64,000 nucleotides of DNA from Enterococcus hirae ATCC 9790 (GTDB lineage Bacteria; Bacillota; Bacilli; Lactobacillales; Enterococcaceae): contig NC_018081.1 of NCBI RefSeq assembly GCF_000271405.2, forward strand, positions 2,163,603 to 2,227,602, read 5' to 3'. Shown in pieces: positions 1 through 64,000 of the stretch. How positions within the stretch are numbered: position 1 is the stretch's first letter; each line of letters opens with the position of its first letter. A model generated the notes under the pieces. It was not told the DNA's origin, searched no databases, and was given only the letters and a program-made list of their open reading frames with translations. The translations under genes were made by a program, and so were the position numbers.

Positions 1-99
1 TTTTTGTTCAGTAAAGTGGTTAATTTGCGTTTTTCTTTTCGCTTTCCTCAGTATTCTTTGTTAGAATAAATAAGAACTTTACAGTAAGGAGTTAGGCAG

Positions 100-2745
100 A
101 TGACAAAAAATAAATTATTACTTGTAGATGGAAATAGTGTTGCTTTTCGCGCATTTTTTGCTTTACACAATTCATTAGAACGGTTTAAAAATAGAAATGG
201 GTTGCATACAAATGCGATCTATGCTTTTAACACGATGTTTGAAAATGTGATGCAAAAAGAGCAACCTACTCATGTATTAGTTGCATTCGATGCAGGAAAG
301 ACGACGTTTAGAACCGAGATGTATGCAGAATACAAAGGTGGCCGTTCAAAAACTCCTGGAGAATTTAAAGAACAGATGCCTTACATTCGTGAATTACTCA
401 CAGGACTAGGTGTCCAATACTATGAATTACCTAATTATGAAGCGGATGACATCATTGGGACATTAGCCGAAAAAGTCAATAAAGAAGAATTTGATGTCGT
501 TGTTTTATCTGGTGATCGAGATCTGACTCAATTAGCTAGTAATGAAATCAAAGTAGACATTACGGTGAAAGGTGTGAGTGATATCGAAAGTTACACACCT
601 GAACATGTGGCTGAAAAATATGATGGGTTGACGCCAAATCAAATCATTGATATGAAAGGTTTGGCAGGAGACGCTTCAGACAATATTCCTGGTGTGACGA
701 AAATCGGCGAAAAAACAGCAATCAAATTGTTAAAACAATATGGATCCGTTGAAGGGATCTATGAGCATATTGATGAAATGAAACAAAGCAAAATGAAAGA
801 AAATTTGATCAATGATAAAGAACAAGCTTTCTTATCCAAACAATTAGCGACGATCAATACAGATGCGCCAGTTGAAGTCTCGATTGATTCATTGAAATAT
901 GAAGGGAAAAACTTAGAGAAATTGGTGCCATTTTATAAAGAAATGGAATTTAAACAATTCCTGGCAAAGCTGGACCTTGTTGAGGAAGAAGTAGAACTTG
1001 AAGATATCCTATTTGAAGTAGTCCATGAATACCATGAGGACATGTTCACGACTGACATGGCTTTATATGTGGAGATGATGGGAGACAATTACCATACAGA
1101 AGATATCGTGGGTGTAGCTTGGGGGACGAAACAAAAAATTTATGTTACGAATGATCTAGCGTTATTTGAGAACGAAGCTTTTTGTGCTTGGCTAGCTGAT
1201 CCAACACGGTTGAAAAAAGTCTATGATGCTAAACGGACTTATGTGGCTTTAAATCGTTATGCTACGAAAACAAAAGGGATCGATTTTGATGTCTTGCTTG
1301 GTGCCTACTTGCTTGATACAAATGAGAAAAGTACGGATATTGAAGGAATCGCTGCCCATTATGGCTATCATGAAGTGCAGTCAGATGAAGCAATTTATGG
1401 AAAAGGGGCAAAAAAAGGATTACCGGAAGAGGAAGAAGTATTTTTTGCCCACCTTGCCAGAAAAGTATCTGCCATTAATGTTTTAACACCTAAGTTAAGT
1501 CAAGAATTAACAGAAAAAAACCAAATGGCCTTGTTCCGTGAGATGGAACTACCCCTTTCAATCATCTTAGCTGAAATGGAAATCACTGGTATCAAAGTTG
1601 ATGCTTCTCGTTTACAAGAAATGAAAATCGAATTCTCCGATCGATTGAAAGAGATCGAGGAAACAATCTATCAAGAGGCTGGTGAATCCTTCAATTTAAA
1701 CTCACCAAAACAATTAGGGGTCATTTTATTTGAAAAAATGGGGTTACCGGTGATCAAGAAAACGAAGACGGGCTATTCCACTGCGGTCGATGTTTTAGAA
1801 CAATTAAGAGAACAAGCACCAATCGTGGATGACATCTTGACGTATCGCCAAATCGCCAAGATCCAGTCAACTTATGTAGAAGGTTTGTTAAAAGTCATTC
1901 AATCCGATGGGAAAGTCCATACCAGATATGTTCAAACATTGACTCAAACAGGGCGTTTAAGTTCAGTAGATCCTAATTTACAGAATATTCCTATTCGCTT
2001 AGATGAAGGGCGAAAGATTCGCCAAGCGTTTGTGCCTAGAGAAAAAGACTGGTTGATCTATTCATCTGACTATTCACAAATCGAATTGCGAGTCTTGGCT
2101 CATATCTCGAATGATGAACATTTAAAAGCAGCCTTTCTTGAAGGACAAGACATCCATGCAAGTACTGCTATGCGTGTTTTTGGGATTGAAAAAGCAGAAG
2201 ATGTCACACCAAATATGCGTCGTCAAGCAAAAGCAGTCAATTTTGGGATCGTTTATGGCATTTCTGACTATGGTTTATCACAAAATCTTGGGATTACAAG
2301 AAAAGCAGCGCAACAGTACATTGATACGTATTTTGAGAAATATCCTGGAGTCAAAGAATATATGGAACGTATCGTTCGTGAAGCAAAGGAACAAGGATTT
2401 GTCGAAACCCTTTACCATCGCAGACGTTATTTACCAGATATCAATTCACGAAATTATAATATACGTTCTTTTGCTGAAAGAACAGCAATCAATACCCCAA
2501 TCCAAGGAAGTGCCGCTGATATTCTTAAAATCGCGATGATCGAGTTGGATAAACGCTTAAAAGAAGAAAAACTATCAGCAACCATGTTGTTACAAGTACA
2601 CGATGAATTGGTTTTTGAAGTGCCAGAAACAGAATTAGAACGATTAGACAAATTAGTAAGTGAAGTCATGGAACATGCCGTGTCCTTACACGTACCATTG
2701 ATTACAGATAGTAGTTGGGGGAAAACGTGGTATGAAGCGAAATAG
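100..2745 (+). CDS. polA: DNA polymerase I
   Basis: 881 aa, normal for a Firmicute PolA. It fills gaps and removes RNA primers during replication and excision repair. Seen in order: an N-terminal 5' nuclease domain (about 1-290, beginning KLLLVDGNSVAFRAFFAL), a central 3'-5' exonuclease-like domain (about 300-480), and a family A polymerase domain with motif A DYSQIELR (D657), motif B RRQAKAVNFGIVYG (R708-) and motif C VHDELVFE (833-). In the central domain the usual D-x-E of exonuclease motif I reads Y-V-E, so proofreading is probably lost, as in other Gram-positive PolA; this is inference. ATG at 100 follows AAGGAG at 86-91. A possible -10, TAGAAT (62-67), has no good -35. mutM and coaE follow on the same strand, making a repair cluster. 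Confidence 0.98.
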   Translation: MTKNKLLLVDGNSVAFRAFFALHNSLERFKNRNGLHTNAIYAFNTMFENVMQKEQPTHVLVAFDAGKTTFRTEMYAEYKGGRSKTPGEFKEQMPYIRELLTGLGVQYYELPNYEADDIIGTLAEKVNKEEFDVVVLSGDRDLTQLASNEIKVDITVKGVSDIESYTPEHVAEKYDGLTPNQIIDMKGLAGDASDNIPGVTKIGEKTAIKLLKQYGSVEGIYEHIDEMKQSKMKENLINDKEQAFLSKQLATINTDAPVEVSIDSLKYEGKNLEKLVPFYKEMEFKQFLAKLDLVEEEVELEDILFEVVHEYHEDMFTTDMALYVEMMGDNYHTEDIVGVAWGTKQKIYVTNDLALFENEAFCAWLADPTRLKKVYDAKRTYVALNRYATKTKGIDFDVLLGAYLLDTNEKSTDIEGIAAHYGYHEVQSDEAIYGKGAKKGLPEEEEVFFAHLARKVSAINVLTPKLSQELTEKNQMALFREMELPLSIILAEMEITGIKVDASRLQEMKIEFSDRLKEIEETIYQEAGESFNLNSPKQLGVILFEKMGLPVIKKTKTGYSTAVDVLEQLREQAPIVDDILTYRQIAKIQSTYVEGLLKVIQSDGKVHTRYVQTLTQTGRLSSVDPNLQNIPIRLDEGRKIRQAFVPREKDWLIYSSDYSQIELRVLAHISNDEHLKAAFLEGQDIHASTAMRVFGIEKAEDVTPNMRRQAKAVNFGIVYGISDYGLSQNLGITRKAAQQYIDTYFEKYPGVKEYMERIVREAKEQGFVETLYHRRRYLPDINSRNYNIRSFAERTAINTPIQGSAADILKIAMIELDKRLKEEKLSATMLLQVHDELVFEVPETELERLDKLVSEVMEHAVSLHVPLITDSSWGKTWYEAK

Positions 2746-2814
2746 CTGATTGCCACTATTGAACCGATCTGCTCAATAAATAGATAAAAAAGCAAATAAG
2801 TCGAAGGTGAAAAC

Positions 2815-3651
2815 ATGCCAGAATTACCAGAAGTAGAAACTGTACGAAAAGGCTTGTCTCGTTTAGTCGTTGGAAAGAAAATCCAAAAAATCCAAGTCTT
2901 ATGGCCAAGAATAATTGAACAACCAGAAACAGCAATCTTTGAAGCTTCGTTAGTTGGCGAAGAGATTCTGTCTATTGATCGAAGAGGCAAGTTTTTAATT
3001 TTTCGTTTGAGTCATTATGAATTGATCTCGCATTTACGTATGGAAGGAAAATACCAATTTGTTGAAAAAAATGAACCGATCGATAAACACACGCATGTCA
3101 TTTTTTTCTTTGAAGATGGTAGCCAACTCCGATACCATGATGTACGTAAATTTGGACGAATGACATTAGTTGAAAAAGGAACGAGTGATGCCTACAAAGG
3201 CATCATGAAATTAGGTCCAGAACCGTTGCCAGATACATTTTTATTAGACGGCTTTCGTTTAGGCTTACAAAAATCTCATAAAGCGATTAAACCATTATTA
3301 TTAGATCAAAAGTTAGTAACAGGTTTAGGGAATATCTATGTGGATGAAGCGCTTTGGGAAGCAAAGATCCATCCAGAACAGCCAGCGGATACATTGAAGC
3401 CCAAAGAAGCAGAGTTGTTACGAAAAGCAATTATTGACGTGTTGTCTCGGGCAATTGAGGCTGGCGGAACGACGATCAGGAGTTATCTCAATGCGTTAGG
3501 CGAGTCAGGTAACTTTCAAGTAGCTTTACATGTCTATGGTCAGACTGGTCAACCATGTGTTCGTTGTCATACACCGATCGTCAAAACAAAAGTAGCGCAA
3601 AGGGGGACTCACTATTGTCCAAATTGCCAAAGACTAAAAATCAGCAAGTAG
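2815..3651 (+). CDS. mutM: Formamidopyrimidine-DNA glycosylase
   Basis: 278 aa, the family's usual length. This bifunctional glycosylase/AP lyase removes 8-oxoguanine and ring-opened purines. The mature N-terminus PELPEVE is present, with the catalytic Pro directly after the initiator Met, which fixes the start at 2815. The C-terminal zinc finger is visible as C-x2-C (CVRC) and C-x2-C (CPNC). A helix-two-turn-helix region lies between them and the N-terminal beta sandwich. It begins 69 nt after polA, and its 3' end overlaps the proposed start of coaE by 37 nt, so translation of the two is probably coupled. Confidence 0.97.
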   Translation: MPELPEVETVRKGLSRLVVGKKIQKIQVLWPRIIEQPETAIFEASLVGEEILSIDRRGKFLIFRLSHYELISHLRMEGKYQFVEKNEPIDKHTHVIFFFEDGSQLRYHDVRKFGRMTLVEKGTSDAYKGIMKLGPEPLPDTFLLDGFRLGLQKSHKAIKPLLLDQKLVTGLGNIYVDEALWEAKIHPEQPADTLKPKEAELLRKAIIDVLSRAIEAGGTTIRSYLNALGESGNFQVALHVYGQTGQPCVRCHTPIVKTKVAQRGTHYCPNCQRLKISK

Positions 3652-4250
3652 GCTATGTCTTAGGCTTAACTGGTGGGATTGCTACTGGGAAAAGCACTGC
3701 AGCAGCTGTTTTTAGCCGTCACCAAATCCCGATGATCGATGGAGATATCATCGCCCGTGAAGTCGTCCAACCTCAGACTCCTGGATTGGCGGCAATCGTT
3801 CAAGAATTTGGGGAAGAAATCCTTCAAGAAGATGGCTCGCTTGATCGAGTAGCTTTAGCTAAGATTATTTTCGATTCGACAGAACAAAGACAAAAACTTG
3901 ATCGCTTATTAGACCCCTTTATCCGTCAAGCGATTACGGAACAGATTAAGCAACAAAAAGCAAATTATCCTTTAGTTGTCGTTGATATCCCTTTATTATT
4001 TGAAGGTCATTATGAACAGGAAATGGATGCTGTAGCAGTCGTTTACCTTCCAGAAGAAATTCAATTGCAACGTTTGATGAAAAGAAATCAATTGACACTA
4101 GACGAAGCAAAGAAAAGAATACAAAGCCAGATGCCGATTGAAGAAAAGAAAAAATTAGCAGATATCGTTTTTGACAATTCCGGTAGTAAGGATGAACTGA
4201 CTTGTCAAATCGAACGTTGGCTCTCGGACTTCAACAATCGATTTCTTTGA
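3615..4250 (+). CDS. coaE: Dephospho-CoA kinase
   Basis: Catalyses the last step of coenzyme A synthesis, phosphorylating the 3'-OH of dephospho-CoA. With the TTG start at 3615 the protein has 211 aa, close to the usual 200. The P-loop GGIATGKST is at about residues 20-28, and a DIPLLFE segment typical of CoaE follows later. The frame is open upstream to 3555 inside mutM, but TTG 3615 is preceded by AAAGGGGG (3599-3606) at a good spacing, whereas upstream starts would only add residues that overlap the MutM zinc finger. Cotranscribed with mutM (37-nt overlap). Confidence 0.95.
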   Translation: MSKLPKTKNQQVGYVLGLTGGIATGKSTAAAVFSRHQIPMIDGDIIAREVVQPQTPGLAAIVQEFGEEILQEDGSLDRVALAKIIFDSTEQRQKLDRLLDPFIRQAITEQIKQQKANYPLVVVDIPLLFEGHYEQEMDAVAVVYLPEEIQLQRLMKRNQLTLDEAKKRIQSQMPIEEKKKLADIVFDNSGSKDELTCQIERWLSDFNNRFL

Positions 4251-4302
4251 GTATATTTAGATAGTTTGCTATGCTGAATATAAAGAAAAGAGGGGGATTG
4301 GT

Positions 4303-4635
4303 ATGGGGACTTTTAAAAATCAAAAAGATAAAGTAGTCGGTTCTGCAAAAGAAAAACTAGGAGAGATCTTGAATAAAGATGAACTGGTAGATGAAGGACG
4401 GGCACAATCAGAAGCTGCAAAAGAAAATGATGAACGCTACAAAGCCAGAGTCGATGAATTAGAAGACCAACAAGCAGAAAAAGAAGCCAAGGAGCAAGAT
4501 CTGACACAAGAACGAAAAAAAGATGATCCAACACACAAAAAAACACCTTTACCAGAATCCGATCATATTCCTGAACAACAAAAAATCGATGAACAACGAA
4601 TGAAACATTATACAGGGATTGAAGAAAAACTTTAA
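4303..4635 (+). CDS. CsbD-like general stress protein
   Basis: 110 aa, highly charged and free of hydrophobic segments. The N-terminal half (about 5-35: KDKVVGSAKEKLGEILNKDE) fits the CsbD-like stress-protein family; the rest is a Lys/Glu/Gln-rich, probably helical or disordered tail ending near a PLPESDHIPEQQ segment. CsbD-like proteins are induced by stress in low-GC Gram-positives, but their biochemical role is unknown. AAAGAGGGGG (4287-4296) precedes ATG 4303. A strong terminator follows at 4658, so the repair-gene transcript probably ends here. Confidence 0.8.
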   Translation: MGTFKNQKDKVVGSAKEKLGEILNKDELVDEGRAQSEAAKENDERYKARVDELEDQQAEKEAKEQDLTQERKKDDPTHKKTPLPESDHIPEQQKIDEQRMKHYTGIEEKL

Positions 4636-4657
4636 TGGGTATAACTTAGACTGTTGA

Positions 4658-4700
4658 AACAGAGAGTGAGACAAGTTTTGTCTCACTCTCTGTTTTTTTT
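4658..4700 (+). terminator. Rho-independent terminator after the CsbD-like gene
   Basis: A perfect 16-bp stem (AACAGAGAGTGAGACA, 4658-4673, with 4679-4694) and 5-nt loop are followed by a run of eight T. The GTGAGACAA core recurs in other terminators here (about 17654 and 45011). Confidence 0.92.
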
Positions 4701-5099
4701 GAAGTATGCACCTGAAAGAAGTTTTTAAGAAGCACTGTTTTACATGCAGTTTTCTCGAAAGTCAAGCCTAATTGTTTTGCTTTGGAACAATTTCGATCAA
4801 TCGATTGAAAAAAAGGTTCTTCTAACGAGGTTTTTTATACAGGAGAGTCGCCTGTAAGAATTGTTTCATGTTATAATACAACTAGTTACATGTGTGAAAC
4901 TTTTTTTATGAAAAGCAGGAGTGAATCATAAAAATATTGTTTCATACGTAATTATTTACGTAACTATTATCGAGTGAAAATTTATCCTTTGAATGTTCGT
5001 TGAATCAATACTATATAAATTGAATCAATACTATATAAATTGATTCAATATATTAAATGAATGTATATCAGAAAAATTTCAGATTAAGAGGTGAAAATA
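4701..5099 (+). promoter_or_regulatory. Upstream region of nrdR with tandem 20-bp repeat
   Basis: About 400 bp without a gene. A 20-bp unit, TGAATCAATACTATATAAAT, occurs twice head to tail (5001-5020, 5021-5040), and a third partial copy TGATTCAATAT follows (5041-5051). The TACTATATA core loosely resembles half of an NrdR box, so autoregulation of nrdR is possible but unproven. A small hairpin, TACAGG/CCTGTA, is at 4838-4856. An imperfect inverted pair (GTTTCATGT...ACATGTGTGAAAC) and a T run lie near 4863-4917. A TTATAAT-like -10 occurs near 4871. Confidence 0.45.
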
Positions 5100-5594
5100 A
5101 TGAGATGTCCTAGATGTCAACATAACAATTCCCGAGTGATTGATAGTCGACAAGCGGATGATGGTCGAGCAATTCGTCGAAGACGAGAGTGCGAAAACTG
5201 TTCTTTTCGTTTTACAACATTTGAAAGAATTGAAGCAGCACCTTTATTAGTGATCAAAAAAAATGGGGAACGGGAAGAATTTAATCGTGACAAGATTTTA
5301 AGAGGATTAATCCGTTCAGCAGAAAAAAGACCAGTTGCGATGGAACAAATGGAACAAATCGTAAACCATGTTGAAAATCGGGTGCGAAGTCTTGGTGAAA
5401 ATGAAGTATCGACGACGTTGATCGGAGAATACGTGATGGAAGATCTGGTCAATTTAGATGAGATTGCTTATATCCGTTTTGCCAGTGTTTATCGTCAATT
5501 TAAAGATATGTCGGTGTTTTTAAAAGAATTACAAGACATCGTTGATAAAGCAAAAGAAAATAATAAAGAGAATCACAAAGAAAACAACGAATAA
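5100..5594 (+). CDS. nrdR: Transcriptional repressor NrdR
   Basis: 164 aa. NrdR senses ATP/dATP and represses ribonucleotide reductase genes. A zinc ribbon is seen at residues 3-34 (C3, C6, C31, C34), followed by an ATP-cone domain (about 49-139, beginning [16 protein letters not shown]). The start is taken as ATG 5100 because AAGAGGTGA (5086-5094) is correctly spaced for it and family members begin M-x-C-P. The in-frame GTG at 5091 lies inside that ribosome site. It overlaps no gene upstream and is followed by dnaB and dnaI, the usual Firmicute context for replication restart control. Confidence 0.97.
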
Positions 5595-5634
5595 ATCAGA
5601 AATAAAATCAAGTCATAAAAGGAGGCCAAATTCC

Positions 5635-7023
5635 TTGGATAACGCATGGAAAGAGCTTCAACCTAAAAATATCTACCAAGGAAGAAAAAGCTATCCGCTA
5701 AGAGAAGAAGGGAAATCCTCATTACTTTATCTCTACCAGCCATTAATCGGCAGTGAAGCTTTGAGTTTGTATTTTACCTTACTATCAGAAATTCCTTTAC
5801 AAAAAGGCGTTGGACCGGAAGGATTACATGCTGATCTGTTAAGTAGCTTGAATTGTGGTATTCCTCAGCTTTATGAAGCACGAAAAAAACTAGAAGGGAT
5901 CGGACTTTTAGAAGTTTTTTTCAAAGAAGACCCTAGCTTAGGGGGATGTTTTATTTATGAGTTACTTGAGCCAATTGAACCGTTAGCATTTTTTAAAGAT
6001 ACATTATTGTCTTTTCTGCTATTAGAAAAAGTCGGTCAACGGCGTTTCGATCAGTTGATCCAACTATTTCAGCCGGAACATTTTTCGACGAATGATTATC
6101 AAAAGATCACGAAGAAATTTTTAGAAGTATATCGCTTTAATGAAAAAACATATGCTGCAGATCAAGAGAAACTCGAGGGAAACCAACAGTCATTTACAAC
6201 CAAATCAACTGATCTGGGGAAGTCCATGGAACAATCCACTCTTGATTGGCGCTTTTTGACAGATTGGTTGGCAAAAAAACATATCATGAATCTAGATGAA
6301 TCATTGAAGGAACAGTTAACAATGTATCATTTACTTTATGGCGTGGATGAGTTGACATTAGGTGAATGGGTCGTACAAGCGTATGATTTTTCTGAGCAGA
6401 CAGTATCTGTCAAAGAGCTTCAACGCATCGTATTGGTGAACCAACAGACGAAGCGAACAAATACATTGGCTAATCAAAATGAAGAAGCAACCTCTGCCAA
6501 TCAGAATGAGACACCTAAGGAAGCAACTGCTCTGACAAATGCGACACTACAGTTAGTGAACGAAGCCAAAAGCATTCCGCCAATGAAATATTTAGAGGCA
6601 CTGAAACAAGCAAAAGGCGGCTATGTGTCAAAACAAGAAACTTGGCTTTTACAGGATTTAGTTTCACAATCGGGATTGTCGAATAGTTTGATCAATATCC
6701 TGATCAATTATGTCTTAGTAATCAAAGATCGTCCTAGCTTAACCGCAAGCTTTGTCAACACGATCGCTAACGAATGGGCACAAAAAAAGATCATGACCCC
6801 AGAAGAAGCCATTGAACATATTCGGAAAACCAATAGCAAAGTCAAACAAAATACTAAAAATACGAACCAGAATTATTCAACTAATCGTCGAAACGTTCGT
6901 CGTGAGAAATTACCGGATTGGGTCAACCAGCCTAAAGAAGAGAAAAAAATCAGTAGTGAGAAAAAAGCGGAGATCGAACGACGATTCAAAGAATATTTTG
7001 CCAAGAAGGAGGGAGATAGCTAA
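5635..7023 (+). CDS. dnaB: Replication initiation and membrane attachment protein DnaB
   Basis: 462 aa from TTG 5635. In Firmicutes DnaB (not the helicase) works with DnaD and DnaI to load the replicative helicase at oriC and at stalled forks. The sequence starts DNAWKELQPKNIYQ and shows a DnaD/DnaB-like winged-helix region (about 20-130) and a C-terminal DDBH2-like helical region (near SIPPMKYLEALKQAKGGYVSK) followed by a basic, probably disordered tail. TTG 5635 is chosen because AAAGGAGG (5618-5625) is well spaced for it; the frame is open further upstream but would overlap nrdR. Its stop overlaps the dnaI start (TAATG). Confidence 0.93.
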   Translation: MDNAWKELQPKNIYQGRKSYPLREEGKSSLLYLYQPLIGSEALSLYFTLLSEIPLQKGVGPEGLHADLLSSLNCGIPQLYEARKKLEGIGLLEVFFKEDPSLGGCFIYELLEPIEPLAFFKDTLLSFLLLEKVGQRRFDQLIQLFQPEHFSTNDYQKITKKFLEVYRFNEKTYAADQEKLEGNQQSFTTKSTDLGKSMEQSTLDWRFLTDWLAKKHIMNLDESLKEQLTMYHLLYGVDELTLGEWVVQAYDFSEQTVSVKELQRIVLVNQQTKRTNTLANQNEEATSANQNETPKEATALTNATLQLVNEAKSIPPMKYLEALKQAKGGYVSKQETWLLQDLVSQSGLSNSLINILINYVLVIKDRPSLTASFVNTIANEWAQKKIMTPEEAIEHIRKTNSKVKQNTKNTNQNYSTNRRNVRREKLPDWVNQPKEEKKISSEKKAEIERRFKEYFAKKEGDS

Positions 7024-7949
7024 TGGAAGATGTAGGAAAAGAATTAAAGCGGATCATCAGCCAGCGAAATTATCAACAAAAATTTGCTGAAATGATCGAA
7101 GAAGTCCTCAACGATCCAGATGTGCAAGCCTTTTTGGCGGATCACAAAGATGAATTAACACAAGCAGATATCGAAAAAAGTTATGCAAAACTATATGAAT
7201 TTGTCCAAGAAAAACGAAAATACCAAAAAAATGACCCTACGATGATCGCTCCTGGCTATGAGCCCAAGCTAACCTTGAATTTTCATTATGTCGATGTGAC
7301 TTATGTTCCAACAGAAGCCTTATTGGCGAAGAAAAGACAAGAAGAAATCAGGAACCGGATCAAAGCTGTCGATATGCCAAAAGATATCCAAGATGCTTCT
7401 TTCAATAATTTTGAGCGTACCGATGGACGGAGCTATGCGAGCTTTGAAGCATTAGACTTTGTGGAAAATTATAGTGCAAGTCCCAAAGACTATCACAAAG
7501 GACTCTATTTAGTTGGCAGCTTTGGAATAGGAAAGACCTATCTTTTAGGAGCGACTGCCAGAGAACTAGCCATTAAAGGCTTTACAACTACACTTGTCCA
7601 TTTTCCAACTTTTGCTGTTGAAATGAAACAAGCGATTGGAAAAGATCAAGTCGCAGAAAAACTAGATGCAGTCAAACGTTCACCGATCTTAATGATGGAT
7701 GACATTGGCGCTGATGCCATGAGTAGTTGGATCAGAGATGAAGTCTTTGGTGTGATTTTGCAATATCGAATGCAAGAGCAACTGCCAACCTTTTTCTCTT
7801 CCAATTTTACAATGAATGAATTGGAGCAACATCTTGCTGTGACACAGCGTGGAGATGAAGAACCATTGAAAGCCAAACGAATCATGGAACGGATTCGTTA
7901 TTTGACAAAAGAAATTGAAATGACTGGACGCAATCGGAGAAATGGCTAG
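7023..7949 (+). CDS. dnaI: Primosomal protein DnaI, helicase loader
   Basis: 308 aa AAA+ ATPase that loads the replicative helicase DnaC onto DNA. The N-terminal part (1-about 90, MEDVGKELKRII...) is the helicase-binding domain; the C-terminal part is the ATPase with Walker A GSFGIGKT (165-172) and Walker B ILMMDDIG (222-229). A later SSNFTMNEL segment fits the sensor I region. The start codon overlaps the dnaB stop in a TAATG, so the two are translationally coupled. Confidence 0.97.
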   Translation: MEDVGKELKRIISQRNYQQKFAEMIEEVLNDPDVQAFLADHKDELTQADIEKSYAKLYEFVQEKRKYQKNDPTMIAPGYEPKLTLNFHYVDVTYVPTEALLAKKRQEEIRNRIKAVDMPKDIQDASFNNFERTDGRSYASFEALDFVENYSASPKDYHKGLYLVGSFGIGKTYLLGATARELAIKGFTTTLVHFPTFAVEMKQAIGKDQVAEKLDAVKRSPILMMDDIGADAMSSWIRDEVFGVILQYRMQEQLPTFFSSNFTMNELEQHLAVTQRGDEEPLKAKRIMERIRYLTKEIEMTGRNRRNG

Positions 7950-8454
7950 CGAAAAGAGAAAGCATAGAAGTCATAATTGTAGCCTTAGTAGGCTTAGAAG
8001 ATGTGATCGAGAAAGCTTTTTGCTGAATTAGTTATTGCCATATTTCCTGCCTATTGCTTTGATGGGTAGGAAAATAAGCAATGCAAACAATTAATTGAGA
8101 GAAGTCTGCAAATAATTCTCTTTTCAATGACTCTCGATGTTCACTTAGTTATTCAAGAAACTCATAATTTGAGATGAAAGTGTATCTGAATTCATACTTA
8201 ACGCCACTTTTATTGATCGTAACAAGCTACAAAAGTGGTGTCATACTGGATAGAGTGATGATTACAGAAGCTTACGCCTGATCAATAGTCATCATGGTAA
8301 CGAAAAAAGACAACCATAAATTTCTGATGAACAAGTATCAAAAACAAAATTGAACGACTAAAAACAGAATGTATTGATTATCGTCAACTAAATAAAAAGT
8401 CAAAGAACGATCATCAATTGAAGTAATGTAAATAATTAGCCGGAGGATAAAGAT
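7950..8454. other. Intergenic region without a convincing gene
   Basis: About 500 bp. An imperfect hairpin (TTTCCTGCCTAT with ATGGGTAGGAAA, 8043-8073) might terminate the dnaB-dnaI transcript. An open stretch of about 31 codons at 8331-8426 encodes a Lys/Asn-rich peptide (KNKIERLKTECIDYRQLNKK) without a start codon and may be the tail of a lost gene. A weak inverted pair CCACTTTT/AAAAGTGG lies near 8201-8239. Confidence 0.4.
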
Positions 8455-8889
8455 ATGAAAGTGATTTTTTCTTGTTTGTTGGCGACAGGGTTACTTTTTT
8501 CGCTAACAGGTTGTGGTAATGGAGATAAAAATGAGGCATCGATCGATTCGATTAGTGCGGAAACAACGACTAAAGCGAAGGATTCTTCTAACGAAGGACA
8601 AAGTATTTTTAAGGGTGAAATTGAAAGTATTGATGATTCAGTCGATGATACCATTCAAATCAAAGTGGTCAATGTAGATGAAATCGAAGACCCCGAGAAT
8701 ATTGGAACCTCTTTTGATAATGATGGTGTAACACTAAATGTTTCGAATGATCAATTAGTCGGAGGTAAGGAATCTTTTCAAAAAGGTGACGAGATCAAGT
8801 TTACTTTAAAAGAAAAACCAATTATGACAATGTCAATCCCTCCGCAAATTCCTGGTAATTCGATCGTTGAGGTAAGAGTTATTGAATAG
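8455..8889 (+). CDS. Predicted lipoprotein of unknown function
   Basis: 144 aa. A type II signal peptide with lipobox LTGC (Cys20) should anchor it to the outer face of the membrane. An acidic, Ser/Thr-rich linker (about 22-50) leads to a compact beta-rich domain with a segment DDTIQIKVVNVDEI and a C-terminal QKGDEIKFTLKE reminiscent of an OB-like fold; that fold guess is weak. GGAGG precedes ATG. It stands alone, with its own terminator at 8927, and its role is not recognised. Confidence 0.85.
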   Translation: MKVIFSCLLATGLLFSLTGCGNGDKNEASIDSISAETTTKAKDSSNEGQSIFKGEIESIDDSVDDTIQIKVVNVDEIEDPENIGTSFDNDGVTLNVSNDQLVGGKESFQKGDEIKFTLKEKPIMTMSIPPQIPGNSIVEVRVIE

Positions 8890-8926
8890 TCAGTGTTAAA
8901 CGTTTCGTAAAAGCAAATAGCTCATC

Positions 8927-8963
8927 AGGAGATTTGAAATTTTTCTTTTTCAAATCTCCTTCA
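8927..8963 (+). terminator. Stem-loop after the lipoprotein gene
   Basis: A perfect 13-bp stem AGGAGATTTGAAA (8927-8939) pairs with 8948-8960. The T tail is short (TTCATTT), so termination may be partial. Confidence 0.6.
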
Positions 8964-8976
8964 TTTATAGGGAAAA

Positions 8977-8985
8977 TGTTATAAT
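8977..8985 (+). promoter_or_regulatory. Extended -10 promoter for trmK
   Basis: TGTTATAAT (extended -10; TATAAT at 8980-8985) lies 20 nt before the start codon of trmK, with GGAAGGAG at 8991-8998. The -35 region overlaps the preceding stem-loop. Confidence 0.65.
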
Positions 8986-9005
8986 GAGGGGGAAGGAGTG
9001 AAGGT

Positions 9006-9704
9006 ATGAACCACTTAGATTTATCGAAACGCTTAGCATTAGTGGGAGAACATGTCCCAACAGGAGCGTTTTTAGCAGATATTGGCTCTGACCACGCTTA
9101 CTTGCCAGTTGCATTAATGTTAAAGGATAAAATTGAATTTGCTGTAGCTGGCGAAGTGGTGAAAGGCCCTTATGAGTCAGCAAAAAAGCAAGTACAGAAA
9201 AATGGTTTAGAAAAGCGGATCGTTGTTCGTTTAGCTAACGGATTAGATGCGATTGAGCCAACAGATCAGATCAATGCGATCACGATTGCTGGTATGGGTG
9301 GGGCTTTGATTCGAGATATTTTAGAAGCAGGCGCCAAACAGCATCGTTTAACAGGGAAGGAGCGTTTGATTCTCCAACCAAATATTGGCGAGCAAGCAGT
9401 GAGAAAATGGTTGCAAGATAATCACTATCAAATCATTGCAGAAGAGATTTTAGAGGAAAACAAAAAAATCTATGAAATCATTGTAGCTGAAAAAACACCG
9501 ACGAAGCATATCTATAATGAGGAAGAGATTCTGTTTGGTCCATTTTTATTGCAAGGAAAAACAGTGGTCTTCCAAAAGAAATGGCAAAGAGAATTAAAAC
9601 AAAGACAAGCGATTTTAAAACAATTGGCACAAGCACAGAACCAAGAAGAACGTGTTGAAGCGATAAAAAAAGAAATCCAGATGATCGAGGAGGTTTTAGC
9701 TTAA
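9006..9704 (+). CDS. trmK: tRNA (adenine(22)-N1)-methyltransferase
   Basis: 232 aa class I SAM-dependent enzyme that makes m1A22 in tRNA of Gram-positive bacteria. The SAM-binding motif ADIGSDHAYLP is at about 24-34, and a second conserved segment AITIAGMGGALI follows at about 95. The C-terminal quarter is a coiled coil rich in Gln/Lys/Glu (about 185-230), typical of the family. The stop overlaps the next start (TAATG), and the pair trmK plus a Nif3-like gene is a conserved Firmicute arrangement. Confidence 0.95.
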   Translation: MNHLDLSKRLALVGEHVPTGAFLADIGSDHAYLPVALMLKDKIEFAVAGEVVKGPYESAKKQVQKNGLEKRIVVRLANGLDAIEPTDQINAITIAGMGGALIRDILEAGAKQHRLTGKERLILQPNIGEQAVRKWLQDNHYQIIAEEILEENKKIYEIIVAEKTPTKHIYNEEEILFGPFLLQGKTVVFQKKWQRELKQRQAILKQLAQAQNQEERVEAIKKEIQMIEEVLA

Positions 9705-10825
9705 TGGCGATCAACGGTAATGAATTTATTCGCAAATTTGAAGAATATTGTCCTCAATGGTTGGCTGAAGAAGGAGATCCTGTGGGGCTACACCTCGGAA
9801 CATTAAATAAACCGATTCAACGCATAATGATGACGTTAGATGTTCGTCCAGAAGTTGTGCAAGAAGCCATCGAAAAAAAGATTGATTTGTTAATTGCTAA
9901 ACATCCTCCCATATTTCGACCAATTAAACGATTAACAACGGATCATCCACAAGAAAAAATGTATGCTGATTTATTAAAACATGATATTTCTGTCTATGCA
10001 GCACATACCAATATGGATATTATCGAGGATGGATTGAATGATTGGTTTTGTGAAGCATTAGGAATCAATGTCGAAAATTATTTGTTAAAGACACATACAA
10101 GGCATTACAAAAAACTAGCTGTTTATGTACCGATCGAAGACGCTGACAAATTACGTAAGGCTTTAGCTGAGGCTGGTGCGGGTGAACAAGGTCATTACGA
10201 TCATACAAGTTTTACCAGTATTGGCGAAGGTCGTTTTCGACCGAATGAACAGGCACATCCCGCAATTGGTAAAAACGGTCAACTAGAAAAGGTAGAAGAA
10301 GCTAAAGTGGAAGTGATTTTTCCTGAAGACCGTGAGGAAAAAGTGTTATCAGCTATGTATCGTGTCCATCCTTATGAAGAAGTAGCATTTGATTTGTTTT
10401 CAATTGACGAACCGACTCAAACCTGGGGGATCGGTCGAATCGGAGAATTACCAGAAGCGCTTGATTTAGATACCTTTGTATCTAAAGTAAAAGAAGTCTT
10501 CCAATTAGAAGGGCTACGAGTTGTTCGTCCAACTCATACAAATAGCACTGTTAAAAGAATCGCCATTTGTGGTGGTAGCGGCGAAAAGTTCTATCCTTAC
10601 GCATTAGCTCAAAAAGCGGATGTTTATATTACTGGAGATATCTATTACCACACAGCTCAAGATATGCAAAGTGCAGGCTTGATTGCGATTGATCCAGGTC
10701 ATTATATTGAATCTTTATGTAAAGAAAAGTTTGTCGAAAAATTTGAGAAATGGAAACAAGAAGAAAATTGGACCGTTGATTTCTTTGTTTCAGAAACGGA
10801 TACGAACCCATTTCAATTTAACTAA
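9704..10825 (+). CDS. Nif3-like dinuclear metal center protein (YqfO family)
   Basis: 373 aa, the length of the long Gram-positive form with a PII-like middle domain (about 125-235) inserted between the two Nif3 halves. Metal-ligand motifs are visible: AKHPPIF in the first half, AAHTNMD near residue 105, and [11 protein letters not shown] plus the C-terminal DPGHYIES. It is often annotated GTP cyclohydrolase I type 2, but that activity is doubtful for the family and its true role is unsettled. Coupled to trmK by a TAATG overlap; pepT follows after 14 nt, so the three genes are probably cotranscribed. Confidence 0.93.
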
Positions 10826-10839
10826 AGGAGAGCTGTTGT

Positions 10840-12072
10840 ATGTACGAAAATCTTTTACCACGTTTTTTACGCTATGTTAAGACTGAAACCAGATCTGATG
10901 AAAGTAGTCAAACGACTCCTTCGACACAAACACAAGTCGCTTTTGCGCAAGTCTTAAAAAAGGAATTAGAAGATTTAGGACTAACCAATGTATTTTACAA
11001 TGAAGAAAATGGATTTGTTATAGGAACATTGCCAAGTAACATTGAAAAGAAAGTTCGCTCGATCGGTTTCATTGCCCACATGGATACCGCAGATTTCAAT
11101 GCAGTAAATGTTAATCCACAAATCATTGAGAACTACGATGGGGAATCAACGATTGTTCTAGATAGTGAAGAACATTATACATTAAATACCAAAGACTTCC
11201 CTAATTTGAAAAACTACGAAGGACACACATTGATCACAACTGATGGCAGTACGTTGTTAGGTGCGGACGATAAAGCTGGGATCGCTGAAATTATGACCGC
11301 AATGGAAATTCTGCTGAAAAACCCAACTATCCCTCATGGTGAGATCAAAGTAGCTTTTGGACCAGATGAAGAGATTGGGGTAGGAGCAGATAAATTTGAT
11401 GTCCAGCAGTTTGATGTTGATTTTGCCTATACCGTTGATGGTGGACCTTTAGGCGAATTACAATATGAAACATTCAGCGCAGCTCAGGCTAATATTTCAA
11501 TTCAAGGAAAAAATGTCCATCCTGGTACAGCCAAAGATACGATGATCAATGCATTACAATTAGCGATAGACTTCCATAATCAACTACCAGCAGATGAAGT
11601 CCCAGAAAAAACGACAGGTTATGAAGGGTTCTTCCATTTGATGGGATTAAATGGAAATGTCGAAGAAGCAACTATGAGTTATATTATCCGTGACCACGAT
11701 CGAGAAAAATTTGAAGCACGGAAAGCGAAAATTAGTGAAATCCAAGAAAAACTAAATAGTCGCTTCGATCAGACACGTGTGAAAGTTGATATGTATGATC
11801 AGTACTATAATATGCGAGAAATTATTGAAAAAGATATGAGCATTGTTGAATTAGCAAAACAAGCGATGATCGATTTAGAAATCGAGCCTGTGATTGAACC
11901 AGTACGAGGTGGAACAGATGGATCGAAAATTTCTTATCTAGGCATTCCAACGCCTAATTTGTTCGCAGGTGGCGAAAATATGCACGGCCGATTTGAGTTT
12001 GTTTCTCTTCAAGTGATGGAAAAAGCAACAGATGTGATTGTAAAAATTGCAGAATTGAATACAAACGTATAA
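10840..12072 (+). CDS. pepT: Peptidase T (tripeptide aminopeptidase)
   Basis: 410 aa M20B zinc metallopeptidase that removes the N-terminal residue of tripeptides in the cytoplasm. Metal and catalytic motifs are present: H80-M-D82 in IAHMDTADF, the bridging D143 in GADDKAG, the catalytic Glu pair in [19 protein letters not shown], and a C-terminal PVRGGTDGS plus [16 protein letters not shown] precedes ATG 10840. It follows the Nif3-like gene closely. Confidence 0.97.
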
Positions 12073-12088
12073 AATCAAATAGGAACGT

Positions 12089-12180
12089 GGATGGATCAAG
12101 TAAGTGAACGAAGTGGATCTATCCTTTTAGCTGGGGGTGGGCGTATTCCAACAATGGAACGTCTGACCCCTTGGTTTTTG
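12089..12180 (+). promoter_or_regulatory. Structured leader with two hairpins before the lipid kinase gene
   Basis: Hairpin 1: GGATGGATC (12089-12097) with GATCTATCC (12116-12124), then TTTT. Hairpin 2: a G-rich left arm starting 12133 (GGGGGTGGGCG...TTCCA) pairs with TGGAACGTCTGACCCC (12155-12170), with apical stem TTCCA/TGGAA and tail TTGGTTTTT. Either could be the pepT terminator or part of an attenuator. The T-box signature AGGGTGGNACCGCG is absent, and no known riboswitch class is recognised. Confidence 0.5.
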
Positions 12181-12204
12181 TGTAAAAATGGGAGGAAGAA
12201 AGAA

Positions 12205-13110
12205 ATGGAAAAATTGCTAGTTTTTTATAATCAAAGCTCAGGACAAGATGAAGGTGAAAAATTAGCAAGCTGGTTTAAAGAATATGCCTTAAAGAAACGA
12301 CCAGAACTAATCATCAATCTAACGGAAACAGGTCCTTCGATCAAGCATGAGACATTAGTCAAAAAAGCTGAAGAAACGCACGCAGATACCTTAATCGTAA
12401 TCGGAGGCGATGGTACGATCCATCATATTGTACAGGCTTTTCAAGATAAACTTGAGCATTATCAAGTAGGACTACTACCAGGAGGAACAGTCAATAATTT
12501 AGCCCGTGTTCTCGGTATTCCATTAGAAAAGGAAAAAGCTGCAGACATTATCTTAGAGGGACAAATCCGTCAAATCGATTATGGAAAAGTCAATGATGAA
12601 GTCATTATCTCAACTTTAACGATCGGTATATTGGCAGATACAGCTGTTTGGATCAGTCAAAAAGAAAAGCAAAAATATGGTTCTTGGATTTTTATCAAAC
12701 GGTTCATCAAGTTATTATTAAAAAAGAGAAAGTATCATTTAGATATCAAAACAGAAAAAGAACATTGGCGAGGAAAAACACAATTATTGACAGTCACAAT
12801 GTCTAACTCAGTAGGTGGTTATACGAATTTTGATGATTCAGCTTCACCCGATGATGGTATGTTTCATGTCACAATCATCCCATCTTTAGATATTTTTCGA
12901 TTTGTTTTTTATTTGCCTCGTTTAATCAAAGGAAAAATTTACTCTGTCCCAGGTATCAATTATTTGACTGCTAGTCAAATCAATATCCAAGCACGGGAGA
13001 AATCAGTTGGTACTCGTACAGATGGTGATACGACAGATAATCTGCCTATCGAATTAGTCGTAGTCAAAAAAGGGTTGTCGGTCTTTGCTCCCAAAGAAGA
13101 GCAAAAATGA
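12205..13110 (+). CDS. Diacylglycerol kinase family lipid kinase
   Basis: 301 aa. The DAGK catalytic domain is seen at the N-terminus with the nucleotide motif GGDGTIHH (about 66-73) and LLPGGTVNNLAR; the C-terminal half is the usual beta-sandwich domain with the segment DDSASPDDGMFHV. Proteins of this type phosphorylate diacylglycerol (DgkB) or related lipids; the exact substrate cannot be told here. The frame is open upstream to 12091, but ATG 12205 has GGAGGAAG (12191-12198) and the upstream stretch is occupied by the hairpins described at 12089-12180. The next gene is a small membrane protein 26 nt downstream. Confidence 0.9.
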   Translation: MEKLLVFYNQSSGQDEGEKLASWFKEYALKKRPELIINLTETGPSIKHETLVKKAEETHADTLIVIGGDGTIHHIVQAFQDKLEHYQVGLLPGGTVNNLARVLGIPLEKEKAADIILEGQIRQIDYGKVNDEVIISTLTIGILADTAVWISQKEKQKYGSWIFIKRFIKLLLKKRKYHLDIKTEKEHWRGKTQLLTVTMSNSVGGYTNFDDSASPDDGMFHVTIIPSLDIFRFVFYLPRLIKGKIYSVPGINYLTASQINIQAREKSVGTRTDGDTTDNLPIELVVVKKGLSVFAPKEEQK

Positions 13111-13136
13111 TGTGCTAGAGGTGGAGGGAAACACGT

Positions 13137-13409
13137 ATGGAAGCTTTACTACACAATCCTTTGTGGTTTTATTTAGTGATTGTCAATTTATATTTATTTT
13201 GTTTGATGGGTTACGATAAGTATCAAGCAAAAAAAGGCGGTTGGCGCGTTCCAGAAAATAATTTGATTTTTGTTAGTTTATTAGGCGGTGGAATTGGGGG
13301 ATTAATTTCTCGTAAAGTATTCCATCATAAAACGAGAAAAAAGAAATTTACAGTAGGATTTGTACTGGGTGTATTGGTGGATTTACTGTTGATTTATTTT
13401 TTTCATTAA
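13137..13409 (+). CDS. DUF1294 family membrane protein
   Basis: 90 aa with membrane segments near 8-24, 42-58 and 72-88 and a basic loop RKVFHHKTRKKKF between the last two. The pattern MGYDKYQAKKGGWRVPE followed by LLGGGIGGLI is characteristic of DUF1294. Function unknown. GGTGGAGGGA precedes ATG. It sits between the lipid kinase and a flippase-like gene, suggesting a role near membrane lipids, which is inference only. Confidence 0.85.
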   Translation: MEALLHNPLWFYLVIVNLYLFCLMGYDKYQAKKGGWRVPENNLIFVSLLGGGIGGLISRKVFHHKTRKKKFTVGFVLGVLVDLLLIYFFH

Positions 13410-13419
13410 GGAGTAATTG

Positions 13420-14454
13420 ATGGCGACAAAAGGTGCAAAAACGAAAATAGCGTTAAATCTATTCTTATTGATTGGAATTTTTGCCATTATTTATTATTTG
13501 ATCAACCAATCTTTTGCAGATATTTTCGCTGAATTGCTGTCTACAAGCTTTATCGTTCTGGTAGCGGCATTCTTGTTAGGAACGATCTATCAGGTGGCAG
13601 AAGGGCGTTCAATCAAAGAGATTGCCCAGCCTTTCGAACCAACATTTTCCACTTGTGATGGTTTTTGGACATCTTGCTATATTGCATTTTATCGAATCGT
13701 TTCATTTGGAACAGGCACTTTGATTTCAGAAATTTATTTTTATAATAAAAAAGGAATGAAATACTCACAAGGTGCAGGTGTCACTGCGTTGCATATGATT
13801 ATGTATAAATTAGCCGTGATTACCTATGCGATCATTGGTTTGATCATCCAGTTCTCTCTATTTTATTCCAAAGGACCAAACATGATCTGGTTCATTATTG
13901 CTGGCATTATTTTAACTGGGGTGATCATTGCCTTTTTATTGATGGTCTCAATGAGTCTGAATCTACAAATTTTCTTTATGAGTATCTCAAACAAACTGTT
14001 TCGAAGTGAACGCATCAGAGGTTGGGTAGATACATGTAATACACAAATCTATTCGTTGAGAGAAACTGTCCAGACAATTGTCAAAGATCGAACAGCTCTA
14101 TTACGCATCTATTTTTGGAATATGGTCAAACTTATTTTTTGGTATATCATGCCCTATCTCTTTTTGGTTGAAAACCATCCCACGATCGACTTTCTCTTGA
14201 CCTTTTCATTTATCAGTTTTGCGGTAGTTTTATCTGGTGTCATCCCTACCCCAGCTGGAATCGGTTCATTTGAATTTGTCTATCTGTTGTTATTCAGACC
14301 ACTTGTGGGAACCGTAGATGCTTTTTCTTCTTTATTACTGTATCGGTTTAGCTCATTTATCTTACCTTTTATTTATGGGTTATTCTACGTGATTGCTGAT
14401 CGTCGAAAGGTAATCAAACAAGAGATCCAAGATGTTAAAAACAATAAAAAATAA
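13420..14454 (+). CDS. Lysylphosphatidylglycerol synthase TM-domain (UPF0104/YbhN-like) protein
   Basis: 344 aa polytopic membrane protein with about eight hydrophobic segments, resembling the flippase half of MprF without the aminoacyltransferase half. The motif near residue 280, GVIPTPAGIGSFEFVYL, is typical of the family. ATG 13420 is chosen because AAGGAG (13408-13413) is optimally spaced; the alternative TTG 13417 is one codon earlier. The substrate is not known; lipid translocation is suggested by homology. Ends before a strong terminator. Confidence 0.88.
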   Translation: MATKGAKTKIALNLFLLIGIFAIIYYLINQSFADIFAELLSTSFIVLVAAFLLGTIYQVAEGRSIKEIAQPFEPTFSTCDGFWTSCYIAFYRIVSFGTGTLISEIYFYNKKGMKYSQGAGVTALHMIMYKLAVITYAIIGLIIQFSLFYSKGPNMIWFIIAGIILTGVIIAFLLMVSMSLNLQIFFMSISNKLFRSERIRGWVDTCNTQIYSLRETVQTIVKDRTALLRIYFWNMVKLIFWYIMPYLFLVENHPTIDFLLTFSFISFAVVLSGVIPTPAGIGSFEFVYLLLFRPLVGTVDAFSSLLLYRFSSFILPFIYGLFYVIADRRKVIKQEIQDVKNNKK

Positions 14455-14501
14455 TCAAATTGACCATTACAGCAATTGTATTGAGTCATATTATTAGATC
14501 C

Positions 14502-14549
14502 AAAACACAACAGTAAGTCCATCCAAGAGGCCTCTGTTGTGTTTTTTTT
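14502..14549 (+). terminator. Rho-independent terminator
   Basis: A 12-bp stem AAAACACAACAG (14502-14513) pairs with CTGTTGTGTTTT (14534-14545) and continues into T residues. It closes the lipid kinase-to-flippase transcript. Confidence 0.9.
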
Positions 14550-14585
14550 GATCACTTATTTTCGATAAAATAAGCGAGGTTATCT

Positions 14586-14615
14586 TTTGACCAAGACTGA
14601 CCAAAGAGGTATAAT
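14586..14615 (+). promoter_or_regulatory. clpB promoter overlapped by a CtsR operator
   Basis: TTTGACC-AAG-ACTGACC (14586-14602) matches the inverse-orientation CtsR operator (TTTGACC repeated with a 3-nt spacer), the second half with mismatches. -35 TTGACC (14587-14592) and -10 TATAAT (14610-14615) are 17 bp apart, so the operator covers the -35. A palindrome CTTATTTTCG-ATAAAATAAG lies just upstream (14553-14572). This predicts heat induction through CtsR. Confidence 0.8.
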
Positions 14616-14677
14616 GTTTATTGGAACGAGATGTATCATATTGAATATTGAAATTTTATATTCAGGAGGTAAGTAAA

Positions 14678-17290
14678 ATGAACATTGAAAAAATGACAAC
14701 CACGCTTCAAGAAGCGATTGCTGAAGCGCAACAAATCGCTGTCACAAGAAAACATCAAGAAATTGATATTGCGCATTTGTGGAAGATTTTTTTACAACCA
14801 AACCATTTTGGGCGCAATCTATACACTGATGCGGGAATGGATGTTGATACGTTTGAAAAGGAAGTAGATCGTGTATTAGATGAATATCCCACAGTTTCAG
14901 GGGGAAACGTCCAATATGGTCAGAATCTAAGCCAAAATCTATTCCGTTTATTAAATGAAGCAGACCAGTTAAGAGAAAGTTTTGGCGATGAATTTCTTTC
15001 AACAGAGATTGTAATTTTAGCCTTGATGAAATTGAAAAATTATCCATTGACAGTTTATTTGACCAAAAATGGTTTATCAGAAAAAGAGTTACGTAAAAAT
15101 ATCGAAGACATGAGAGGAGGAGAAAAGGTGACATCTAAAAATCAAGAAGAACAATACAAAGCATTAGAAAAATACGGCGTTGATCTTGTTCAACAAGTCA
15201 GAAGCGGGAAAATGGATCCAATCATTGGACGTGATGAAGAAATTCGGGATGTTATCCGTATCTTATCTCGTAAAACCAAGAATAATCCAGTATTGATTGG
15301 TGAACCTGGTGTCGGTAAAACAGCAATTGTAGAAGGGTTAGCACAACGTATCGTACGAAAAGACGTGCCAGAAAACTTGAAAGATAAAACGATCTTTTCA
15401 TTAGACATGGGGGCATTGATTGCTGGTGCTAAATTCCGTGGTGAATTTGAGGAACGATTAAAAGCTGTGCTGAAAGAAGTCAAGAAAAGTGATGGACGAA
15501 TCATCTTATTTATTGATGAAATCCATAATATCGTTGGTGCAGGGAAAACTGAAGGCAGCATGGATGCTGGAAATTTATTGAAACCAATGCTTGCTCGAGG
15601 TGAATTGCATTTAATCGGTGCTACTACATTAGATGAATATCGTCAATATATGGAAAAAGATAAAGCATTAGAACGACGTTTCCAAAAAGTCTTAGTCAAA
15701 GAACCGACAGTAGAAGATACAATCAGTATCTTACGAGGATTGAAAGAACGTTTTGAGATTCATCATGGAGTCAACATTCATGATAATGCATTAGTCGCTG
15801 CTGCAACTTTATCTGACCGTTATATCACAGACCGCTTTTTACCAGATAAAGCAATTGATTTGATCGATGAAGCAAGTGCAACGATCCGAGTAGAAATGAA
15901 CTCTATGCCGACTGAGCTAGACCAAGTGACTCGTCGCTTGATGCAATTAGAGATCGAAGAAGCAGCATTGAAAAAAGAATCAGACGATGCAAGTAAAAAA
16001 CGTTTGAAAAATCTACAAGAAGAGTTAGCTGATCTTCGTGAAGAAGCAAACTCGATGAAAATGCAATGGGAAACAGAAAAACAAGAAGTCAATAGTGTTT
16101 CTTCTAAACGTGCGGAAATCGATAAAGCCAAACATGAATTAGAAGACGCAGAAAACAACTATGATTTAGAACGGGCAGCTGTCCTACGTCATGGAACGAT
16201 TCCTCAATTAGAAAAAGAATTAAAGGAATTGGAAGCAAAAGCTAAAGACAGTGAAATCAAAATGGTTCAAGAATCAGTCACTGAAAACGAAATTGCGCAA
16301 GTGGTTGGACGTTTAACTGGTATCCCAGTCACAAAATTAGTGGAAGGGGAACGAGAAAAACTAATCAAGCTCAACGAAACATTGCATAAACGTGTGATTG
16401 GACAAGATGAAGCAGTAGATGCAGTCAGTGATGCGGTCATTCGCTCTCGAGCAGGATTGCAAGATCCAAACCGCCCACTAGGTTCTTTCTTATTCTTAGG
16501 ACCAACCGGAGTTGGGAAAACAGAATTAGCGAAAGCTTTAGCAGAAAACTTATTTGATTCTGAAGAACACATGGTGCGGATCGATATGAGTGAGTATATG
16601 GAGAAACATGCCGTATCTCGTTTGGTTGGGGCTCCTCCAGGCTATGTTGGCTATGAAGAAGGCGGACAATTGACGGAAGCCGTTCGCAGAAATCCTTATA
16701 CGATCGTTTTACTCGATGAAATCGAAAAAGCCCATCCAGATGTCTTCAATATCTTGTTACAAGTATTAGATGATGGACGTTTAACTGATTCTAAAGGACG
16801 TGTGGTTGACTTCAAAAATACCGTTCTTATCATGACCAGCAACATTGGTTCTCAACTGTTATTAGAAGGAGTGTCAGCAGATGGCACTATCCCTGAAGAA
16901 GTGGAAGAACAAGTAAGAACGATCCTTCGAGGTCATTTCAAACCAGAATTCTTAAATCGAATCGATGATACGATTTTATTCACACCATTAAGTCTTGAAA
17001 ATGTGAAAGGAATCGTTGATAAAATGGTGGCACAATTGGCAAAACGATTGGATTATCAAGAAATTCATCTAACAATCAGCGACGAAGCCAAAACATGGAT
17101 CGCTGAAAATGCCTACGAACCAGCATACGGGGCTCGACCATTGAAACGCTTTATTACGAAAGAAGTAGAAACACCATTAGCCAAAGAAATCGTAGCAGGA
17201 CACATCTTACCAAAATCTAAAGTAACGATTACCTTGCTAGCAGAGAAACTTCATTTCCAAACGGAAGAACTTGAAGACACGGAAGAGTAA
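14678..17290 (+). CDS. clpB: ATP-dependent chaperone ClpB
   Basis: 870 aa Hsp100 disaggregase that works with DnaK. Domains in order: N-terminal Clp domain (about 1-145), NBD1 with Walker A GEPGVGKT (about 208) and Walker [11 protein letters not shown], a coiled-coil middle domain (about 400-520) rich in Glu/Lys, and NBD2 with Walker A GPTGVGKT (about 608) and Walker [13 protein letters not shown]. The middle domain distinguishes ClpB from ClpC. The start is ATG 14678 with AGGAGG at 14664-14669; the frame is open back to a TTG at 14648 that lies upstream of this ribosome site. The CtsR operator upstream predicts stress control. Confidence 0.97.
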
Positions 17291-17380
17291 AGAAACGGTA
17301 AGCTTTCGCAAGAAAACGGGTGTTGGCAAACAGTAGAATCGATCAAATGTTTAGTTGAGCCACACACCATCTAAGCTTAA

Positions 17381-17427
17381 AAAAAACAATAAAGTTAGGT
17401 CAACCACCTAGCTTTATTGTTTTTTTG
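17381..17427 (+). terminator. clpB terminator
   Basis: A long stem ACAATAAAGTTAGGT (left arm within 17382-17400) pairs with ACCTAGCTTTATTGT (17406-17420), flanked by A and T runs. The symmetrical runs mean it could act in both directions. Confidence 0.92.
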
Positions 17428-17653
17428 TAATTTAGTCATAAGTCTGAAAAAATCATTCATAAAATAAGTTGATCTCAATCGTTATTTCCAAGTTCATCTA
17501 CTCATAAGGTAATGTTTTTATTCCCTATATAAATAGGAGTGGGCAGGTAAATATCTTCTTTGTTCCCATCATTTTAACCCTTATCAATAAGTACAATTTT
17601 CATTGGGAATGGTAACAAAATAACCGTAAGGGTTGATGATAAGAAATAAGTGG

Positions 17654-17729
17654 GTGAGACAAAATGAGATGCCACCCAACCATTGACGTTTTCACGCACA
17701 ATTTTTAGGAAGCATCTCATTTTTGTCAC
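17654..17729 (-). terminator. Long inverted repeat between clpB and the leftward genes
   Basis: The interval 17428-17757 has no gene. GTGAGACAAAATGAGATGC (17654-17672) is complementary to 17712-17729 (GCATCTCATTTTTGTCAC) with a loop of about 39 nt. It lies just beyond the end of the leftward membrane-protein gene, so a terminator for that operon is likely. Two short AT-rich stretches remain without a signal. Confidence 0.6.
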
Positions 17730-17757
17730 AATTCTTTAATGTGATATTTTTTTTGCT

Positions 17758-18423
17758 CTATTTCAAAATTTTCAACCGATAATTTTCAAAATAATCACGA
17801 TTGTTTCTTCCTTGGGTCCAAGCAAAGATTCCCATGACCAATGCACCAATCGTATTTGTGAATAAATCACCCATCGTGTCCATCAAAGCAGCTCGTCCGA
17901 CAAATAAGGTGCCATCTGAAGCGGCAAACCGTTGGAGATTCATTCCTAAGAATTGATCACAGAGAAATTCCCAAAATTCCCAAAACACGCCGCAGAGGCC
18001 AGCAAAGGCAAAACCAAACAGTAAAAACAACCATGGACTAGTCTTCGCAATTGGTGCATCTTTCAATAATAAGCCGATCAATCCGTAACCTAGGGCAGTC
18101 AACACCATAGGACTAACGGCGTGTAAAATTTTATCCCAGAATGAAATGATACTGATCAAATGCATACCGGTACCTAAGAACACGGAAATAAACAAGAAAA
18201 ACCAATAAAATAAAACAATGGCATCTGGAACGTATAATTTTGCGATCTTTCTAACGATCTGAGGGAGAAAAATCAATAGAATCCCAGCTAAAGATTCGAT
18301 GATGAAAGTAACTCCCTGAGTAGTTGAATATTTTTTAGTGATAAATTCATAAAGGTTATAACAAACCACAAACACACCAAAAGCAACAAGTGCAAGTTGG
18401 ATTTTTTTCATTGTCTTATTCAT
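17758..18423 (-). CDS. DUF2238-like integral membrane protein
   Basis: 221 aa with about six membrane segments. Acidic residues within the membrane region (SFWDKILHAVSP, FWEFWEF, and GRAALMDTMGDLFTNTIGAL near the C-terminus) fit the DUF2238/YjdF family. Function unknown. Its start overlaps the stop of the upstream deoxyribosyltransferase gene by 8 nt, so both are translated from the same message together with the Eis-like gene further upstream. Confidence 0.75.
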   Translation of the reverse strand: MNKTMKKIQLALVAFGVFVVCYNLYEFITKKYSTTQGVTFIIESLAGILLIFLPQIVRKIAKLYVPDAIVLFYWFFLFISVFLGTGMHLISIISFWDKILHAVSPMVLTALGYGLIGLLLKDAPIAKTSPWLFLLFGFAFAGLCGVFWEFWEFLCDQFLGMNLQRFAASDGTLFVGRAALMDTMGDLFTNTIGALVMGIFAWTQGRNNRDYFENYRLKILK

Positions 18424-18910
18424 GGCTCAAACCTCCATCTAAGTAAGTCTTTACTTGACTGAGTAACGCTTCTTCACTAGTTACGAGAGCGCCATTTAGC
18501 TTGATTAACCCAATTGTATAAAGATTTAAATAATGGAATTGGTTTTCAGCTACTTCTTGTAAAGCAGCAATTTTTTGCGGGTGGGTACCGCCTTGTTGCC
18601 GACTATCTGTATACAATCCAATGACAGGAATCCCTTTAGCATAGGCAACACCAATTTCGGATGCAACACCAGGATCAATGGTCAAACCATCTAATAGTGC
18701 AATCATCAAATCACTTTCCAACACCTTTTCTGTATCGGCTAAAGCAATCATCTGACTATCAGCATAGGCTGTTTTATCATTGATCGCTTCGTTTTCTTGC
18801 GGAAGATAAATGGTTAATTCATTGGAAAGACTCCTGATTTCTTCTACAAGTTTCGCATTATATAATAAGTCACTTTTTGCAAAAAGTGGTGCAGCAAAAT
18901 AAATATTCAT
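18416..18910 (-). CDS. Nucleoside 2-deoxyribosyltransferase family protein
   Basis: 164 aa from the ATG at 18910. Family members exchange the base on 2'-deoxyribonucleosides for salvage or hydrolyse modified nucleotides. The N-terminal MNIYFAAPLFAKSD, the segment SDLMIALLDG and the signature DPGVASEIGVAYAKGIPVIGLY, with the catalytic Glu in ASEIG, are all present. Two Met codons occur in a row (18916 and 18910); the second fits the AAAGGA ribosome site better. Exact substrate unknown. Middle gene of a leftward operon. Confidence 0.87.
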   Translation of the reverse strand: MNIYFAAPLFAKSDLLYNAKLVEEIRSLSNELTIYLPQENEAINDKTAYADSQMIALADTEKVLESDLMIALLDGLTIDPGVASEIGVAYAKGIPVIGLYTDSRQQGGTHPQKIAALQEVAENQFHYLNLYTIGLIKLNGALVTSEEALLSQVKTYLDGGLSHE

Positions 18911-18926
18911 TTTCATCGTCCTTTTC

Positions 18927-20147
18927 TTAGAAATAGTCACTGAAATAAGCTTCCATATTTGGAAGAATCAATTCAAGTGTTTTAAGTGTTTCATCATCCG
19001 TTTTGATTCGTTCGATCCTTGCAAGATAAGAAGGGCGACGATAATTCATCATCAAACAACTTAATGTTTGAATGGACAACTGGACCGATTGTCCGACAGG
19101 TTCGTCCACGACATCCAATTGTCCGTCTTCGTTCCAGACCAACCCAAAAACACCATTGTTCCATGAGGCGATAGGGTCCTCGACAATAAAGTGAAAAGGT
19201 TTCGCAGTAGAAACGAAGGGGAATTGCTTCAGAAACTCTTTGACATCTACGATTCTCGCCATGTAATAAGGCTCGATCTGTTCTTTTATTTGACTATCTT
19301 CGATCAAGAAAGCCAGTGGTTCATTTTTGTAGATATCACCGTGAACCCAGTAAACCATTGAAAAGTGTGCTGAAATAAAATTCCATAAACCATTCCGAGC
19401 TTCTTGATTCAAGTAAAACATCTCTTTAACATGGAAAATTTCTTCAGCGACCCAATAAAATAAAACACCAATTGGTTCATGCTCTTTCGTATAGTAGATC
19501 GCAGCTGTCCGTTCCTCTTTATTTTCAAATCGCCAATATTCTTCCCAATGAAATTGGCTACGAAACAAAGCACCGTGATTTTGAGCCGCAAACTTCTGAT
19601 ACACTCGGTAAACATCTGGATGATCTACTGGTAATCGTTCAACCATTCCATCCACAGGAACATTCTTCGGTAATTGGGTATCACGAATTTTAAATGTCAA
19701 CTTATCAGACATGATTTCCCAACCCTTGCGTCGATAATAAGGCACGCTATAGGGATAAAGATAAGAGATCCATTGTTTGTTTTTGCGCATATTATCTAAC
19801 GCAACCAAGATCAAATCTTGCATCAATCCATGATTTGCATATTCAGGATACGTTCCGACACCGGTAACGCCACCCATTTTGTATGGTTTACCGTGGATGT
19901 TGACTTCACATGGATAGATCGCAATTTGAGAAATCAATTTGTTATGGTGGAACCAGCCAAATACTTCCGATAGTTCCAAAATTGGGCGCTTGGAGCGAAT
20001 AAATGCCCCTTTGCTTTCAAAACCACTTTCTTCGATGTCTGCTTCTGTTACTTGAAAGACATAAGACAATAACTCATTGAATTGATCAACATCTTTTTCA
20101 GTAACAGGTTTTAATTCAAGATTTTCTCTGAAATCTTTTTCATCCAT
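18927..20147 (-). CDS. Eis-like GNAT N-acetyltransferase
   Basis: 406 aa with the architecture of the Eis family: an N-terminal GNAT domain holding the acetyl-CoA loop region (GGVTGVGTYPEYANHGL, about 92-108), a second degenerate GNAT domain, and a C-terminal SCP2-like domain (about 310-406). Eis of mycobacteria acetylates aminoglycosides and other amines; the substrate of the enterococcal homologues is unknown. It is the first gene of a leftward operon and is divergent from lepA, with about 146 bp between the start codons. Confidence 0.85.
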   Translation of the reverse strand: MDEKDFRENLELKPVTEKDVDQFNELLSYVFQVTEADIEESGFESKGAFIRSKRPILELSEVFGWFHHNKLISQIAIYPCEVNIHGKPYKMGGVTGVGTYPEYANHGLMQDLILVALDNMRKNKQWISYLYPYSVPYYRRKGWEIMSDKLTFKIRDTQLPKNVPVDGMVERLPVDHPDVYRVYQKFAAQNHGALFRSQFHWEEYWRFENKEERTAAIYYTKEHEPIGVLFYWVAEEIFHVKEMFYLNQEARNGLWNFISAHFSMVYWVHGDIYKNEPLAFLIEDSQIKEQIEPYYMARIVDVKEFLKQFPFVSTAKPFHFIVEDPIASWNNGVFGLVWNEDGQLDVVDEPVGQSVQLSIQTLSCLMMNYRRPSYLARIERIKTDDETLKTLELILPNMEAYFSDYF

Positions 20148-20250
20148 TCTTTCATCTCCAATTATTTACTTGTTATTAGTATAGCAAATTTTCATAAAAA
20201 AAACTTCTAAAGCTGACTAGGTAAAAAGTCTTTAAATTCATGCTTTTCAT

Positions 20251-20259
20251 TGATATAAT
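20251..20259 (+). promoter_or_regulatory. Extended -10 promoter for lepA
   Basis: TGATATAAT (extended -10, TATAAT at 20254-20259) lies 35 nt before the lepA start. No good -35 is seen. Confidence 0.6.
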
Positions 20260-20293
20260 GAGAGGTGCTGATTAAACGAAAAGAGGAGACGCT

Positions 20294-22129
20294 ATGGATA
20301 TAAAAAAAATGAAACAACGACAAGAGCAAATTCGAAATTTTTCGATCATTGCTCATATCGACCATGGAAAATCAACGCTGGCCGATCGTATTCTGGAAAA
20401 GACGAACACTGTGACGTCTCGTGAAATGCAGGATCAGCTATTAGACTCAATGGATCTAGAGCGTGAACGTGGAATCACGATTAAATTAAATGCTGTCGAA
20501 TTGAATTATACAGCCAAAAATGGCGAAACCTATATTTTCCATCTAATCGACACCCCTGGGCACGTCGATTTCACTTATGAAGTATCAAGGAGTTTAGCAG
20601 CCTGTGAAGGTGCGGTATTAGTAGTTGATGCGGCACAGGGAATCGAGGCTCAAACATTAGCAAATGTTTACTTAGCTTTGGATAATGATCTGGAAATTTT
20701 GCCAGTCATCAATAAAATCGATCTTCCAGCTGCTGATCCAGAACGTGTACGTCAAGAAATCGAAGATGTTATCGGAATCGATGCCAGTGAGGCAGTTCTG
20801 GCTAGTGCTAAAGCAGGAATTGGGATTGAAGAAATACTTGAACAAATCGTTGAATATGTACCAGCCCCATCTGGCGAGCTGGATGCCCCTTTGAAAGCAT
20901 TGATCTTTGATTCCGTGTACGATAGTTATCGAGGAGTCGTTCTGAATGTTCGAATCACAGACGGCATGGTCAAACCAGGCGATAAAATCAAATTGATGAG
21001 TAACGGCAAAACATTTGATGTGACAGAAGTGGGAGTCTTTTCACCAAAAGCTGTTGCTAGAGATTTCTTGATGGTCGGTGATGTAGGGTATATCACGGCA
21101 AGCATCAAAACGGTCCAAGACACACGAGTAGGGGACACAGTTACGTTGGCAGATAATCCAGCAGAAGAAGCGCTACCTGGATACCGTAAAATGAATCCAA
21201 TGGTTTACTGTGGATTATATCCAATTGATACTTCCCGCTACAATGATTTGCGTGAAGCACTTGAAAAATTACAACTAAACGACGCAGCACTACAGTTTGA
21301 ACCTGAAACCTCACAAGCCCTTGGCTTTGGCTTCCGTTGTGGATTCTTAGGTTTATTACACATGGATGTAGTCCAAGAACGTTTGGAACGTGAGTTCAAC
21401 TTAGAGTTGATCACAACGGCACCTTCTGTAATTTATCATGTGAATAAAACAGATGGTTCTATGACAGTCGTCGATAACCCGGCAGATTTTCCAGAACCAG
21501 TAACGATTCAAGATGTTGAAGAACCTTTTGTGAAGGCACAAATCATGGTTCCAAATGATTTCGTCGGTGCAGTGATGGAATTATCCCAAAGAAAACGTGG
21601 AGAATTCATCACAATGGATTATTTAGATGATTATCGAGTGAATGTCGTTTATAATATTCCGCTTTCTGAAATCGTTTTTGACTTTTTCGATAAACTAAAA
21701 TCCAGTACGAAAGGCTATGCTTCCTTGGATTATGAAATGTCCGGTTATCAAAAGAGCAAGTTAGTAAAAATGGATATTTTATTAAATGGAGAAAAAGTCG
21801 ATGCGTTAAGTTTCATCGTTCACCGAGATTTTGCTTATGAACGAGGAAAAGCAATCGTTGAAAAACTGAAAAAACTAATTCCACGTCAACAATTTGAAGT
21901 GCCGATCCAAGCAGCTATCGGACAAAAAATCGTTGCTCGTTCAGATATCAAAGCATTACGTAAAAACGTCTTAGCAAAATGTTATGGTGGAGATGTCTCA
22001 CGGAAACGCAAACTTCTTGAAAAACAAAAAGAAGGAAAGAAACGAATGAAACAAATCGGTAGCGTCGAAGTCCCACAAGAAGCCTTCATGGCTGTTCTGA
22101 AAATGGACGAGGACGAACCGAAGAAATAG
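20294..22129 (+). CDS. lepA: Elongation factor 4 (LepA)
   Basis: 611 aa translational GTPase that acts on stalled or mistranslocated ribosomes. G1 AHIDHGKST (about 20-28), G3 DTPGHVDF, G4 NKIDLP and the C-terminal LepA-specific domain with [17 protein letters not shown] are all present. GAGGAG precedes ATG 20294. The last 16 codons and the terminator are repeated 1.8 kb downstream (23885), so this gene's 3' end served as an integration site and the present terminal codons may come from the incoming element; the encoded residues are unchanged. Confidence 0.98.
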
Positions 22130-22187
22130 CAAAGGGTCTAGCCATTGAGCTAGACCTTTTTTATCTGTTTTTCCCACGGTTTTCCCA
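22079..22187 (+). repeat. Left 109-bp direct repeat (putative attachment site at lepA 3' end)
   Basis: From GAAGCCTTCATGG in the last codons of lepA through the terminator to CACGGTTTTCCCA. It matches 23885-23993 with one codon-level difference (GAC/GAT), one base before the hairpin, and a hairpin that is present in the opposite orientation. It is interpreted as attL of an element integrated into lepA. The right limit may be set by the IS insertion at 22188. Confidence 0.75.
22131..22162 (+). terminator. lepA terminator
   Basis: GGTCTAGC (22135-22142) pairs with GCTAGACC (22149-22156), loop CATTGA, flanked by AAA and a T6 run. Confidence 0.9.
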
Positions 22188-22553
22188 GGCTCTTTGTCAA
22201 ATGATGTTGGTAAAGAGAAATCTTAGAATAATTTGGGCAGAAAGAAGAAAAACTTCTTTCTGTTCTTTTTATTTGGTTAAAATAGTTTTACCGTGTCGAA
22301 TCATGATCCGACGTTTGAAATGATAAAAATTTCGAAACCCATAAGCATTGCGTTTTAATACTTTAATATGGTTGTTTAAACATTCGAGTGGTCCGTTTGA
22401 ATAACTGTAGCGGAGGGCATTTCGGATCTGTGGCAGAAACTTTTTAAATGTTCGCAAAGTTGTCGCATAAGTTTCAGGTAGCTGGCTGACTTCTCTGGAT
22501 AAACAGTCCTCAAATAGTGAATGATCTCTTTTCTTTTTAAGATTGATGACATC
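22188..22553 (-). mobile_element. ISL3-type insertion sequence remnant (transposase C-terminus)
   Basis: The leftward frame from about 22550 to 22269 encodes some 92 residues matching the end of an ISL3-family transposase (RTFKKFLPQIRNALRYSYSN, GPLECLNNHIKVLKRNAYGF, RNFYHFKRRI). Only the last quarter of the usual 400-plus residues is left, and no start codon remains. The outer end GGCTCTTTGTCAAATGATG at 22188 looks like the terminal inverted repeat and abuts the lepA-end repeat exactly. A stem CAGAAAGAAG/CTTCTTTCTG at 22238-22262 lies inside the IS end. The family assignment rests on the conserved tail only. Confidence 0.75.
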
Positions 22554-22558
22554 TATTC

Positions 22559-22586
22559 AGAGCTACTTGAAAGAGTAGCTCTTTTT
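22559..22586 (+). terminator. Terminator-like hairpin beside the IS remnant
   Basis: AGAGCTACT (22559-22567) pairs with AGTAGCTCT (22574-22582), followed by T5. From here to 22926 there is AT-rich sequence with an inverted pair GTGCTACA/TGTAGCAC (about 22743-22798) and a hairpin AGACTACTC/GAGTAGTCT (22873-22894), but no gene. Confidence 0.6.
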
Positions 22587-22926
22587 AGTTGCTTTTGATT
22601 AATCTATTTTATAAAAAATAGATTGTATTTCTATTCTGCCATTTTTGGTTAAATATAATGTTTTTTATTATTAGGTAATATTTTTTATATTAGATATAAC
22701 AAAAACAAATAAAAAACTTAATTTAATAGATTATAATTATAATGTGCTACAAGATATTACATGTTGTATTCGCATTATTCAGGTTAAACTATGTAGCACA
22801 AAATAAATTTCGTAGTAACTACGATCAACCTCACAAAGATCTCCTGTATTTTACTGCGATTTATTATCTATGAGACTACTCATAAGAGTAGTCTTTACAT
22901 AAAAAACTAATAAAGAAGGTATCACT

Positions 22927-23121
22927 ATGTATTATGTAGAAGTACAAACACGAGGAGTAAAAAACAAACAATATGTCAAAAGTGTAATCAATAATTATCC
23001 ACTATTAGGATCATGGAAAGAGGCTGAACCATTTTCAAAAGAATGTGCATTGCAAATAAAATCAGTTTTAGAACAAGAATTAATTTGTGGAAAAGCAATA
23101 GTCAATATAGTAGAAAAGTAA
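22927..23121 (+). CDS. Small protein of unknown function
   Basis: 64 aa, soluble and mildly basic: MYYVEVQTRGVKNKQYVKSV leading to a Trp-containing middle and an ILICGKAIV-like hydrophobic end. AAGAAGG precedes the ATG at a usable distance. It lies inside the element that is bounded by the lepA-end repeats, together with a cold-shock gene. No family is recognised. The ORF is short, so it could be chance, but the ribosome site and the preceding hairpin favour a gene. Confidence 0.55.
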   Translation: MYYVEVQTRGVKNKQYVKSVINNYPLLGSWKEAEPFSKECALQIKSVLEQELICGKAIVNIVEK

Positions 23122-23263
23122 AATTTATTAAAGTTTTAAGTAAATGATGTAATATTGTAATTAGTGGCGTTAGTCGTTTATTTTCAATTTTTTCATCCTT
23201 TAATTAATCATTCTAAATATTTACTCCAAATTTTGTATTAAAAAGTGTATCAAGCAGTTATCC

Positions 23264-23414
23264 TTGTGTTACCATTGCATCCGTGTTATAGTAATTAAGT
23301 AATCTAATTTGAAACGTAATCTGAGCGATATATTCACACTATAAAAACTCCTTTTACCAAGTAATATTAATTGCAACAAAACACGTATTATATACGTATT
23401 AGGAGGAAATATAT
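23264..23414 (+). promoter_or_regulatory. Promoter and long 5' leader of cold-shock gene 1
   Basis: -35 TTGTGT (23264-23269), 17-bp spacer, extended -10 TGTTATAGT (TATAGT 23287-23292). The leader of about 115 nt shares blocks with the second csp locus (35251-35400): TAAGTAATCTA, TTTGAAACGTAAT, TGAGC, ACTCCTTTT, TTGCAA and CGTATTAGGAGGAAATATAT. Such conserved leaders control cold-shock mRNA stability and translation. Confidence 0.75.
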
Positions 23415-23612
23415 ATGAATAACGGTACAGTAAAATGGTTTAACTCAGATAAAGGTTTTGGATTTATCACTGGTGAAGATGGAAATGACGTATTTGCACA
23501 CTTCTCAGCTATTCAAGGCGATGGATTTAAAACATTAGATGAAGGTCAAGCTGTTTCTTATGATATTGAAGAAGGACAACGTGGTCCTCAAGCGGTAAAT
23601 ATCGTAAAATAA
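23415..23612 (+). CDS. Cold-shock protein (CspA family), copy 1
   Basis: 65 aa single OB-fold RNA/DNA chaperone. Both nucleic-acid-binding motifs are present: KGFGFIT (RNP1, about 16-22) and DVFAHF (RNP2, about 29-34). It differs from copy 2 (35401) at only a few residues (for example NSDKG against NADKG, and TGED against TAED). The location between the two lepA-end repeats means this copy may have arrived with the mobile element or been trapped in it. AGGAGG precedes ATG. Confidence 0.96.
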
Positions 23613-23623
23613 TGTTGAACTTT

Positions 23624-23650
23624 AACCATCTCAATCGAGATGGTTTTTTT
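23624..23650 (+). terminator. Terminator of cold-shock gene 1
   Basis: AACCATCTC (23624-23632) pairs with GAGATGGTT (23637-23645), then T residues. From here to 23884 no gene is seen; a frame of 80 codons overlapping the terminator looks spurious. Confidence 0.9.
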
Positions 23651-23884
23651 ATATTATGGCTCATAAACATCCGGTCGTATAATCGAGTCTTACAAGGTAA
23701 AAAATATTCTATTAAAGAAATAATTTCGCCATTTTTTCGCCCCTTTATAAAATATCCATTATTATTATATGAGTATCAGCAAGTATTAAATAATAGGCTC
23801 TTGCTTAATATGAAAGTTGGTATAATAGGATTTATAATGATGTATAGATATTAGAAAAACTTTGTGAATAACACAATCTTATAG

Positions 23885-23993
23885 GAAGCCTTCATGGCTG
23901 TTCTGAAAATGGATGAGGACGAACCGAAGAAATAGCAAAAGGTCTAGCTCAATGGCTAGACCTTTTTTATCTGTTTTTCCCACGGTTTTCCCA
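23885..23993 (+). repeat. Right 109-bp direct repeat of the lepA 3' end (putative attR)
   Basis: Repeats 22079-22187, encoding the same [16 protein letters not shown] tail, stop and terminator. The terminator hairpin (GGTCTAGC-TCAATG-GCTAGACC) is the exact reverse complement of the hairpin in the left copy, and the flanks keep their orientation. The copy has no upstream lepA sequence, so it is a scar of site-specific integration. Confidence 0.75.
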
Positions 23994-24088
23994 CATGCGA
24001 AGAAATAGCAGCGCTTGCTTGAAAATAGTGTAAAAATTAGACCATGTTTACATGGATTTGCCACCGGTGGTTTTTTGGGTGGCAAACC

Positions 24089-24290
24089 TCAAGAGTTCTT
24101 TCTAAGCTTCTCCATAATGTCGACCGTTTCATTTTGCATTTTATTCGGCATGTGAGAGTATCCATCGTAATAGAAATTCTGCTATGCCCTAGTCGTTCAG
24201 GAAATTCCTTCATCTTAGCACCATTTTCAAGAAGAGTAGCGTGAGTATGCCGCAAAGAATGAAAGTTGAATGAGAGGGGGGAGTGCATTC
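24089..24290 (-). pseudogene. Tyrosine recombinase (integrase), C-terminal remnant
   Basis: Reads leftward toward the lepA-end repeat. The catalytic segment FNFHSLRHTHATLLENGA contains the conserved H-x-x-R, and ERLGHSRISITMDT follows. After the DT the frame breaks: a deletion of about 4 nt removes the codon region around the catalytic Tyr, and the original end (SHMPNKMQNETVDIMEKLRKNS, stop at 24089) continues in another frame. The N-terminal 80 percent is missing. It probably once moved the element inserted at lepA. A palindrome CCACCGGTGG and pair TTTGCCACC/GGTGGCAAA lie between it and the repeat (24057-24086). Confidence 0.8.
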
Positions 24291-24382
24291 TAGATTTAGT
24301 ATTTCATTTCACTACACTTTGAATGATCAGTTTCATGCTTCCCCTAATCCTTGAACTGAGCGATTACTACTATTATCACTAC

Positions 24383-25431
24383 TCAATAAGAATAATAGAC
24401 ACGATTGCGCTGATATTTATATGGGGTTATGCCTACGATCTTTTTGAATACGGTTGAGAAATGGCTCTGGGTGCTAAACGATAGTTCTTCGGCAATTTGA
24501 TTGATGGATTTGTTAGAAAATAATAAAAAGTACTTGGCCTTTTCAATTTTCTTCAAATGCATGAAATCTTTAAAATGCATCCCAACTTCTTTATAAAATA
24601 ACCTTCCCACGTATTTTGAATCCCGATTTAAAACATCACAGATATCTTTTAAAGAAATAGCTTCATACAGATGATTTTCTACATAGTTAAGAACACATAC
24701 GGTAACAGGGCTATAGGTTTTTTTAGGAATATTGGTTGGATGAGCCAAAAAGTCATGAATGGCTTGCTTAGATAATGTTTCAAACTTATTGATATCACGA
24801 ATTTCCTGTAAATATTCATAGTACTGAAACTGTCTATTAAAAACTTTGCTTACCGGCACACCTTTTTCAACTTCCACTCGTGTAAGTAATGTAATGAGCG
24901 CACAATAAAAACATTTGAGTTGATCGCTTGTAAGGCTCTTATAGTAATATTTGATAAATAATTCAAGTGTTTTTATTGCAGCTAGTTTATTGCGATCTTT
25001 TACATGAGAAAAGAGCAGCAACTCTAACTTATAGTATTCTTCAATATCGTAAAAAGTATTATAAGAGAATGTTTGTGATTGGTAAAATTCTTCTAAATTT
25101 AATTGCTTATCGTCGATTTTTTTGGTGAATGATGATTTGCTAATATAAATAGATTTGTAAGGATTTGTCTGAATTCTTGTGTGGTATCCTCGGCTTCTTT
25201 TAAACCAAAATTTACCTCAGCCATGAGTAATGGGCCACAGGTAATCTGCATATAACCTGTCTCCGATGAACTGTCACTATATAAAAAAGTTCCATAGATT
25301 TCTCGTTTTATATTATACATTTGAATAGCAGAAAGCTGATTTTCTTCTGTTTTTAGTGTTTTTTCAACCACACTGACGGGAATGCCTAGTTTTTCTGTTA
25401 TGGATATTAATGAAATAAGGATTGGCGACAT
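24383..25431 (-). pseudogene. AraC-type transcriptional regulator, frameshifted
   Basis: Two frames join into one protein of about 349 aa if one base is added to the T7 run at 25117-25123 (A7 on the coding strand). The first part (start ATG 25431, GGAGGTG ribosome site) covers about 104 codons; the second holds the C-terminal AraC HTH pair (ISLKDICDVLNRDSKYVGRL and INQIAEELSFSTQSHFSTVF). The N-terminal domain is not a cupin I recognise. It is divergent from the PTS gene at 25585, so it is the likely activator of the sugar operon. The lesion could be real, phase-variable or a sequence error. Confidence 0.8.
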
Positions 25432-25512
25432 ACTAACACCTCCATTCAAAATATAAAACACTTTCTTAATAAAAGAAACACTTTTTTGGTATATCTATTC
25501 ATAATCATTGTT

Positions 25513-25518
25513 TATACT
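25513..25518 (+). promoter_or_regulatory. -10 element of the sugar operon
   Basis: TATACT at 25513-25518 in the 153-bp gap between the divergent regulator and the PTS gene. No -35 consensus is present, consistent with activator dependence. No cre site was found here. Confidence 0.4.
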
Positions 25519-25584
25519 ATGGATGATTAAAGTACTTGATCAAAAAAACATTTATTTAAACATATTAGAATGGAGTATTGAGTA

Positions 25585-26877
25585 ATGAAAAAATTCGAAG
25601 CGTTTTTAAACAATAATTTGTTGCCGCTTTCAGCAAAGATGCAAAACAATAATATCTTAGGAGCACTATCTGAAGGATTTATTCGAACAAGTCCAGCGAC
25701 GATTGGCTCTGCGTTCATATTAATTTTGGCAAATTTCCCGATTCCTGCTTGGCTTAAATGGTTACAGGATATGAACTTAGCACCTGGTCTAGCCGCTGTT
25801 AGTAATGCCTCTATTGGTCTAATGGGTTTGTTTGCAGTTTATAATATTGCGTATGCATATGCGAATCGCTTAGGTGTCCATTCACAAAATGCAGGTCTAA
25901 TTTCTCTCGCTTCATATTTTATTTTAATCCCTCAACAAGTTGTTACGCATGTCAACGATGGGGGAAAATGGGTGGAATCAACAGTCAACGCGGTGAAATT
26001 TGATTATTTAGGAGGACAAGGTATTTTCGTAGGAATGATCGTTGCAATTGGAATTACCAAATTGTATTCTATCTTGTCAAAGAAAAATTTTACGATCAAA
26101 TTACCAGCATCAGTGCCACCAATGGTTTCTGATTCCTTAGCACCGACGTTTATTGTGACCACGATTTTCTTATTTGTATGTGCCATTCGGATTGCTTTTT
26201 CGTTTACTGATTTTGGAGATATCTTTACTTTTATTACAGAAATGATTAGTGCACCGTTGAATAGTTTGATGGCTAATCCAGTATCAATGATTTTTATTCA
26301 AGTATTGATTGCTTTCTTGTGGTTCTTTGGTATCCATAATGCTGTGTTATCTGGACCACTTTCAGCTGTAACCTTAACAATGATGACTGCTAATATCGAT
26401 GCTTATACCAATGGCAGCACGTTGCCTTTCGCCATGGCTTCTCTCGTGTATGGTGTTTGTGGAGCTGCAGGAAATGCGCTTGGTCTGGTTATTTGTTTAT
26501 TCTTCTCTAAGTCAGCTCGCTATAAAGAAATGTTTAAGTTAGGTGCGTTGCCAACGATTTTTAATATTACCGAGCCGCTAAACTTTGGGATTCCGACAGT
26601 AATGAATCCAATCTTTTTCTTACCATTAGTTTTAAGCCCACTTGTTGCAGGTTTTGTTTCTTGGGGATTAATGAGTACGATTTTGCCAATTCCCTATAAT
26701 CCTACGGCAGAAGCGATTCCTTGGACAACACCAGGATTTGTTAAGTTTTCATTGATTGGTAACTGGCAATTCCTGTTGATTTACATTATTATCACGGCAA
26801 TTGTGGCATTGATTTGGTTCCCATTTGTTAAAGTCGCTGATATGAAAGAGCTACAGGAAGAAATGAAAAATAAATAA
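25585..26877 (+). CDS. PTS cellobiose/lactose-type transporter subunit IIC
   Basis: 430 aa membrane permease of the lactose/cellobiose PTS family, with about ten hydrophobic segments and the sequence GFIRTSPATIGSAFILILANFP near the N-terminus and NITEPLNFGIPTVMNP in the C-terminal half. It translocates a beta-glucoside, which should be phosphorylated by EIIA and EIIB components; neither is encoded nearby, so they must come from another locus. First gene of a seven-gene rightward locus with mupG-like, ROK, esterase and GH1 genes. Confidence 0.93.
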   Translation: MKKFEAFLNNNLLPLSAKMQNNNILGALSEGFIRTSPATIGSAFILILANFPIPAWLKWLQDMNLAPGLAAVSNASIGLMGLFAVYNIAYAYANRLGVHSQNAGLISLASYFILIPQQVVTHVNDGGKWVESTVNAVKFDYLGGQGIFVGMIVAIGITKLYSILSKKNFTIKLPASVPPMVSDSLAPTFIVTTIFLFVCAIRIAFSFTDFGDIFTFITEMISAPLNSLMANPVSMIFIQVLIAFLWFFGIHNAVLSGPLSAVTLTMMTANIDAYTNGSTLPFAMASLVYGVCGAAGNALGLVICLFFSKSARYKEMFKLGALPTIFNITEPLNFGIPTVMNPIFFLPLVLSPLVAGFVSWGLMSTILPIPYNPTAEAIPWTTPGFVKFSLIGNWQFLLIYIIITAIVALIWFPFVKVADMKELQEEMKNK

Positions 26878-26895
26878 TTGTTAGGAGTAAATCCA

Positions 26896-27998
26896 GTGTT
26901 AGGAATTTCCTTATATCCAGAAAAAGCTTCATTTAATGAAATGAAAAACTATTTAGCTTTAGCAAAATCGTATGGCTTTCAACGTGTATTCTTGAGCTTG
27001 CTTCAAATTGATCGGAACAATGTCAGTGAGTCCATGGAAAAATATTTAAAAATAATCAAAGAAGCAAGAGAGCAAGAATTTGAAGTAGCCATTGATTTTA
27101 TCCCACCAATATTTGATCTTTTAGGAGAGTCCTATAAAGACTTAACATTTTTAGCTGATTGGGAAATTAATTGTATTCGCTTAGATGCTGGTATGACAGG
27201 GAAAGAAGAAGCTGAAATGACTAAAAATCCTTATGGTATCAAGATTGAATTAAATATGAGCAATTATTCTCATTATCTTGATCAAATTTTGGATTATGGT
27301 CCGAATCGAAAGCAGCTTACTGGTTGCCATAATTTTTTCCCACAGCAATATACAGGGCTATCCAGAGAGCAGTTTAAGCAGTATTCAATAAAATTCTGTC
27401 AAAGTTATTTAACGACAGCAGCATTTGTTACTTCTCAGTCCGGGGAACATGGTCCTTGGCCATTACAAGAGGGGCTTTGTACCTTAGAGGAACATCGTCA
27501 CCTACCAATAGGAATACAAGTGAGGGATCTTTTACAAAGTGGTCTAATAGATGATGTCCTGATTGGTACGATGTTTGCCTCAGAAGAAGAATTACGTCAA
27601 GTCAGTGAAGCTGCCAAAGATTCAATGAAAAAATAGATATCACCTTAGTGGAAGATATTACTGCATTCGAACGACAGCTCTTATTTGACTACACGCATAA
27701 CTATCGAGGAGACTCTTCGGATTATATGATTCGTTCAACTAGGCTTCGCGCTAAGATTGTAGATAAACCATTGCCTAGTAATCACCCAGTTCAGATGATC
27801 AAAGAAGGGGATATTCTCATTTTAAATGAGGCTTATGGGCAATATAAAGGTGAAGTTCAAATTGCTTTGAAAGATCGCCCTGGTGATAAAAAAATCAATC
27901 TTGTGGGGCATATTCCGGAAGATCGGTTATTTGAGATGAAAAACATACAACGCTTTGAAGATTTTAGATTTTGTGAGGTGAACAAACAGTATGACTAG
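26896..27998 (+). pseudogene. MupG-like 6-phospho-N-acetylmuramidase (DUF871), frameshifted
   Basis: A GTG start at 26896 (TTAGGAGT upstream) opens a TIM-barrel part beginning LGISLYPEKASFNEMKNYL; a stop TAG at 27634 cuts it at about 246 codons. Adding one A to the A6 run at 27628-27633 restores a frame into the C-terminal cyclophilin-like domain (LVEDITAFERQLLFDYTHN... to 27998), giving 367 aa, the family's usual length. Characterised homologues cleave MurNAc-6-phosphate from MurNAc-6P-GlcNAc during cell-wall recycling. The 3' end overlaps the ROK gene start by 8 nt. Whether the N-terminal half alone is active is unknown. Confidence 0.82.
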
Positions 27999-28908
27999 CT
28001 ATTACTTAGGTGTCGATATCGGGGGGACCTTTATTAAATTAGGGATAGTTGATTCTACAGGACAGATAATAAAAAAAGAAAAAATCACTAGTACAAATGA
28101 TATGACACAAATTTTGACCGATTTGAAAAATTATTTAAACGAGCAACAACAGTATTTAGATATTTCTGGTGTAGGAATTAGTTTACCAGGAGTGATAAAT
28201 CATGATGGAACGATGCAAACAGCAGGCTCCTTATAAAAATTGATTGGCTTGAACGTTAAAGAAATTGCTCAAGACCATTTACAACTACCAGTTGAAATCA
28301 TTACTGATAGTAAAGCGGTTGCCTTAGCTGAAGGTTGGCTTGGAAATGGGGCGAACTATAGTAATTATGTCTGCGTGACTTTAGGCTCCGCTATTGGAGG
28401 GGCGATCGTGATTGATCGTAAGCTTTATTGGGGGCAAGGTGGTTTAGCTGGTGAGTTCGGTGTTTCTTTAATGGGTAGAGAAAATCAGGAATATAAACTG
28501 GATTCTACTTCATTACATGCGGGTGTTGTCGGCGGTTTATGTCGCAAATATAGCTTAGCGATTGGGAAAGAAGTGAAGGATGCCAAGTATATCTTTGATT
28601 TGGCCGCACAAAAAGATGCATTAGCTAAAAAATATGTAGATGAATTTTTAGATGATGTTGCCCGACTTCTAACCAACATTAGTGTGTATATAGCACCCGA
28701 AGCTATTTTGATAGGAGGAGGGGTTAGTGGAAATTCTCAGATTATGGCGGAGATACAAGCAGCTTATACAAGAATTATTCATGAGTACCGAGTATTATCC
28801 AGCGTTCAAATGCCCCAAGTCATTCCTTGCAAATTGGCAAATGATGCCGGTGTAATTGGTTCAGTAAAACAAATCATAGATATGCAACAAAGAGGTGATA
28901 ATCAATGA
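27991..28908 (+). pseudogene. ROK family sugar kinase, interrupted by an in-frame stop
   Basis: The N-terminal ATP motif YYLGVDIGGTFIKLGIVD and downstream VTLGSAIGGAIVIDRKLYWG belong to one 305-codon ROK protein, but codon 82 is TAA (28234-28236). The two parts are in the same frame, so a single substitution (for example TAT or CAA to TAA) explains it. The usual ROK Cys-rich zinc motif is absent, as in some beta-glucoside kinases. A TTG at 28240 could restart translation but has no convincing ribosome site. Overlaps the mupG-like gene and the esterase (ATGA). Confidence 0.85.
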
Positions 28909-29744
28909 CAGCTCTTTTTGATATTAATTTTTTTTCCAAAACATTGAATATGAACACGACAATGAAGGTGATCGTCCCTCAAAGACAGAACCATTCAATC
29001 GGTGTGTCACAAGCTCCCGAATCTGAAACTTATAAAATTTTATATTTGCTTCATGGAATGACTGATGATCATACAATTTGGTTAAGGCGCTCTAATATCG
29101 AGCGTTATGTCTCAGATAAAAATATGATCGTAGTAATGCCAAATGTACACTTGTCATGGTATACAGATACAAAATACGGGCTGAATTACTGGAAATTCAT
29201 TTCGGAAGAATTACTACAGATTTGTCATGAATTTTTCCCATATATTTCCTCAAAAAGAACTGATCATCTCGTTGCTGGACTATCAATGGGGGGCTATGGC
29301 GCGATCAAACTAGCGATGAAACGTAGTGATTATTTTGCCTATGGAGCTTCATTGTCTGGCGCATTAGATGTGGTTAACGGGTTAAAGAACAATAAGCAGC
29401 AGTCTTTGACTGGGCAACCATTGTCTGACCAGGAAAAACTCTATTGGCAAGGGATTTTCGGAAATTTTGCACAAGCGGAATCAGAAAATCTTTTTACAAT
29501 GTTGGAAGCGGGTCTCGGTAAAGAAGCAACGAACTATTTTGCTTGCTGTGGCTATCAAGATTTTTTATATGACCATACAAAAGCTTTTGAAAAAGAATGT
29601 CACAAGAAAAAGTACCAATTGATAACCGATTATTCTAATGGAAGTCACGAATGGGGCTATTGGGATAAACAAATTTTTAAGGTACTAGATTGGTATGAAG
29701 AAAATGAAAAGGGTGTAGAAAATGGAACATCAAAAATTAAATGA
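28905..29744 (+). CDS. Esterase of the tributyrin esterase/esterase D type
   Basis: 279 aa alpha/beta hydrolase without a signal peptide. The oxyanion region LLHGMTDDHTIW (about 47-58), nucleophile elbow GLSMGGYGAI (Ser in about residue 128) and a late SHEWGYW segment supplying the catalytic His are visible. Close in pattern to the EstA tributyrin esterases of lactic acid bacteria. In this operon it may deacetylate or de-esterify imported glycosides; that is inference. Starts in an ATGA overlap with the ROK gene and ends inside the GH1 gene start (23-nt overlap). Confidence 0.88.
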   Translation: MTALFDINFFSKTLNMNTTMKVIVPQRQNHSIGVSQAPESETYKILYLLHGMTDDHTIWLRRSNIERYVSDKNMIVVMPNVHLSWYTDTKYGLNYWKFISEELLQICHEFFPYISSKRTDHLVAGLSMGGYGAIKLAMKRSDYFAYGASLSGALDVVNGLKNNKQQSLTGQPLSDQEKLYWQGIFGNFAQAESENLFTMLEAGLGKEATNYFACCGYQDFLYDHTKAFEKECHKKKYQLITDYSNGSHEWGYWDKQIFKVLDWYEENEKGVENGTSKIK

Positions 29745-31167
29745 CTTCCCAGAAGACTTCTTGTGGGGCTCTGCTTCAGCGGCCTATCAAGTAGAAGGTG
29801 CTTATGATGAAGATGGCAAAGGAGAATCTGTTTGGGATAAATTCGTAAAAATTCCTGGTAAAACATTTAAAGGAACAACAGGAGAAATTGCAGTTGATCA
29901 CTATCACCGTTTTAAACAAGATATTGCATTAATGAAAGAACAAGGCTTGAAAACTTATCGATTTTCCGTGTCGTGGACTCGGATTTTTCCTAACGGCAGA
30001 GGAGCAATCAATCAAGCTGGTTTAGCCTTTTATCAACGTTTAGTGGATGAATTGATCGACAATGACATTGAACCTATGTTGACGTTATATCATTGGGATC
30101 TTCCTCAAGCATTACAAGAAGAGTATCAAGGATGGGAATCTCGAAAAATTATCGAAGATTTTACCAACTATGCCCAAGTATTGTTTGAAGCATTTCGTGG
30201 AAAAGTTCATTATTGGATAAGCTTGAATGAGCAGAACATATTTATTTCCCATGGGTATTTGTTAGCTGCTCATCCACCAGGAGTTAGTGATCCTAAGCGT
30301 ATGTATCATGCAAATCATATGGCAAATCTTGCAAATGCAGCAGTAATCAATAAATTTCATGAATTAGAGATGCCAGGTAAGATTGGACCAAGTTTTGCTT
30401 ATTCTCCAAACTATGCCATTGATAGTAATCCCCAAAACGTTCTTGCTGCAGAAAATGCGGAGGATCTACTTGCAAATTTTTGGATGGATATTTACATGCA
30501 GGGGCGTTATCCGCTAGCTGCTTTGCGCTATTTAGAAGAAAAGGGCTGGGCACCTGAAATTGAACCAGGAGATATGGCGTTGTTAGCAAGTGCCAAACCA
30601 GACTTTTTAGGGATCAATTATTATCAGTCAACAACCAATGGATTTAATCCGCTAACAGGAGTTGGTTTTGGTGAAATGAATACGACTGGTAAAAAAGGAA
30701 CTTCTGGAGAAAGTGGTCTTCCAGGAGTCTACAAAAAAGTCCCAAATCCTTTTGTTGAACGAACAAATTGGGATTGGGAGATTGATCCAAGTGGGCTGAG
30801 AATTGCTTTAAGAAGAATTGCTAGTCGTTATCAAACACCCATCATCATTACTGAAAATGGGCTGGGGGAATACGATAAACTAACTGAAAATAACCAGATT
30901 CATGACAGCTATCGAATCACGTATCTCAAAAATCATATTCAAGCGATTCAAGAAGCTTTAACAGACGGTGTCGAAGTTTTAGGTTATTGTACTTGGTCAT
31001 ATACTGATTTACTTAGTTGGTTAAATGGCTATCAAAAGCGCTATGGATTTGTATATGTTGATCAAGATGAGTTGCAAAAAGGAAGCCTTAAGCGTTACAA
31101 AAAAGACAGTTATTTTTGGTATCAAAAGGTCATTGCAAGTAATGGCAGCAATTTGGAAGGAGTATAG
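29722..31167 (+). CDS. GH1 6-phospho-beta-glucosidase
   Basis: 481 aa, usual for GH1. It hydrolyses phosphorylated beta-glucosides made by the PTS. N-terminal FLWGSASAAYQVEGA, the acid/base region WISLNEQNIF (Glu in NEQ) and the nucleophile region IIITENGLG are present. A phosphate-binding signature S-x6-K-x-Y is seen near the C-terminus (SWLNGYQKRYGF), which supports a 6-phospho substrate. Most relatives have NEP or NEI after the acid/base position; here it is NEQ. AAAAGGGTG precedes ATG 29722. Confidence 0.95.
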   Translation: MEHQKLNDFPEDFLWGSASAAYQVEGAYDEDGKGESVWDKFVKIPGKTFKGTTGEIAVDHYHRFKQDIALMKEQGLKTYRFSVSWTRIFPNGRGAINQAGLAFYQRLVDELIDNDIEPMLTLYHWDLPQALQEEYQGWESRKIIEDFTNYAQVLFEAFRGKVHYWISLNEQNIFISHGYLLAAHPPGVSDPKRMYHANHMANLANAAVINKFHELEMPGKIGPSFAYSPNYAIDSNPQNVLAAENAEDLLANFWMDIYMQGRYPLAALRYLEEKGWAPEIEPGDMALLASAKPDFLGINYYQSTTNGFNPLTGVGFGEMNTTGKKGTSGESGLPGVYKKVPNPFVERTNWDWEIDPSGLRIALRRIASRYQTPIIITENGLGEYDKLTENNQIHDSYRITYLKNHIQAIQEALTDGVEVLGYCTWSYTDLLSWLNGYQKRYGFVYVDQDELQKGSLKRYKKDSYFWYQKVIASNGSNLEGV

Positions 31168-31169
31168 CC

Positions 31170-32039
31170 ATGGGCATTTTAGCTTTAGATTTTGGGGGTA
31201 CATCAATCAAATACGGACTTTGGAAAGAGGAATTGATTGAACAAGGTGTGACGCCACTGCCCAAAACTTGGGAGGAAGCTTTAAAAGCAATCGAAAAAAT
31301 TTTGGAACGTTATCGAAACGATGGGTATCTGATTGATGGGATAGCAACTAGTGTACCTGGAGCTGTGAGTCAAGAAGAAGACAAAATTTATGGATTAACG
31401 GCAATTGATTACATTCATCACAGAAGTTTCACTCAGGAGCTATCTGATTATTTTCAATTACCTGTTACTATGGAAAATGATGCGAATTGTGCTGCTTTGT
31501 CAGAAATATGGAAAGGGCATGCAGATGATGCTCAAAGTATTTTATATTTTGTTTTTGGTACAGGTGTAGGTGGTGCTATTATCCAAAATAGACAAATTCA
31601 GGCAGGAAAACATCAATTTGGGGGAGAATTTGGCTATATGATGCTAAATGAAGAGGGTTCATTTAGTGAATTAGCAAGTATTGTTCGTACAACTGCCTTA
31701 TACAATCAACGTCAAAACCAGTCGATTGATGGGCAAGAATTGTTCGTGCGTGCAACAAATGGGGATGAATTAGCAAAATATTTAATCACACAATTTTGTC
31801 GGTATAGTGCTAGAGGTATTTATAATCTGATGATCAGTTTTGACCCAGATAAAATAATTATTGGGGGAGCCATTTCCAGTAACTCATTATTTATCAAGAA
31901 GATGAAAGAAGAAATAGAATGTTTACGGACGCGGACAGGAGCACAGCGAGTGGAAACTGAGATTCTACCTTCAAAATTTGGAAATAATGCCAATTTAGTT
32001 GGTGCTGTGTACAATTTTATGATCAAAAAAGCTAAGTAA
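31170..32039 (+). CDS. ROK family sugar kinase
   Basis: 289 aa with the ATP motif LALDFGGTSIKYGLW at the N-terminus, the catalytic-loop region MENDANCAALSE (Asp in ENDAN) and VFGTGVGGAI. Lacks the Cys-rich zinc motif, like the other ROK protein of this operon. A glucose or beta-glucoside kinase role is suggested by the neighbouring GH1 gene. It starts 2 nt after the GH1 stop with GGAAGGAG. It is intact, so it may replace the interrupted first ROK kinase. It is the last gene of the locus; no clear terminator is seen after it. Confidence 0.92.
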   Translation: MGILALDFGGTSIKYGLWKEELIEQGVTPLPKTWEEALKAIEKILERYRNDGYLIDGIATSVPGAVSQEEDKIYGLTAIDYIHHRSFTQELSDYFQLPVTMENDANCAALSEIWKGHADDAQSILYFVFGTGVGGAIIQNRQIQAGKHQFGGEFGYMMLNEEGSFSELASIVRTTALYNQRQNQSIDGQELFVRATNGDELAKYLITQFCRYSARGIYNLMISFDPDKIIIGGAISSNSLFIKKMKEEIECLRTRTGAQRVETEILPSKFGNNANLVGAVYNFMIKKAK

Positions 32040-32136
32040 AAAATCGTCTATCGTTCACAAGCAATATTTTTTCATAATCAATATATCCGAATAGAGAGAT
32101 GTCAGAGCTTCTTCACTGTAAGCGAAACACGTCTTG

Positions 32137-32737
32137 CTAGACTGTTGCTTTAAATTTAGCCGCTTTTTCGATAGAAACTAATGGACTAAACTGAATTTCG
32201 ATGTCTCCAGTTTGATTCAGACCAAAATGAGCAGTACAATCCATTACTTTATCAGGAGCAACTGATCCCATTGTATTGTCATTTGGATAAGAAGAAGCTT
32301 TTTTATCGTCTGAGCCATAAACTTCTACATCCATTCCTACAGGAAGGTCATTTTGACCATTGTTTTTAATTGTGTAAGTAATCTTGACTACTTGAGCAGG
32401 TTGTTCATCTGCAAATTGATTTCTTTCGTCAGTAAGTTCCACACTGTTTAATGTGTACTCAGCATCGCCAACTTTTACAGTATCCCCAACTTGGTAAAAA
32501 CTTTCTTGCGCTTCTTTTGAAGAAGAGCTTGATGTAGCTTCTTTAGTAGAACTTGTTTTTGTCACTTTTTCTCCGCCGTTATCACTTGCTTTATTGTCAT
32601 CTGAGCCACCCAGTGCAGATCCAATTATTGCTACAAGAATGATTGCTAGTACCCAAAACCAAACTTTTTTATAAAATGGCTTTTTCTCCTTTACTACGTA
32701 ACGTTTGCCATCTTCCCCTAACACTTTTTTTAACCAT
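32137..32737 (-). pseudogene. DUF4352 membrane-anchored protein with a frameshift at its start
   Basis: The body (195 codons to a GTG) has a membrane segment (about 22-41, VWFWVLAIILVAIIGSALGG), a Ser/Thr/Lys linker and a C-terminal DUF4352-like beta domain (SFYQVGDTVKVGDAEYTLNS). The best ribosome site, GGAGG, serves ATG 32737, which reads MVKK and is out of frame because of a T7 run at 32725-32731; with T6 it reads MVKKVLGEDGK, a typical start. Thus the start is broken by one base, or GTG 32724 without a good ribosome site is used. It is convergent with the sugar operon. Confidence 0.75.
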
Positions 32738-33180
32738 TGTTTCCTCCATAATAATTTTCTAATTTACTCCCACTTAATGGCAGGTAGTGATAGTCGCCAA
32801 AATATAGATATCTTATGTTTCATTTATTAAGACATCTTTACTACCAAATATTCAGTTTTTCACAAATGAAAAGCTTCAAAAAAAACACCTAACAGTTCGC
32901 ATCAAATAAGAATATTCATTTTTTACTTACATATAGTAACATGATGTGTTTGATTTGAAAATATGTAATTATAAAATTTGTTATTTTTTATTATTCGAAA
33001 GATTATGTTAGGTATCGAGAAAGTAATAGAAAAGTAGGATTATAAAAAAAATGTAGGAGATGATAAGCATCTATTGATAAGTGGTTAATGTCATTTATGT
33101 GACAAATTTGAAAGATAAATAAATGGAAAAAAAAGCTCAAAAAAGATAAAATAAGTTAAATTTATTGATGAGGTGAGTTT
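32738..33180. other. AT-rich intergenic region
   Basis: About 440 bp between divergent genes. AT-rich with TTGATGAGGTGAG leading into the next gene. No gene or strong structure is seen. Confidence 0.4.
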
Positions 33181-33567
33181 ATGAAAAAGGGAATATTCGG
33201 GGTTATTGTATTAATTTTATTAGGAGTTGGAGGATTTTTCGGTTACAAATATTATAGCGAAACGTATAAAACAACTACTGCATACACTAAGATTCCAACA
33301 GAAGTGCCAGAAAAAACGAAATCAAAGAACAGCGATGGGAAAATCATTGCGGGTGAATATAGTTACCATTATGACGTGACTTTTGTAAAAGCTGATGGTA
33401 AAGCAACCAAACGAACATTTAGTGTGAGTGGAGAAGCACCACAACCATTGAAACCAGGTAGTTACGTGCAAGCTGACATCAGTGACAAAAGAACAAGTTC
33501 TCCTAGAGTAATTGCAGAAGAAAAGATTCCTAAAGAAATCAAAAATAAAGTAGACGAATTAAATTAG
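33181..33567 (+). CDS. YxeA family (DUF1093) secreted or membrane protein
   Basis: 128 aa. An N-terminal signal or membrane segment (about 4-24, GIFGVIVLILLGVGGFFGY) is followed by a small beta domain with TTTAYTKIP and YHYDVTFVKADGKATKRTFSVSG, the YxeA/DUF1093 pattern. Function unknown; B. subtilis YxeA is near an amino-acid transport locus but that is not informative here. GAGGTGAG precedes ATG. Single gene with its own terminator. Confidence 0.85.
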   Translation: MKKGIFGVIVLILLGVGGFFGYKYYSETYKTTTAYTKIPTEVPEKTKSKNSDGKIIAGEYSYHYDVTFVKADGKATKRTFSVSGEAPQPLKPGSYVQADISDKRTSSPRVIAEEKIPKEIKNKVDELN

Positions 33568-33619
33568 TTTTTAAAAAAATGAAAGGGACGATAAAAAGTC
33601 TGATTCAAAATCAACTATT

Positions 33620-33657
33620 AAATCTAGCCGGAGCATGTACTGGTTAGATTTTTTTGT
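33620..33657 (+). terminator. Terminator of the YxeA-family gene
   Basis: AAATCTAGCC (33620-33629) pairs with GGTTAGATTT (33642-33651, one G-U pair), followed by T residues. Confidence 0.85.
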
Positions 33658-33814
33658 TGGTCAGTTATTCCATGTGATGGAGCATTGACGCAATTTGATG
33701 GAGAAATAGATTAGCAGGGGATTGTCCAAATACGCATTCTAGGATTCACGAATGAAATTTTGACAAAAAATCATTAATATGGTTTATTAAGAATAGAAAG
33801 ATGAGGTGAATGAA

Positions 33815-33931
33815 ATGGATAATGACCAGAGGTACTCTAAGCTTGCTAAGGATAAAACCTTTGTAACTTGGGGAATGATTCCGGTAGTCGGCTTTTTTGG
33901 ACTTTTAGTGTCGTTGATGATTTTCATTTAA
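33815..33931 (+). CDS. 38-aa predicted small membrane protein
   Basis: MDNDQRYSKLAKDKTFVTWG followed by one hydrophobic helix (about 20-38, MIPVVGFFGLLVSLMIFI). GAGGTGA (33803-33809) is 5 nt before the ATG, and TTGACA (33760-33765) with a weak -10 TTTATT (33783-33788) at 17 bp provides a plausible promoter. Too short to assign; single-pass peptides of this kind can be toxins or regulators, but nothing here shows it. Confidence 0.55.
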   Translation: MDNDQRYSKLAKDKTFVTWGMIPVVGFFGLLVSLMIFI

Positions 33932-34121
33932 ATATCTTCAAATAGTTAGGTGAGGCTTCTATGTAAACATAAGCTACTGCCCAAAAATGTCGAGAGACGC
34001 CAATGGGTAGAACAGGGATTGTCGATAGCAAGGCTTTTCTTAAGGTAGCTAAGTGCAAACTTTACGTTGCATAGTGCCAAAGCTCAAACGTGACGTAAGT
34101 CAAACGAAAACGGTAGCAAAA

Positions 34122-34203
34122 GCATCAATCAGTTCTTCAGACAGGATAAAAAAATGAAACGTTGGTAGACGTTCAACATTTATCCTGTCTGAAGAACTGA
34201 TGC
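34122..34203. repeat. Long inverted repeat
   Basis: Within the gene-free stretch 33932-34408. A 20-bp perfect stem (AGTTCTTCAGACAGGATAAA with 34179-34198) extended by GCATC/GATGC after a 4-nt bulge encloses a 28-nt loop that itself holds AACGT/ACGTT. No T tail, so it is not a typical terminator. Confidence 0.7.
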
Positions 34204-34408
34204 TGGAGCACCGTTTATTTGTTATTTTGCAGACGTTCCAAAAATTTTTTACTAATTTTGTTTAGGTTAGTTTTTTAGGCTGTAAGATTATTTTTATTAC
34301 ATCGATTGAATATCGCTGGACACCTTGCATAGTTTTCTCTGTTAGAATGCCAGTAGTTACAGATTTTAAAAAGTGAAAAATAATATTCTTGTCATTAAAA
34401 CAAGTGAG

Positions 34409-34666
34409 CTATTTCTTCTTTTTGATAATAATGAAAACAAGAATGGAATAGAAGATGGTGGAAAAAGCGAGTCCTTTAAGATAGAAATCGAATAATTGAA
34501 CAGGTTGACTATAGGAATATTCTAAAATTTGGATCATAAAATAGATAGACGGAAAAGAGGAGAGAAGCATTAGTATGTCATATTTGTTCCATTTTGTATA
34601 AAGAGACAAAAAAAGAATAATACCAATAAAAGGGACCCAAAACAGTAATTTACTCATCGTAATCAT
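34409..34666 (-). CDS. Small membrane protein, paralogue of 36577-36831
   Basis: 85 aa from ATG 34666, which has AAGGATGG at good spacing. Three hydrophobic stretches. It aligns along its length with the protein at 36577-36831: MIT(M/L)S(K/R)L(L/I)F near the start, a central WNK, P(S/A)I(Y/F)F, Y-x-Y-x-x-P-x-QLF, and a C-terminal basic end. No family is recognised. An alternative upstream start would give 114 aa, but the paralogue comparison supports 85 aa. Confidence 0.7.
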   Translation of the reverse strand: MITMSKLLFWVPFIGIILFLSLYTKWNKYDILMLLSSFPSIYFMIQILEYSYSQPVQLFDFYLKGLAFSTIFYSILVFIIIKKKK

Positions 34667-34828
34667 ATGACCCATCCTTATACAGCCTTTGCATAATTTA
34701 GATAATAGCACGTAGTATATAACCGACAAAGAGTTTTGTATTACCTTGTCCAATTTTTAATTGTATACTCATTAATGGCGGAATAAGTTAAGGAGAGAAC
34801 TGAATAAAGTGAGGTAAATAGACGACAA

Positions 34829-34862
34829 AAAAGCACCTACCATTGAATGAATAGGTGCTTTT
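34829..34862 (-). terminator. Terminator of the 49-aa protein gene
   Basis: AAAAGCACCTA (34829-34839) pairs with TAGGTGCTTTT (34852-34862); on the minus strand the stem is followed by T6. Confidence 0.88.
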
Positions 34863-34905
34863 AAAGTGAACTAGAACTGTAATCGTTCATTTGGGGTTTT
34901 CACTC

Positions 34906-35055
34906 CTATGCGGATTTTTTCAATTCTTGCACTGCTTGTTCAATCGTCACTCCAGTGGCTACTCGATTTTCATTTGTTTTATCAAATACCACAAATAGAT
35001 TCAAATCAGTATTTAGAGTTACACGATATTGTAAGTCTTTGTTATAGAATGTCAT
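34906..35055 (-). CDS. 49-aa small cytoplasmic protein
   Basis: MTFYNKDLQYRVTLNTDLNL begins a protein ending in EQAVQELKKSA; a beta hairpin then a helix are predicted by eye. Its start has AAGGAG 7 nt upstream, and a strong terminator follows the stop on the same strand, so it is a real single-gene unit despite its size. No family is recognised. Confidence 0.72.
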   Translation of the reverse strand: MTFYNKDLQYRVTLNTDLNLFVVFDKTNENRVATGVTIEQAVQELKKSA

Positions 35056-35250
35056 AATCATTCTCCTTTCTTAAATTCTTGCGAAAGGCAACGAAACGTT
35101 GATAACGAAATTCCATTTATTATTATAGCATAAAGAAGAAAACTTTGCTAATTAAGGATTGTTTAACTTTATATAGAAGATAAGATAAACAGGATAGAAA
35201 TAGCCTATTCGCTTTAATTAAAAAACTATAAAAAAAGTAGAGGTTTATTC

Positions 35251-35400
35251 TTGTGTTTCTCATTTATCTATGCTATATTAAGTAAGTAATCTATTTTGAA
35301 ACGTAATTTGAGCTAACTATTTTAGTTTATGACTCCTTTTGCCTATCAATAATTTATTGCAATAAAATCGTACGTTGATACGTATTAGGAGGAAATATAT
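35251..35400 (+). promoter_or_regulatory. Promoter and 5' leader of cold-shock gene 2
   Basis: -35 TTGTGT (35251-35256), 17-bp spacer, extended -10 TGCTATATT (TATATT 35274-35279). The leader of about 115 nt shares blocks with the leader at 23293-23414 (AAGTAATCTA, TTTGAAACGTAAT, CGTATTAGGAGGAAATATAT). The region 35056-35250 holds no gene. Confidence 0.75.
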
Positions 35401-35601
35401 ATGAATAACGGTACAGTAAAATGGTTTAACGCAGACAAAGGTTTTGGATTTATCACTGCTGAAGATGGAAATGATGTTTTTGCACATTTCTCAGCTATCC
35501 AAGGTGACGGTTTCAAAACATTAGACGAAGGTCAAGCAGTGACTTTTGATATTGAAGACGGTCAACGTGGCCCTCAAGCAGTAAACATCGTAAAAGGTTA
35601 A
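35401..35601 (+). CDS. Cold-shock protein (CspA family), copy 2
   Basis: 66 aa single OB-fold protein with RNP1 KGFGFIT and RNP2 DVFAHF. Nearly identical to copy 1 at 23415, with one extra C-terminal Gly. AGGAGG precedes ATG. It probably acts as an RNA chaperone at low temperature or in stationary phase. The strong conservation of both coding region and leader indicates a fairly recent duplication or selection on both. Confidence 0.96.
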
Positions 35602-35613
35602 TACTGTCATAAT

Positions 35614-35644
35614 AAAAACTACTCTTTCATTAGAGTAGTTTTTT
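35614..35644 (+). terminator. Terminator of cold-shock gene 2
   Basis: AAAACTACTCT (35615-35625) pairs with AGAGTAGTTTT (35632-35642), then T residues. Confidence 0.9.
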
Positions 35645-35789
35645 GTTTTTCTTAGTAAAGAAAAATGCTGCTCTGCCGCTCAAGTGAATACTATTGAGGA
35701 AGGGATACGGGCCTCTCCCTATTCAATAGCGAAGAATCGTGATCGACGAATGAATGTGTCAGTCAGACAGTTTAAATGAATCCTAATAT

Positions 35790-35833
35790 AATGAATATGA
35801 GAGTGAGAAAAGGTTCATACTCTCATATTCATT
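35790..35833. terminator. Stem-loop, probable leftward terminator
   Basis: AATGAATATGAGAGT (35790-35804) is complementary to 35819-35833. It lies 43 bp beyond the end of the endonuclease-like gene; the T tail on the minus strand is weak. A second imperfect hairpin occupies 35690-35728. Confidence 0.55.
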
Positions 35834-35875
35834 GCGTTTATTTGAATCAATAAATGAGGAAAATCTGATGAACTT

Positions 35876-36262
35876 TTAAGAATCCATAGCTTTTATATGG
35901 ATTAAATCAATTCCTTTTTGTTTAAGGTTTGTTAAACAGATCATCAGGTAGTCCTCGTCATGCTCTGGATAAATAGGTGAAGTTTGTTTTTGAGGAGAAA
36001 GATTAGTATAAGGATCACAGGCTTTCCCACGGTACTCCGGGACAGACCATTCTGGAGAAGGAAGATAATGGCGATTTTTCATTTCAGTAAGAATAAGTTG
36101 GTGATACTGATAAAGCTTGTAAGGAGAATGTTGGAAGACATAATCAACTGTTGCATGCTTTCTTCCCCAACCATTACCTCTTAATGCACAACATTCTCTA
36201 TGTTGACCTAATAATTGTTTTCTAGGAAGCAAAGGGATTAATTCTTCATGCCATAAGCGCAT
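35876..36262 (-). CDS. Pyrimidine dimer DNA glycosylase/endonuclease V family protein
   Basis: 128 aa. The N-terminal MRLWHEELIPLLPRKQLLGQHRECCALRGNGWG and the segment YKLYQYHQLILTEMKNRHY fit the endonuclease V (T4 DenV-like) family, which cuts at UV dimers; the bacterial members have not been well tested. The C-terminal third is low in conserved features. It has no operon partner downstream; a frameshifted HTH gene lies just upstream on the same strand. Confidence 0.78.
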   Translation of the reverse strand: MRLWHEELIPLLPRKQLLGQHRECCALRGNGWGRKHATVDYVFQHSPYKLYQYHQLILTEMKNRHYLPSPEWSVPEYRGKACDPYTNLSPQKQTSPIYPEHDEDYLMICLTNLKQKGIDLIHIKAMDS

Positions 36263-36294
36263 TTACTCACTCTCTTTCATTTAGATTAGATGGT

Positions 36295-36539
36295 TTAATT
36301 TACGCGGTCTGGTTTTTCTGATCGTCCGATCAAATAGTCAACAGATACATTATAAAAATCCGCAATAAAAATTAGATCGATAGCGCTCGGACAACGTTTT
36401 CCCTGTTCTAATTGTAGATAAGTTTCCAACGGGAGTGAGGTTTGTTCAGCCACTTCCTTAACGGTTAAATTCTTTTTTTTCGGAGATAATCCAGCCGACA
36501 GCGTAGTGTATCTAATAAAATCGCTTCTTCAATACTCAT
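36295..36539 (-). pseudogene. XRE-family HTH regulator, frameshifted
   Basis: Starts at ATG 36539 with AAAGGAG and runs 24 codons (MSIEEAILLDTLRCRLDYLR) before a stop caused by the T8 run at 36473-36480 (A8 on the coding strand). With one more A the frame continues through an HTH (NLTVKEVAEQTSLPLETYLQ) to DYLIGRSEKPDRVN, giving 81 aa, a typical Cro/CI-like protein. It lies upstream of the endonuclease-like gene and downstream of a small membrane gene. Confidence 0.78.
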
Positions 36540-36576
36540 AAATTCGCTCCTTTTGTCATTCAAATAAATTCATCGA

Positions 36577-36831
36577 TCAATGCTTTCTATTTAAATAAAC
36601 CAAATAAGCAATTGGTAATAACAAGGCTAGAATCAAACCAATCAGTTCTGCCACGAATAATTGGTCTGGTTCAAAATACTGATAATTTAAGATTTTATAT
36701 GAAAAAAAGATTGCTGGTAACGTAAAAAACGCTAAAATTAAGCGTTCCTTGTTCCAGTTGATTAAGTAACAAATAATAGGGATAAGAATTAAGGTAGGAA
36801 TAAAAAAAATAAGTCGACTCAATGTTATCAT
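36577..36831 (-). CDS. Small membrane protein, paralogue of 34409-34666
   Basis: 84 aa from ATG 36831 (ATAGGAG upstream). Three hydrophobic segments with LSRLIFFIPTLILIPIICYL at the start and a central WNKERLI. Its layout matches the protein at 34409-34666 residue by residue in many places. The two copies are separated by a cold-shock gene and others, suggesting a small family with several members in this genome. Function unknown. It precedes the broken HTH gene on the same strand, perhaps in one transcript. Confidence 0.68.
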   Translation of the reverse strand: MITLSRLIFFIPTLILIPIICYLINWNKERLILAFFTLPAIFFSYKILNYQYFEPDQLFVAELIGLILALLLPIAYLVYLNRKH

Positions 36832-37173
36832 AGTACTAACTCCTATAGATTTCGTATTTAAATAATCATTGATTTTCAGTCGTAGGTTAACAACGAACAA
36901 CCACTTACACTAAGAGGTGGAAAACACTTCGAAAAGTGATTACGACTTAAATAATCATAAGAATAAAAAAACAACCCAAATACAAGATAGCACGTTCCGA
37001 GTAACAGAACAAATAATATGCTACGTGTTTGAAAAAACAAATGATTCAAGCAATTCATATACCAAGTGATAGAGCATTTGTGGTGAAGAGGGAGGGGAAG
37101 AGCTGGAAATCGTCTGATCAAAATAAAATATTTGTTATTTAATGGAATACTTTTGGATTTTTATTAATTAAGC
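36832..37173. other. Intergenic region before the tRNA
   Basis: No supported gene. A leftward frame at 36876-37121 is hydrophobic near its end but has no ribosome site. A direct repeat GGATTTTTATT occurs at 37155 and 37181. Confidence 0.4.
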
Positions 37174-37202
37174 TTGTTTCGGATTTTTATTCATGCTATA
37201 GT
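37174..37202 (+). promoter_or_regulatory. tRNA promoter
   Basis: -35 TTGTTT (37174-37179), 17-bp spacer, extended -10 TGCTATAGT (TATAGT 37197-37202); transcription would begin about 30 nt before the tRNA. Confidence 0.75.
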
Positions 37203-37238
37203 AGATATAAGTTATTTTTATATCTTGAAATTTTTACT

Positions 37239-37312
37239 GTACCCTTAGCTCAGTTGGTTAGAGCTGACGGCTCATAACCGTCCGGTCATAGGTTCGAGTC
37301 CTACAGGGTACA
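37239..37312 (+). tRNA. tRNA with CAT anticodon (Met, or Ile2 if lysidine-modified)
   Basis: Acceptor GTACCCT pairs with AGGGTAC, discriminator A at 37312; D arm GCTC/GAGC; anticodon arm GACGG-CTCATAA-CCGTC; T loop TTCGAGT. The outermost T-stem pair is A-C (ATAGG/CCTAC), a mismatch. CCA is not encoded. The anticodon alone cannot separate elongator tRNA-Met from tRNA-Ile2; initiator identity is unlikely because the strong GGG anticodon-stem run is missing. Confidence 0.93.
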
Positions 37313-37333
37313 TATTAAAGCGCTCGTTTCTTT

Positions 37334-37366
37334 AAACAATGATTAGATAATCATTGTTTTTTTATT
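37334..37366 (+). terminator. tRNA terminator
   Basis: AAACAATGATT (37334-37344) pairs with AATCATTGTTT (37349-37359), followed by T residues. The remaining 37367-37586 holds no gene. Confidence 0.9.
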
Positions 37367-37586
37367 TTAAAAAGTTGCATGCTTTTAGAAATGACTAATA
37401 ACTGACGTTTCAACTATTGTTTATTGGAGATGGGGAACCTCATTTGATATTTTTTATAAACGCTATAGGAAGTTTAGTAGTAAAAAAATCCTAACCGTTA
37501 CTTTCCACAAAGTGAGGGAACGATCAATACAAATTTTAGGAAATAGATAGTACGAACAAAGAAAAGCCTTTAGTAAATAACGAAAT

Positions 37587-37621
37587 AAAACGCCCACAAA
37601 GTTAAATGTTGTGGGCGTTTT
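37587..37621 (-). terminator. Terminator of the isochorismatase-HAD operon
   Basis: AAAACGCCCACAA (37587-37599) pairs with TTGTGGGCGTTTT (37609-37621), lying just past the stop at 37630. It could act both ways. Confidence 0.88.
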
Positions 37622-37629
37622 ATTTTCGG

Positions 37630-38120
37630 TTACTTCAACTCAACATTAAAATCTTTGAGTAGTTTTAGCGCTTGATCGCCATGCTTGTTTTCAGAAACAA
37701 AAGCTGTATCCACTAAAAAATCAGCTTCTGGAAATACGCTTTGTAAAGCAATGGTATTCGATAAGACACAGAGATTCGTTTCTGTACCAACGACTTCAAT
37801 GTGCTTTTCTTTTTCATCTTGGTCAAAAGCTTCTTGTTTAATCTCAAGTAAGCTTTCCGGTGGCATCGTGAAGTAGTATTTCTTGACGACTTTTTCATTT
37901 TCTTTAGGAGCAAGTGTAGGAATGATTTGCAAATCTTCGCCTTCTTCATCCTGCTCTTTTCGCTCGACTGGTATATCTCTGGTAAAAAGAATATATTCGT
38001 TTTTTTACGTGCAGCTTCTAAACGTGAGTGGATTTGTTTGATTAACTTATCTGCGTGCTGAACATAATATTTACTCTCAGGATCTAGAATATGATTTTGC
38101 ATATCGACGATTACTAACAA
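37630..38120 (-). pseudogene. Isochorismatase-family hydrolase, frameshifted
   Basis: Begins MLVIVDMQNHILDPE (catalytic Asp in the VDMQN motif) at 38120. After about 38 codons the frame breaks at the T7 run 38000-38006 (A7 on the coding strand). With one more A the reading continues NEYILFTRDIPVERKEQDEE and on to the late segment VVGTETNLCVLSN with the catalytic Cys, giving 163 aa, normal for small family members (nicotinamidase-like or unknown). Lies 21 bp after the HAD phosphatase gene, in the same operon. Confidence 0.82.
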
Positions 38121-38141
38121 TTTTGTCTCCCTCCTTAAACC

Positions 38142-38951
38142 TTAATAATAATTGTTGATAATATACGCTACACCAGCTTCTTCATTTGTTTTGGTTACTT
38201 CATCCGCAATATTTTTTACCTGTTTCTGTGCATTTCCCATCGCAATACTTGTTCCACTGACTTTTAGCATCGCAATATCATTTTCCTGATCACCAAAGGC
38301 AACGATCTCATGAGGATCGATTTCCAAGGTCTCAGCTAAAAAGATTAATGAGTGAGCCTTTGTTACATTTTTAGGTGTGATTTCCAAAAAATGGGGGTCT
38401 GAAAAGACGGAATCAATCCCTTCACTTTTTAAATCTTGTTGCAGTTTTTGCAATTTTGATTCATCTTTATCTGTTAATGCCAATTTTAAATAGCTGACAG
38501 ATGGATCTTCTAATAACTTAGTGATTTCAGCAAATGTCTGATTTTGTAAATTGAAATGTTGGTAGTAGGGATCATCTTTCACCAAATTTGACTCATCAAA
38601 GGTTAATTGATCATCTTGAGTTTCTCGACTAGCAATAATTGATATTTTTGCCTCTTGTGCTAAGAAGAAGGCCCGTTTAAGGGTAGCAAGCTCAATTTTA
38701 GAACGTTTCAATACGTGAAGGATCTCGCCTTTCATCATCTTTGCCACGAAAGAACCATTAGATGAAATCAAATAGCCGCCGATCCCAAGTTCTTCAAATA
38801 CATCTTTAGCAGAGATGCTATTTCTACCAGTCGCAATCGTGACGATCCCACCATGTCGATCAAAGTTTTGAAGTGCCTCGATGTTTTCTTTTGGTATCTT
38901 TCCATTCCGATCGAGTAAAGTACCATCTAAATCAATTGCTGCTAATTTCAT
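38142..38951 (-). CDS. Cof-type HAD-IIB family phosphatase
   Basis: 269 aa. HAD motif I DLDGTLLDRNG (about 7-17, nucleophile D7, acid D9), motif II ATGR (about 40), a C2B cap in the middle, motif III Lys near TKAH, and motif IV GDQENDIAML. Such enzymes dephosphorylate sugar phosphates or flavin and pyridoxal phosphates; the substrate is not evident. Start at ATG 38951 follows GGGAGCG. Upstream gene of the pair with the isochorismatase-like gene. Confidence 0.93.
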   Translation of the reverse strand: MKLAAIDLDGTLLDRNGKIPKENIEALQNFDRHGGIVTIATGRNSISAKDVFEELGIGGYLISSNGSFVAKMMKGEILHVLKRSKIELATLKRAFFLAQEAKISIIASRETQDDQLTFDESNLVKDDPYYQHFNLQNQTFAEITKLLEDPSVSYLKLALTDKDESKLQKLQQDLKSEGIDSVFSDPHFLEITPKNVTKAHSLIFLAETLEIDPHEIVAFGDQENDIAMLKVSGTSIAMGNAQKQVKNIADEVTKTNEEAGVAYIINNYY

Positions 38952-39094
38952 ATTATTCGCTCCCTTTATCTATTGCTTACTCTAAGGTTAAATGAGAATT
39001 TCCTAAAATAAAAATAAAATGCTTTGTGTTTTTGAATTTTTTCAAAAAATATTCTTAGTTTTCATTCGACATATATAGGTAGTATTTCAAATCC

Positions 39095-39141
39095 TATAAT
39101 TGAATAAATAGGCAGAAAAACGATTAAGTTAACGTTTTCAA
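39095..39141 (+). promoter_or_regulatory. -10 element and cre site before the GT8 pair
   Basis: TATAAT at 39095-39100 without a good -35. The sequence 39127-39141, read on the minus strand as TTGAAAACGTTAACT, fits the CcpA cre consensus WTGNAANCGNWNNCW at every position. Lying downstream of the -10 it would repress by roadblock. The rest of 38952-39271 has no gene. Confidence 0.55.
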
Positions 39142-39271
39142 TTCGATAAAAAAGGTTTATTTTTATGAATTATTCAATGAAAATGAAGCATATCTTTTGC
39201 TTTAAAGTTTATTGAGGCATATTCTGGATATAGAAAAGGTTAGAAAAAGATTAGAAAAAGGAGTGATTTTA

Positions 39272-40129
39272 ATGGAGATGAAACAAGGTATCGTTCCGGT
39301 AGTAACTGCTTCAGATGAAAATTACGCTCCTTACTTAAGCGTGATGATTGCCACTGTACTGGAAAACTCCACTAAAACAAGACACATTTATTTTTATGTC
39401 ATTGACGACGGTATTTCTGAATATAGCAAAGAAGGACTTAGACAAACGGTTAAAAAACATTCAGACAATGCAACGATTCAATTTTTAACAGTTGATAAAG
39501 ATGTCTACGAAGATTTCCTAGTAAGTGACCATATTACTACTACAGCATACTTAAGAATATCTTTACCTAAGATCTTAGCTAAATACGACTATAAAAAAGT
39601 GCTTTATTTAGATTCAGATATTTTAGTACTGGATGACATCGTTCATTTATATGATCAACCATTAAATGGTAAAACGATTGGAGCTGTCATCGATCCAGGT
39701 CAAACGAAAGCTTTGAAACGGTTAGGAATTGAATCAGATGCTTATTATTTTAATTCTGGCGTGATGGTTATCGACATTGATCGTTGGAATGAAAAAATGA
39801 TCACTGAAAAAACAATCAATTATTTAAAAGAAAATGGTGATCGAATTATTTACCATGATCAAGATGCTTTAAATGCAGTTCTTTATGAAGACTGGGAGCA
39901 ATTAGAACCAAAATGGAATATGCAGACTTCCTTGATTTTTGAACGTCATCCTGCTCCAGATGCTGCGTATGAAAAATTATACAAAGCAGGAAATGAATCG
40001 CCGTCGATCGTTCATTTCACAGGGCATGACAAACCATGGAATACGTTAAAAGATCATCCATATACAAATGTCTATTTAAAAAAATTAGCGCATAGCGTTT
40101 TAAAGAAAGTGGGAGAGGTAAATGAATAG
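39272..40129 (+). CDS. GT8 family glycosyltransferase, copy 1
   Basis: 285 aa from ATG 39272 (AAAGGAG at 39258-39264); the frame is open 20 codons further upstream but lacks a ribosome site there. GT8 enzymes are retaining galactosyl- or glucosyltransferases using UDP-sugars. The N-terminal IVPVVTASDENYAPYLSVMI, the metal-binding D-x-D in VLYLDSDILVLDD, and HDQDALNAVL are typical. A late HFTGHDKPWN motif closes the domain. No membrane segment. Overlaps the second GT8 gene by 8 nt; both probably act on the same glycan (wall polymer or glycolipid). Confidence 0.92.
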   Translation: MEMKQGIVPVVTASDENYAPYLSVMIATVLENSTKTRHIYFYVIDDGISEYSKEGLRQTVKKHSDNATIQFLTVDKDVYEDFLVSDHITTTAYLRISLPKILAKYDYKKVLYLDSDILVLDDIVHLYDQPLNGKTIGAVIDPGQTKALKRLGIESDAYYFNSGVMVIDIDRWNEKMITEKTINYLKENGDRIIYHDQDALNAVLYEDWEQLEPKWNMQTSLIFERHPAPDAAYEKLYKAGNESPSIVHFTGHDKPWNTLKDHPYTNVYLKKLAHSVLKKVGEVNE

Positions 40130-41024
40130 AAGAAAAGAAATCGCAATCGTATCAAGTTGTAATACCAAATTTGTGCCTCATCTAGCGGCGCTGTTCGTTT
40201 CAGTATTAGAAAATAGTGATCCAAAAGTTTTTGTACGATTTTATGTCATTGATGACAACATTGATAATGAAAGCAAACAATTATTACGTTTCTCTGTTAA
40301 GAATTCTCGTATGAATACAGAGGTGGAATTCTTGAAGATCAACAAAAAATTCTTTGAAAATGTAGTAACAAGTGATCGTATTCCGGAAACTGCTTACTAT
40401 CGTATTGCTATTCCTGAGTTATTTAGAGGAAAAAATGTCGAACGTCTTTTATATATGGACTGTGACATGATTACCGTAAAAGATGTTACACCATTATGGG
40501 ATCTTGAATTTAACGGTGCGATCTTGGCCGCCGTAGAAGATGCTGGTTTCCACCAACGATTAGAAAAAATGGAGATCCCAGCAAAATCAACACGCTACTT
40601 TAATTCTGGATTGATGCTCATCAATGTTGAAAAATGGTTAGAACAAGACATTACTAAAAAAGTTCTAACATTCATTGAAGAAAATCCTGAAAAATTACGT
40701 TTCCACGATCAAGATGCGTTAAATGCAATTTTACATGATCGTTGGATTCCATTACATCCAAAATGGAATGCTCAAGGGTATATCATGGCAAAAGCGAAGC
40801 AACATCCAACGCCACAAGGAGAAAAGGAATACGAAGAAACACGTAAAGATCCATCGATCATCCACTTCTCTGGTCATGTTAAACCATGGAGTAAAGATTT
40901 TGAAGGGCCAACTAAAAAATACTACGATAAATATGCAAACATGACAGCTTTCCGTTGTGTCGCAAAATTTCCTAAATATCCACTTTATGCCAGAATCAAT
41001 CGTAACACAGAAGTGAGCCGCTGA
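40122..41024 (+). CDS. GT8 family glycosyltransferase, copy 2
   Basis: 300 aa with the same architecture as copy 1: IAIVSSCNTKFVPHLAALFV, the D-x-D as DCD in LLYMDCDMITVKD, HDQDALNAILHDRW, and IHFSGHVKPWSK. The two proteins are diverged paralogues. The start overlaps copy 1 by 8 nt with GGGAGAGG upstream. The C-terminal extra 20 residues are basic (KFPKYPLYARINRN) and may associate with membrane. Confidence 0.92.
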   Translation: MNRRKEIAIVSSCNTKFVPHLAALFVSVLENSDPKVFVRFYVIDDNIDNESKQLLRFSVKNSRMNTEVEFLKINKKFFENVVTSDRIPETAYYRIAIPELFRGKNVERLLYMDCDMITVKDVTPLWDLEFNGAILAAVEDAGFHQRLEKMEIPAKSTRYFNSGLMLINVEKWLEQDITKKVLTFIEENPEKLRFHDQDALNAILHDRWIPLHPKWNAQGYIMAKAKQHPTPQGEKEYEETRKDPSIIHFSGHVKPWSKDFEGPTKKYYDKYANMTAFRCVAKFPKYPLYARINRNTEVSR

Positions 41025-41066
41025 GGAAAAATGTCGTAACTTATATATAATCTGAAGGAGATGATG

Positions 41067-41420
41067 ATGATGGAAATCACGATGACAAAACATGCGATGG
41101 AGGCATTGACAAAAAAAGTAGGAAAAGATTCAAAAATTGCTTTGGCATTGATTGATTCTTCAGATCCGTTTTTAAGAGATAAAGGGGCTTGTGCAAAAGG
41201 CAGTTTTTTCCAGATTATTCCTTTCTTTGTAGAATTTGGGAAATACGTCAATAAAATCGAACATCCCACTCTGGAAATCTACACATCTAAATTAGAGCAA
41301 TCTTATTTAGGTAGACATTTGAATCTTGCATATGACCACCAATTAAACAGTTTCTCTTTAGAAAATGAGATTGTTGTCTTGGATCGTAACATTAAATTAA
41401 GCAACTGTTTCTTTAGCTAA
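41067..41420 (+). CDS. Iron-sulfur cluster biosynthesis (HesB/YadR-like) family protein
   Basis: About 118 aa. The fold pattern MEITMTKHAMEAL... with IALALIDSSDPF and a central GACAKGSFFQII fits the HesB-like family, but the three conserved Cys of true A-type scaffolds are not all present, so cluster binding is doubtful. Four ATG codons follow the AAGGAG at 41055-41060 in tandem; 41067 and 41070 are the best spaced. Stands between the GT8 pair and corA. Confidence 0.75.
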   Translation: MMEITMTKHAMEALTKKVGKDSKIALALIDSSDPFLRDKGACAKGSFFQIIPFFVEFGKYVNKIEHPTLEIYTSKLEQSYLGRHLNLAYDHQLNSFSLENEIVVLDRNIKLSNCFFS

Positions 41421-41447
41421 CATCCTTTGTAGAAAGGGAGATTGATC

Positions 41448-42386
41448 ATGCTGGACTATTACTTTATTGGAAAAGAGAAAGTAATAACGACAGACAAAAA
41501 CAACTATAATTGGCTCGTGATCGACAGTAGTGACACTAAGGAAATCGAACAGGTGATTGAAAAGTATCGTTTACCAAAAGATATCTTTGTTGGAACTTCT
41601 CTACCAGAAGAAGTTTCAAGAATTGAAGAGCTTGTGGGGACGAATTTGAACCATCCGATTTCCTTAGTGCTACTGAATTTGTCCAACCAGGAGCAGAAAA
41701 TCGAGAATCGATTAATGCCTATTTCGTTTATTTATTCGGATGAGTTATTGATTAGTTGTATCGATAAAAAAACGGACTTTTTTGATCGAGTATTAGCAAA
41801 ACATGGGAATAAGATCAATTCTTTTGAAACACTTATTGCATATTCTGTCTTGAACATCTATACCCATTACGTGAAAGAACTAACAGAAATGAAAAAGAGG
41901 ATTGATTCCCTCGATCAAGAAGCGCGTAAAACGACGGAAAACGAAGAACTATATAAGCAAGCGGATTTAGAACGGGACATTGTTTATATTGACCATACGT
42001 TGAGAGATCAAAAAGAGACTTTAGATACCTTATGGCAATCAGAAGATTTTGTTGAGAAATTAGCTGATGCTCGTCTACTTTATGACATCCAATTGAGACA
42101 AAGACAAACAGAAAAAATGATTTTGATCTATCGTGACTTGTTAGAAAGTATTGGGGATCTTTTTAATGGAATGATGGACAATCATTTGAATCATTTAATG
42201 AAATATCTTGATTCGGCGGCATTAGTGATCTCTGTTCCAGCATTGATTGCAGGGATTTGGGGGATGAATACTGGCGGATTACCTGGTAAAAGCTCTGGCT
42301 TAGCCTTTTTATTAGTTATCTTTGGCTCGATCGTTGTTGCAGGAGCTGTAGGCTACCATCTTTACCGAAAAGATTATACAAAATAA
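41448..42386 (+). CDS. corA: CorA family magnesium/divalent cation transporter
   Basis: 312 aa. A large N-terminal cytoplasmic domain with a long helical stretch (about 150-235) leads to two C-terminal membrane helices (about 250-275 and 282-305). The signature GMN is found in IWGMNTGGLPG between them. ATG 41448 has AAAGGGAG at 7 nt; the in-frame TTG at 41442 is less well placed. It forms pentameric channels for Mg2+ in the family. Precedes the stress operon on the same strand. Confidence 0.9.
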   Translation: MLDYYFIGKEKVITTDKNNYNWLVIDSSDTKEIEQVIEKYRLPKDIFVGTSLPEEVSRIEELVGTNLNHPISLVLLNLSNQEQKIENRLMPISFIYSDELLISCIDKKTDFFDRVLAKHGNKINSFETLIAYSVLNIYTHYVKELTEMKKRIDSLDQEARKTTENEELYKQADLERDIVYIDHTLRDQKETLDTLWQSEDFVEKLADARLLYDIQLRQRQTEKMILIYRDLLESIGDLFNGMMDNHLNHLMKYLDSAALVISVPALIAGIWGMNTGGLPGKSSGLAFLLVIFGSIVVAGAVGYHLYRKDYTK

Positions 42387-42415
42387 AAAATTACCAAACT
42401 ATGAGGAGGATACAC

Positions 42416-43309
42416 ATGACAGAACCAAAATTAATTGATCCACGTAAACTTTACCATACTGAGGAATTTCCTAAACAAGACCAGGATACACCAGCATTAC
42501 AAAAAGAAATGCAACCAGTTCCTGACTGTGGAGAAGAATCTTATGAAGGATCAAATCAACTAGAAAATCGCCGTGTTCTGATTACTGGGGGAGACTCAGG
42601 GATCGGGCGCGCGGCAGCTATTGCTTTTGCAAGAGAAGGGGCAGATATCGGCTTGCACTTTTTCCCAGGAGAAGAAGAAGATGCCAAACAAGTAGCTTCC
42701 TATATTGAAAAAGCAGGACGAAAAGTTGTCTTACTACCATATGATCTTAGAGACGAAACAGCGCCTAAAGAAATCGTTGAAAAAGTTGTCAGTGAATTAG
42801 GTGGCTTAGATACATTAGTATTAAATGCGGGACAACAAATCTCTTGCCCGGCTATTGAAGAAATTCCATTAGAACAAGTGAAAGATACCTTCATGGTGAA
42901 TATCTTAGCGATGTTTGCGATTGTTAAAGAGGCGGTTCCGCATATTCCAGCAGGAGGGGCAATTATCAACACTACTTCTGTTCAAGCGTTCAATCCAAGT
43001 GAACATCTTTTAGATTACGCTTCCACGAAAGCAGCTATTGCAAACTTTACAATTGGCTTAGCAAAACAATTAGCACCAAAAGGCATTCGTGTTAATGGAG
43101 TAGCTCCTGGTCCTATTTGGACACCACTACAGTTAGACGAAGGACAACCGGAAGATTCTATTCCTGAATTTGGCCAACAAAGCTTGCTTGAACGTGCCGG
43201 CCAACCAGTAGAATTAGCTCCAGTTTACGTTTTCTTAGCTTCAAATAAAGCGAGCTACGTTACTGCACAAATTTATGGTGTAACTGGTGGGGAAGCTATC
43301 AACTTATAA
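42416..43309 (+). CDS. SDR family oxidoreductase (general stress YhdF/GsiB-locus type)
   Basis: 297 aa NAD(P)-dependent short-chain dehydrogenase with an N-terminal extension of about 50 residues (TEPKLIDPRKLYHTEEFPKQ), as in stress-linked SDRs. Rossmann motif ITGGDSGIGRAAAIAF, NAG (LNAGQQ), catalytic Ser in NTTSVQAF and Y-x3-K in DYASTKAA are present. ATG 42416 follows AGGAGG. Substrate unknown. It is 18 nt before amaP, so it probably belongs to the stress operon. Confidence 0.92.
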   Translation: MTEPKLIDPRKLYHTEEFPKQDQDTPALQKEMQPVPDCGEESYEGSNQLENRRVLITGGDSGIGRAAAIAFAREGADIGLHFFPGEEEDAKQVASYIEKAGRKVVLLPYDLRDETAPKEIVEKVVSELGGLDTLVLNAGQQISCPAIEEIPLEQVKDTFMVNILAMFAIVKEAVPHIPAGGAIINTTSVQAFNPSEHLLDYASTKAAIANFTIGLAKQLAPKGIRVNGVAPGPIWTPLQLDEGQPEDSIPEFGQQSLLERAGQPVELAPVYVFLASNKASYVTAQIYGVTGGEAINL

Positions 43310-43327
43310 AAAATGGGAGGTGCCAGG

Positions 43328-43897
43328 ATGAATAAAGGGACTAAAACAATTGGTGTCATTTTTTCTCTGCTACTTTTGTCTATTCTACTATTTGTCGTCT
43401 TGATCAGTGCGGTCTATCCTTTACCATTGATGCTTGAACGATTCCGTTTCTTTACAATAACGAATTACTATATGCAGCAATATATTTTTTGGGTAGCAGT
43501 CGGCTTAGCGATTCTACTAATTATTGCATTATTGATCGTCATTTTTTATCCGAAAACGATTGGAACCTTCTTATTGAAAAAAGGGGACGGCGAATTAACG
43601 TTAGATAAAAAAGCGATTGAAGGTATGGTTCGTTCACACTTAAATGAAGATGAATTCATTCACTCACCTAAGGTTAATATCAAAGCCACAAAAAATAAGA
43701 TCGCAGTTACAGTTAAAGGTGAATTAAAACGGACTTCTTCATTGATCGGGAAAACAAGAATATTGATGGATGAAATCGAAAAAGAAGTGAAACAGTTACT
43801 CGGCACAGATGAGCAAGTAAAAGTGTCGGTGAAGTATACAGGTTACCAAGCACCTACCAATAAATATCAAACAAACGAACACGCTCGTGTGGAATAA
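43328..43897 (+). CDS. amaP: Alkaline shock response membrane anchor protein AmaP, copy 1
   Basis: 189 aa with two N-terminal membrane helices (about 8-30 and 52-76) and a cytoplasmic Asp23-like domain (LTLDKKAIEGMVRSHLNEDE..., INIKATKNKIAVTVKG...). In staphylococci AmaP tethers Asp23 to the membrane. ATG 43328 is used since GGGAGG precedes it; an ATG at 43313 lies inside the ribosome site. The C-terminus EHARVE is nearly identical to copy 2 at 60665. Operon order amaP-DUF2273-Asp23. Confidence 0.93.
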   Translation: MNKGTKTIGVIFSLLLLSILLFVVLISAVYPLPLMLERFRFFTITNYYMQQYIFWVAVGLAILLIIALLIVIFYPKTIGTFLLKKGDGELTLDKKAIEGMVRSHLNEDEFIHSPKVNIKATKNKIAVTVKGELKRTSSLIGKTRILMDEIEKEVKQLLGTDEQVKVSVKYTGYQAPTNKYQTNEHARVE

Positions 43898-43909
43898 GGA
43901 GGGGCACAA

Positions 43910-44092
43910 ATGAATGAACTTTTTGCTGCTTATAAGCTTCCGATCATTTGCGGGGCAATTGGGTTGATTCTCGCCGTACTATTGATTACAGTGGGATTCT
44001 TTAAAACCTTGTTGCTGATCCTTATGGCGATCATTGGCGTGGCGGTCGGAATGTATTTAAAACAAACAAAAATTTTTGATCATAAATCTTAG
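43910..44092 (+). CDS. DUF2273 small membrane protein, copy 1
   Basis: 60 aa with two membrane helices (about 10-30 and 33-50) separated by a single turn, and a short basic tail ending KQTKIFDHKS. DUF2273 proteins regularly accompany Asp23 and AmaP and are thought to help membrane placement; function unproven. AAGGAGGGG precedes ATG. Very similar to 61241-61429. Confidence 0.9.
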   Translation: MNELFAAYKLPIICGAIGLILAVLLITVGFFKTLLLILMAIIGVAVGMYLKQTKIFDHKS

Positions 44093-44106
44093 GAGGAAAT
44101 TCTATT

Positions 44107-44920
44107 ATGGATAACAACAAAACAAACAACCAAAACAAACAACCAAAACAAACCAGTATCTGCACATCCAGATCCAACGACACCGAACAATGCAAATGGT
44201 GTTCATGATGCTAAAGATAAAACAGCACCCGTTTCAGCACATCCAGATCCGGTTGTACCCAACGTTGAAAACAAAGTGGCTCATGATAAAAAAGAAAACG
44301 AAGGACAATCAGGACAACAAGGGAAACATGAAAATTCTAGTAAACCACAAGAACATTATGGAGATCAGCCAAAACCTCCAATGCCAGGGCATACACCACC
44401 TAAGCCAGAAGCCCCAGCAAAAGATCCAAAAAACACAACGGAAAACGGTGAATCTATGAATGGTGATGTGACATATGAAGATAAGGTCATTCAAAAAATC
44501 ATAGGCATCTCCTTAGAAAAAGTGGATGGATTATTAACAGCTGATGGTGGCTTCTTCTCTAACGTGGCAGAAAAATTAGTCAACACTGATAATGTAACAG
44601 CCGGTATTGACACGGAAGTTGGGAAAAAACAAGTCGCTGTTGATCTTAAGATCGTTGTTGAATACGGCAAAGACATCGAAGAAATTTACCAACAAATCAA
44701 AAAAATCATTGCCAAAGAAGTTCATGAAATGACACATCTAGATGTCATTGAAGTCAATGTCGATGTTGTCGACATTAAGACAAAAGAAGAATATGAAGCA
44801 AACAGTGAAACAGTTCAAGATAAATTGACAAATGCGGCAAAAGCCACAGGAGAATTTGCATCTGAACAAACGGAAAAAGCCAAATCAGCAATTGAGCAAC
44901 AAAAAGAAAATAACCAATAA
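44107..44920 (+). pseudogene. Asp23/Gls24 family stress protein (gls33-like), frameshifted by a 13-bp duplication
   Basis: The start ATG 44107 with AGGAGG at 44091-44096 reads MDNNKTNNQNKQPKQTSIC and soon stops, because a 13-bp unit is duplicated at 44123-44148. Removing one unit gives MDNNKTNNQNKPVSAHPDP and an intact 266-aa protein: a disordered N-terminus with two SAHPDP repeats, then the Asp23 domain (VTYEDKVIQKIIGISLEKVD...VNVDVVDIKTKEEYEANS). Length and repeats match the larger E. faecium form (Gls33); the family protects against bile and wall stress. No GlsB gene follows, unlike the second operon. Confidence 0.87.
44123..44148 (+). repeat. 13-bp tandem duplication in the Asp23 gene
   Basis: CAAACAACCAAAA at 44123-44135 repeated at 44136-44148, followed by CAAACC. 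The unit is not a multiple of three, so one copy is in frame and two copies are out of frame. Short tandem units of this sort can expand and contract by slippage. Confidence 0.9.
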
Positions 44921-45010
44921 TCAACTGATTCAAGCACGAATTAGCTGTTCGTTCAGTCGCTAAGTAGTTGAAAGCGAAGCAACTAAAAATTAGTTTATTT
45001 ATAGAGTCAA

Positions 45011-45055
45011 TAGAAGAGATCGAGACAAGTTTTTGTCTCGGTCTCTTCTATTTTT
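45011..45055 (+). terminator. Terminator of the first stress operon
   Basis: TAGAAGAGATCGAGACAA (45011-45028) pairs with TTGTCTCGGTCTCTTCTA (45033-45050, one G-U pair), loop GTTT, then T5. The sequence up to 45406 has no gene. Confidence 0.92.
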
Positions 45056-45406
45056 GGCTAAGGCTCCTTTTTTAATGGTAAGTAAAATGTTTTACATAAC
45101 AAAAACAGCTTCTGTCTTTTAGTGTTTGTCCATTGTGAAAAAGTGACATTACATATTCTTGTGATTCACATTAAACTTAAGAAGTAGGGTTTTATTGAAG
45201 TTTTTCCATAAAAATAAACGTAAAAGGGGCGAATTGGGAGAAAAGAAAAAAACTTAAGAAACATAACGTTTTAACTTTACTACATTGGCAGAAACAAAGG
45301 AAGAAATCAAACATAAGTATGGCATAAAAAGGAGTCTTTCTTATGAGAAAACAGACATTACTTTTCTATTGCCATTTAAAGATATAGCTTTAAAAGGAGG
45401 AGTACA

Positions 45407-48400
45407 TTGAAAACCAGAAAAAAGTTATTACATAGTACATTAATATTAGCGCTAGCGCTTGGACAAACCAGCGGGACAGTTGTTGAAGCTGTTTCGATGT
45501 TAAGCTCAGTTGAAAGTATTGATGTCAAGAAAATTTCAAAAATGAATGAAAAGAAAACTACGACCAAGAAAGAAGTAAAAAAAGACGAGAAACGCACGAA
45601 GGAAAAAACACCGAGAAAGACAAAAAAGTTGCTGATTCAACAGAAAGTAATAAAATAAAAAGTTCAATTGAAAGTTTTGCTAATCCGACATTTGAATTAC
45701 CAATACCTGTTGGAGCTGACATTATAGCGGCATCTACTGACTCAGAAAAAGAAATTGGAAAAGCTGTAAATGAATTTCTTTCTAAAAAGTTGAATCTTAT
45801 GATAGATAATTCGACAGATGATTTTAAAGTAGGCGATACAATTACTTATAAAATTCCTGGCGTCTTTCTAGGTGGGAATACGAATGGAGCTGAAATCATT
45901 TCTAGTGAGTTCAGTGATTTCTGGGAGAACTGGGAAAACTCTAGTAATTATAGAGTCACTCTTCTAAATATTTTAAGAGGTACATATGCCTTGTTTTATG
46001 TTACTAGTGAATCAGAAAGTGGAAATTGGCAAATGAAAATTACAACGTCTGATCAAGCTAATGGACTTTATTATGTAGCACCTTCAGATAATAATTTATA
46101 TGTTACCTTTACGCGACTAAAAGTAGCTATTCCTCAAAAAGAAGTATTCAAAGTAAGTAAGTTCCCTTATAGTAATATCAATCATGATTATGGGGTAGCT
46201 TATACTACTCGTTATGTTCCGATGACGTTTAACGTTGATTTTCCTAAAAGTAAAGGAACGCTTAAGGCAGAGGTAAAAGATGGTCCTCATGTGGTCGAAG
46301 AAAAGAGCTCTCCTAAACCAGAAGATTATGTAGAGGTGAAAGATAGCCTTGGAAAAGTGACTTATACATGGATAACAAAACCAGATACAAATAAACTAGG
46401 AAATCAAAACGTTAAAGTATTAGTGGAAGATGAAACAGGTCGGTCAAAAGAACTAACATTTACGATGACAGTTAAATCTCTGCTCACAGTAAAAAAGGAA
46501 GCAGGTGAAATCTATCAATATTCTCTTTTGCCAGATGTCAATGATTATTTTGAGGTAACCACGGAAGGATCCTATACGCTTCAATGGTCTAATAACCCAA
46601 ATACAATGACAGCAGGAATACATAAGTGGGAAGCTACAGTAAGAACCTCTGATAACCGAGAAATAACGAAATCAATAACCATGAGAGTGCTGCCACATCC
46701 TGAGTTACAACTAAAATTAAAACCGATTGAGGATCGTACCGTAACCTTGGTGGAGTCGTCTGATACGTTAGCCAATACGTTTAAAAACTATATTGAAGAG
46801 GCAACACTGTTAGGGGAACCTGTAGCGATTGATGATCTTGAGTTTGTTGCGAACGAATCGTCCAAGACTGAATTTCAATCGGTTGGTACCCATGAAGTAC
46901 GCATCACTGTGCAAGCGAAGCATCCTAATTCTAATGTTATGATTAAAGGATCTGGAACTACTACCGTGAACGTACTATGGGGTAATACCATCTTAATACG
47001 TTCGGTTGATGGCTATTCCGCCGGAGCTTTTGCGTTAGATGGTAGCAATTCTAATAATGCCCCAGCTACGCTATCGATTCGTCAGGGCATTGCGTCTCCT
47101 TTAAATGAAGGAGTTGGCGATATGACCGATCCATTTGGTCTTTATTATCGTTTGGAAATCTTGCGTAATGGCAATGAAATTTACAAACAAGAGGTGCCGA
47201 AACGTGCCACGTTACAAGAAATCATGAATGATTATGGAGATGCTAATAACAACACTACGGTACAAATGAATGATATTATCCAAATCACATATCCAAGCAA
47301 GACACCTAATGCTTCGGTTGTGATGATTAAGGAAAAAGAAAATGATTTTACGTATGGTACGGAGATCGCTCGTTACCGCGTGACTCCTTATGGGTTTGAT
47401 CCAGCACCTGTCATGACGGCAGAAAGTGCGGAAAAAGCGTTCGTTTTAGGCGAAGACGTGAAGCAAACGAATTTGAATGAACTAGTAAAAAATGTGCGGA
47501 TCAACGGTGGGGTAGCGGACAATGAATTTTATACAGTAGAACCTCTTGATGAGTTTGATACCAGCACGATCGGTAAACGAAATACGCGGGTCAAAGTCAC
47601 GACAAAAGATAAACTGGCTTCTGAAATCATTGAGATTTCTTACCAAGTGAAGTGGGGAGACACTTTTGTTATTAAAGGTTTGAAAGAGGCGACAGTTGGT
47701 GCGTTTAGTTTATTGAAGAATCAAAATCAATGGCAAATCCAAGCTTCTCAAGGAGTGGACGGCACAAACTTAAATGATCCGGTGGATAATTATTTTGGGC
47801 GTGATACCTACTATTCTATCGAAGTTTTACAAGGAGCTACCAGCAAGTTCCGTTATGAAGTGGCAGGTAATCAGTCGATTCGTGAATCCATTCAGGGATT
47901 CAATAATGGGCAACCGTTGACGGTCAGTAATGGCGACGTGATCAAAGTGTATCATGCCGATCCTCTTGGGAAAAATCTTTTAATGAAAGATGAATTAGTC
48001 AAGGACTATACGATTGGTTCCAATTATGCCTATTATGAAGTCACTGACCATGGCTTGGAACCGATTTTAGCGGTTGCGGCTGATTCGATGGCTCAAGAAT
48101 TTATCTTAGGTGAAGATAGTAGTAACGTTGATGGTGCGAAGTTGATCAATAGCATTACGATTAATGGAACGGCAGTGGGAAGTAATCAATATACAGTCAA
48201 ACAAATGAGTGATTTTGATACTTCGGTGGCAGGATCACAAACGATCAACGTGCGTATTGATACGAAAGATGGACTCGTTTCAAAAGAAATCGAGGTTCCT
48301 TATGAAGTTAAATGGAACGATACGATTTTGATGAAAGCTCAAAATGGTCAATCAGCCGGAGCCTTTTCATTACATTCTGGGACTTCCAGTACGAATCGTG

Positions 48401-50615
48401 TATTAGTCTTAAACCAAGGATTAAAAACCGATCTCAATGCGCCGATTAGTACCGATTCTTCACTTTATTATTCCATTGAAGTATTGCGAGATGGTCGTTC
48501 TGTTTATCTACAAGAGGTACCGGGACGTGCTTCTCTCCAACAGGTAATGGACAATTTCGGGACGAAACAAACGTTAAATGTCCAAGCTGGTGATGTCGTT
48601 AAAATGTATCATCCACAACGTTCAGAAGGTAGTTCAGTGTTAATGGTAGATGAAATGGAAGAAGATTATACCTATGGCTCTCAATATGCCTACTATCGAG
48701 TAACCTCCTATGGTTTTGAGCCGATGTCAGTGATTGAAGCTGTTGGCTCCAACAAAGCATTCTCATTAAAGGAGAATACTAAAACGACGGACTTGAGTCA
48801 GTTGTTAGCACAAGTATCGATCAACGGCGAAATCGTTACGAATGAAGACTATACAGTGGAGAAACTTTCTGAATTAGATACCGCAACTGTGGGCAAAAAG
48901 GAAGTCAGATTAAAACTGAGGACAGCGGATGAGACAGCAGATATCGAATTGGATGTTCCTTACGAAGTGGTTTGGGGAAGTACCTTCTTGCTTAAAGGGT
49001 TAGATGACCAGAATGTGGGCGCTTATAGTATTGTGGAACAAGACGGAGAGTGGACGATCCAAGCTGGCAAAGGGGATGATTCCACCGTCTTAACCAATCA
49101 TGTGAATAACATTTTTGGTCGCGATATTTACTATCGGATCGAGGTAGTAGCAAGTTCAGAAAATCAACCGAAGGAAGGTTCTGGTGTAACCGTTGAAAAT
49201 ATTATGGGCTTAGATCCGACGACTCGATTATCGGAACAAATAAAATACCAGTATGATGTGACTGGAAACATGACTGTGGGTCAGGCCATTAACGGGTTTA
49301 ATAATGGACAGCCGTTGTCAATTGAAGAAGGGGATATCGTAAAAGTTTATCATGCAGAGGCGAAGAATAATTTATTGATGCGAGATGACTTGACGAAAAA
49401 TTATACAGCGGGTTCAAATTATGCCTATTATCAAGTAGCCAATCAAGAATTTGAACCGATCACTGAGATCAAAGCTGAAACAATTTCACAAGAATTGACA
49501 TTAGGCGAAGATGCCAGTGATATTGATGGAATGGATTTGATCAAAAATGTTACTTTCATTGGTCAAAAATTAGATACGACATTATATGATGTTGAACAAG
49601 TTTCTGACTTTGATACGAATACCGCTGGAGCGAAGATGTTAACGGTGAAATTGTCTACCGCAGATGGTGTCACTTCTACGGATGTGGAAGTACCTTACGA
49701 AGTCAAATGGGGGAGTACGATCCAGCTCAAAAATAAAAAGGTGAAACCGTTGGTACTTTCGGCTTAACAAAAGACAAAAAACAATTGAAACTCCAGGCGT
49801 TACAAGGAAAAGAAGGAACGAACTTAGCTAGTCGAGTCACTGAAGCCAACGATGCAGATGTGTATTATGGGATCGAAGTCTTTACAAATAACACTAGTAA
49901 ATATAAATACGAAGTGCGAGGCACACAAACGATTGCCCAAGCGATCGAACGATTCAATAGTGGGGAGCCATTAAAAGTTTCTGCAGGGGATCAAATCAAA
50001 GTGTATCATACGGATCCAAGCGGGAATGTCTTGATGGCAGAAGAAACGGAGCAAAATTATACCTATGGTTCCAATTATGCGTATTATAATGTGACCGAAT
50101 ACGGCTTTGAACCAACAGGAGATTTTACCGTGACACCGGCAGAAGCAAAAATAATCATCAATACCAAACAAGTGGACCTTAAAGATCTCCTGAAAGAAGT
50201 GAAAGTCAACGGGAAAGAAGTACCGAAAAACGCTTATACCGTGAAATTGGATCCTGAAACCGAAATCGATACTTCAAGTTTAGGAAATCGTGTCGCTAAA
50301 TTAGTGGTCAAAGTTGACCGCTCTTACGGTGGATTTTCTACTGAAACTGAAGCGACTTATGAGGTGGTGAAAGAAGGAACACCAGGAGCGTTAGGAGAAA
50401 GTTCAGGGGAAGGAAATACAGAAGAAGAGACCAACGCGGAAGGTGAAGGAACAGAAGAAGCAAACGGTGGTAACTTACCAAAAACCAATGAAACCAAAAA
50501 TGCAATGTTCCCTTTATTAGGCACCGTACTAATTAGTTTGGTAGGAATGTTTCTGTTTTGGAAAAAGAAAAACCAAAAGAAGAACCAAAAAAGTAGTATA
50601 ATCCTATTGAAATAA
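45407..50615 (+). pseudogene. Large sortase-anchored surface protein 1 with repeated carbohydrate-binding-like modules, frameshifted twice
   Basis: TTG 45407 follows AAAGGAGG. If two missing A residues are restored (A6 run 45603-45608; A5 run 49735-49739) the protein has about 1736 aa. It shows a signal peptide (KKLLHSTLILALALGQTSG), a charged linker, an N-terminal beta region, then five modules of about 220 residues that begin WG(N/D/S)T near 46975, 47650, 48306, 48968 and 49703. Each module has a mucin/carbohydrate-binding-like part (GAFSL, YY-x-IEVL, GD-I-K-YH) plus an Ig-like part. It ends in LPKTN, a hydrophobic helix and basic tail (wall anchor). As given, it yields three separate frames. 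An adhesin role is inference. Confidence 0.85.
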
Positions 50616-50617
50616 AT

Positions 50618-50662
50618 AAAGCACTCATTAGTTGTCGTAAAACTTCTGATGAGTGCTTTTTT
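50618..50662 (+). terminator. Terminator of surface protein 1
   Basis: AAAGCACTCAT (50618-50628) pairs with ATGAGTGCTTT (50649-50659), then T residues. The interval 50663-51196 is AT-rich without a gene or a clear promoter. Confidence 0.88.
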
Positions 50663-51210
50663 GGCACTGAGCTTACCATTTGCACAAATAAAGCTCTATA
50701 CAAGTCTGAGGATAACAGCTATCGTCTATCAATATCCGAAAAAAATTCTTTGGTAAGCTTTGGAAAATAGCTTTTCAACGATTTTACTGTATGTATAACG
50801 AAAATTATAGTTATTATAACAAAATTAAAAATGATGTCTGCTTAACTAAACGTACATGTCGGTTTCAAGTTACTACGATAATCGTCCTGTTGAAATTTAT
50901 TCATTAACCACATCTAGAGAGTGGGTCAATTCTATCTAAAGTAAATTTTATTGTAATATCAGTATTAATCAGCGTTTTTACTATCTGAAATGAAACGGAA
51001 AAATCAATGATGATTCATCAATCCCATAAATATCAGTTTTTTTCATTTCCTTTTACATTTATAGTACAATTTAAAAAATAACGATTTTAAGTAAGTCTAT
51101 TTTTCCTGGTTTGTTGGTAAAATATGACATTGTACGATAAAATAATTCCTTATATGCTTCTTGATGAAAGAAAAATTTTTTCTTAATAGAGTAATCAAGG
51201 GAGGATTATG

Positions 51211-54200
51211 TTGAAAGATAAAAAAAGATTATTGAAAAGTGCGTTGATTTTTGCATTGATACTCGGTCAAACGAATAGTGGGACTATCGTGGGAGCAGGT
51301 TCGATGTTGCCTACAAATGAAAACAGATCTATAAGTCAAAAATCAAAAAGAACTGAAAAAACAAATCAGGGAAAAGAAAAAAAACAAGTGAAAAAGCAGA
51401 TAATAATAACCTAGTAGATTCAGAAGATGATCAAAAAAATACAACAATTTCTTCTAGAGACTCTGTGCTAACCAGTTATCAACGTGGAGAACTTAGGAAG
51501 ACAGCTTCTTCGTATTTAGAAAAAAATTTGAATGTTAGGATAAGATTTACAGTAGATGAGATTAACTTAAATTATAAAGTAGATGAACAAGTAAATTTAA
51601 AATATATACTTGTTTCAGACTTTGAGTATAGCAATCAGATAGGTCTTATGGAACCAGCTTATGACCCTGATCTCCCTCGTGATGGCATTCTGATAAAGAA
51701 TGACACAATATATTTATTACCTCAAGGGGCACCACATAATGGAACTATTCCAGAAGGTAAACATTTTAGTGTAGATTCAAAAAGCGGAAATTGGCGAATG
51801 AAATTGGTTCAATTAAATATTTGGGGTTATCAGGTTACATTCACTCGTCTGAAAATTGCGCCAAACCAACCCGAGATTTTCCCTATGGAAATCGCTTATA
51901 AACCTACTTACTTTTATGGGATAGTTAAAGAATATGATGCAATTGATTTTTCAGTAGATTTTCCTGATGCAGAAGCAAGTATTGGGAAATTGAAAGCTTC
52001 AATAAAAGATAGCGTACATACGCTTAAACAAGGTGATGAGGTACCTAACGCTGTAGAATATATTGAGTCAGTAGAGAATACTCGAGGAAATGTAAAATAT
52101 GAATGGAAAACGTCTCCTGATACGAGTCAGCCAGGAGTGCAAGAAGCGAAAATAGTAGTCAGTGATGACTCTGGAAGAACACTTGAAGTCACTGTGCCGA
52201 TTACGATTATGCCTTTGCCGCTAGAGATGTTACCAAAAGCAGGAGAACATAAAGTCATACAATATGGTGCTGTTCCAAAAGCAGCCGATTATTTTAATGT
52301 GGTGAATCATTATGAAGAGTCTACATATAAAATTGAATGGGTCAAAGCCCCTGATATGAATCAAGAGGGTGTTCAAACTTGTCTGGCGAAAGCGACCTCC
52401 TCAGATGGGCGTACTGCAGATAGTGCAGTACAAATTGAAGTTATCTCCAATCCAGGTTTAGAAGTTAAATTAAAACCATTAGAAGAACGAATATTAGGAG
52501 TATCCTACCCTTCTTTAAGTTCAAATTTTAAAAATTATATAGAAGAAGTGACACTGTTAGGTGAGAAAGTAGACGTTAATGAGCTAGAATTGGTCGTGGA
52601 CGAAACAACCGATACAAATTTTCAGACTATTGGTCAAAAAGAAGTAAACATTACAGTTAAGAAAAAAACTTCTGAGGCGAGTGTCTGGATTAAAGGAACA
52701 GGAACCACTACAGTCAACGTATTATGGGGCAATACCATCTTAATGCGTTCAATTGATGGCCATTCTGCAGGTGCTTTCACTCTTGATGTCAGTAACTCAA
52801 ATACTGACTCCGCAGCTCTTTCGATTCGCCAAGGATTAGAATCACCGTTAAACGTGGCGGTAGGAAAATTACAAGATCCATTTAAACTGTATTATCGGTT
52901 GGATATTTTACGTAATGAGAGAACGATCTATACGCAAGAAGTAACAAATCGGGCAACTTTACAAGAAATTATGAATGCTTTCGGAGATAAAGAGAATAAA
53001 ATAGAAGTTAAAATAGATGATATCATCCAAATCACACACCCAGGGAAAACAGCTAATAGCTCGGTCGTGATGATTGATGAAGAAGAAAAAGATTTTACAT
53101 ACGGAACAGAGAATGCTCGTTATCGTGTAACAGCGTATGGTTTAGACCCAGCTCCCGTAATAACAGCTGAAAGCGCAAGAGTATTTTTTTTAGGCGAAGA
53201 TATCAACCAATTGAATCCACAAGAGTTCATCAAAAATATACGTCTTAATGATCAATTAACTTCGAATGAACAGTATAAAATCAACCTTATCGATGGGGGG
53301 GATACTCGAACAGTTGGTAAGCAAACGATGAGAGTCAATATTACCACAAAAGATGGTTTAGTCTCTGAAGAAGTTGAAGTCACTTATCAAGTGAAATGGG
53401 GTGATACTTTCGTTCTAAAGGGGTTGAAAGAATCGACTGTTGGTGCATTCAGTTTACTAAAAAGTAATGATCAATGGCAGATTAAAGCTAGCCAGGGCGT
53501 AGAAGGTACAGAATTAGACGAGCCAGTCAATAACTACTTTGGCAGAGGTACCTTTTACTCCATTGAAATTTTACAGGGGACAACTAACAAGTTCCGTTAT
53601 GAAGTGATAGGCAATCAGTCGATTCGTGAATCCATCTACGGTTTCAACGAGGGAAAACCGCTGGATGTCAATGAAGGTGACGTGATCAAAGTGTACCATG
53701 CCGATTCTGTTGGGAAAAATCTATTAATGAAAGACGAATTAGTCAAGGATTACACGATGGGTTCCGATTATGCGTATTATGAAGTCACTGAATATGGCTT
53801 GGAACCAATTTTAGCGGTTGCGGCTGATTCGATGCCTCAAGAATTTACCTTGGGTGAAGACAGCAGTAACGTTGATGGATCGAAGTTGATCAATAGTATT
53901 ACGGTCAATGGAACGATAGTGGCTAGTAATTTATATACAGTCAAACAAATGAGTGATTTCGATACTTCGGTAGCTGGTTCACAAACGATCAAGGTACGTA
54001 TTGATACGAAAGATGGGCTGGTGTCAAAAGAGCTTGACGTTCCCTATGAAGTCAAATGGGGGAAAACTATTTTGATAAAAGCTCAGAATGGACAATCAGC
54101 CGGGGCCTTTTCATTATATGCGGGAACTTCCAGTACGAATCGGGTATTAGTCTTTAACCAAGGATTAAAAACCGATCTTAAGACACCAATTAGTACCGAT

Positions 54201-55623
54201 TCTTCACTTTACTATTCCATTGAAATAGTGCGTGAAGGGCGATCTGTTTACTCGCAAGAGATACCGGGTTATGCGACTTTAGAAGAGGTAATGGCTAATT
54301 TTGGCTCGAAACAAAAATTGAATGTCCAAGCAGGTGATATCATAAAACTATATCATCCCCAACGTTCAGACGGTAGTTCTGTCTTACTGGTAAATGAAAT
54401 AGAAAAGGACTATACCTATGGTTCTCCATATGCTAATTACCGCATAACTTCTTATGGTTTTGAGCCCATGCCGGTAATTGAAACTGTAGGACCAAATAAA
54501 GTTTTTTCTTTAATGGAAAACACTCAAAATATAGACTTGAGTCAGCTATTAGCGAATATAACAATCAATGGTGAACGGGTGGAAAGCAAAAATTATAAGA
54601 TTACGCAACTTTCTAAAATGGACACCTCTACTGTTGGTAAAAGAGAAGTCAAATTAAATCTTAAGCCAGAAGATGGCTCAGCAGATATTGAACTGGATGT
54701 TCCTTATGAAGTGGCTTGGGGAAGTACGATCCAACTAAAAAATCAAGATGGCGATACTGTAGGTGCCTACAGTTTGATAAAAGAAAACAAACAAATCAAA
54801 CTCCGATCATTACAGGGAGAAGACGGAAGTGACTTATCGAACCGTATCACAGAATATGATGACATGGAAATTTACTATGGGATTGAAGTTTTTACAAATA
54901 ACAGCAGTAAATATAAATACGAAGTTCGCGGTACGCAAACAATTGAACAATCGATTAATCGATTCAATAGTGGGGAACCATTAAAAGTTTCGGTGGGAGA
55001 TCAAATTAAAGTGTATCATGCCGATCCAAGTGGGAATGTCTTGATGGCAGAAGAAGAAGAGCGAAATTACACTTATGGTTCCAATTATGCGTATTACAAT
55101 GTGACTGAATATGGGTTTGAACCAACAGGAGATTTTACCGTGACACCAGCAGAAGCGAAAATAGTTATCGATACGAAACGTGTGGACCTTAAAAATCTTT
55201 TGAAAGAAGTTAAAGTCAATGGCAAAGAGCTGCCGAAAACTGCTTATACGGTTGCATTAGATCCTGAAACAGAAATCGATACTTCTTCTCGTGAAAGCTG
55301 ACCGTTCCTATGGTGGTTTTTCTACTGAAACTGAAGCGGCTTATGAAGTGGTGGAAAAAGGGACGGATGGTGCTTTAGAAGATGGTACAGAAGATAGCAT
55401 GACTGAAGATAAAGAGATCACAGGAACAGATTCAGAAAAAAAGAACTCAAATGGAGACAATACAAGTGGCGCAAAAAATGGTAATTTACCAAAAACCAAT
55501 GAAACAAAAAATACGGTTTTTACTGTATCAGGTGTCTTGATTGTTAGTTTAGCGGGAATCATCCTGTTTTGGAGAAAAAGAAAAGCAAATAAAAATTCTA
55601 AAAATAAGATAATCAGTTATTAA
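51211..55623 (+). pseudogene. Large sortase-anchored surface protein 2 (paralogue), frameshifted and with a 26-nt deletion
   Basis: TTG 51211 matches the start of surface protein 1 (AAGGGAGG, then the same TTG-AAA); ATG 51208 is the alternative. The first frame ends at 51414 after the A8 run 51377-51384 (one A short); the main frame runs on to 55301. There a 26-nt deletion at 55290/55291, judged against the paralogue (L-G-N-R-V-A-K-L-V codons missing), shifts the frame before the anchor, so LPKTN, membrane helix and basic tail are lost from the main product. Repaired length is about 1479 aa with four modules (near 52718, 53390, 54047, 54705), lacking the fourth module of paralogue 1. The modules are 70-90 percent alike between the genes. 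Confidence 0.85.
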
Positions 55624-55665
55624 AAAGCCCACGTTAGCTAGACTACAGCTGACGTGGGCTTTTTT
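55622..55665 (+). terminator. Terminator of surface protein 2
   Basis: AAAAAGCCCACGTTAGCT (55622-55639) pairs with AGCTGACGTGGGCTTTTT (55647-55664) with one G-U pair, followed by T. It also lies past the convergent HTH gene. Confidence 0.9.
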
Positions 55666-55730
55666 GTCGGTCTTCAGATTGATTAGAAAGTAGTTAGCTT
55701 TCATTGGTGTCACTCAACTAAAGAAATGAG

Positions 55731-55952
55731 CTACTCTCTCATTTGGCTTCTATCTTGATATTCGAGGATATCACCTGGTTGGCAGTTTAAAACTTCGCAA
55801 ACCTTATCGAGCGTAGAAAACCGAATCGCTTTTGCTTTACCATTTTTTAAAATAGAGATATTAGCCATCGTAAGACCTACTTTTTCACTCAGTTCGGTCA
55901 CGCTCATTTTTCGCTTGGCTAACATGACATCTAAATTGATAATAATAGACAT
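55731..55952 (-). CDS. XRE/Cro-type HTH regulator (YozG-like)
   Basis: 73 aa; nearly the whole protein is an HTH: LAKRKMSVTELSEKVGLTMANISILKNGKAKAIRFSTLDKVCEVL. ATG 55952 has GAGGTG upstream; the GTG at 55964 would overlap the DUF2975 stop. Proteins of this size are paired with DUF2975 membrane proteins in many Firmicutes and are thought to regulate their own operon. The gene begins directly after the DUF2975 gene. Confidence 0.88.
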   Translation of the reverse strand: MSIIINLDVMLAKRKMSVTELSEKVGLTMANISILKNGKAKAIRFSTLDKVCEVLNCQPGDILEYQDRSQMRE

Positions 55953-55960
55953 TCGACACC

Positions 55961-56452
55961 TCACACTGTTAAATCATAGTCATTTTTTAAATAAATGGCT
56001 TGTTTGAGTAAATCAATCAAAATGCTTGAAAGGATGTAGATAAAAAAAGGGATAAAGAGTAAGACGAAAGCGATGAGTAGGATTCCTGGACTATCGCTCA
56101 TATCAGCTATTTGGTAAAATTTTGGCAAAATACCAAATGCAAGGATCGTGATACATAAAAGGCAAGATCGGATTTTACTGATAAGCTTTAGACTCTTTTT
56201 AGTAAAAGTTTCCTTTGAAGGGAAGGTTTTGACTAAGCGGAGCAGGAAGAAATTGAGCAACAAAGTCACTAGAAGGATTAGGTAAAGAACTAGAATAAAT
56301 AGTGTAGTTTGCCAGTTGCTAAATGGATTTGTAGGATTTGTAGGATTTGTAGGATTTGTACTCAATTGAATAGTTAATAGCGTTCCCAAGAGAAGGGGAA
56401 CAAAACAAAAAACAGAAACGATTAATTGGATAAAGAACAGTTTGGATTTCAT
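55961..56452 (-). CDS. DUF2975 membrane protein
   Basis: 163 aa with four membrane helices (about 6-28, 48-70, 88-110 and 122-148). The first loop holds four TNP units (TNPTNPTNPTNP) encoded by four perfect 9-bp units (56325-56360 on the plus strand, GGATTTGTA), a slippage-prone track that keeps frame. Function unknown; paired with the HTH gene downstream. Confidence 0.85.
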   Translation of the reverse strand: MKSKLFFIQLIVSVFCFVPLLLGTLLTIQLSTNPTNPTNPTNPFSNWQTTLFILVLYLILLVTLLLNFFLLRLVKTFPSKETFTKKSLKLISKIRSCLLCITILAFGILPKFYQIADMSDSPGILLIAFVLLFIPFFIYILSSILIDLLKQAIYLKNDYDLTV

Positions 56453-56475
56453 AAAATGCCTCCTAAATTTTTATT

Positions 56476-56532
56476 AGTATAGCATGAGGTTTGTTCATTA
56501 TCAATAATTATTTATCGATAAGCGATAAATAA
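56476..56532 (-). promoter_or_regulatory. Promoter and palindromic operator of the DUF2975-HTH operon
   Basis: On the minus strand -35 TTGATA (56499-56504) and -10 TATACT (56476-56481), 17 bp apart. Upstream lies a palindrome TTATTTATCG-ATAAG-CGATAAATAA (56508-56532), a good candidate operator for the HTH protein. Confidence 0.6.
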
Positions 56533-57092
56533 AAGGATGGACAAACGCCTTTTTCAATAAAGAAAAGGCGTTCTAACGAATCATATTATATTTTAAAGCT
56601 GTAAAACTATTACTAAAAATGGACTATTTCTCATTTAAACAATGTATTCCCTAACCACTAATACATCCTTGTAACCCTGAAGTTACGCCAGTGGGATTAA
56701 ATTTCATCAAAACAAATCAAAATCTCGCATAAAATATTTATCGCAATAGATTAATTATAACATATCATTTGCAAAAAAGATATTTAATTTAGATTACATT
56801 TACGATAGTTTTAAATAACAGAACTTTTAAGGAGAAAAACGTATCATTATCATGTTTATACCCTCCCAAATCTAAAGTAAATATGCTAAAATCACAAATA
56901 ACAACGAAGATCATGATTGGTTGGGGAAATTTATTCCTATTTTTCGTTATTAAAATTAGGTGTACAAATAACTAATTGTTTTATTTTGTTTGGTTGTGGG
57001 GAGTGGAGAAACAAAATACGCTAATATAAATTGTTATATAAGTATGGATAAAAAATTCAGATAAAATTATTAAGTTGTTAGGGGAAGTTTAA
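56533..57092. other. AT-rich region before the agr-like locus
   Basis: A stem AACGCCTTTT/AAAAGGCGTT at 56544-56572 is followed by a short tail. The rest is AT-rich with TTGTTATATAAG near 57040 and GTTAGGGGAAG before the sensor kinase. No gene is seen. Confidence 0.4.
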
Positions 57093-58379
57093 ATGAAATT
57101 AAATGAAGAAAGTTTATTTATCCTAATTTTGATTGGTCAGCTTTACACTGTTTTTATGGCTCTTGGTTATCTAAGGAATCTTTTATCAAATAAAAAATTT
57201 CAATTGTTTTCGTTTATTAGTGTAATCGCTTATATTGCTTTATATCAATGGATCAATATCATTGCGACAGTTATCTTATGGGCTGGGTTATGTCTAAGTA
57301 TCTATATCATTGATCGAAACATTGATATAGCGATATTTTATCCTTCGATTATTTTATTTTTCTACATATTCATTGATGGAACAGCCAAATATCTATATAA
57401 AATTTTAGAGTGGGATATCAGCGATTTTTTTACAGCTGTTTTAGGAACAGGTTGTTTGTGGATCGTTACTGTTTTTCTAAAAAAAATGGTCATACCGAAG
57501 ATTGTTAGGGATAAAACGACTTTAAAAATAGCGGCCATCGTTGTTTTTTTTACGATTATTATTTATTTTATTAACATTTGTAGTGATCGTTTTTCTGTTT
57601 TAGCAAGATTCCTAGTTATCAGTAATGAATTATTTACGGTTCTTTATGGTGTAATGTCTACCATAATTTATTGTGTACTACTTTTTATCAAGAAAAAAGA
57701 ATTCGAAACACGAGAGCAGCAAAAAGAAATGCGTCACCTGATTGAATACAGTGAACAGATCGAAAATAACTATCTTGCATTACGAAAATTTAAACACGAT
57801 TATAAGAATATTTTGTTTTCAATAGAGGATTATATTCAAACAAAGGATATTGAAGGGCTGCAAAAGTATTTTTATCAAAGTATCAAAGCTACTGAAACGA
57901 TTTTTGAAGAAAACAATCTCCCAATTGCTTCGATTTCAAATCTTAAAATTAGAGAGATAAAAAGCATTATTTTGAGTAAATTATACGTGGCTAGCCAAAA
58001 GGGTGTCGAAGTAAACGTAATGATTCCAACACCCATTACGGATATCGCTATCTCAACAGTCACACTTGTTCGTATGCTAGGGATTATACTGGATAATGCA
58101 ATTGAAGAATCAGCCTTTTTAGAAAAGGGAAAAATTGAATTGACTATTATGGAGGAAGACAAAAATTGTTTTTTTGTCTTAATGAATCAATGTCGTTCGA
58201 GTATTCCTAAATTACATGAATTGAAAAAAGTGAATTTTACTACTAAAAAAGGAAATCAAGGACTAGGTCTAACGAATCTGGACGAGCTTGTTCATTTGAA
58301 CGAGAATGTTTTTTTAGAAACAAAAATTGAAAACAATCGCTTTATACAAATCATAACGATTAGTGGAATGAGGGGCTAG
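57093..58379 (+). CDS. AgrC-like sensor histidine kinase (HPK10 type)
   Basis: 428 aa. Residues 1-about 205 contain six or seven membrane helices that would form the peptide sensor. The cytoplasmic part has the atypical HPK10 phosphoacceptor FKHDYKNILFSI (His about 235), an N-box GIILDNAIEESAF and a GHKL G-box KGNQGLGLTNL. This is the receptor class for cyclic autoinducer peptides. GGGGAAG precedes ATG. It ends 2 nt before the response regulator gene, so the pair is coupled. Order C-A-B-D differs from staphylococcal B-D-C-A. Confidence 0.93.
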   Translation: MKLNEESLFILILIGQLYTVFMALGYLRNLLSNKKFQLFSFISVIAYIALYQWINIIATVILWAGLCLSIYIIDRNIDIAIFYPSIILFFYIFIDGTAKYLYKILEWDISDFFTAVLGTGCLWIVTVFLKKMVIPKIVRDKTTLKIAAIVVFFTIIIYFINICSDRFSVLARFLVISNELFTVLYGVMSTIIYCVLLFIKKKEFETREQQKEMRHLIEYSEQIENNYLALRKFKHDYKNILFSIEDYIQTKDIEGLQKYFYQSIKATETIFEENNLPIASISNLKIREIKSIILSKLYVASQKGVEVNVMIPTPITDIAISTVTLVRMLGIILDNAIEESAFLEKGKIELTIMEEDKNCFFVLMNQCRSSIPKLHELKKVNFTTKKGNQGLGLTNLDELVHLNENVFLETKIENNRFIQIITISGMRG

Positions 58380-58381
58380 TA

Positions 58382-59086
58382 ATGTTAAAAATATTTGTTT
58401 GTGATGATGAAATTGCTCATCGAAATAAGCTTACTCGGATGATTACAAATTATTTATTGATGAAAGACTATGATGTTCAATTCCAATTTGCTACGGATGA
58501 TCCAATGATGATCTTGTTGTTTATTTCAAAACATAAAACAGAAGGAATCTATTTTTTGGATATTGATCTAAAAACGGATTTAAATGGGATCGAGTTAGCA
58601 AAAAAAATCAGAGATTACGACCCAACAGCAAAAATCATTTTTGTGACAACTTATACAGATTTAGTCTATTTAACTTTTTTATACAAAGTCGAAGCAATAG
58701 ATTACATCGTTAAAGATAATATGGATACCTTTCAAAAGAGAGTGACGGAATGTATTGACGTCGCAGTTGAACGCTATTTGAATACAAATCTGGAAACTAG
58801 ACCCCAAATTTGGATTAAGAATGGTCCAGTTGATGTAAAGTTATATGTCGATGAAATATTTTATTTTGAATCTAGTCCAACACCCCATAAATTGATCGTC
58901 TATTTAGATAACCGCAGAATTGAGTATATAGGGAAGATCAAAGAAGTAGAAAGTATGTATGAGGTATTTTGTCGTTGCCATCAATCTTATGTAGTTAATC
59001 TGATGAATGTGAAAGAAATCAATAAAAAAGAACGAGTGATCACTATGGCCAATGGAGCAAAATGTTTAGTTTCTACTCGTCATTAA
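58382..59086 (+). CDS. AgrA-like LytTR response regulator
   Basis: 234 aa. A receiver domain (1-about 125) has acidic pocket D8, D9 and the phosphoacceptor D60 in YFLDIDLK; a Thr at VTTYTD and a Lys (IVKDN) complete it. The C-terminal LytTR DNA-binding domain (about 135-234) has IWIKNGPVDVKLYVDEIFYFESSP and CRCHQSYVVNLMNVKEINKK. It should bind direct repeats, and such repeats lie in the adjacent agrB promoter. Translation is coupled to the kinase. Confidence 0.95.
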   Translation: MLKIFVCDDEIAHRNKLTRMITNYLLMKDYDVQFQFATDDPMMILLFISKHKTEGIYFLDIDLKTDLNGIELAKKIRDYDPTAKIIFVTTYTDLVYLTFLYKVEAIDYIVKDNMDTFQKRVTECIDVAVERYLNTNLETRPQIWIKNGPVDVKLYVDEIFYFESSPTPHKLIVYLDNRRIEYIGKIKEVESMYEVFCRCHQSYVVNLMNVKEINKKERVITMANGAKCLVSTRH

Positions 59087-59148
59087 AAAAAAGTAGTAAA
59101 TCAGTTCAAGAAATTAACCAGTTGTTGATTACATCTCCAGGTATTCCG

Positions 59149-59213
59149 CACTTTTGATCAAATAACGTTCACTTTTGATAAAACCAACTATCTTATAAAA
59201 AAACAAATATAAT
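59149..59213 (+). promoter_or_regulatory. Predicted LytTR binding repeats and agrB promoter
   Basis: Direct repeat CACTTTTGAT at 59149-59158 and 59170-59179, start-to-start 21 bp (two helical turns), as expected for AgrA/FsrA-type LytTR regulators. A -10 TATAAT lies at 59208-59213; the position of the -35 (59185-59190, CAACTA) fits poorly, which is usual for activator-dependent promoters. The transcript would start about 15 nt before the agrB ribosome site. Confidence 0.65.
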
Positions 59214-59236
59214 ATAGATGAAAAGGAGCGGATCAA

Positions 59237-59833
59237 ATGTCGGAAGAATCTATATCTTTAGAAGAAAAAGTTTCAAAAACAATTAGTAAGCGGATAGGAA
59301 GACAATTACAATTGTCAGAAATTGACTTGGCAAAAATGGAATATGGATTAGCTGTTCTTCTGGTAATTAGTTCAAAGATATTTTTTATCTACTGTTTAGC
59401 TGGGTGTCTTCATATTATTCTGCCGGTTTTAACTACCCATTTGGCATTTACACTAATGAGAAGAACAACAAAAAGTTTCCATGCAAGAGATAGTAATGTA
59501 TGTACGGTCTTAAGTCTATTTTTCTTTGTCTTATTACCATATCTAGTTACTACTTTTGCTGTAGATGTCACAAGAGCCAGCTTTGTGATCTGCAGTCTCA
59601 TGATTTGCTTGATCTTGTGGTTCAAAGGGATAGTGATCGCACAAAAATCGGCGAAAAGTTCTTTGCTAAATGGAAAGAGCCAGATGATAGTGGTCAGTTT
59701 GTTCCTAACTATTTTTGGTGGGGTTCAATCAAGTAACCGTATTCGTACCTTACTGTTGTTAGGCATGATGATCTCAACCCTTTTAATGTTTGTTCAAAAA
59801 AGAAAGGATGAAGAAAATGTTAAAAAAAATTAG
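59237..59833 (+). CDS. agrB: AgrB-family cyclic peptide-processing protease
   Basis: 198 aa membrane endopeptidase that cuts and cyclises the AgrD propeptide. Catalytic H82 and C89 lie in TTKSFHARDSNVC with the family's 7-residue spacing. Four to six membrane segments follow from about 40 onward. AAAAGGAGCGG precedes ATG. It overlaps agrD by 17 nt. Confidence 0.94.
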   Translation: MSEESISLEEKVSKTISKRIGRQLQLSEIDLAKMEYGLAVLLVISSKIFFIYCLAGCLHIILPVLTTHLAFTLMRRTTKSFHARDSNVCTVLSLFFFVLLPYLVTTFAVDVTRASFVICSLMICLILWFKGIVIAQKSAKSSLLNGKSQMIVVSLFLTIFGGVQSSNRIRTLLLLGMMISTLLMFVQKRKDEENVKKN

Positions 59834-59975
59834 CTCAAGAAAATTAAAATATATGCGAATTTTAGCAACTGTTGCTATTGCTGTTGCTACAGAAGCTATA
59901 GGTAAAGGAACAATGTGTACAGGAATTATTTATGAACCAAAAGTACCTGATGCATTGAAACAAATCGAAAAATAA
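59817..59975 (+). CDS. agrD: AgrD-type cyclic autoinducer propeptide
   Basis: 52 aa from ATG 59817 (AAAGG 9 nt upstream). An N-terminal amphipathic leader (MLKKISSRKLKYMRILATVA) is followed by a small-residue stretch, then T-M-C34-T-G-I-I, and a charged tail Y-E-P-K-V-P-D-A-L-K-Q. In AgrD proteins the ring is Cys plus the next four residues, directly before the acidic/Pro tail, so the predicted ring is C-T-G-I-I (thiolactone). The N-terminal tail length of the mature signal is unknown. The Y-E-P pattern resembles Listeria AgrD; C-x-G-I-x resembles L. plantarum LamD. Confidence 0.88.
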   Translation: MLKKISSRKLKYMRILATVAIAVATEAIGKGTMCTGIIYEPKVPDALKQIEK

Positions 59976-60021
59976 ACTTGGAAATCGAAATACTAGTGGA
60001 ATAAAAAGAATTCATTGTACG

Positions 60022-60079
60022 AATAAGTCTTAGGATCAAAAATAGTAGTTGCTATTTTGACCCTAAGACTTATTTTTTT
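60022..60079 (+). terminator. Terminator of the agr-like operon
   Basis: AATAAGTCTTAGG at the base (from 60022) pairs with CCTAAGACTTATT (to 60074), with an inner stem TCAAAA/TTTTGA and a T7 tail. It overlaps the end of the convergent small gene. Confidence 0.9.
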
Positions 60080-60243
60080 CGATAATTTTGTAAGAGCAAA
60101 ACAAATATAAAAAAGAAAAAAGATTCCCATAATGTCGTTGTCCAACTAAATTCTTTTGAAATTCCAAAAAATAAATTCCCTGCATTAGAAACGATTAAAT
60201 AAATTAAGGTAGTTATTAGAGCATAAATTATTTTCTTTACCAT
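60070..60243 (-). CDS. 57-aa two-helix membrane protein convergent with agrD
   Basis: MVKKIIYALITTLIYLIVSN begins the first helix; a second hydrophobic run (about 37-52, WESFFFFIFVLLLQ) ends with a basic NYRKK. Ribosome site GGGGTG is rather far (about 11 nt), so the start is only fairly supported. Its 3' end overlaps the agr terminator. No family is recognised. The position beside a peptide-signal locus invites a guess of an accessory or protective role, but nothing in the sequence proves it. Confidence 0.6.
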   Translation of the reverse strand: MVKKIIYALITTLIYLIVSNAGNLFFGISKEFSWTTTLWESFFFFIFVLLLQNYRKK

Positions 60244-60664
60244 AATCTCACAACACCCCTTTTTTCAAAAACATGGCTAAAGCGTTCCATTTCTTCAAAT
60301 GATCTTTACTTAAGTATAATTCATTTAAAAGATATTTGGAAAGAAATTTTATCTGTTTTTTACAGATATGAAAGAAGAAAGAGAGTAGGAAACGATAAAT
60401 ATTAGAAAATTTTCATAGAAACTGATAGTTTTTTGCAATAATAACTGAGCATTATCTTTGCATTTTTTAATGTAGACTACTATCCTTTAAATATACCCAA
60501 TAGAAAAAAGGCAACACAGTCTATTGGAGGGAAACGTTATTTATGAATGATTGTCATAGAAAGTGAAAAAAGGCTATTAGTATTAGCATGGCATGGTAGC
60601 GCTTTCTATTAAATCTTGTAAATAACATGTGTGATCACGGTCAATTAGAAGTAGGAGGTGGAGA
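60244..60664 (+). promoter_or_regulatory. Upstream region of the second stress operon, with a possible leader peptide and cre-like site
   Basis: About 420 bp. An ATG at 60543 with a strong TTGGAGGG site encodes only MNDCHRK and stops at 60566, a possible leader peptide. A sequence ATGGTAGCGCTTTCT (60593-60607) fits the CcpA cre consensus except at one position. No clear sigma-A promoter is seen nearby. AGTAGGAGGTGG is the ribosome site of amaP. Confidence 0.4.
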
Positions 60665-61228
60665 ATGAATAAAGGGTGGAAGATCGTCGGTATTCTTGCA
60701 AGTTTATTCTTGCTGACGGTGCTTTTAGGGATCGCGTTGATCAACGCACCGTATATGATGCCAGAACAGTTGGAACGTTTTCGATTTTTTGTCATAACGA
60801 ACTACTACGTGCAACAATATCTATTTTGGACAGCTGTCGTTTTTGCTATACTTGTGCTTATTTTGTTATTAGTTGTTCTTTTCTATCCAAAATCCAAAGG
60901 GACGTTTGTTTTAAAACAAAAAGATGGAAAACTGACTTTAGACAAGAAAGCAATCGAAGGGCTTGTGCGATCACAATTACATGAAGAAGAATTTGTTGGT
61001 TCACCAAAAGTTCGAGTACGCTCAACAAAAAATAAAATCAATGTCCATGTAAAAGGGGATTTAAAACGAACATCCTCTTTAATTGGTAAAACAGGAGAAT
61101 TGATGCGTGACATTGAACAACAAGTGGCACGAGTACTTGGTACTGAACAAAACATCGCTGTAGCTGTTACTTATAGTGGATTTGAAGATTATGACAGTAA
61201 TGCACACAAGCACGCTCGAGTAGAATAG
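60665..61228 (+). CDS. amaP: Alkaline shock response membrane anchor protein AmaP, copy 2
   Basis: 187 aa with two membrane helices (about 8-30, 50-76) then LTLDKKAIEGLVRSQLHEEEF and a basic Asp23-like domain ending EDYDSNAHKHARVE. About 60 percent like copy 1 at 43328. AGGAGGTGG precedes ATG. It should anchor the Asp23-like protein encoded two genes downstream at the membrane. Confidence 0.93.
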   Translation: MNKGWKIVGILASLFLLTVLLGIALINAPYMMPEQLERFRFFVITNYYVQQYLFWTAVVFAILVLILLLVVLFYPKSKGTFVLKQKDGKLTLDKKAIEGLVRSQLHEEEFVGSPKVRVRSTKNKINVHVKGDLKRTSSLIGKTGELMRDIEQQVARVLGTEQNIAVAVTYSGFEDYDSNAHKHARVE

Positions 61229-61240
61229 GAGGGGCCCATC

Positions 61241-61429
61241 ATGAAAGAGATATTTTCAGCGTACAAGCTCCCTATTATCTTCGGGGGACTTGGCTTACTG
61301 TTAGCTGTTTTATGGATAACAGTTGGATTTTTTAAAACACTTCTAATATTAATCATGACTGCTATAGGTGCAGGCATTGGTTTTTATTTGAAAGAAACAA
61401 AAATATTTGATCAATTTTTTAAATCTTAG
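61241..61429 (+). CDS. DUF2273 small membrane protein, copy 2
   Basis: 62 aa: two membrane helices and a tail KETKIFDQFFKS. Nearly the same layout as 43910-44092. AGGAGGGG precedes ATG. Small partner of AmaP and Asp23; function not established. Confidence 0.9.
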   Translation: MKEIFSAYKLPIIFGGLGLLLAVLWITVGFFKTLLILIMTAIGAGIGFYLKETKIFDQFFKS

Positions 61430-61441
61430 GAGGAACTGGAC

Positions 61442-61987
61442 ATGGAAAACAAAGAAATCAAAAACACAAATACAATGACATCTGAGAATAACCATATTTC
61501 ACGTGGAGAATTAACTTACGAAGATAAAGTAATTCAAAAAATCATCGGTTATGCTTTGAAAGATGTTGATGGTTTATTAACATTAGATGGCGGTTTCTTC
61601 TCAAACATTGCTGAAAAATTAGTGAACACGGATAACGTCACAGCAGGAATCAATGCAGAAGTTGGTAAAAAACAAGTAGCTGTTGACTTAGATGTAGTTG
61701 TAGAATACGGAAAAGATATTGAAAATATCTATGATCAAATTAAAGACTTGATCAGCCGTGAAGTGAATGATATGACACATTTAGATGTAATCGAAGTGAA
61801 TGTGAATGTAGTTGATATCAAAACACAAGAAGAATATGCAAAAGATCAAGAAACTGTCCAAGACAAAGTGACAGATGCTGCTAAATCAACTGGCCAATTT
61901 GCTTCAAAACAAACAGATAAAGCAAAAGCAGCTATGAATAAAGGAACACAAAAAGTGAAAGAAAACACTGAACCACGTGTTCAGTAA
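61442..61987 (+). CDS. Asp23/Gls24 family envelope stress protein (gls20-like)
   Basis: 181 aa, intact. Short N-terminus, then the Asp23 domain (LTYEDKVIQKIIGYALKDVDGLLTLDGG..., VTAGINAEVGKKQVAVDLDV..., MTHLDVIEVNVNVVDIKTQEEY) and a Lys/Thr/Gln-rich tail. The size fits the 20-kDa E. faecium form. The family supports wall integrity and bile resistance. AGGAGG precedes ATG. Unlike the first operon's copy it has no PVSAHPDP repeats and no frameshift. Confidence 0.94.
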   Translation: MENKEIKNTNTMTSENNHISRGELTYEDKVIQKIIGYALKDVDGLLTLDGGFFSNIAEKLVNTDNVTAGINAEVGKKQVAVDLDVVVEYGKDIENIYDQIKDLISREVNDMTHLDVIEVNVNVVDIKTQEEYAKDQETVQDKVTDAAKSTGQFASKQTDKAKAAMNKGTQKVKENTEPRVQ

Positions 61988-62023
61988 TTGATTGTTAGTA
62001 AAAGAAATTAGGAGGAAATTAAA

Positions 62024-62266
62024 ATGGGATTTATTTGGTCATTAATCGTCGGTGGTATTATCGGAGCAATTGCAGGGGCTATTACAAATAAAGGTTCTTC
62101 AATGGGAATCATTGCTAACGTAGTCGCAGGTCTAGTTGGATCAGCGATCGGACAAGCTTTACTTGGCACTTGGGGACCAAGTATCGGGGGCATGGCAATC
62201 GTTCCATCATTGATTGGTGCAATCATTCTTGTATTGGTCGTATCATTCTTTGCTCGTAAACTGTAA
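62024..62266 (+). CDS. glsB: GlsB/YeaQ/YmgE family stress membrane protein
   Basis: 80 aa with three hydrophobic segments rich in Gly and Ala: MGFIWSLIVGGIIGAIAGAI, a middle NVVAGLVGSAIGQALLG, and a C-terminal LVVSFFARKL. This is the small partner of Gls24 proteins. AGGAGG precedes ATG. It closes the operon amaP-DUF2273-Asp23-glsB; no equivalent follows the first operon. Confidence 0.93.
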   Translation: MGFIWSLIVGGIIGAIAGAITNKGSSMGIIANVVAGLVGSAIGQALLGTWGPSIGGMAIVPSLIGAIILVLVVSFFARKL

Positions 62267-62309
62267 GAATTTGATCGGATCATTTGATCGATCATAAATA
62301 AAATCAGAA

Positions 62310-63988
62310 GAGAGTGGGACAATAGTTCTTTCTCAAAAAGAAAATAAGTTCGATTTTGATGTTTATTGTCAAAATCGAACTTATTTTTTCTGTTTTGCGC
62401 ACTTTCCTCTCCATATATTTTTCCTAATTTTCTTAAATTTAATGCCATCAGTGCCAAACCAATATCAATCGTTGCTCCTTGTTTCCCACGCAAATGGAAA
62501 CGATGGAACGCCAAATGAGCCTTTAGATGTCCGAACACGGGTTCGACATCCATTTTTCGTTTCCGATAAATCGAACCAGTTTTCTCCTCTAAAAGCTTTT
62601 TTTCTGCATTCTGCTTTGAAATAGCGCCTAATTATTATTTACTTGAATTTTTCGCTTTTGTTCACTTTCGCACGCGTACATTGACGACGAACTGAACAGT
62701 TCCGACAATCCTCACATTCATAGATTTTGAAATCTCGAATAAAGCCACCTTTATCTTTTCTGCGACTATAATTTTTGAACGGTACCGGACGATTCGCTGG
62801 GCAAATATAGGTGTCTTGTTCTTCAAGATAACGCCAATTCTCCACGTTAAACGGATTATCCTTGTACTTCTTTTTATTTTCTTTGTGATAACTGCCATAT
62901 GTAATTAAGGGAGTTTTATGTAGAACATCGTTGATATACATGTAATTTTCTTCGCTACCATACCCTGCATCTGCCACAATGTACTCCGGTAACTCCTTAT
63001 GTCGGTCTAAAAAACTGTCTAAAAATGGATTCAATGTTTTGGTGTCTGTGGGATTTGGAAATAATTCATAGCTCAAAACATACTGATTTTCGGTGGCGAT
63101 TTGTAAATTATAACCTGGCTTGAGCTGTCCATTTCGCATATAATCGTCTTTCATCCGCATAAAGGTGGCATCAGTATCTGTTTTTGAAAAGCTATTTCGT
63201 TCTTGAAATAGTTGAGCATACCGTTCATACTTTTGTTTTCTTGGCAGATAATCCGTTTGTACCTGTCGGAGATATTTTTTATACATTCTTCTTTTTTTCT
63301 TTAGTTGACTTTGCTTTTCTTTGCATTTTTCATGTGTTAATTGTACTTGTGTTTCATGGAGTTCAGCTTCTAAATGATGAGCGACTTCTTCTAACTGGTC
63401 GCTCGTCAATCCATCGGATTGACTTTCTTCTTTTAAGCAAGGAAGAATTTCCTCTTGATAAAGCGTTTGATAAAAAGCTTCTGATTTTTCATCTAACAAC
63501 CGTTCATACCGAGTGGTGGCTTTACGCCAAACAAAGCTGAACTTATTGGCGTCTGCTTCAATTTTCGTACCGTCAACGAAGATGGCTTCATTATCTATCA
63601 CTTGATTGGTTATCAGTTGACGGCGAAACAACACAAAAAGCCTCTGCTAGAAGCTGAGCTGTCGTTTCCTGACTTCTGAATCGATTGATCGTGCGGGTAA
63701 CTCACTTGTTCATGATTGGCTAGCCAACGCATACGGTAACTATCGTCTAATAAAAATTCGATCTTTCTGCCAGAAAAAAACACGTTGCGTGTAGGCATAA
63801 AGAAGAATTTTCAACATCATTTTGGGGTGATAGGCTGGACGTCCCAGCTGTTGTTCAATTTGGTTGAAGAGCGCTTGCGGGATTGCTTCTACTAACGAGT
63901 GAACCGCAAAGGCAACATCCGTTTCTGGAATATAATGTTCTACATCTAGTGGTAAAGTTGTTTGGTTGATGGTATAATTTTTAAACAT
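62310..63988 (-). mobile_element. IS1182-type insertion sequence, transposase frameshifted, right end outside the window
   Basis: The transposase starts at ATG 63988 (GGAG 8 nt upstream: MFKNYTINQTTLPLDVEHYI) and reads leftward in broken frames. Breaks: T7 instead of T6 near 63774-63780 (after AYTQRVF), an extra C in a TACCCGC near 63697, T5 instead of T4 near 63635 (A5 on the plus strand), and a stop with loss of frame near 62640. The DDE-type body (62639-63634: NQVIDNEAIFVDGTKIEA..., KPGYNLQIATEN, VADAGYGSEEN) and the C-terminal VEPVFGHLKAHLAFHRFHLR are intact. The left end is approximate. It cannot encode a full enzyme as given. Confidence 0.85.
62341..62389 (+). terminator. Terminator after glsB, shared with the IS end
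   Basis: AAAATAAGTTCGATTTTGA (62341-62359) is complementary to 62369-62387, with T6 on the right and A-rich on the left, so it may work in both directions, ending glsB from the left and the transposase from the right. Confidence 0.9.
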
Positions 63989-64000
63989 AAGGCACACTCC

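What the first reader, a model, noticed from the sequence alone, without database searches (positions are those of the whole stretch)
57093..59975. agr-type quorum-sensing locus with a predicted C-T-G-I-I ring, unlike the enterococcal Fsr signal
Seen: kinase with FKHDYKN and GHKL boxes, LytTR regulator, AgrB with H82/C89, and a 52-aa AgrD whose Cys34-Thr-Gly-Ile-Ile is followed by Tyr-Glu-Pro-Lys-Val-Pro-Asp-Ala-Leu. Known: AgrD rings are Cys plus four residues before an acidic/Pro tail (Listeria, L. plantarum LamD); E. faecalis Fsr uses a Ser lactone. Inferred: a thiolactone pentapeptide-core signal made by this strain, possibly controlling adhesion genes next door.
Basis: partly seen in the sequence, partly recalled or inferred. 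Interest (0 to 1): 0.78.

Follow-up and report, generated by a model that had tools for sequence, protein, structure and literature searches.

The report
Enterococcal agr peptide-signalling locus
This is a real four-gene bacterial communication module of the well-known agr kind, whose predicted ring-shaped peptide signal differs between related enterococci while its machinery and its control switch stay the same.

Summary
In detail: agrC 57093-58379, agrA 58382-59086, agrB 59237-59833, agrD 59817-59975, plus strand, each with family-level support; AgrB His82/Cys89 invariant in 10 of 10. New: a 9-12-9 direct repeat with TATAAT 29 nt downstream lies before agrB. In the genus this element occurs only before agrB or agrD: 14 sites, in exactly the 11 of 15 genomes with an unbroken agr1 agrB. 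It has the geometry of S. aureus AgrA sites and predicts feedback onto signal production. No second such repeat lies in the window, so control of the neighbouring surface proteins is unsupported, though relatives of those proteins lie by the agr site in three other genomes. A second agr locus here has a nearly fixed signal (CFGMS in 7 of 9) but a shortened AgrA. The window's AgrA is 11-16 residues shorter than 8 of 8 relatives, so activity is uncertain. New member of a known kind.

The parts
57093..58379 (+). agrC, receptor histidine kinase (428 aa): six hydropathy-predicted membrane segments in residues 7-192, FKHDYKN phosphoacceptor motif, GHKL domain
58382..59086 (+). agrA, receiver plus LytTR response regulator (234 aa); stops one residue after the position of S. 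aureus Arg233, 11-16 residues before the ends of 8 of 8 relatives
59149..59178 (+). direct repeat CACTTTTGA-N12-CACTTTTGA, predicted AgrA binding site
   Evidence: geometry as in PMC10482373
59208..59213 (+). TATAAT, predicted -10 box, 29 nt after the repeat; same spacing at all 14 genus sites found
59237..59833 (+). agrB, AgrD-processing membrane protease (198 aa), His82/Cys89
59817..59975 (+). agrD, signal precursor (52 aa); overlaps agrB by 17 nt; predicted ring C34-T-G-I-I38, tail Y39-E-P-K-V-P-D-A-L47
60021..60075 (+). strong hairpin followed by a U run, predicted terminator after agrD
   Evidence: fold z-score -7.1, 0 of 200 shuffles as stable; not flagged by the simple terminator scan

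Best explanation
This is an agr quorum-sensing locus in gene order C-A-B-D. Shown by sequence: the four genes, the conserved AgrB His/Cys pair, the conserved AgrD tail and the promoter element. Inferred: AgrB removes the tail after Ile38 and closes a Cys34-to-Ile38 thiolactone; a second cut frees the peptide, with or without Met33 in front. AgrC senses it with its fast-diverging membrane half and phosphorylates AgrA. AgrA binds the 9-12-9 repeat upstream of agrB and raises agrBD transcription. Because agrC and agrA lie upstream of this promoter, the feedback boosts mainly signal production, not the receptor. Ring and sensor vary between species while tail, kinase and AgrA are kept, so agr1 acts as a species- or species-group-specific signal. 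What it controls beyond agrBD is not known.
For: Domain hits for all four proteins. AgrB His82/Cys89 invariant in 10 of 10. Nine rings but one tail pattern in 12 of 12 agr1-type AgrDs; E40 and L47 have the same spacing as S. aureus AgrD E34 and L41, described as essential for recognition and processing by AgrB (PMC10482373 passage). Identity to the window: AgrA 62-79%, AgrC kinase 57-68%, AgrC sensor 28-46%, AgrB 35-55% (8 named relatives). The repeat plus TATAAT is found in exactly 11 of 15 genus genomes, those with an unbroken agr1 agrB; all 14 sites precede agrB or agrD; 0 of 4 genomes without intact agr1 have it; the reversed control gives 0 in 105 genomes. In three genomes (E. thailandicus and two unnamed species) agrD sits between agrC and agrA and has its own copy of the element at the same spacing. 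Two 9-bp sites 12 bp apart is the layout of S. aureus P2 and of LytTR repeats, many with a CACTT core (PMC6193735 passages). AgrA keeps His169 and Arg233 of the S. aureus DNA-reading residues.
Against: The third DNA-reading residue, Asn201, is Gln here. The window's AgrA is shorter at its C terminus than 8 of 8 relatives, so the loop may be weak or dead in this strain. No peptide, transcript or binding data exist here. The 11 genomes are related, so the co-occurrence counts are not independent events. Outside the genus the element is found in 7 of 90 genomes, at a single conserved stretch that is not agr. No terminator was seen between agrA and agrB, so agrB and agrD may also be read from the agrC promoter.
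Confidence: 0.8

Rival explanations
1. The locus is a weakened relic in this strain: the genes are expressed but AgrA, shortened at its DNA-binding end, cannot drive the loop properly, as part of ongoing agr loss in the group.
For: AgrA ends 11-16 residues before 8 of 8 relatives. In S. aureus an extra base at the 3' end of agrA is the commonest agr frameshift and delays activation (PMC10482373 passage). Other genus members lack agr1: its flanking genes are present without it in G002 and G004, and agrB and agrA are in pieces in G005. The second system's AgrA is also cut short in this genome.
Against: Arg233 is kept and S. aureus AgrA itself ends only five residues after it. The other three frames, the perfect repeat and the -10 box are intact; in G005, where the genes are broken, the repeat is gone too.
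Confidence: 0.25
2. The main output of agr1 is the peptide itself: a self-amplifying signal that interferes with receptors of competing strains or species, rather than a regulator of many genes.
For: The full element occurs once in this genome and in the genus only before agrB or agrD. Rings diversify while the companion system's ring is almost fixed. Cross-species inhibition that depends on an agr-type locus is reported for L. paraplantarum (PMC12405376 abstract and passages).
Against: AgrA may act on degenerate sites; a relaxed core search gave 32 sites against 11 in the control, so weak targets cannot be excluded. In L. paraplantarum the same kind of locus affects genes of various categories.
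Confidence: 0.12
3. agr1 controls the large surface proteins (mucin-binding, Rib and LPXTG domains) encoded just upstream.
For: Neighbourhood, 45790-55623; relatives of these proteins lie by the agr site in G002, G005 and L052. lamBDCA disruption reduces adherence in L. plantarum WCFS1 (PMC12405376 passages).
Against: No second repeat in the window at up to 3 mismatches. The surface protein stays in place in G002, which has no agr1, and in G005, where it is broken. An HTH/DUF2975 pair on the other strand separates the two blocks. The lamB mutation did not change adherence in L. paraplantarum. In the 8 named loci with agrC only 215-1794 bases before it can be read, too little to judge.
Confidence: 0.1

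Closest known systems
Lactiplantibacillus plantarum lamBDCA (LamD558, CVGIW)
   Same: Pentapeptide thiolactone Cys-x-Gly-Ile-x, made from an AgrD-type precursor; LamB, LamC and LamA homologous to the Agr proteins (PMC12405376 passages)
   Different: Gene order B-D-C-A; ring residues 2 and 5 differ; L. plantarum adds the LamKR two-component system
Listeria monocytogenes agrBDCA
   Same: Ring of Cys plus four residues; tail beginning YEPK (recalled); exotail-free thiolactones that rearrange to homodetic peptides (PMC11297923 abstract and passages)
   Different: Ring sequence and gene order (order recalled)
Staphylococcus aureus agr
   Same: Two 9-bp AgrA sites 12 bp apart at P2; AgrC kinase and AgrA LytTR domain homologous; AgrB His/Cys pair (S. 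aureus numbers recalled)
   Different: There P2 drives agrBDCA together and P3 drives RNAIII (PMC10046512 legend); here the element lies between agrCA and agrBD
Enterococcus faecalis fsr (GBAP)
   Same: Enterococcal AgrC/AgrA-type peptide signalling
   Different: Lactone ring four residues larger; fsrD lies within fsrB in another frame (PMC3673130 passages)
Second agr locus of the same genome (agr2, L018, agrB-D-C-A)
   Same: agrB, agrD, agrC and agrA genes in the same organism
   Different: Ring CFGMS and tail SEFKIPEKLKK, nearly invariant across the genus; no copy of the agr1 repeat there; AgrA2 191 aa here, full length in the other 8 of 9 read

Membership tests
agr quorum-sensing system | AgrB-family membrane protease with His/Cys pair | tested here: met
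   Pfam AgrB 50.3 bits over cut-off 23; His82 and Cys89 invariant in 10 of 10. The narrower NCBIfam model NF002210 is matched below its cut-off, 66.3 of 282
agr quorum-sensing system | AgrD precursor with Cys ring and acidic/Pro tail | tested here: met
   TIGR04223 31 bits over cut-off 19; tail pattern in 12 of 12 agr1-type AgrDs
agr quorum-sensing system | AgrC-type kinase with multi-pass sensor | tested here: met
   Match to S. aureus AgrC kinase chain 6e52 at 1.6e-42; six hydropathy segments. The staphylococcal NCBIfam AgrC model is matched over nearly full length below its cut-off, 204.6 of 500
agr quorum-sensing system | AgrA-type LytTR regulator | tested here: met
   LytTR and receiver domains over cut-off; ungapped match to S. 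aureus AgrA DNA-binding domain 3bs1; NCBIfam AgrA equivalog cut-off not reached, 222.9 of 400
agr quorum-sensing system | AgrA-type direct repeats before the signal genes | tested here: met
   9-12-9 repeat and TATAAT in 11 of 11 genus genomes with unbroken agr1 agrB; binding itself not tested
agr quorum-sensing system | Cyclic thiolactone peptide is made and sensed | not testable with these tools
   Needs mass spectrometry and reporter assays
Fsr (E. faecalis) | Ser-closed lactone (recalled); fsrD wholly inside fsrB | tested here: not met
   Ring residue is Cys34; agrD overlaps agrB by only 17 nt; Fsr layout
S. aureus-type agr with RNAIII | Regulatory RNA beside the locus under AgrA control | tested here: inconclusive
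   The only Rfam hit at gathering score in 50000-64000 is BsrC, present in 13 of 15 genus genomes including G002 and G004 without agr1, so not an RNAIII counterpart; an undescribed RNA would not be found this way. No second AgrA-type repeat in the window

The most novel reading that the evidence does not exclude
Enterococci of the faecium-hirae-mundtii group run two parallel agr channels: agr2 with a signal kept almost letter-perfect across species (a shared language) and agr1 with a ring that changes from species to species (a private language). The agr1 regulator has a private promoter element used only for its own signal genes, so agr1's output may be largely the peptide itself, used for kin recognition or interference.
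Probability: 0.2. Interest if true: 0.75.

Novelty: new member of a known kind. Interest (0 to 1): 0.45.

Why it matters
agr systems are a main route of Gram-positive cell-to-cell signalling. In the listings and passages I saw, enterococcal work of this kind deals mostly with E. faecalis Fsr; agr genes of E. faecium and E. lactis are named there but their signals are not defined. Here two signal rings, a predicted AgrA site and a natural presence/loss series in one genus make signal specificity and its evolution directly testable with a handful of synthetic peptides and one reporter.

Tried and rejected
RNAIII-like RNA: the Rfam hit BsrC (56629-56716) lies in the 640-bp gap before agrC but is present in 13 of 15 genus genomes, including G002 and G004 which lack agr1, so it does not depend on agr. 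A wider regulon: 15 sites at up to 3 mismatches in the genome against 7 for the reversed pattern, and 32 against 11 for a relaxed core plus TATAAT. Of these I looked at 11 chosen sites plus the agrB control: 3 lie inside opposite-strand frames, 1 overlaps a start codon, 3 have a frame of 70 codons or more beginning within 250 nt downstream (154 aa, 115 aa and a TTG-started 91 aa), 4 have none. The 154-aa one is a weak lead; its gene is full length only in this genome, so the site cannot be footprinted. Of 22 sites at up to 2 mismatches in the genus (reversed control 4), 13 are at agrB or agrD and 9 are not; of the 9, 7 lie in open frames of 498 codons or more and 2 in frames of 116 and 131.

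The first named-genome search with the single AgrB found nothing; the alignment search gave 10 loci, one of them a distant Caldanaerobacter that I did not use further. A structure prediction of AgrB was queued but had not finished when I stopped, so no model is used. Strain identity: contig sizes fit E. hirae ATCC 9790 as I recall them; own-genome records may be hidden from the plasmid search, the genome paper is not held, and one search shows only its listing.

Limits of counts. TIGR04223 gave 15 genus matches over cut-off; 12 are agr1-type, one is agr2 (G003), one a third type (G001, ring CFFSF), and one (G012:C5) I did not resolve. The ring list comes from a regular expression and would miss precursors without that pattern. 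'Unbroken' agrB rests on my frame reading; marks a stop inside the matched stretch for G008 and G013, which is the gene's own end. In one search one AgrA1 (G009) was missed by the pattern, so AgrA1 identities to the window rest on three of four pairs. In one search, 8 of the 9 enterococcal named loci were used; L052 was left out because agrC is missing in that assembly. The named loci are mostly the same genomes as the unnamed handles, judged by matching coordinates, so the two sets are not added together.

For that the adhesin rival rose from 0.07 to 0.10.
Full report
What is there. The four genes agrC, agrA, agrB and agrD lie at 57093-59975 on the plus strand exactly as described. Each passes a family test: AgrC has a GHKL domain and matches the solved S. 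aureus AgrC kinase; AgrA has receiver and LytTR domains and aligns without gaps to the S. aureus AgrA DNA-binding domain over residues 143-233; AgrB exceeds its Pfam cut-off and AgrD its NCBIfam cut-off. The narrower NCBIfam models for AgrC, AgrA and AgrB are matched below their cut-offs. AgrC shows six hydropathy segments before its kinase half. A strong hairpin with a U run follows agrD (60021-60075).

The host. The window lies in a genome of two contigs, 2,827,741 and 28,699 bases. I recall these sizes as those of Enterococcus hirae ATCC 9790, but no call confirms it; one search shows only that this strain has a chromosome and the plasmid pTG9790. Named relatives of AgrB are E. villorum, E. 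ratti, E. mundtii (two strains), E. thailandicus and four unnamed Enterococcus species, at 35-57% identity.

The signal. In the genus, a relative of the window's AgrB at E<=0.001 is found in 12 of 15 genomes, unbroken in 11; in G005 agrB and agrA are in pieces. The agr1-type AgrDs of these 12 genomes all carry Cys plus four residues followed by YEPK, a variable residue, P, D or E, A, L. The rings are CTGII, CTVAV, CTLAV, CIGLV, CLFAI, CTFVI (three genomes), CHFAT, CLLAT (two genomes) and CLLMT. The Glu and Leu of the tail have the same spacing as two S. aureus AgrD tail residues described as essential for processing by AgrB (PMC10482373, passages only). Where the leader is cut is unknown; rings without an exotail rearrange spontaneously in the Listeria work (PMC11297923, abstract and passages), so the free peptide may be short-lived.

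Divergence pattern. Against eight named relatives the window's AgrA is 62-79% identical, the AgrC kinase 57-68%, the AgrC sensor 28-46%, AgrB 35-55% and AgrD 39-51%. That is the pattern expected if signal, processing enzyme and sensor drift together while the output half is kept.

The promoter element. Between agrA and agrB stands CACTTTTGA-N12-CACTTTTGA (59149-59178), with TATAAT 29 nt after it (59208-59213). It is a perfect match and the only one in the window at up to 3 mismatches; shuffles gave a mean of 0.27 such matches, and 24 of 100 had at least one. The repeat lies before agrB in 11 of 11 aligned genomes. With the TATAAT at fixed spacing and up to 3 mismatches, 105 genomes of the family were searched: 11 of 15 genomes of the genus have it, 14 sites in all, every one before agrB or agrD; the four genus genomes without it are those where agr1 is absent or broken (G002, G003, G004, G005). 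Among the other 90 genomes 7 have a hit, all the same non-agr stretch at 3 mismatches. The reversed pattern gave none in 105. In three genomes (E. thailandicus and two relatives) agrD lies between agrC and agrA and carries its own copy of the element with the same spacing, so the element follows the signal genes and not the place. The layout equals that of S. aureus P2, two 9-bp AgrA sites 12 bp apart (PMC10482373 passage), and the half site shares the CACTT core of many listed LytTR repeats (PMC6193735 passages). I conclude that it is most likely the AgrA site, and that feedback here acts on agrBD rather than on the whole operon. Binding was not tested.

Regulon. At up to 3 mismatches the repeat has 15 matches in the genome against 7 for the reversed control, and a relaxed core plus TATAAT 32 against 11; only the agrB site is perfect. 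Weak targets therefore remain possible.

Neighbours. The surface proteins upstream (45790-55623; mucin-binding, Rib and LPXTG domains) have no repeat near them. Their relatives do lie beside the agr site in G005, where agr1 is broken, in G002, where it is absent, and in L052, whose assembly looks chimeric; in L047 and the E. mundtii locus L049 a relative of the regulator gene that separates them in G005 is seen before the readable flank ends. So the neighbourhood is old, but the surface protein outlives agr1, which speaks against dependence on it. A link remains possible and unsupported.

Loss and place. agr1 sits between a BsrC RNA plus a DUF2975/HTH gene pair and the gls24/Asp23 operon. In G002 these two flanks, 3.28 kb apart in the window, are about 116 bases apart, and G004 also has the flanking genes without agr. 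In the E. thailandicus-type genomes the Asp23 gene is on another contig than agr. BsrC occurs in 13 of 15 genomes irrespective of agr1. Whether the absences are losses or the presences gains was not tested on a tree; the decayed copy in G005 points to loss.

Two systems. The same genome has a second agr locus, order B-D-C-A (L018). A profile search finds some AgrB in 15 of 15 genus genomes and in 42 of 105 of the family. The agr2 signal ring is CFGMS in 7 of 9 readable genomes, CFGIM and CFGML in the other two; in G002 the locus runs off its contig. For the window genome against four others, AgrB of agr1 is 44-52% identical and of agr2 79-86%; AgrD of agr1 40-52% and of agr2 97-100%. One channel is therefore nearly fixed and the other diversifies. 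AgrA2 is full length in 8 of 9 genomes read; in this genome it is 191 aa and ends inside its LytTR domain.

Doubt about activity. The window's AgrA ends one residue after the position of S. aureus Arg233, while 8 of 8 relatives continue for 11-16 residues more and S. aureus AgrA for five after Arg233. A frameshift at the 3' end of agrA delays agr activation in S. aureus (PMC10482373 passage). The locus may therefore be weak in this strain.

Literature. Nine text searches were answered, seven of them touching agr or fsr in enterococci. E. faecium agrB, agrC and agrA are reported as up-regulated in a heat-adapted strain (PMC10046512 passages), and agrB is listed in three Enterococcus isolates and agrD in one, named Enterococcus lactis (PMC13191895 passages). 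None of the listings or passages I saw defines these rings or the repeat; most subscription journals are not held, so absence in print is not shown.

Verdict.

Noticed in passing
G000:C2 about 595000-598000, L018:4984-7840: Second agr locus (agrB-D-C-A), AgrD2 ring CFGMS, nearly invariant across the genus; AgrA2 is cut short in this genome by an in-frame stop inside the LytTR domain.
   Followed up: yes
window 56629-56716 +: Rfam BsrC small RNA (57 bits, gathering 38) in the long gap before agrC; present in 13 of 15 genus genomes, also in two without agr1; function not looked up beyond a search listing.
   Followed up: partly
L114:1629-2324 (G000:C2:1457400 on): A 154-aa predicted secreted, bacteriocin-like protein (my impression, no family hit) with a 71-aa membrane-like ORF behind it; a degenerate agr1-like element lies 65 nt upstream (3 mismatches of 18). 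Full length only in this genome of 15; partial matches in 2.
   Followed up: partly
L052 and L007 (Enterococcus sp. 10A9_DIV0425): A surface-protein frame runs up to the agrA side with an adapter-like DVYKRQ peptide and agrC is missing; probably an assembly chimera.
   Followed up: no
window 45790-55623: Two very large mucin-binding/Rib-domain surface-protein frames, each followed by a short frame with an LPXTG-type anchor (49785-50615 and 55291-55623), so body and anchor are in separate frames.
   Followed up: no
G001:C23:36958-37676 (L034): A further AgrB/AgrD pair with ring CFFSF and tail YEPKKPDILKK, a third type of agr signal in the genus.
   Followed up: no
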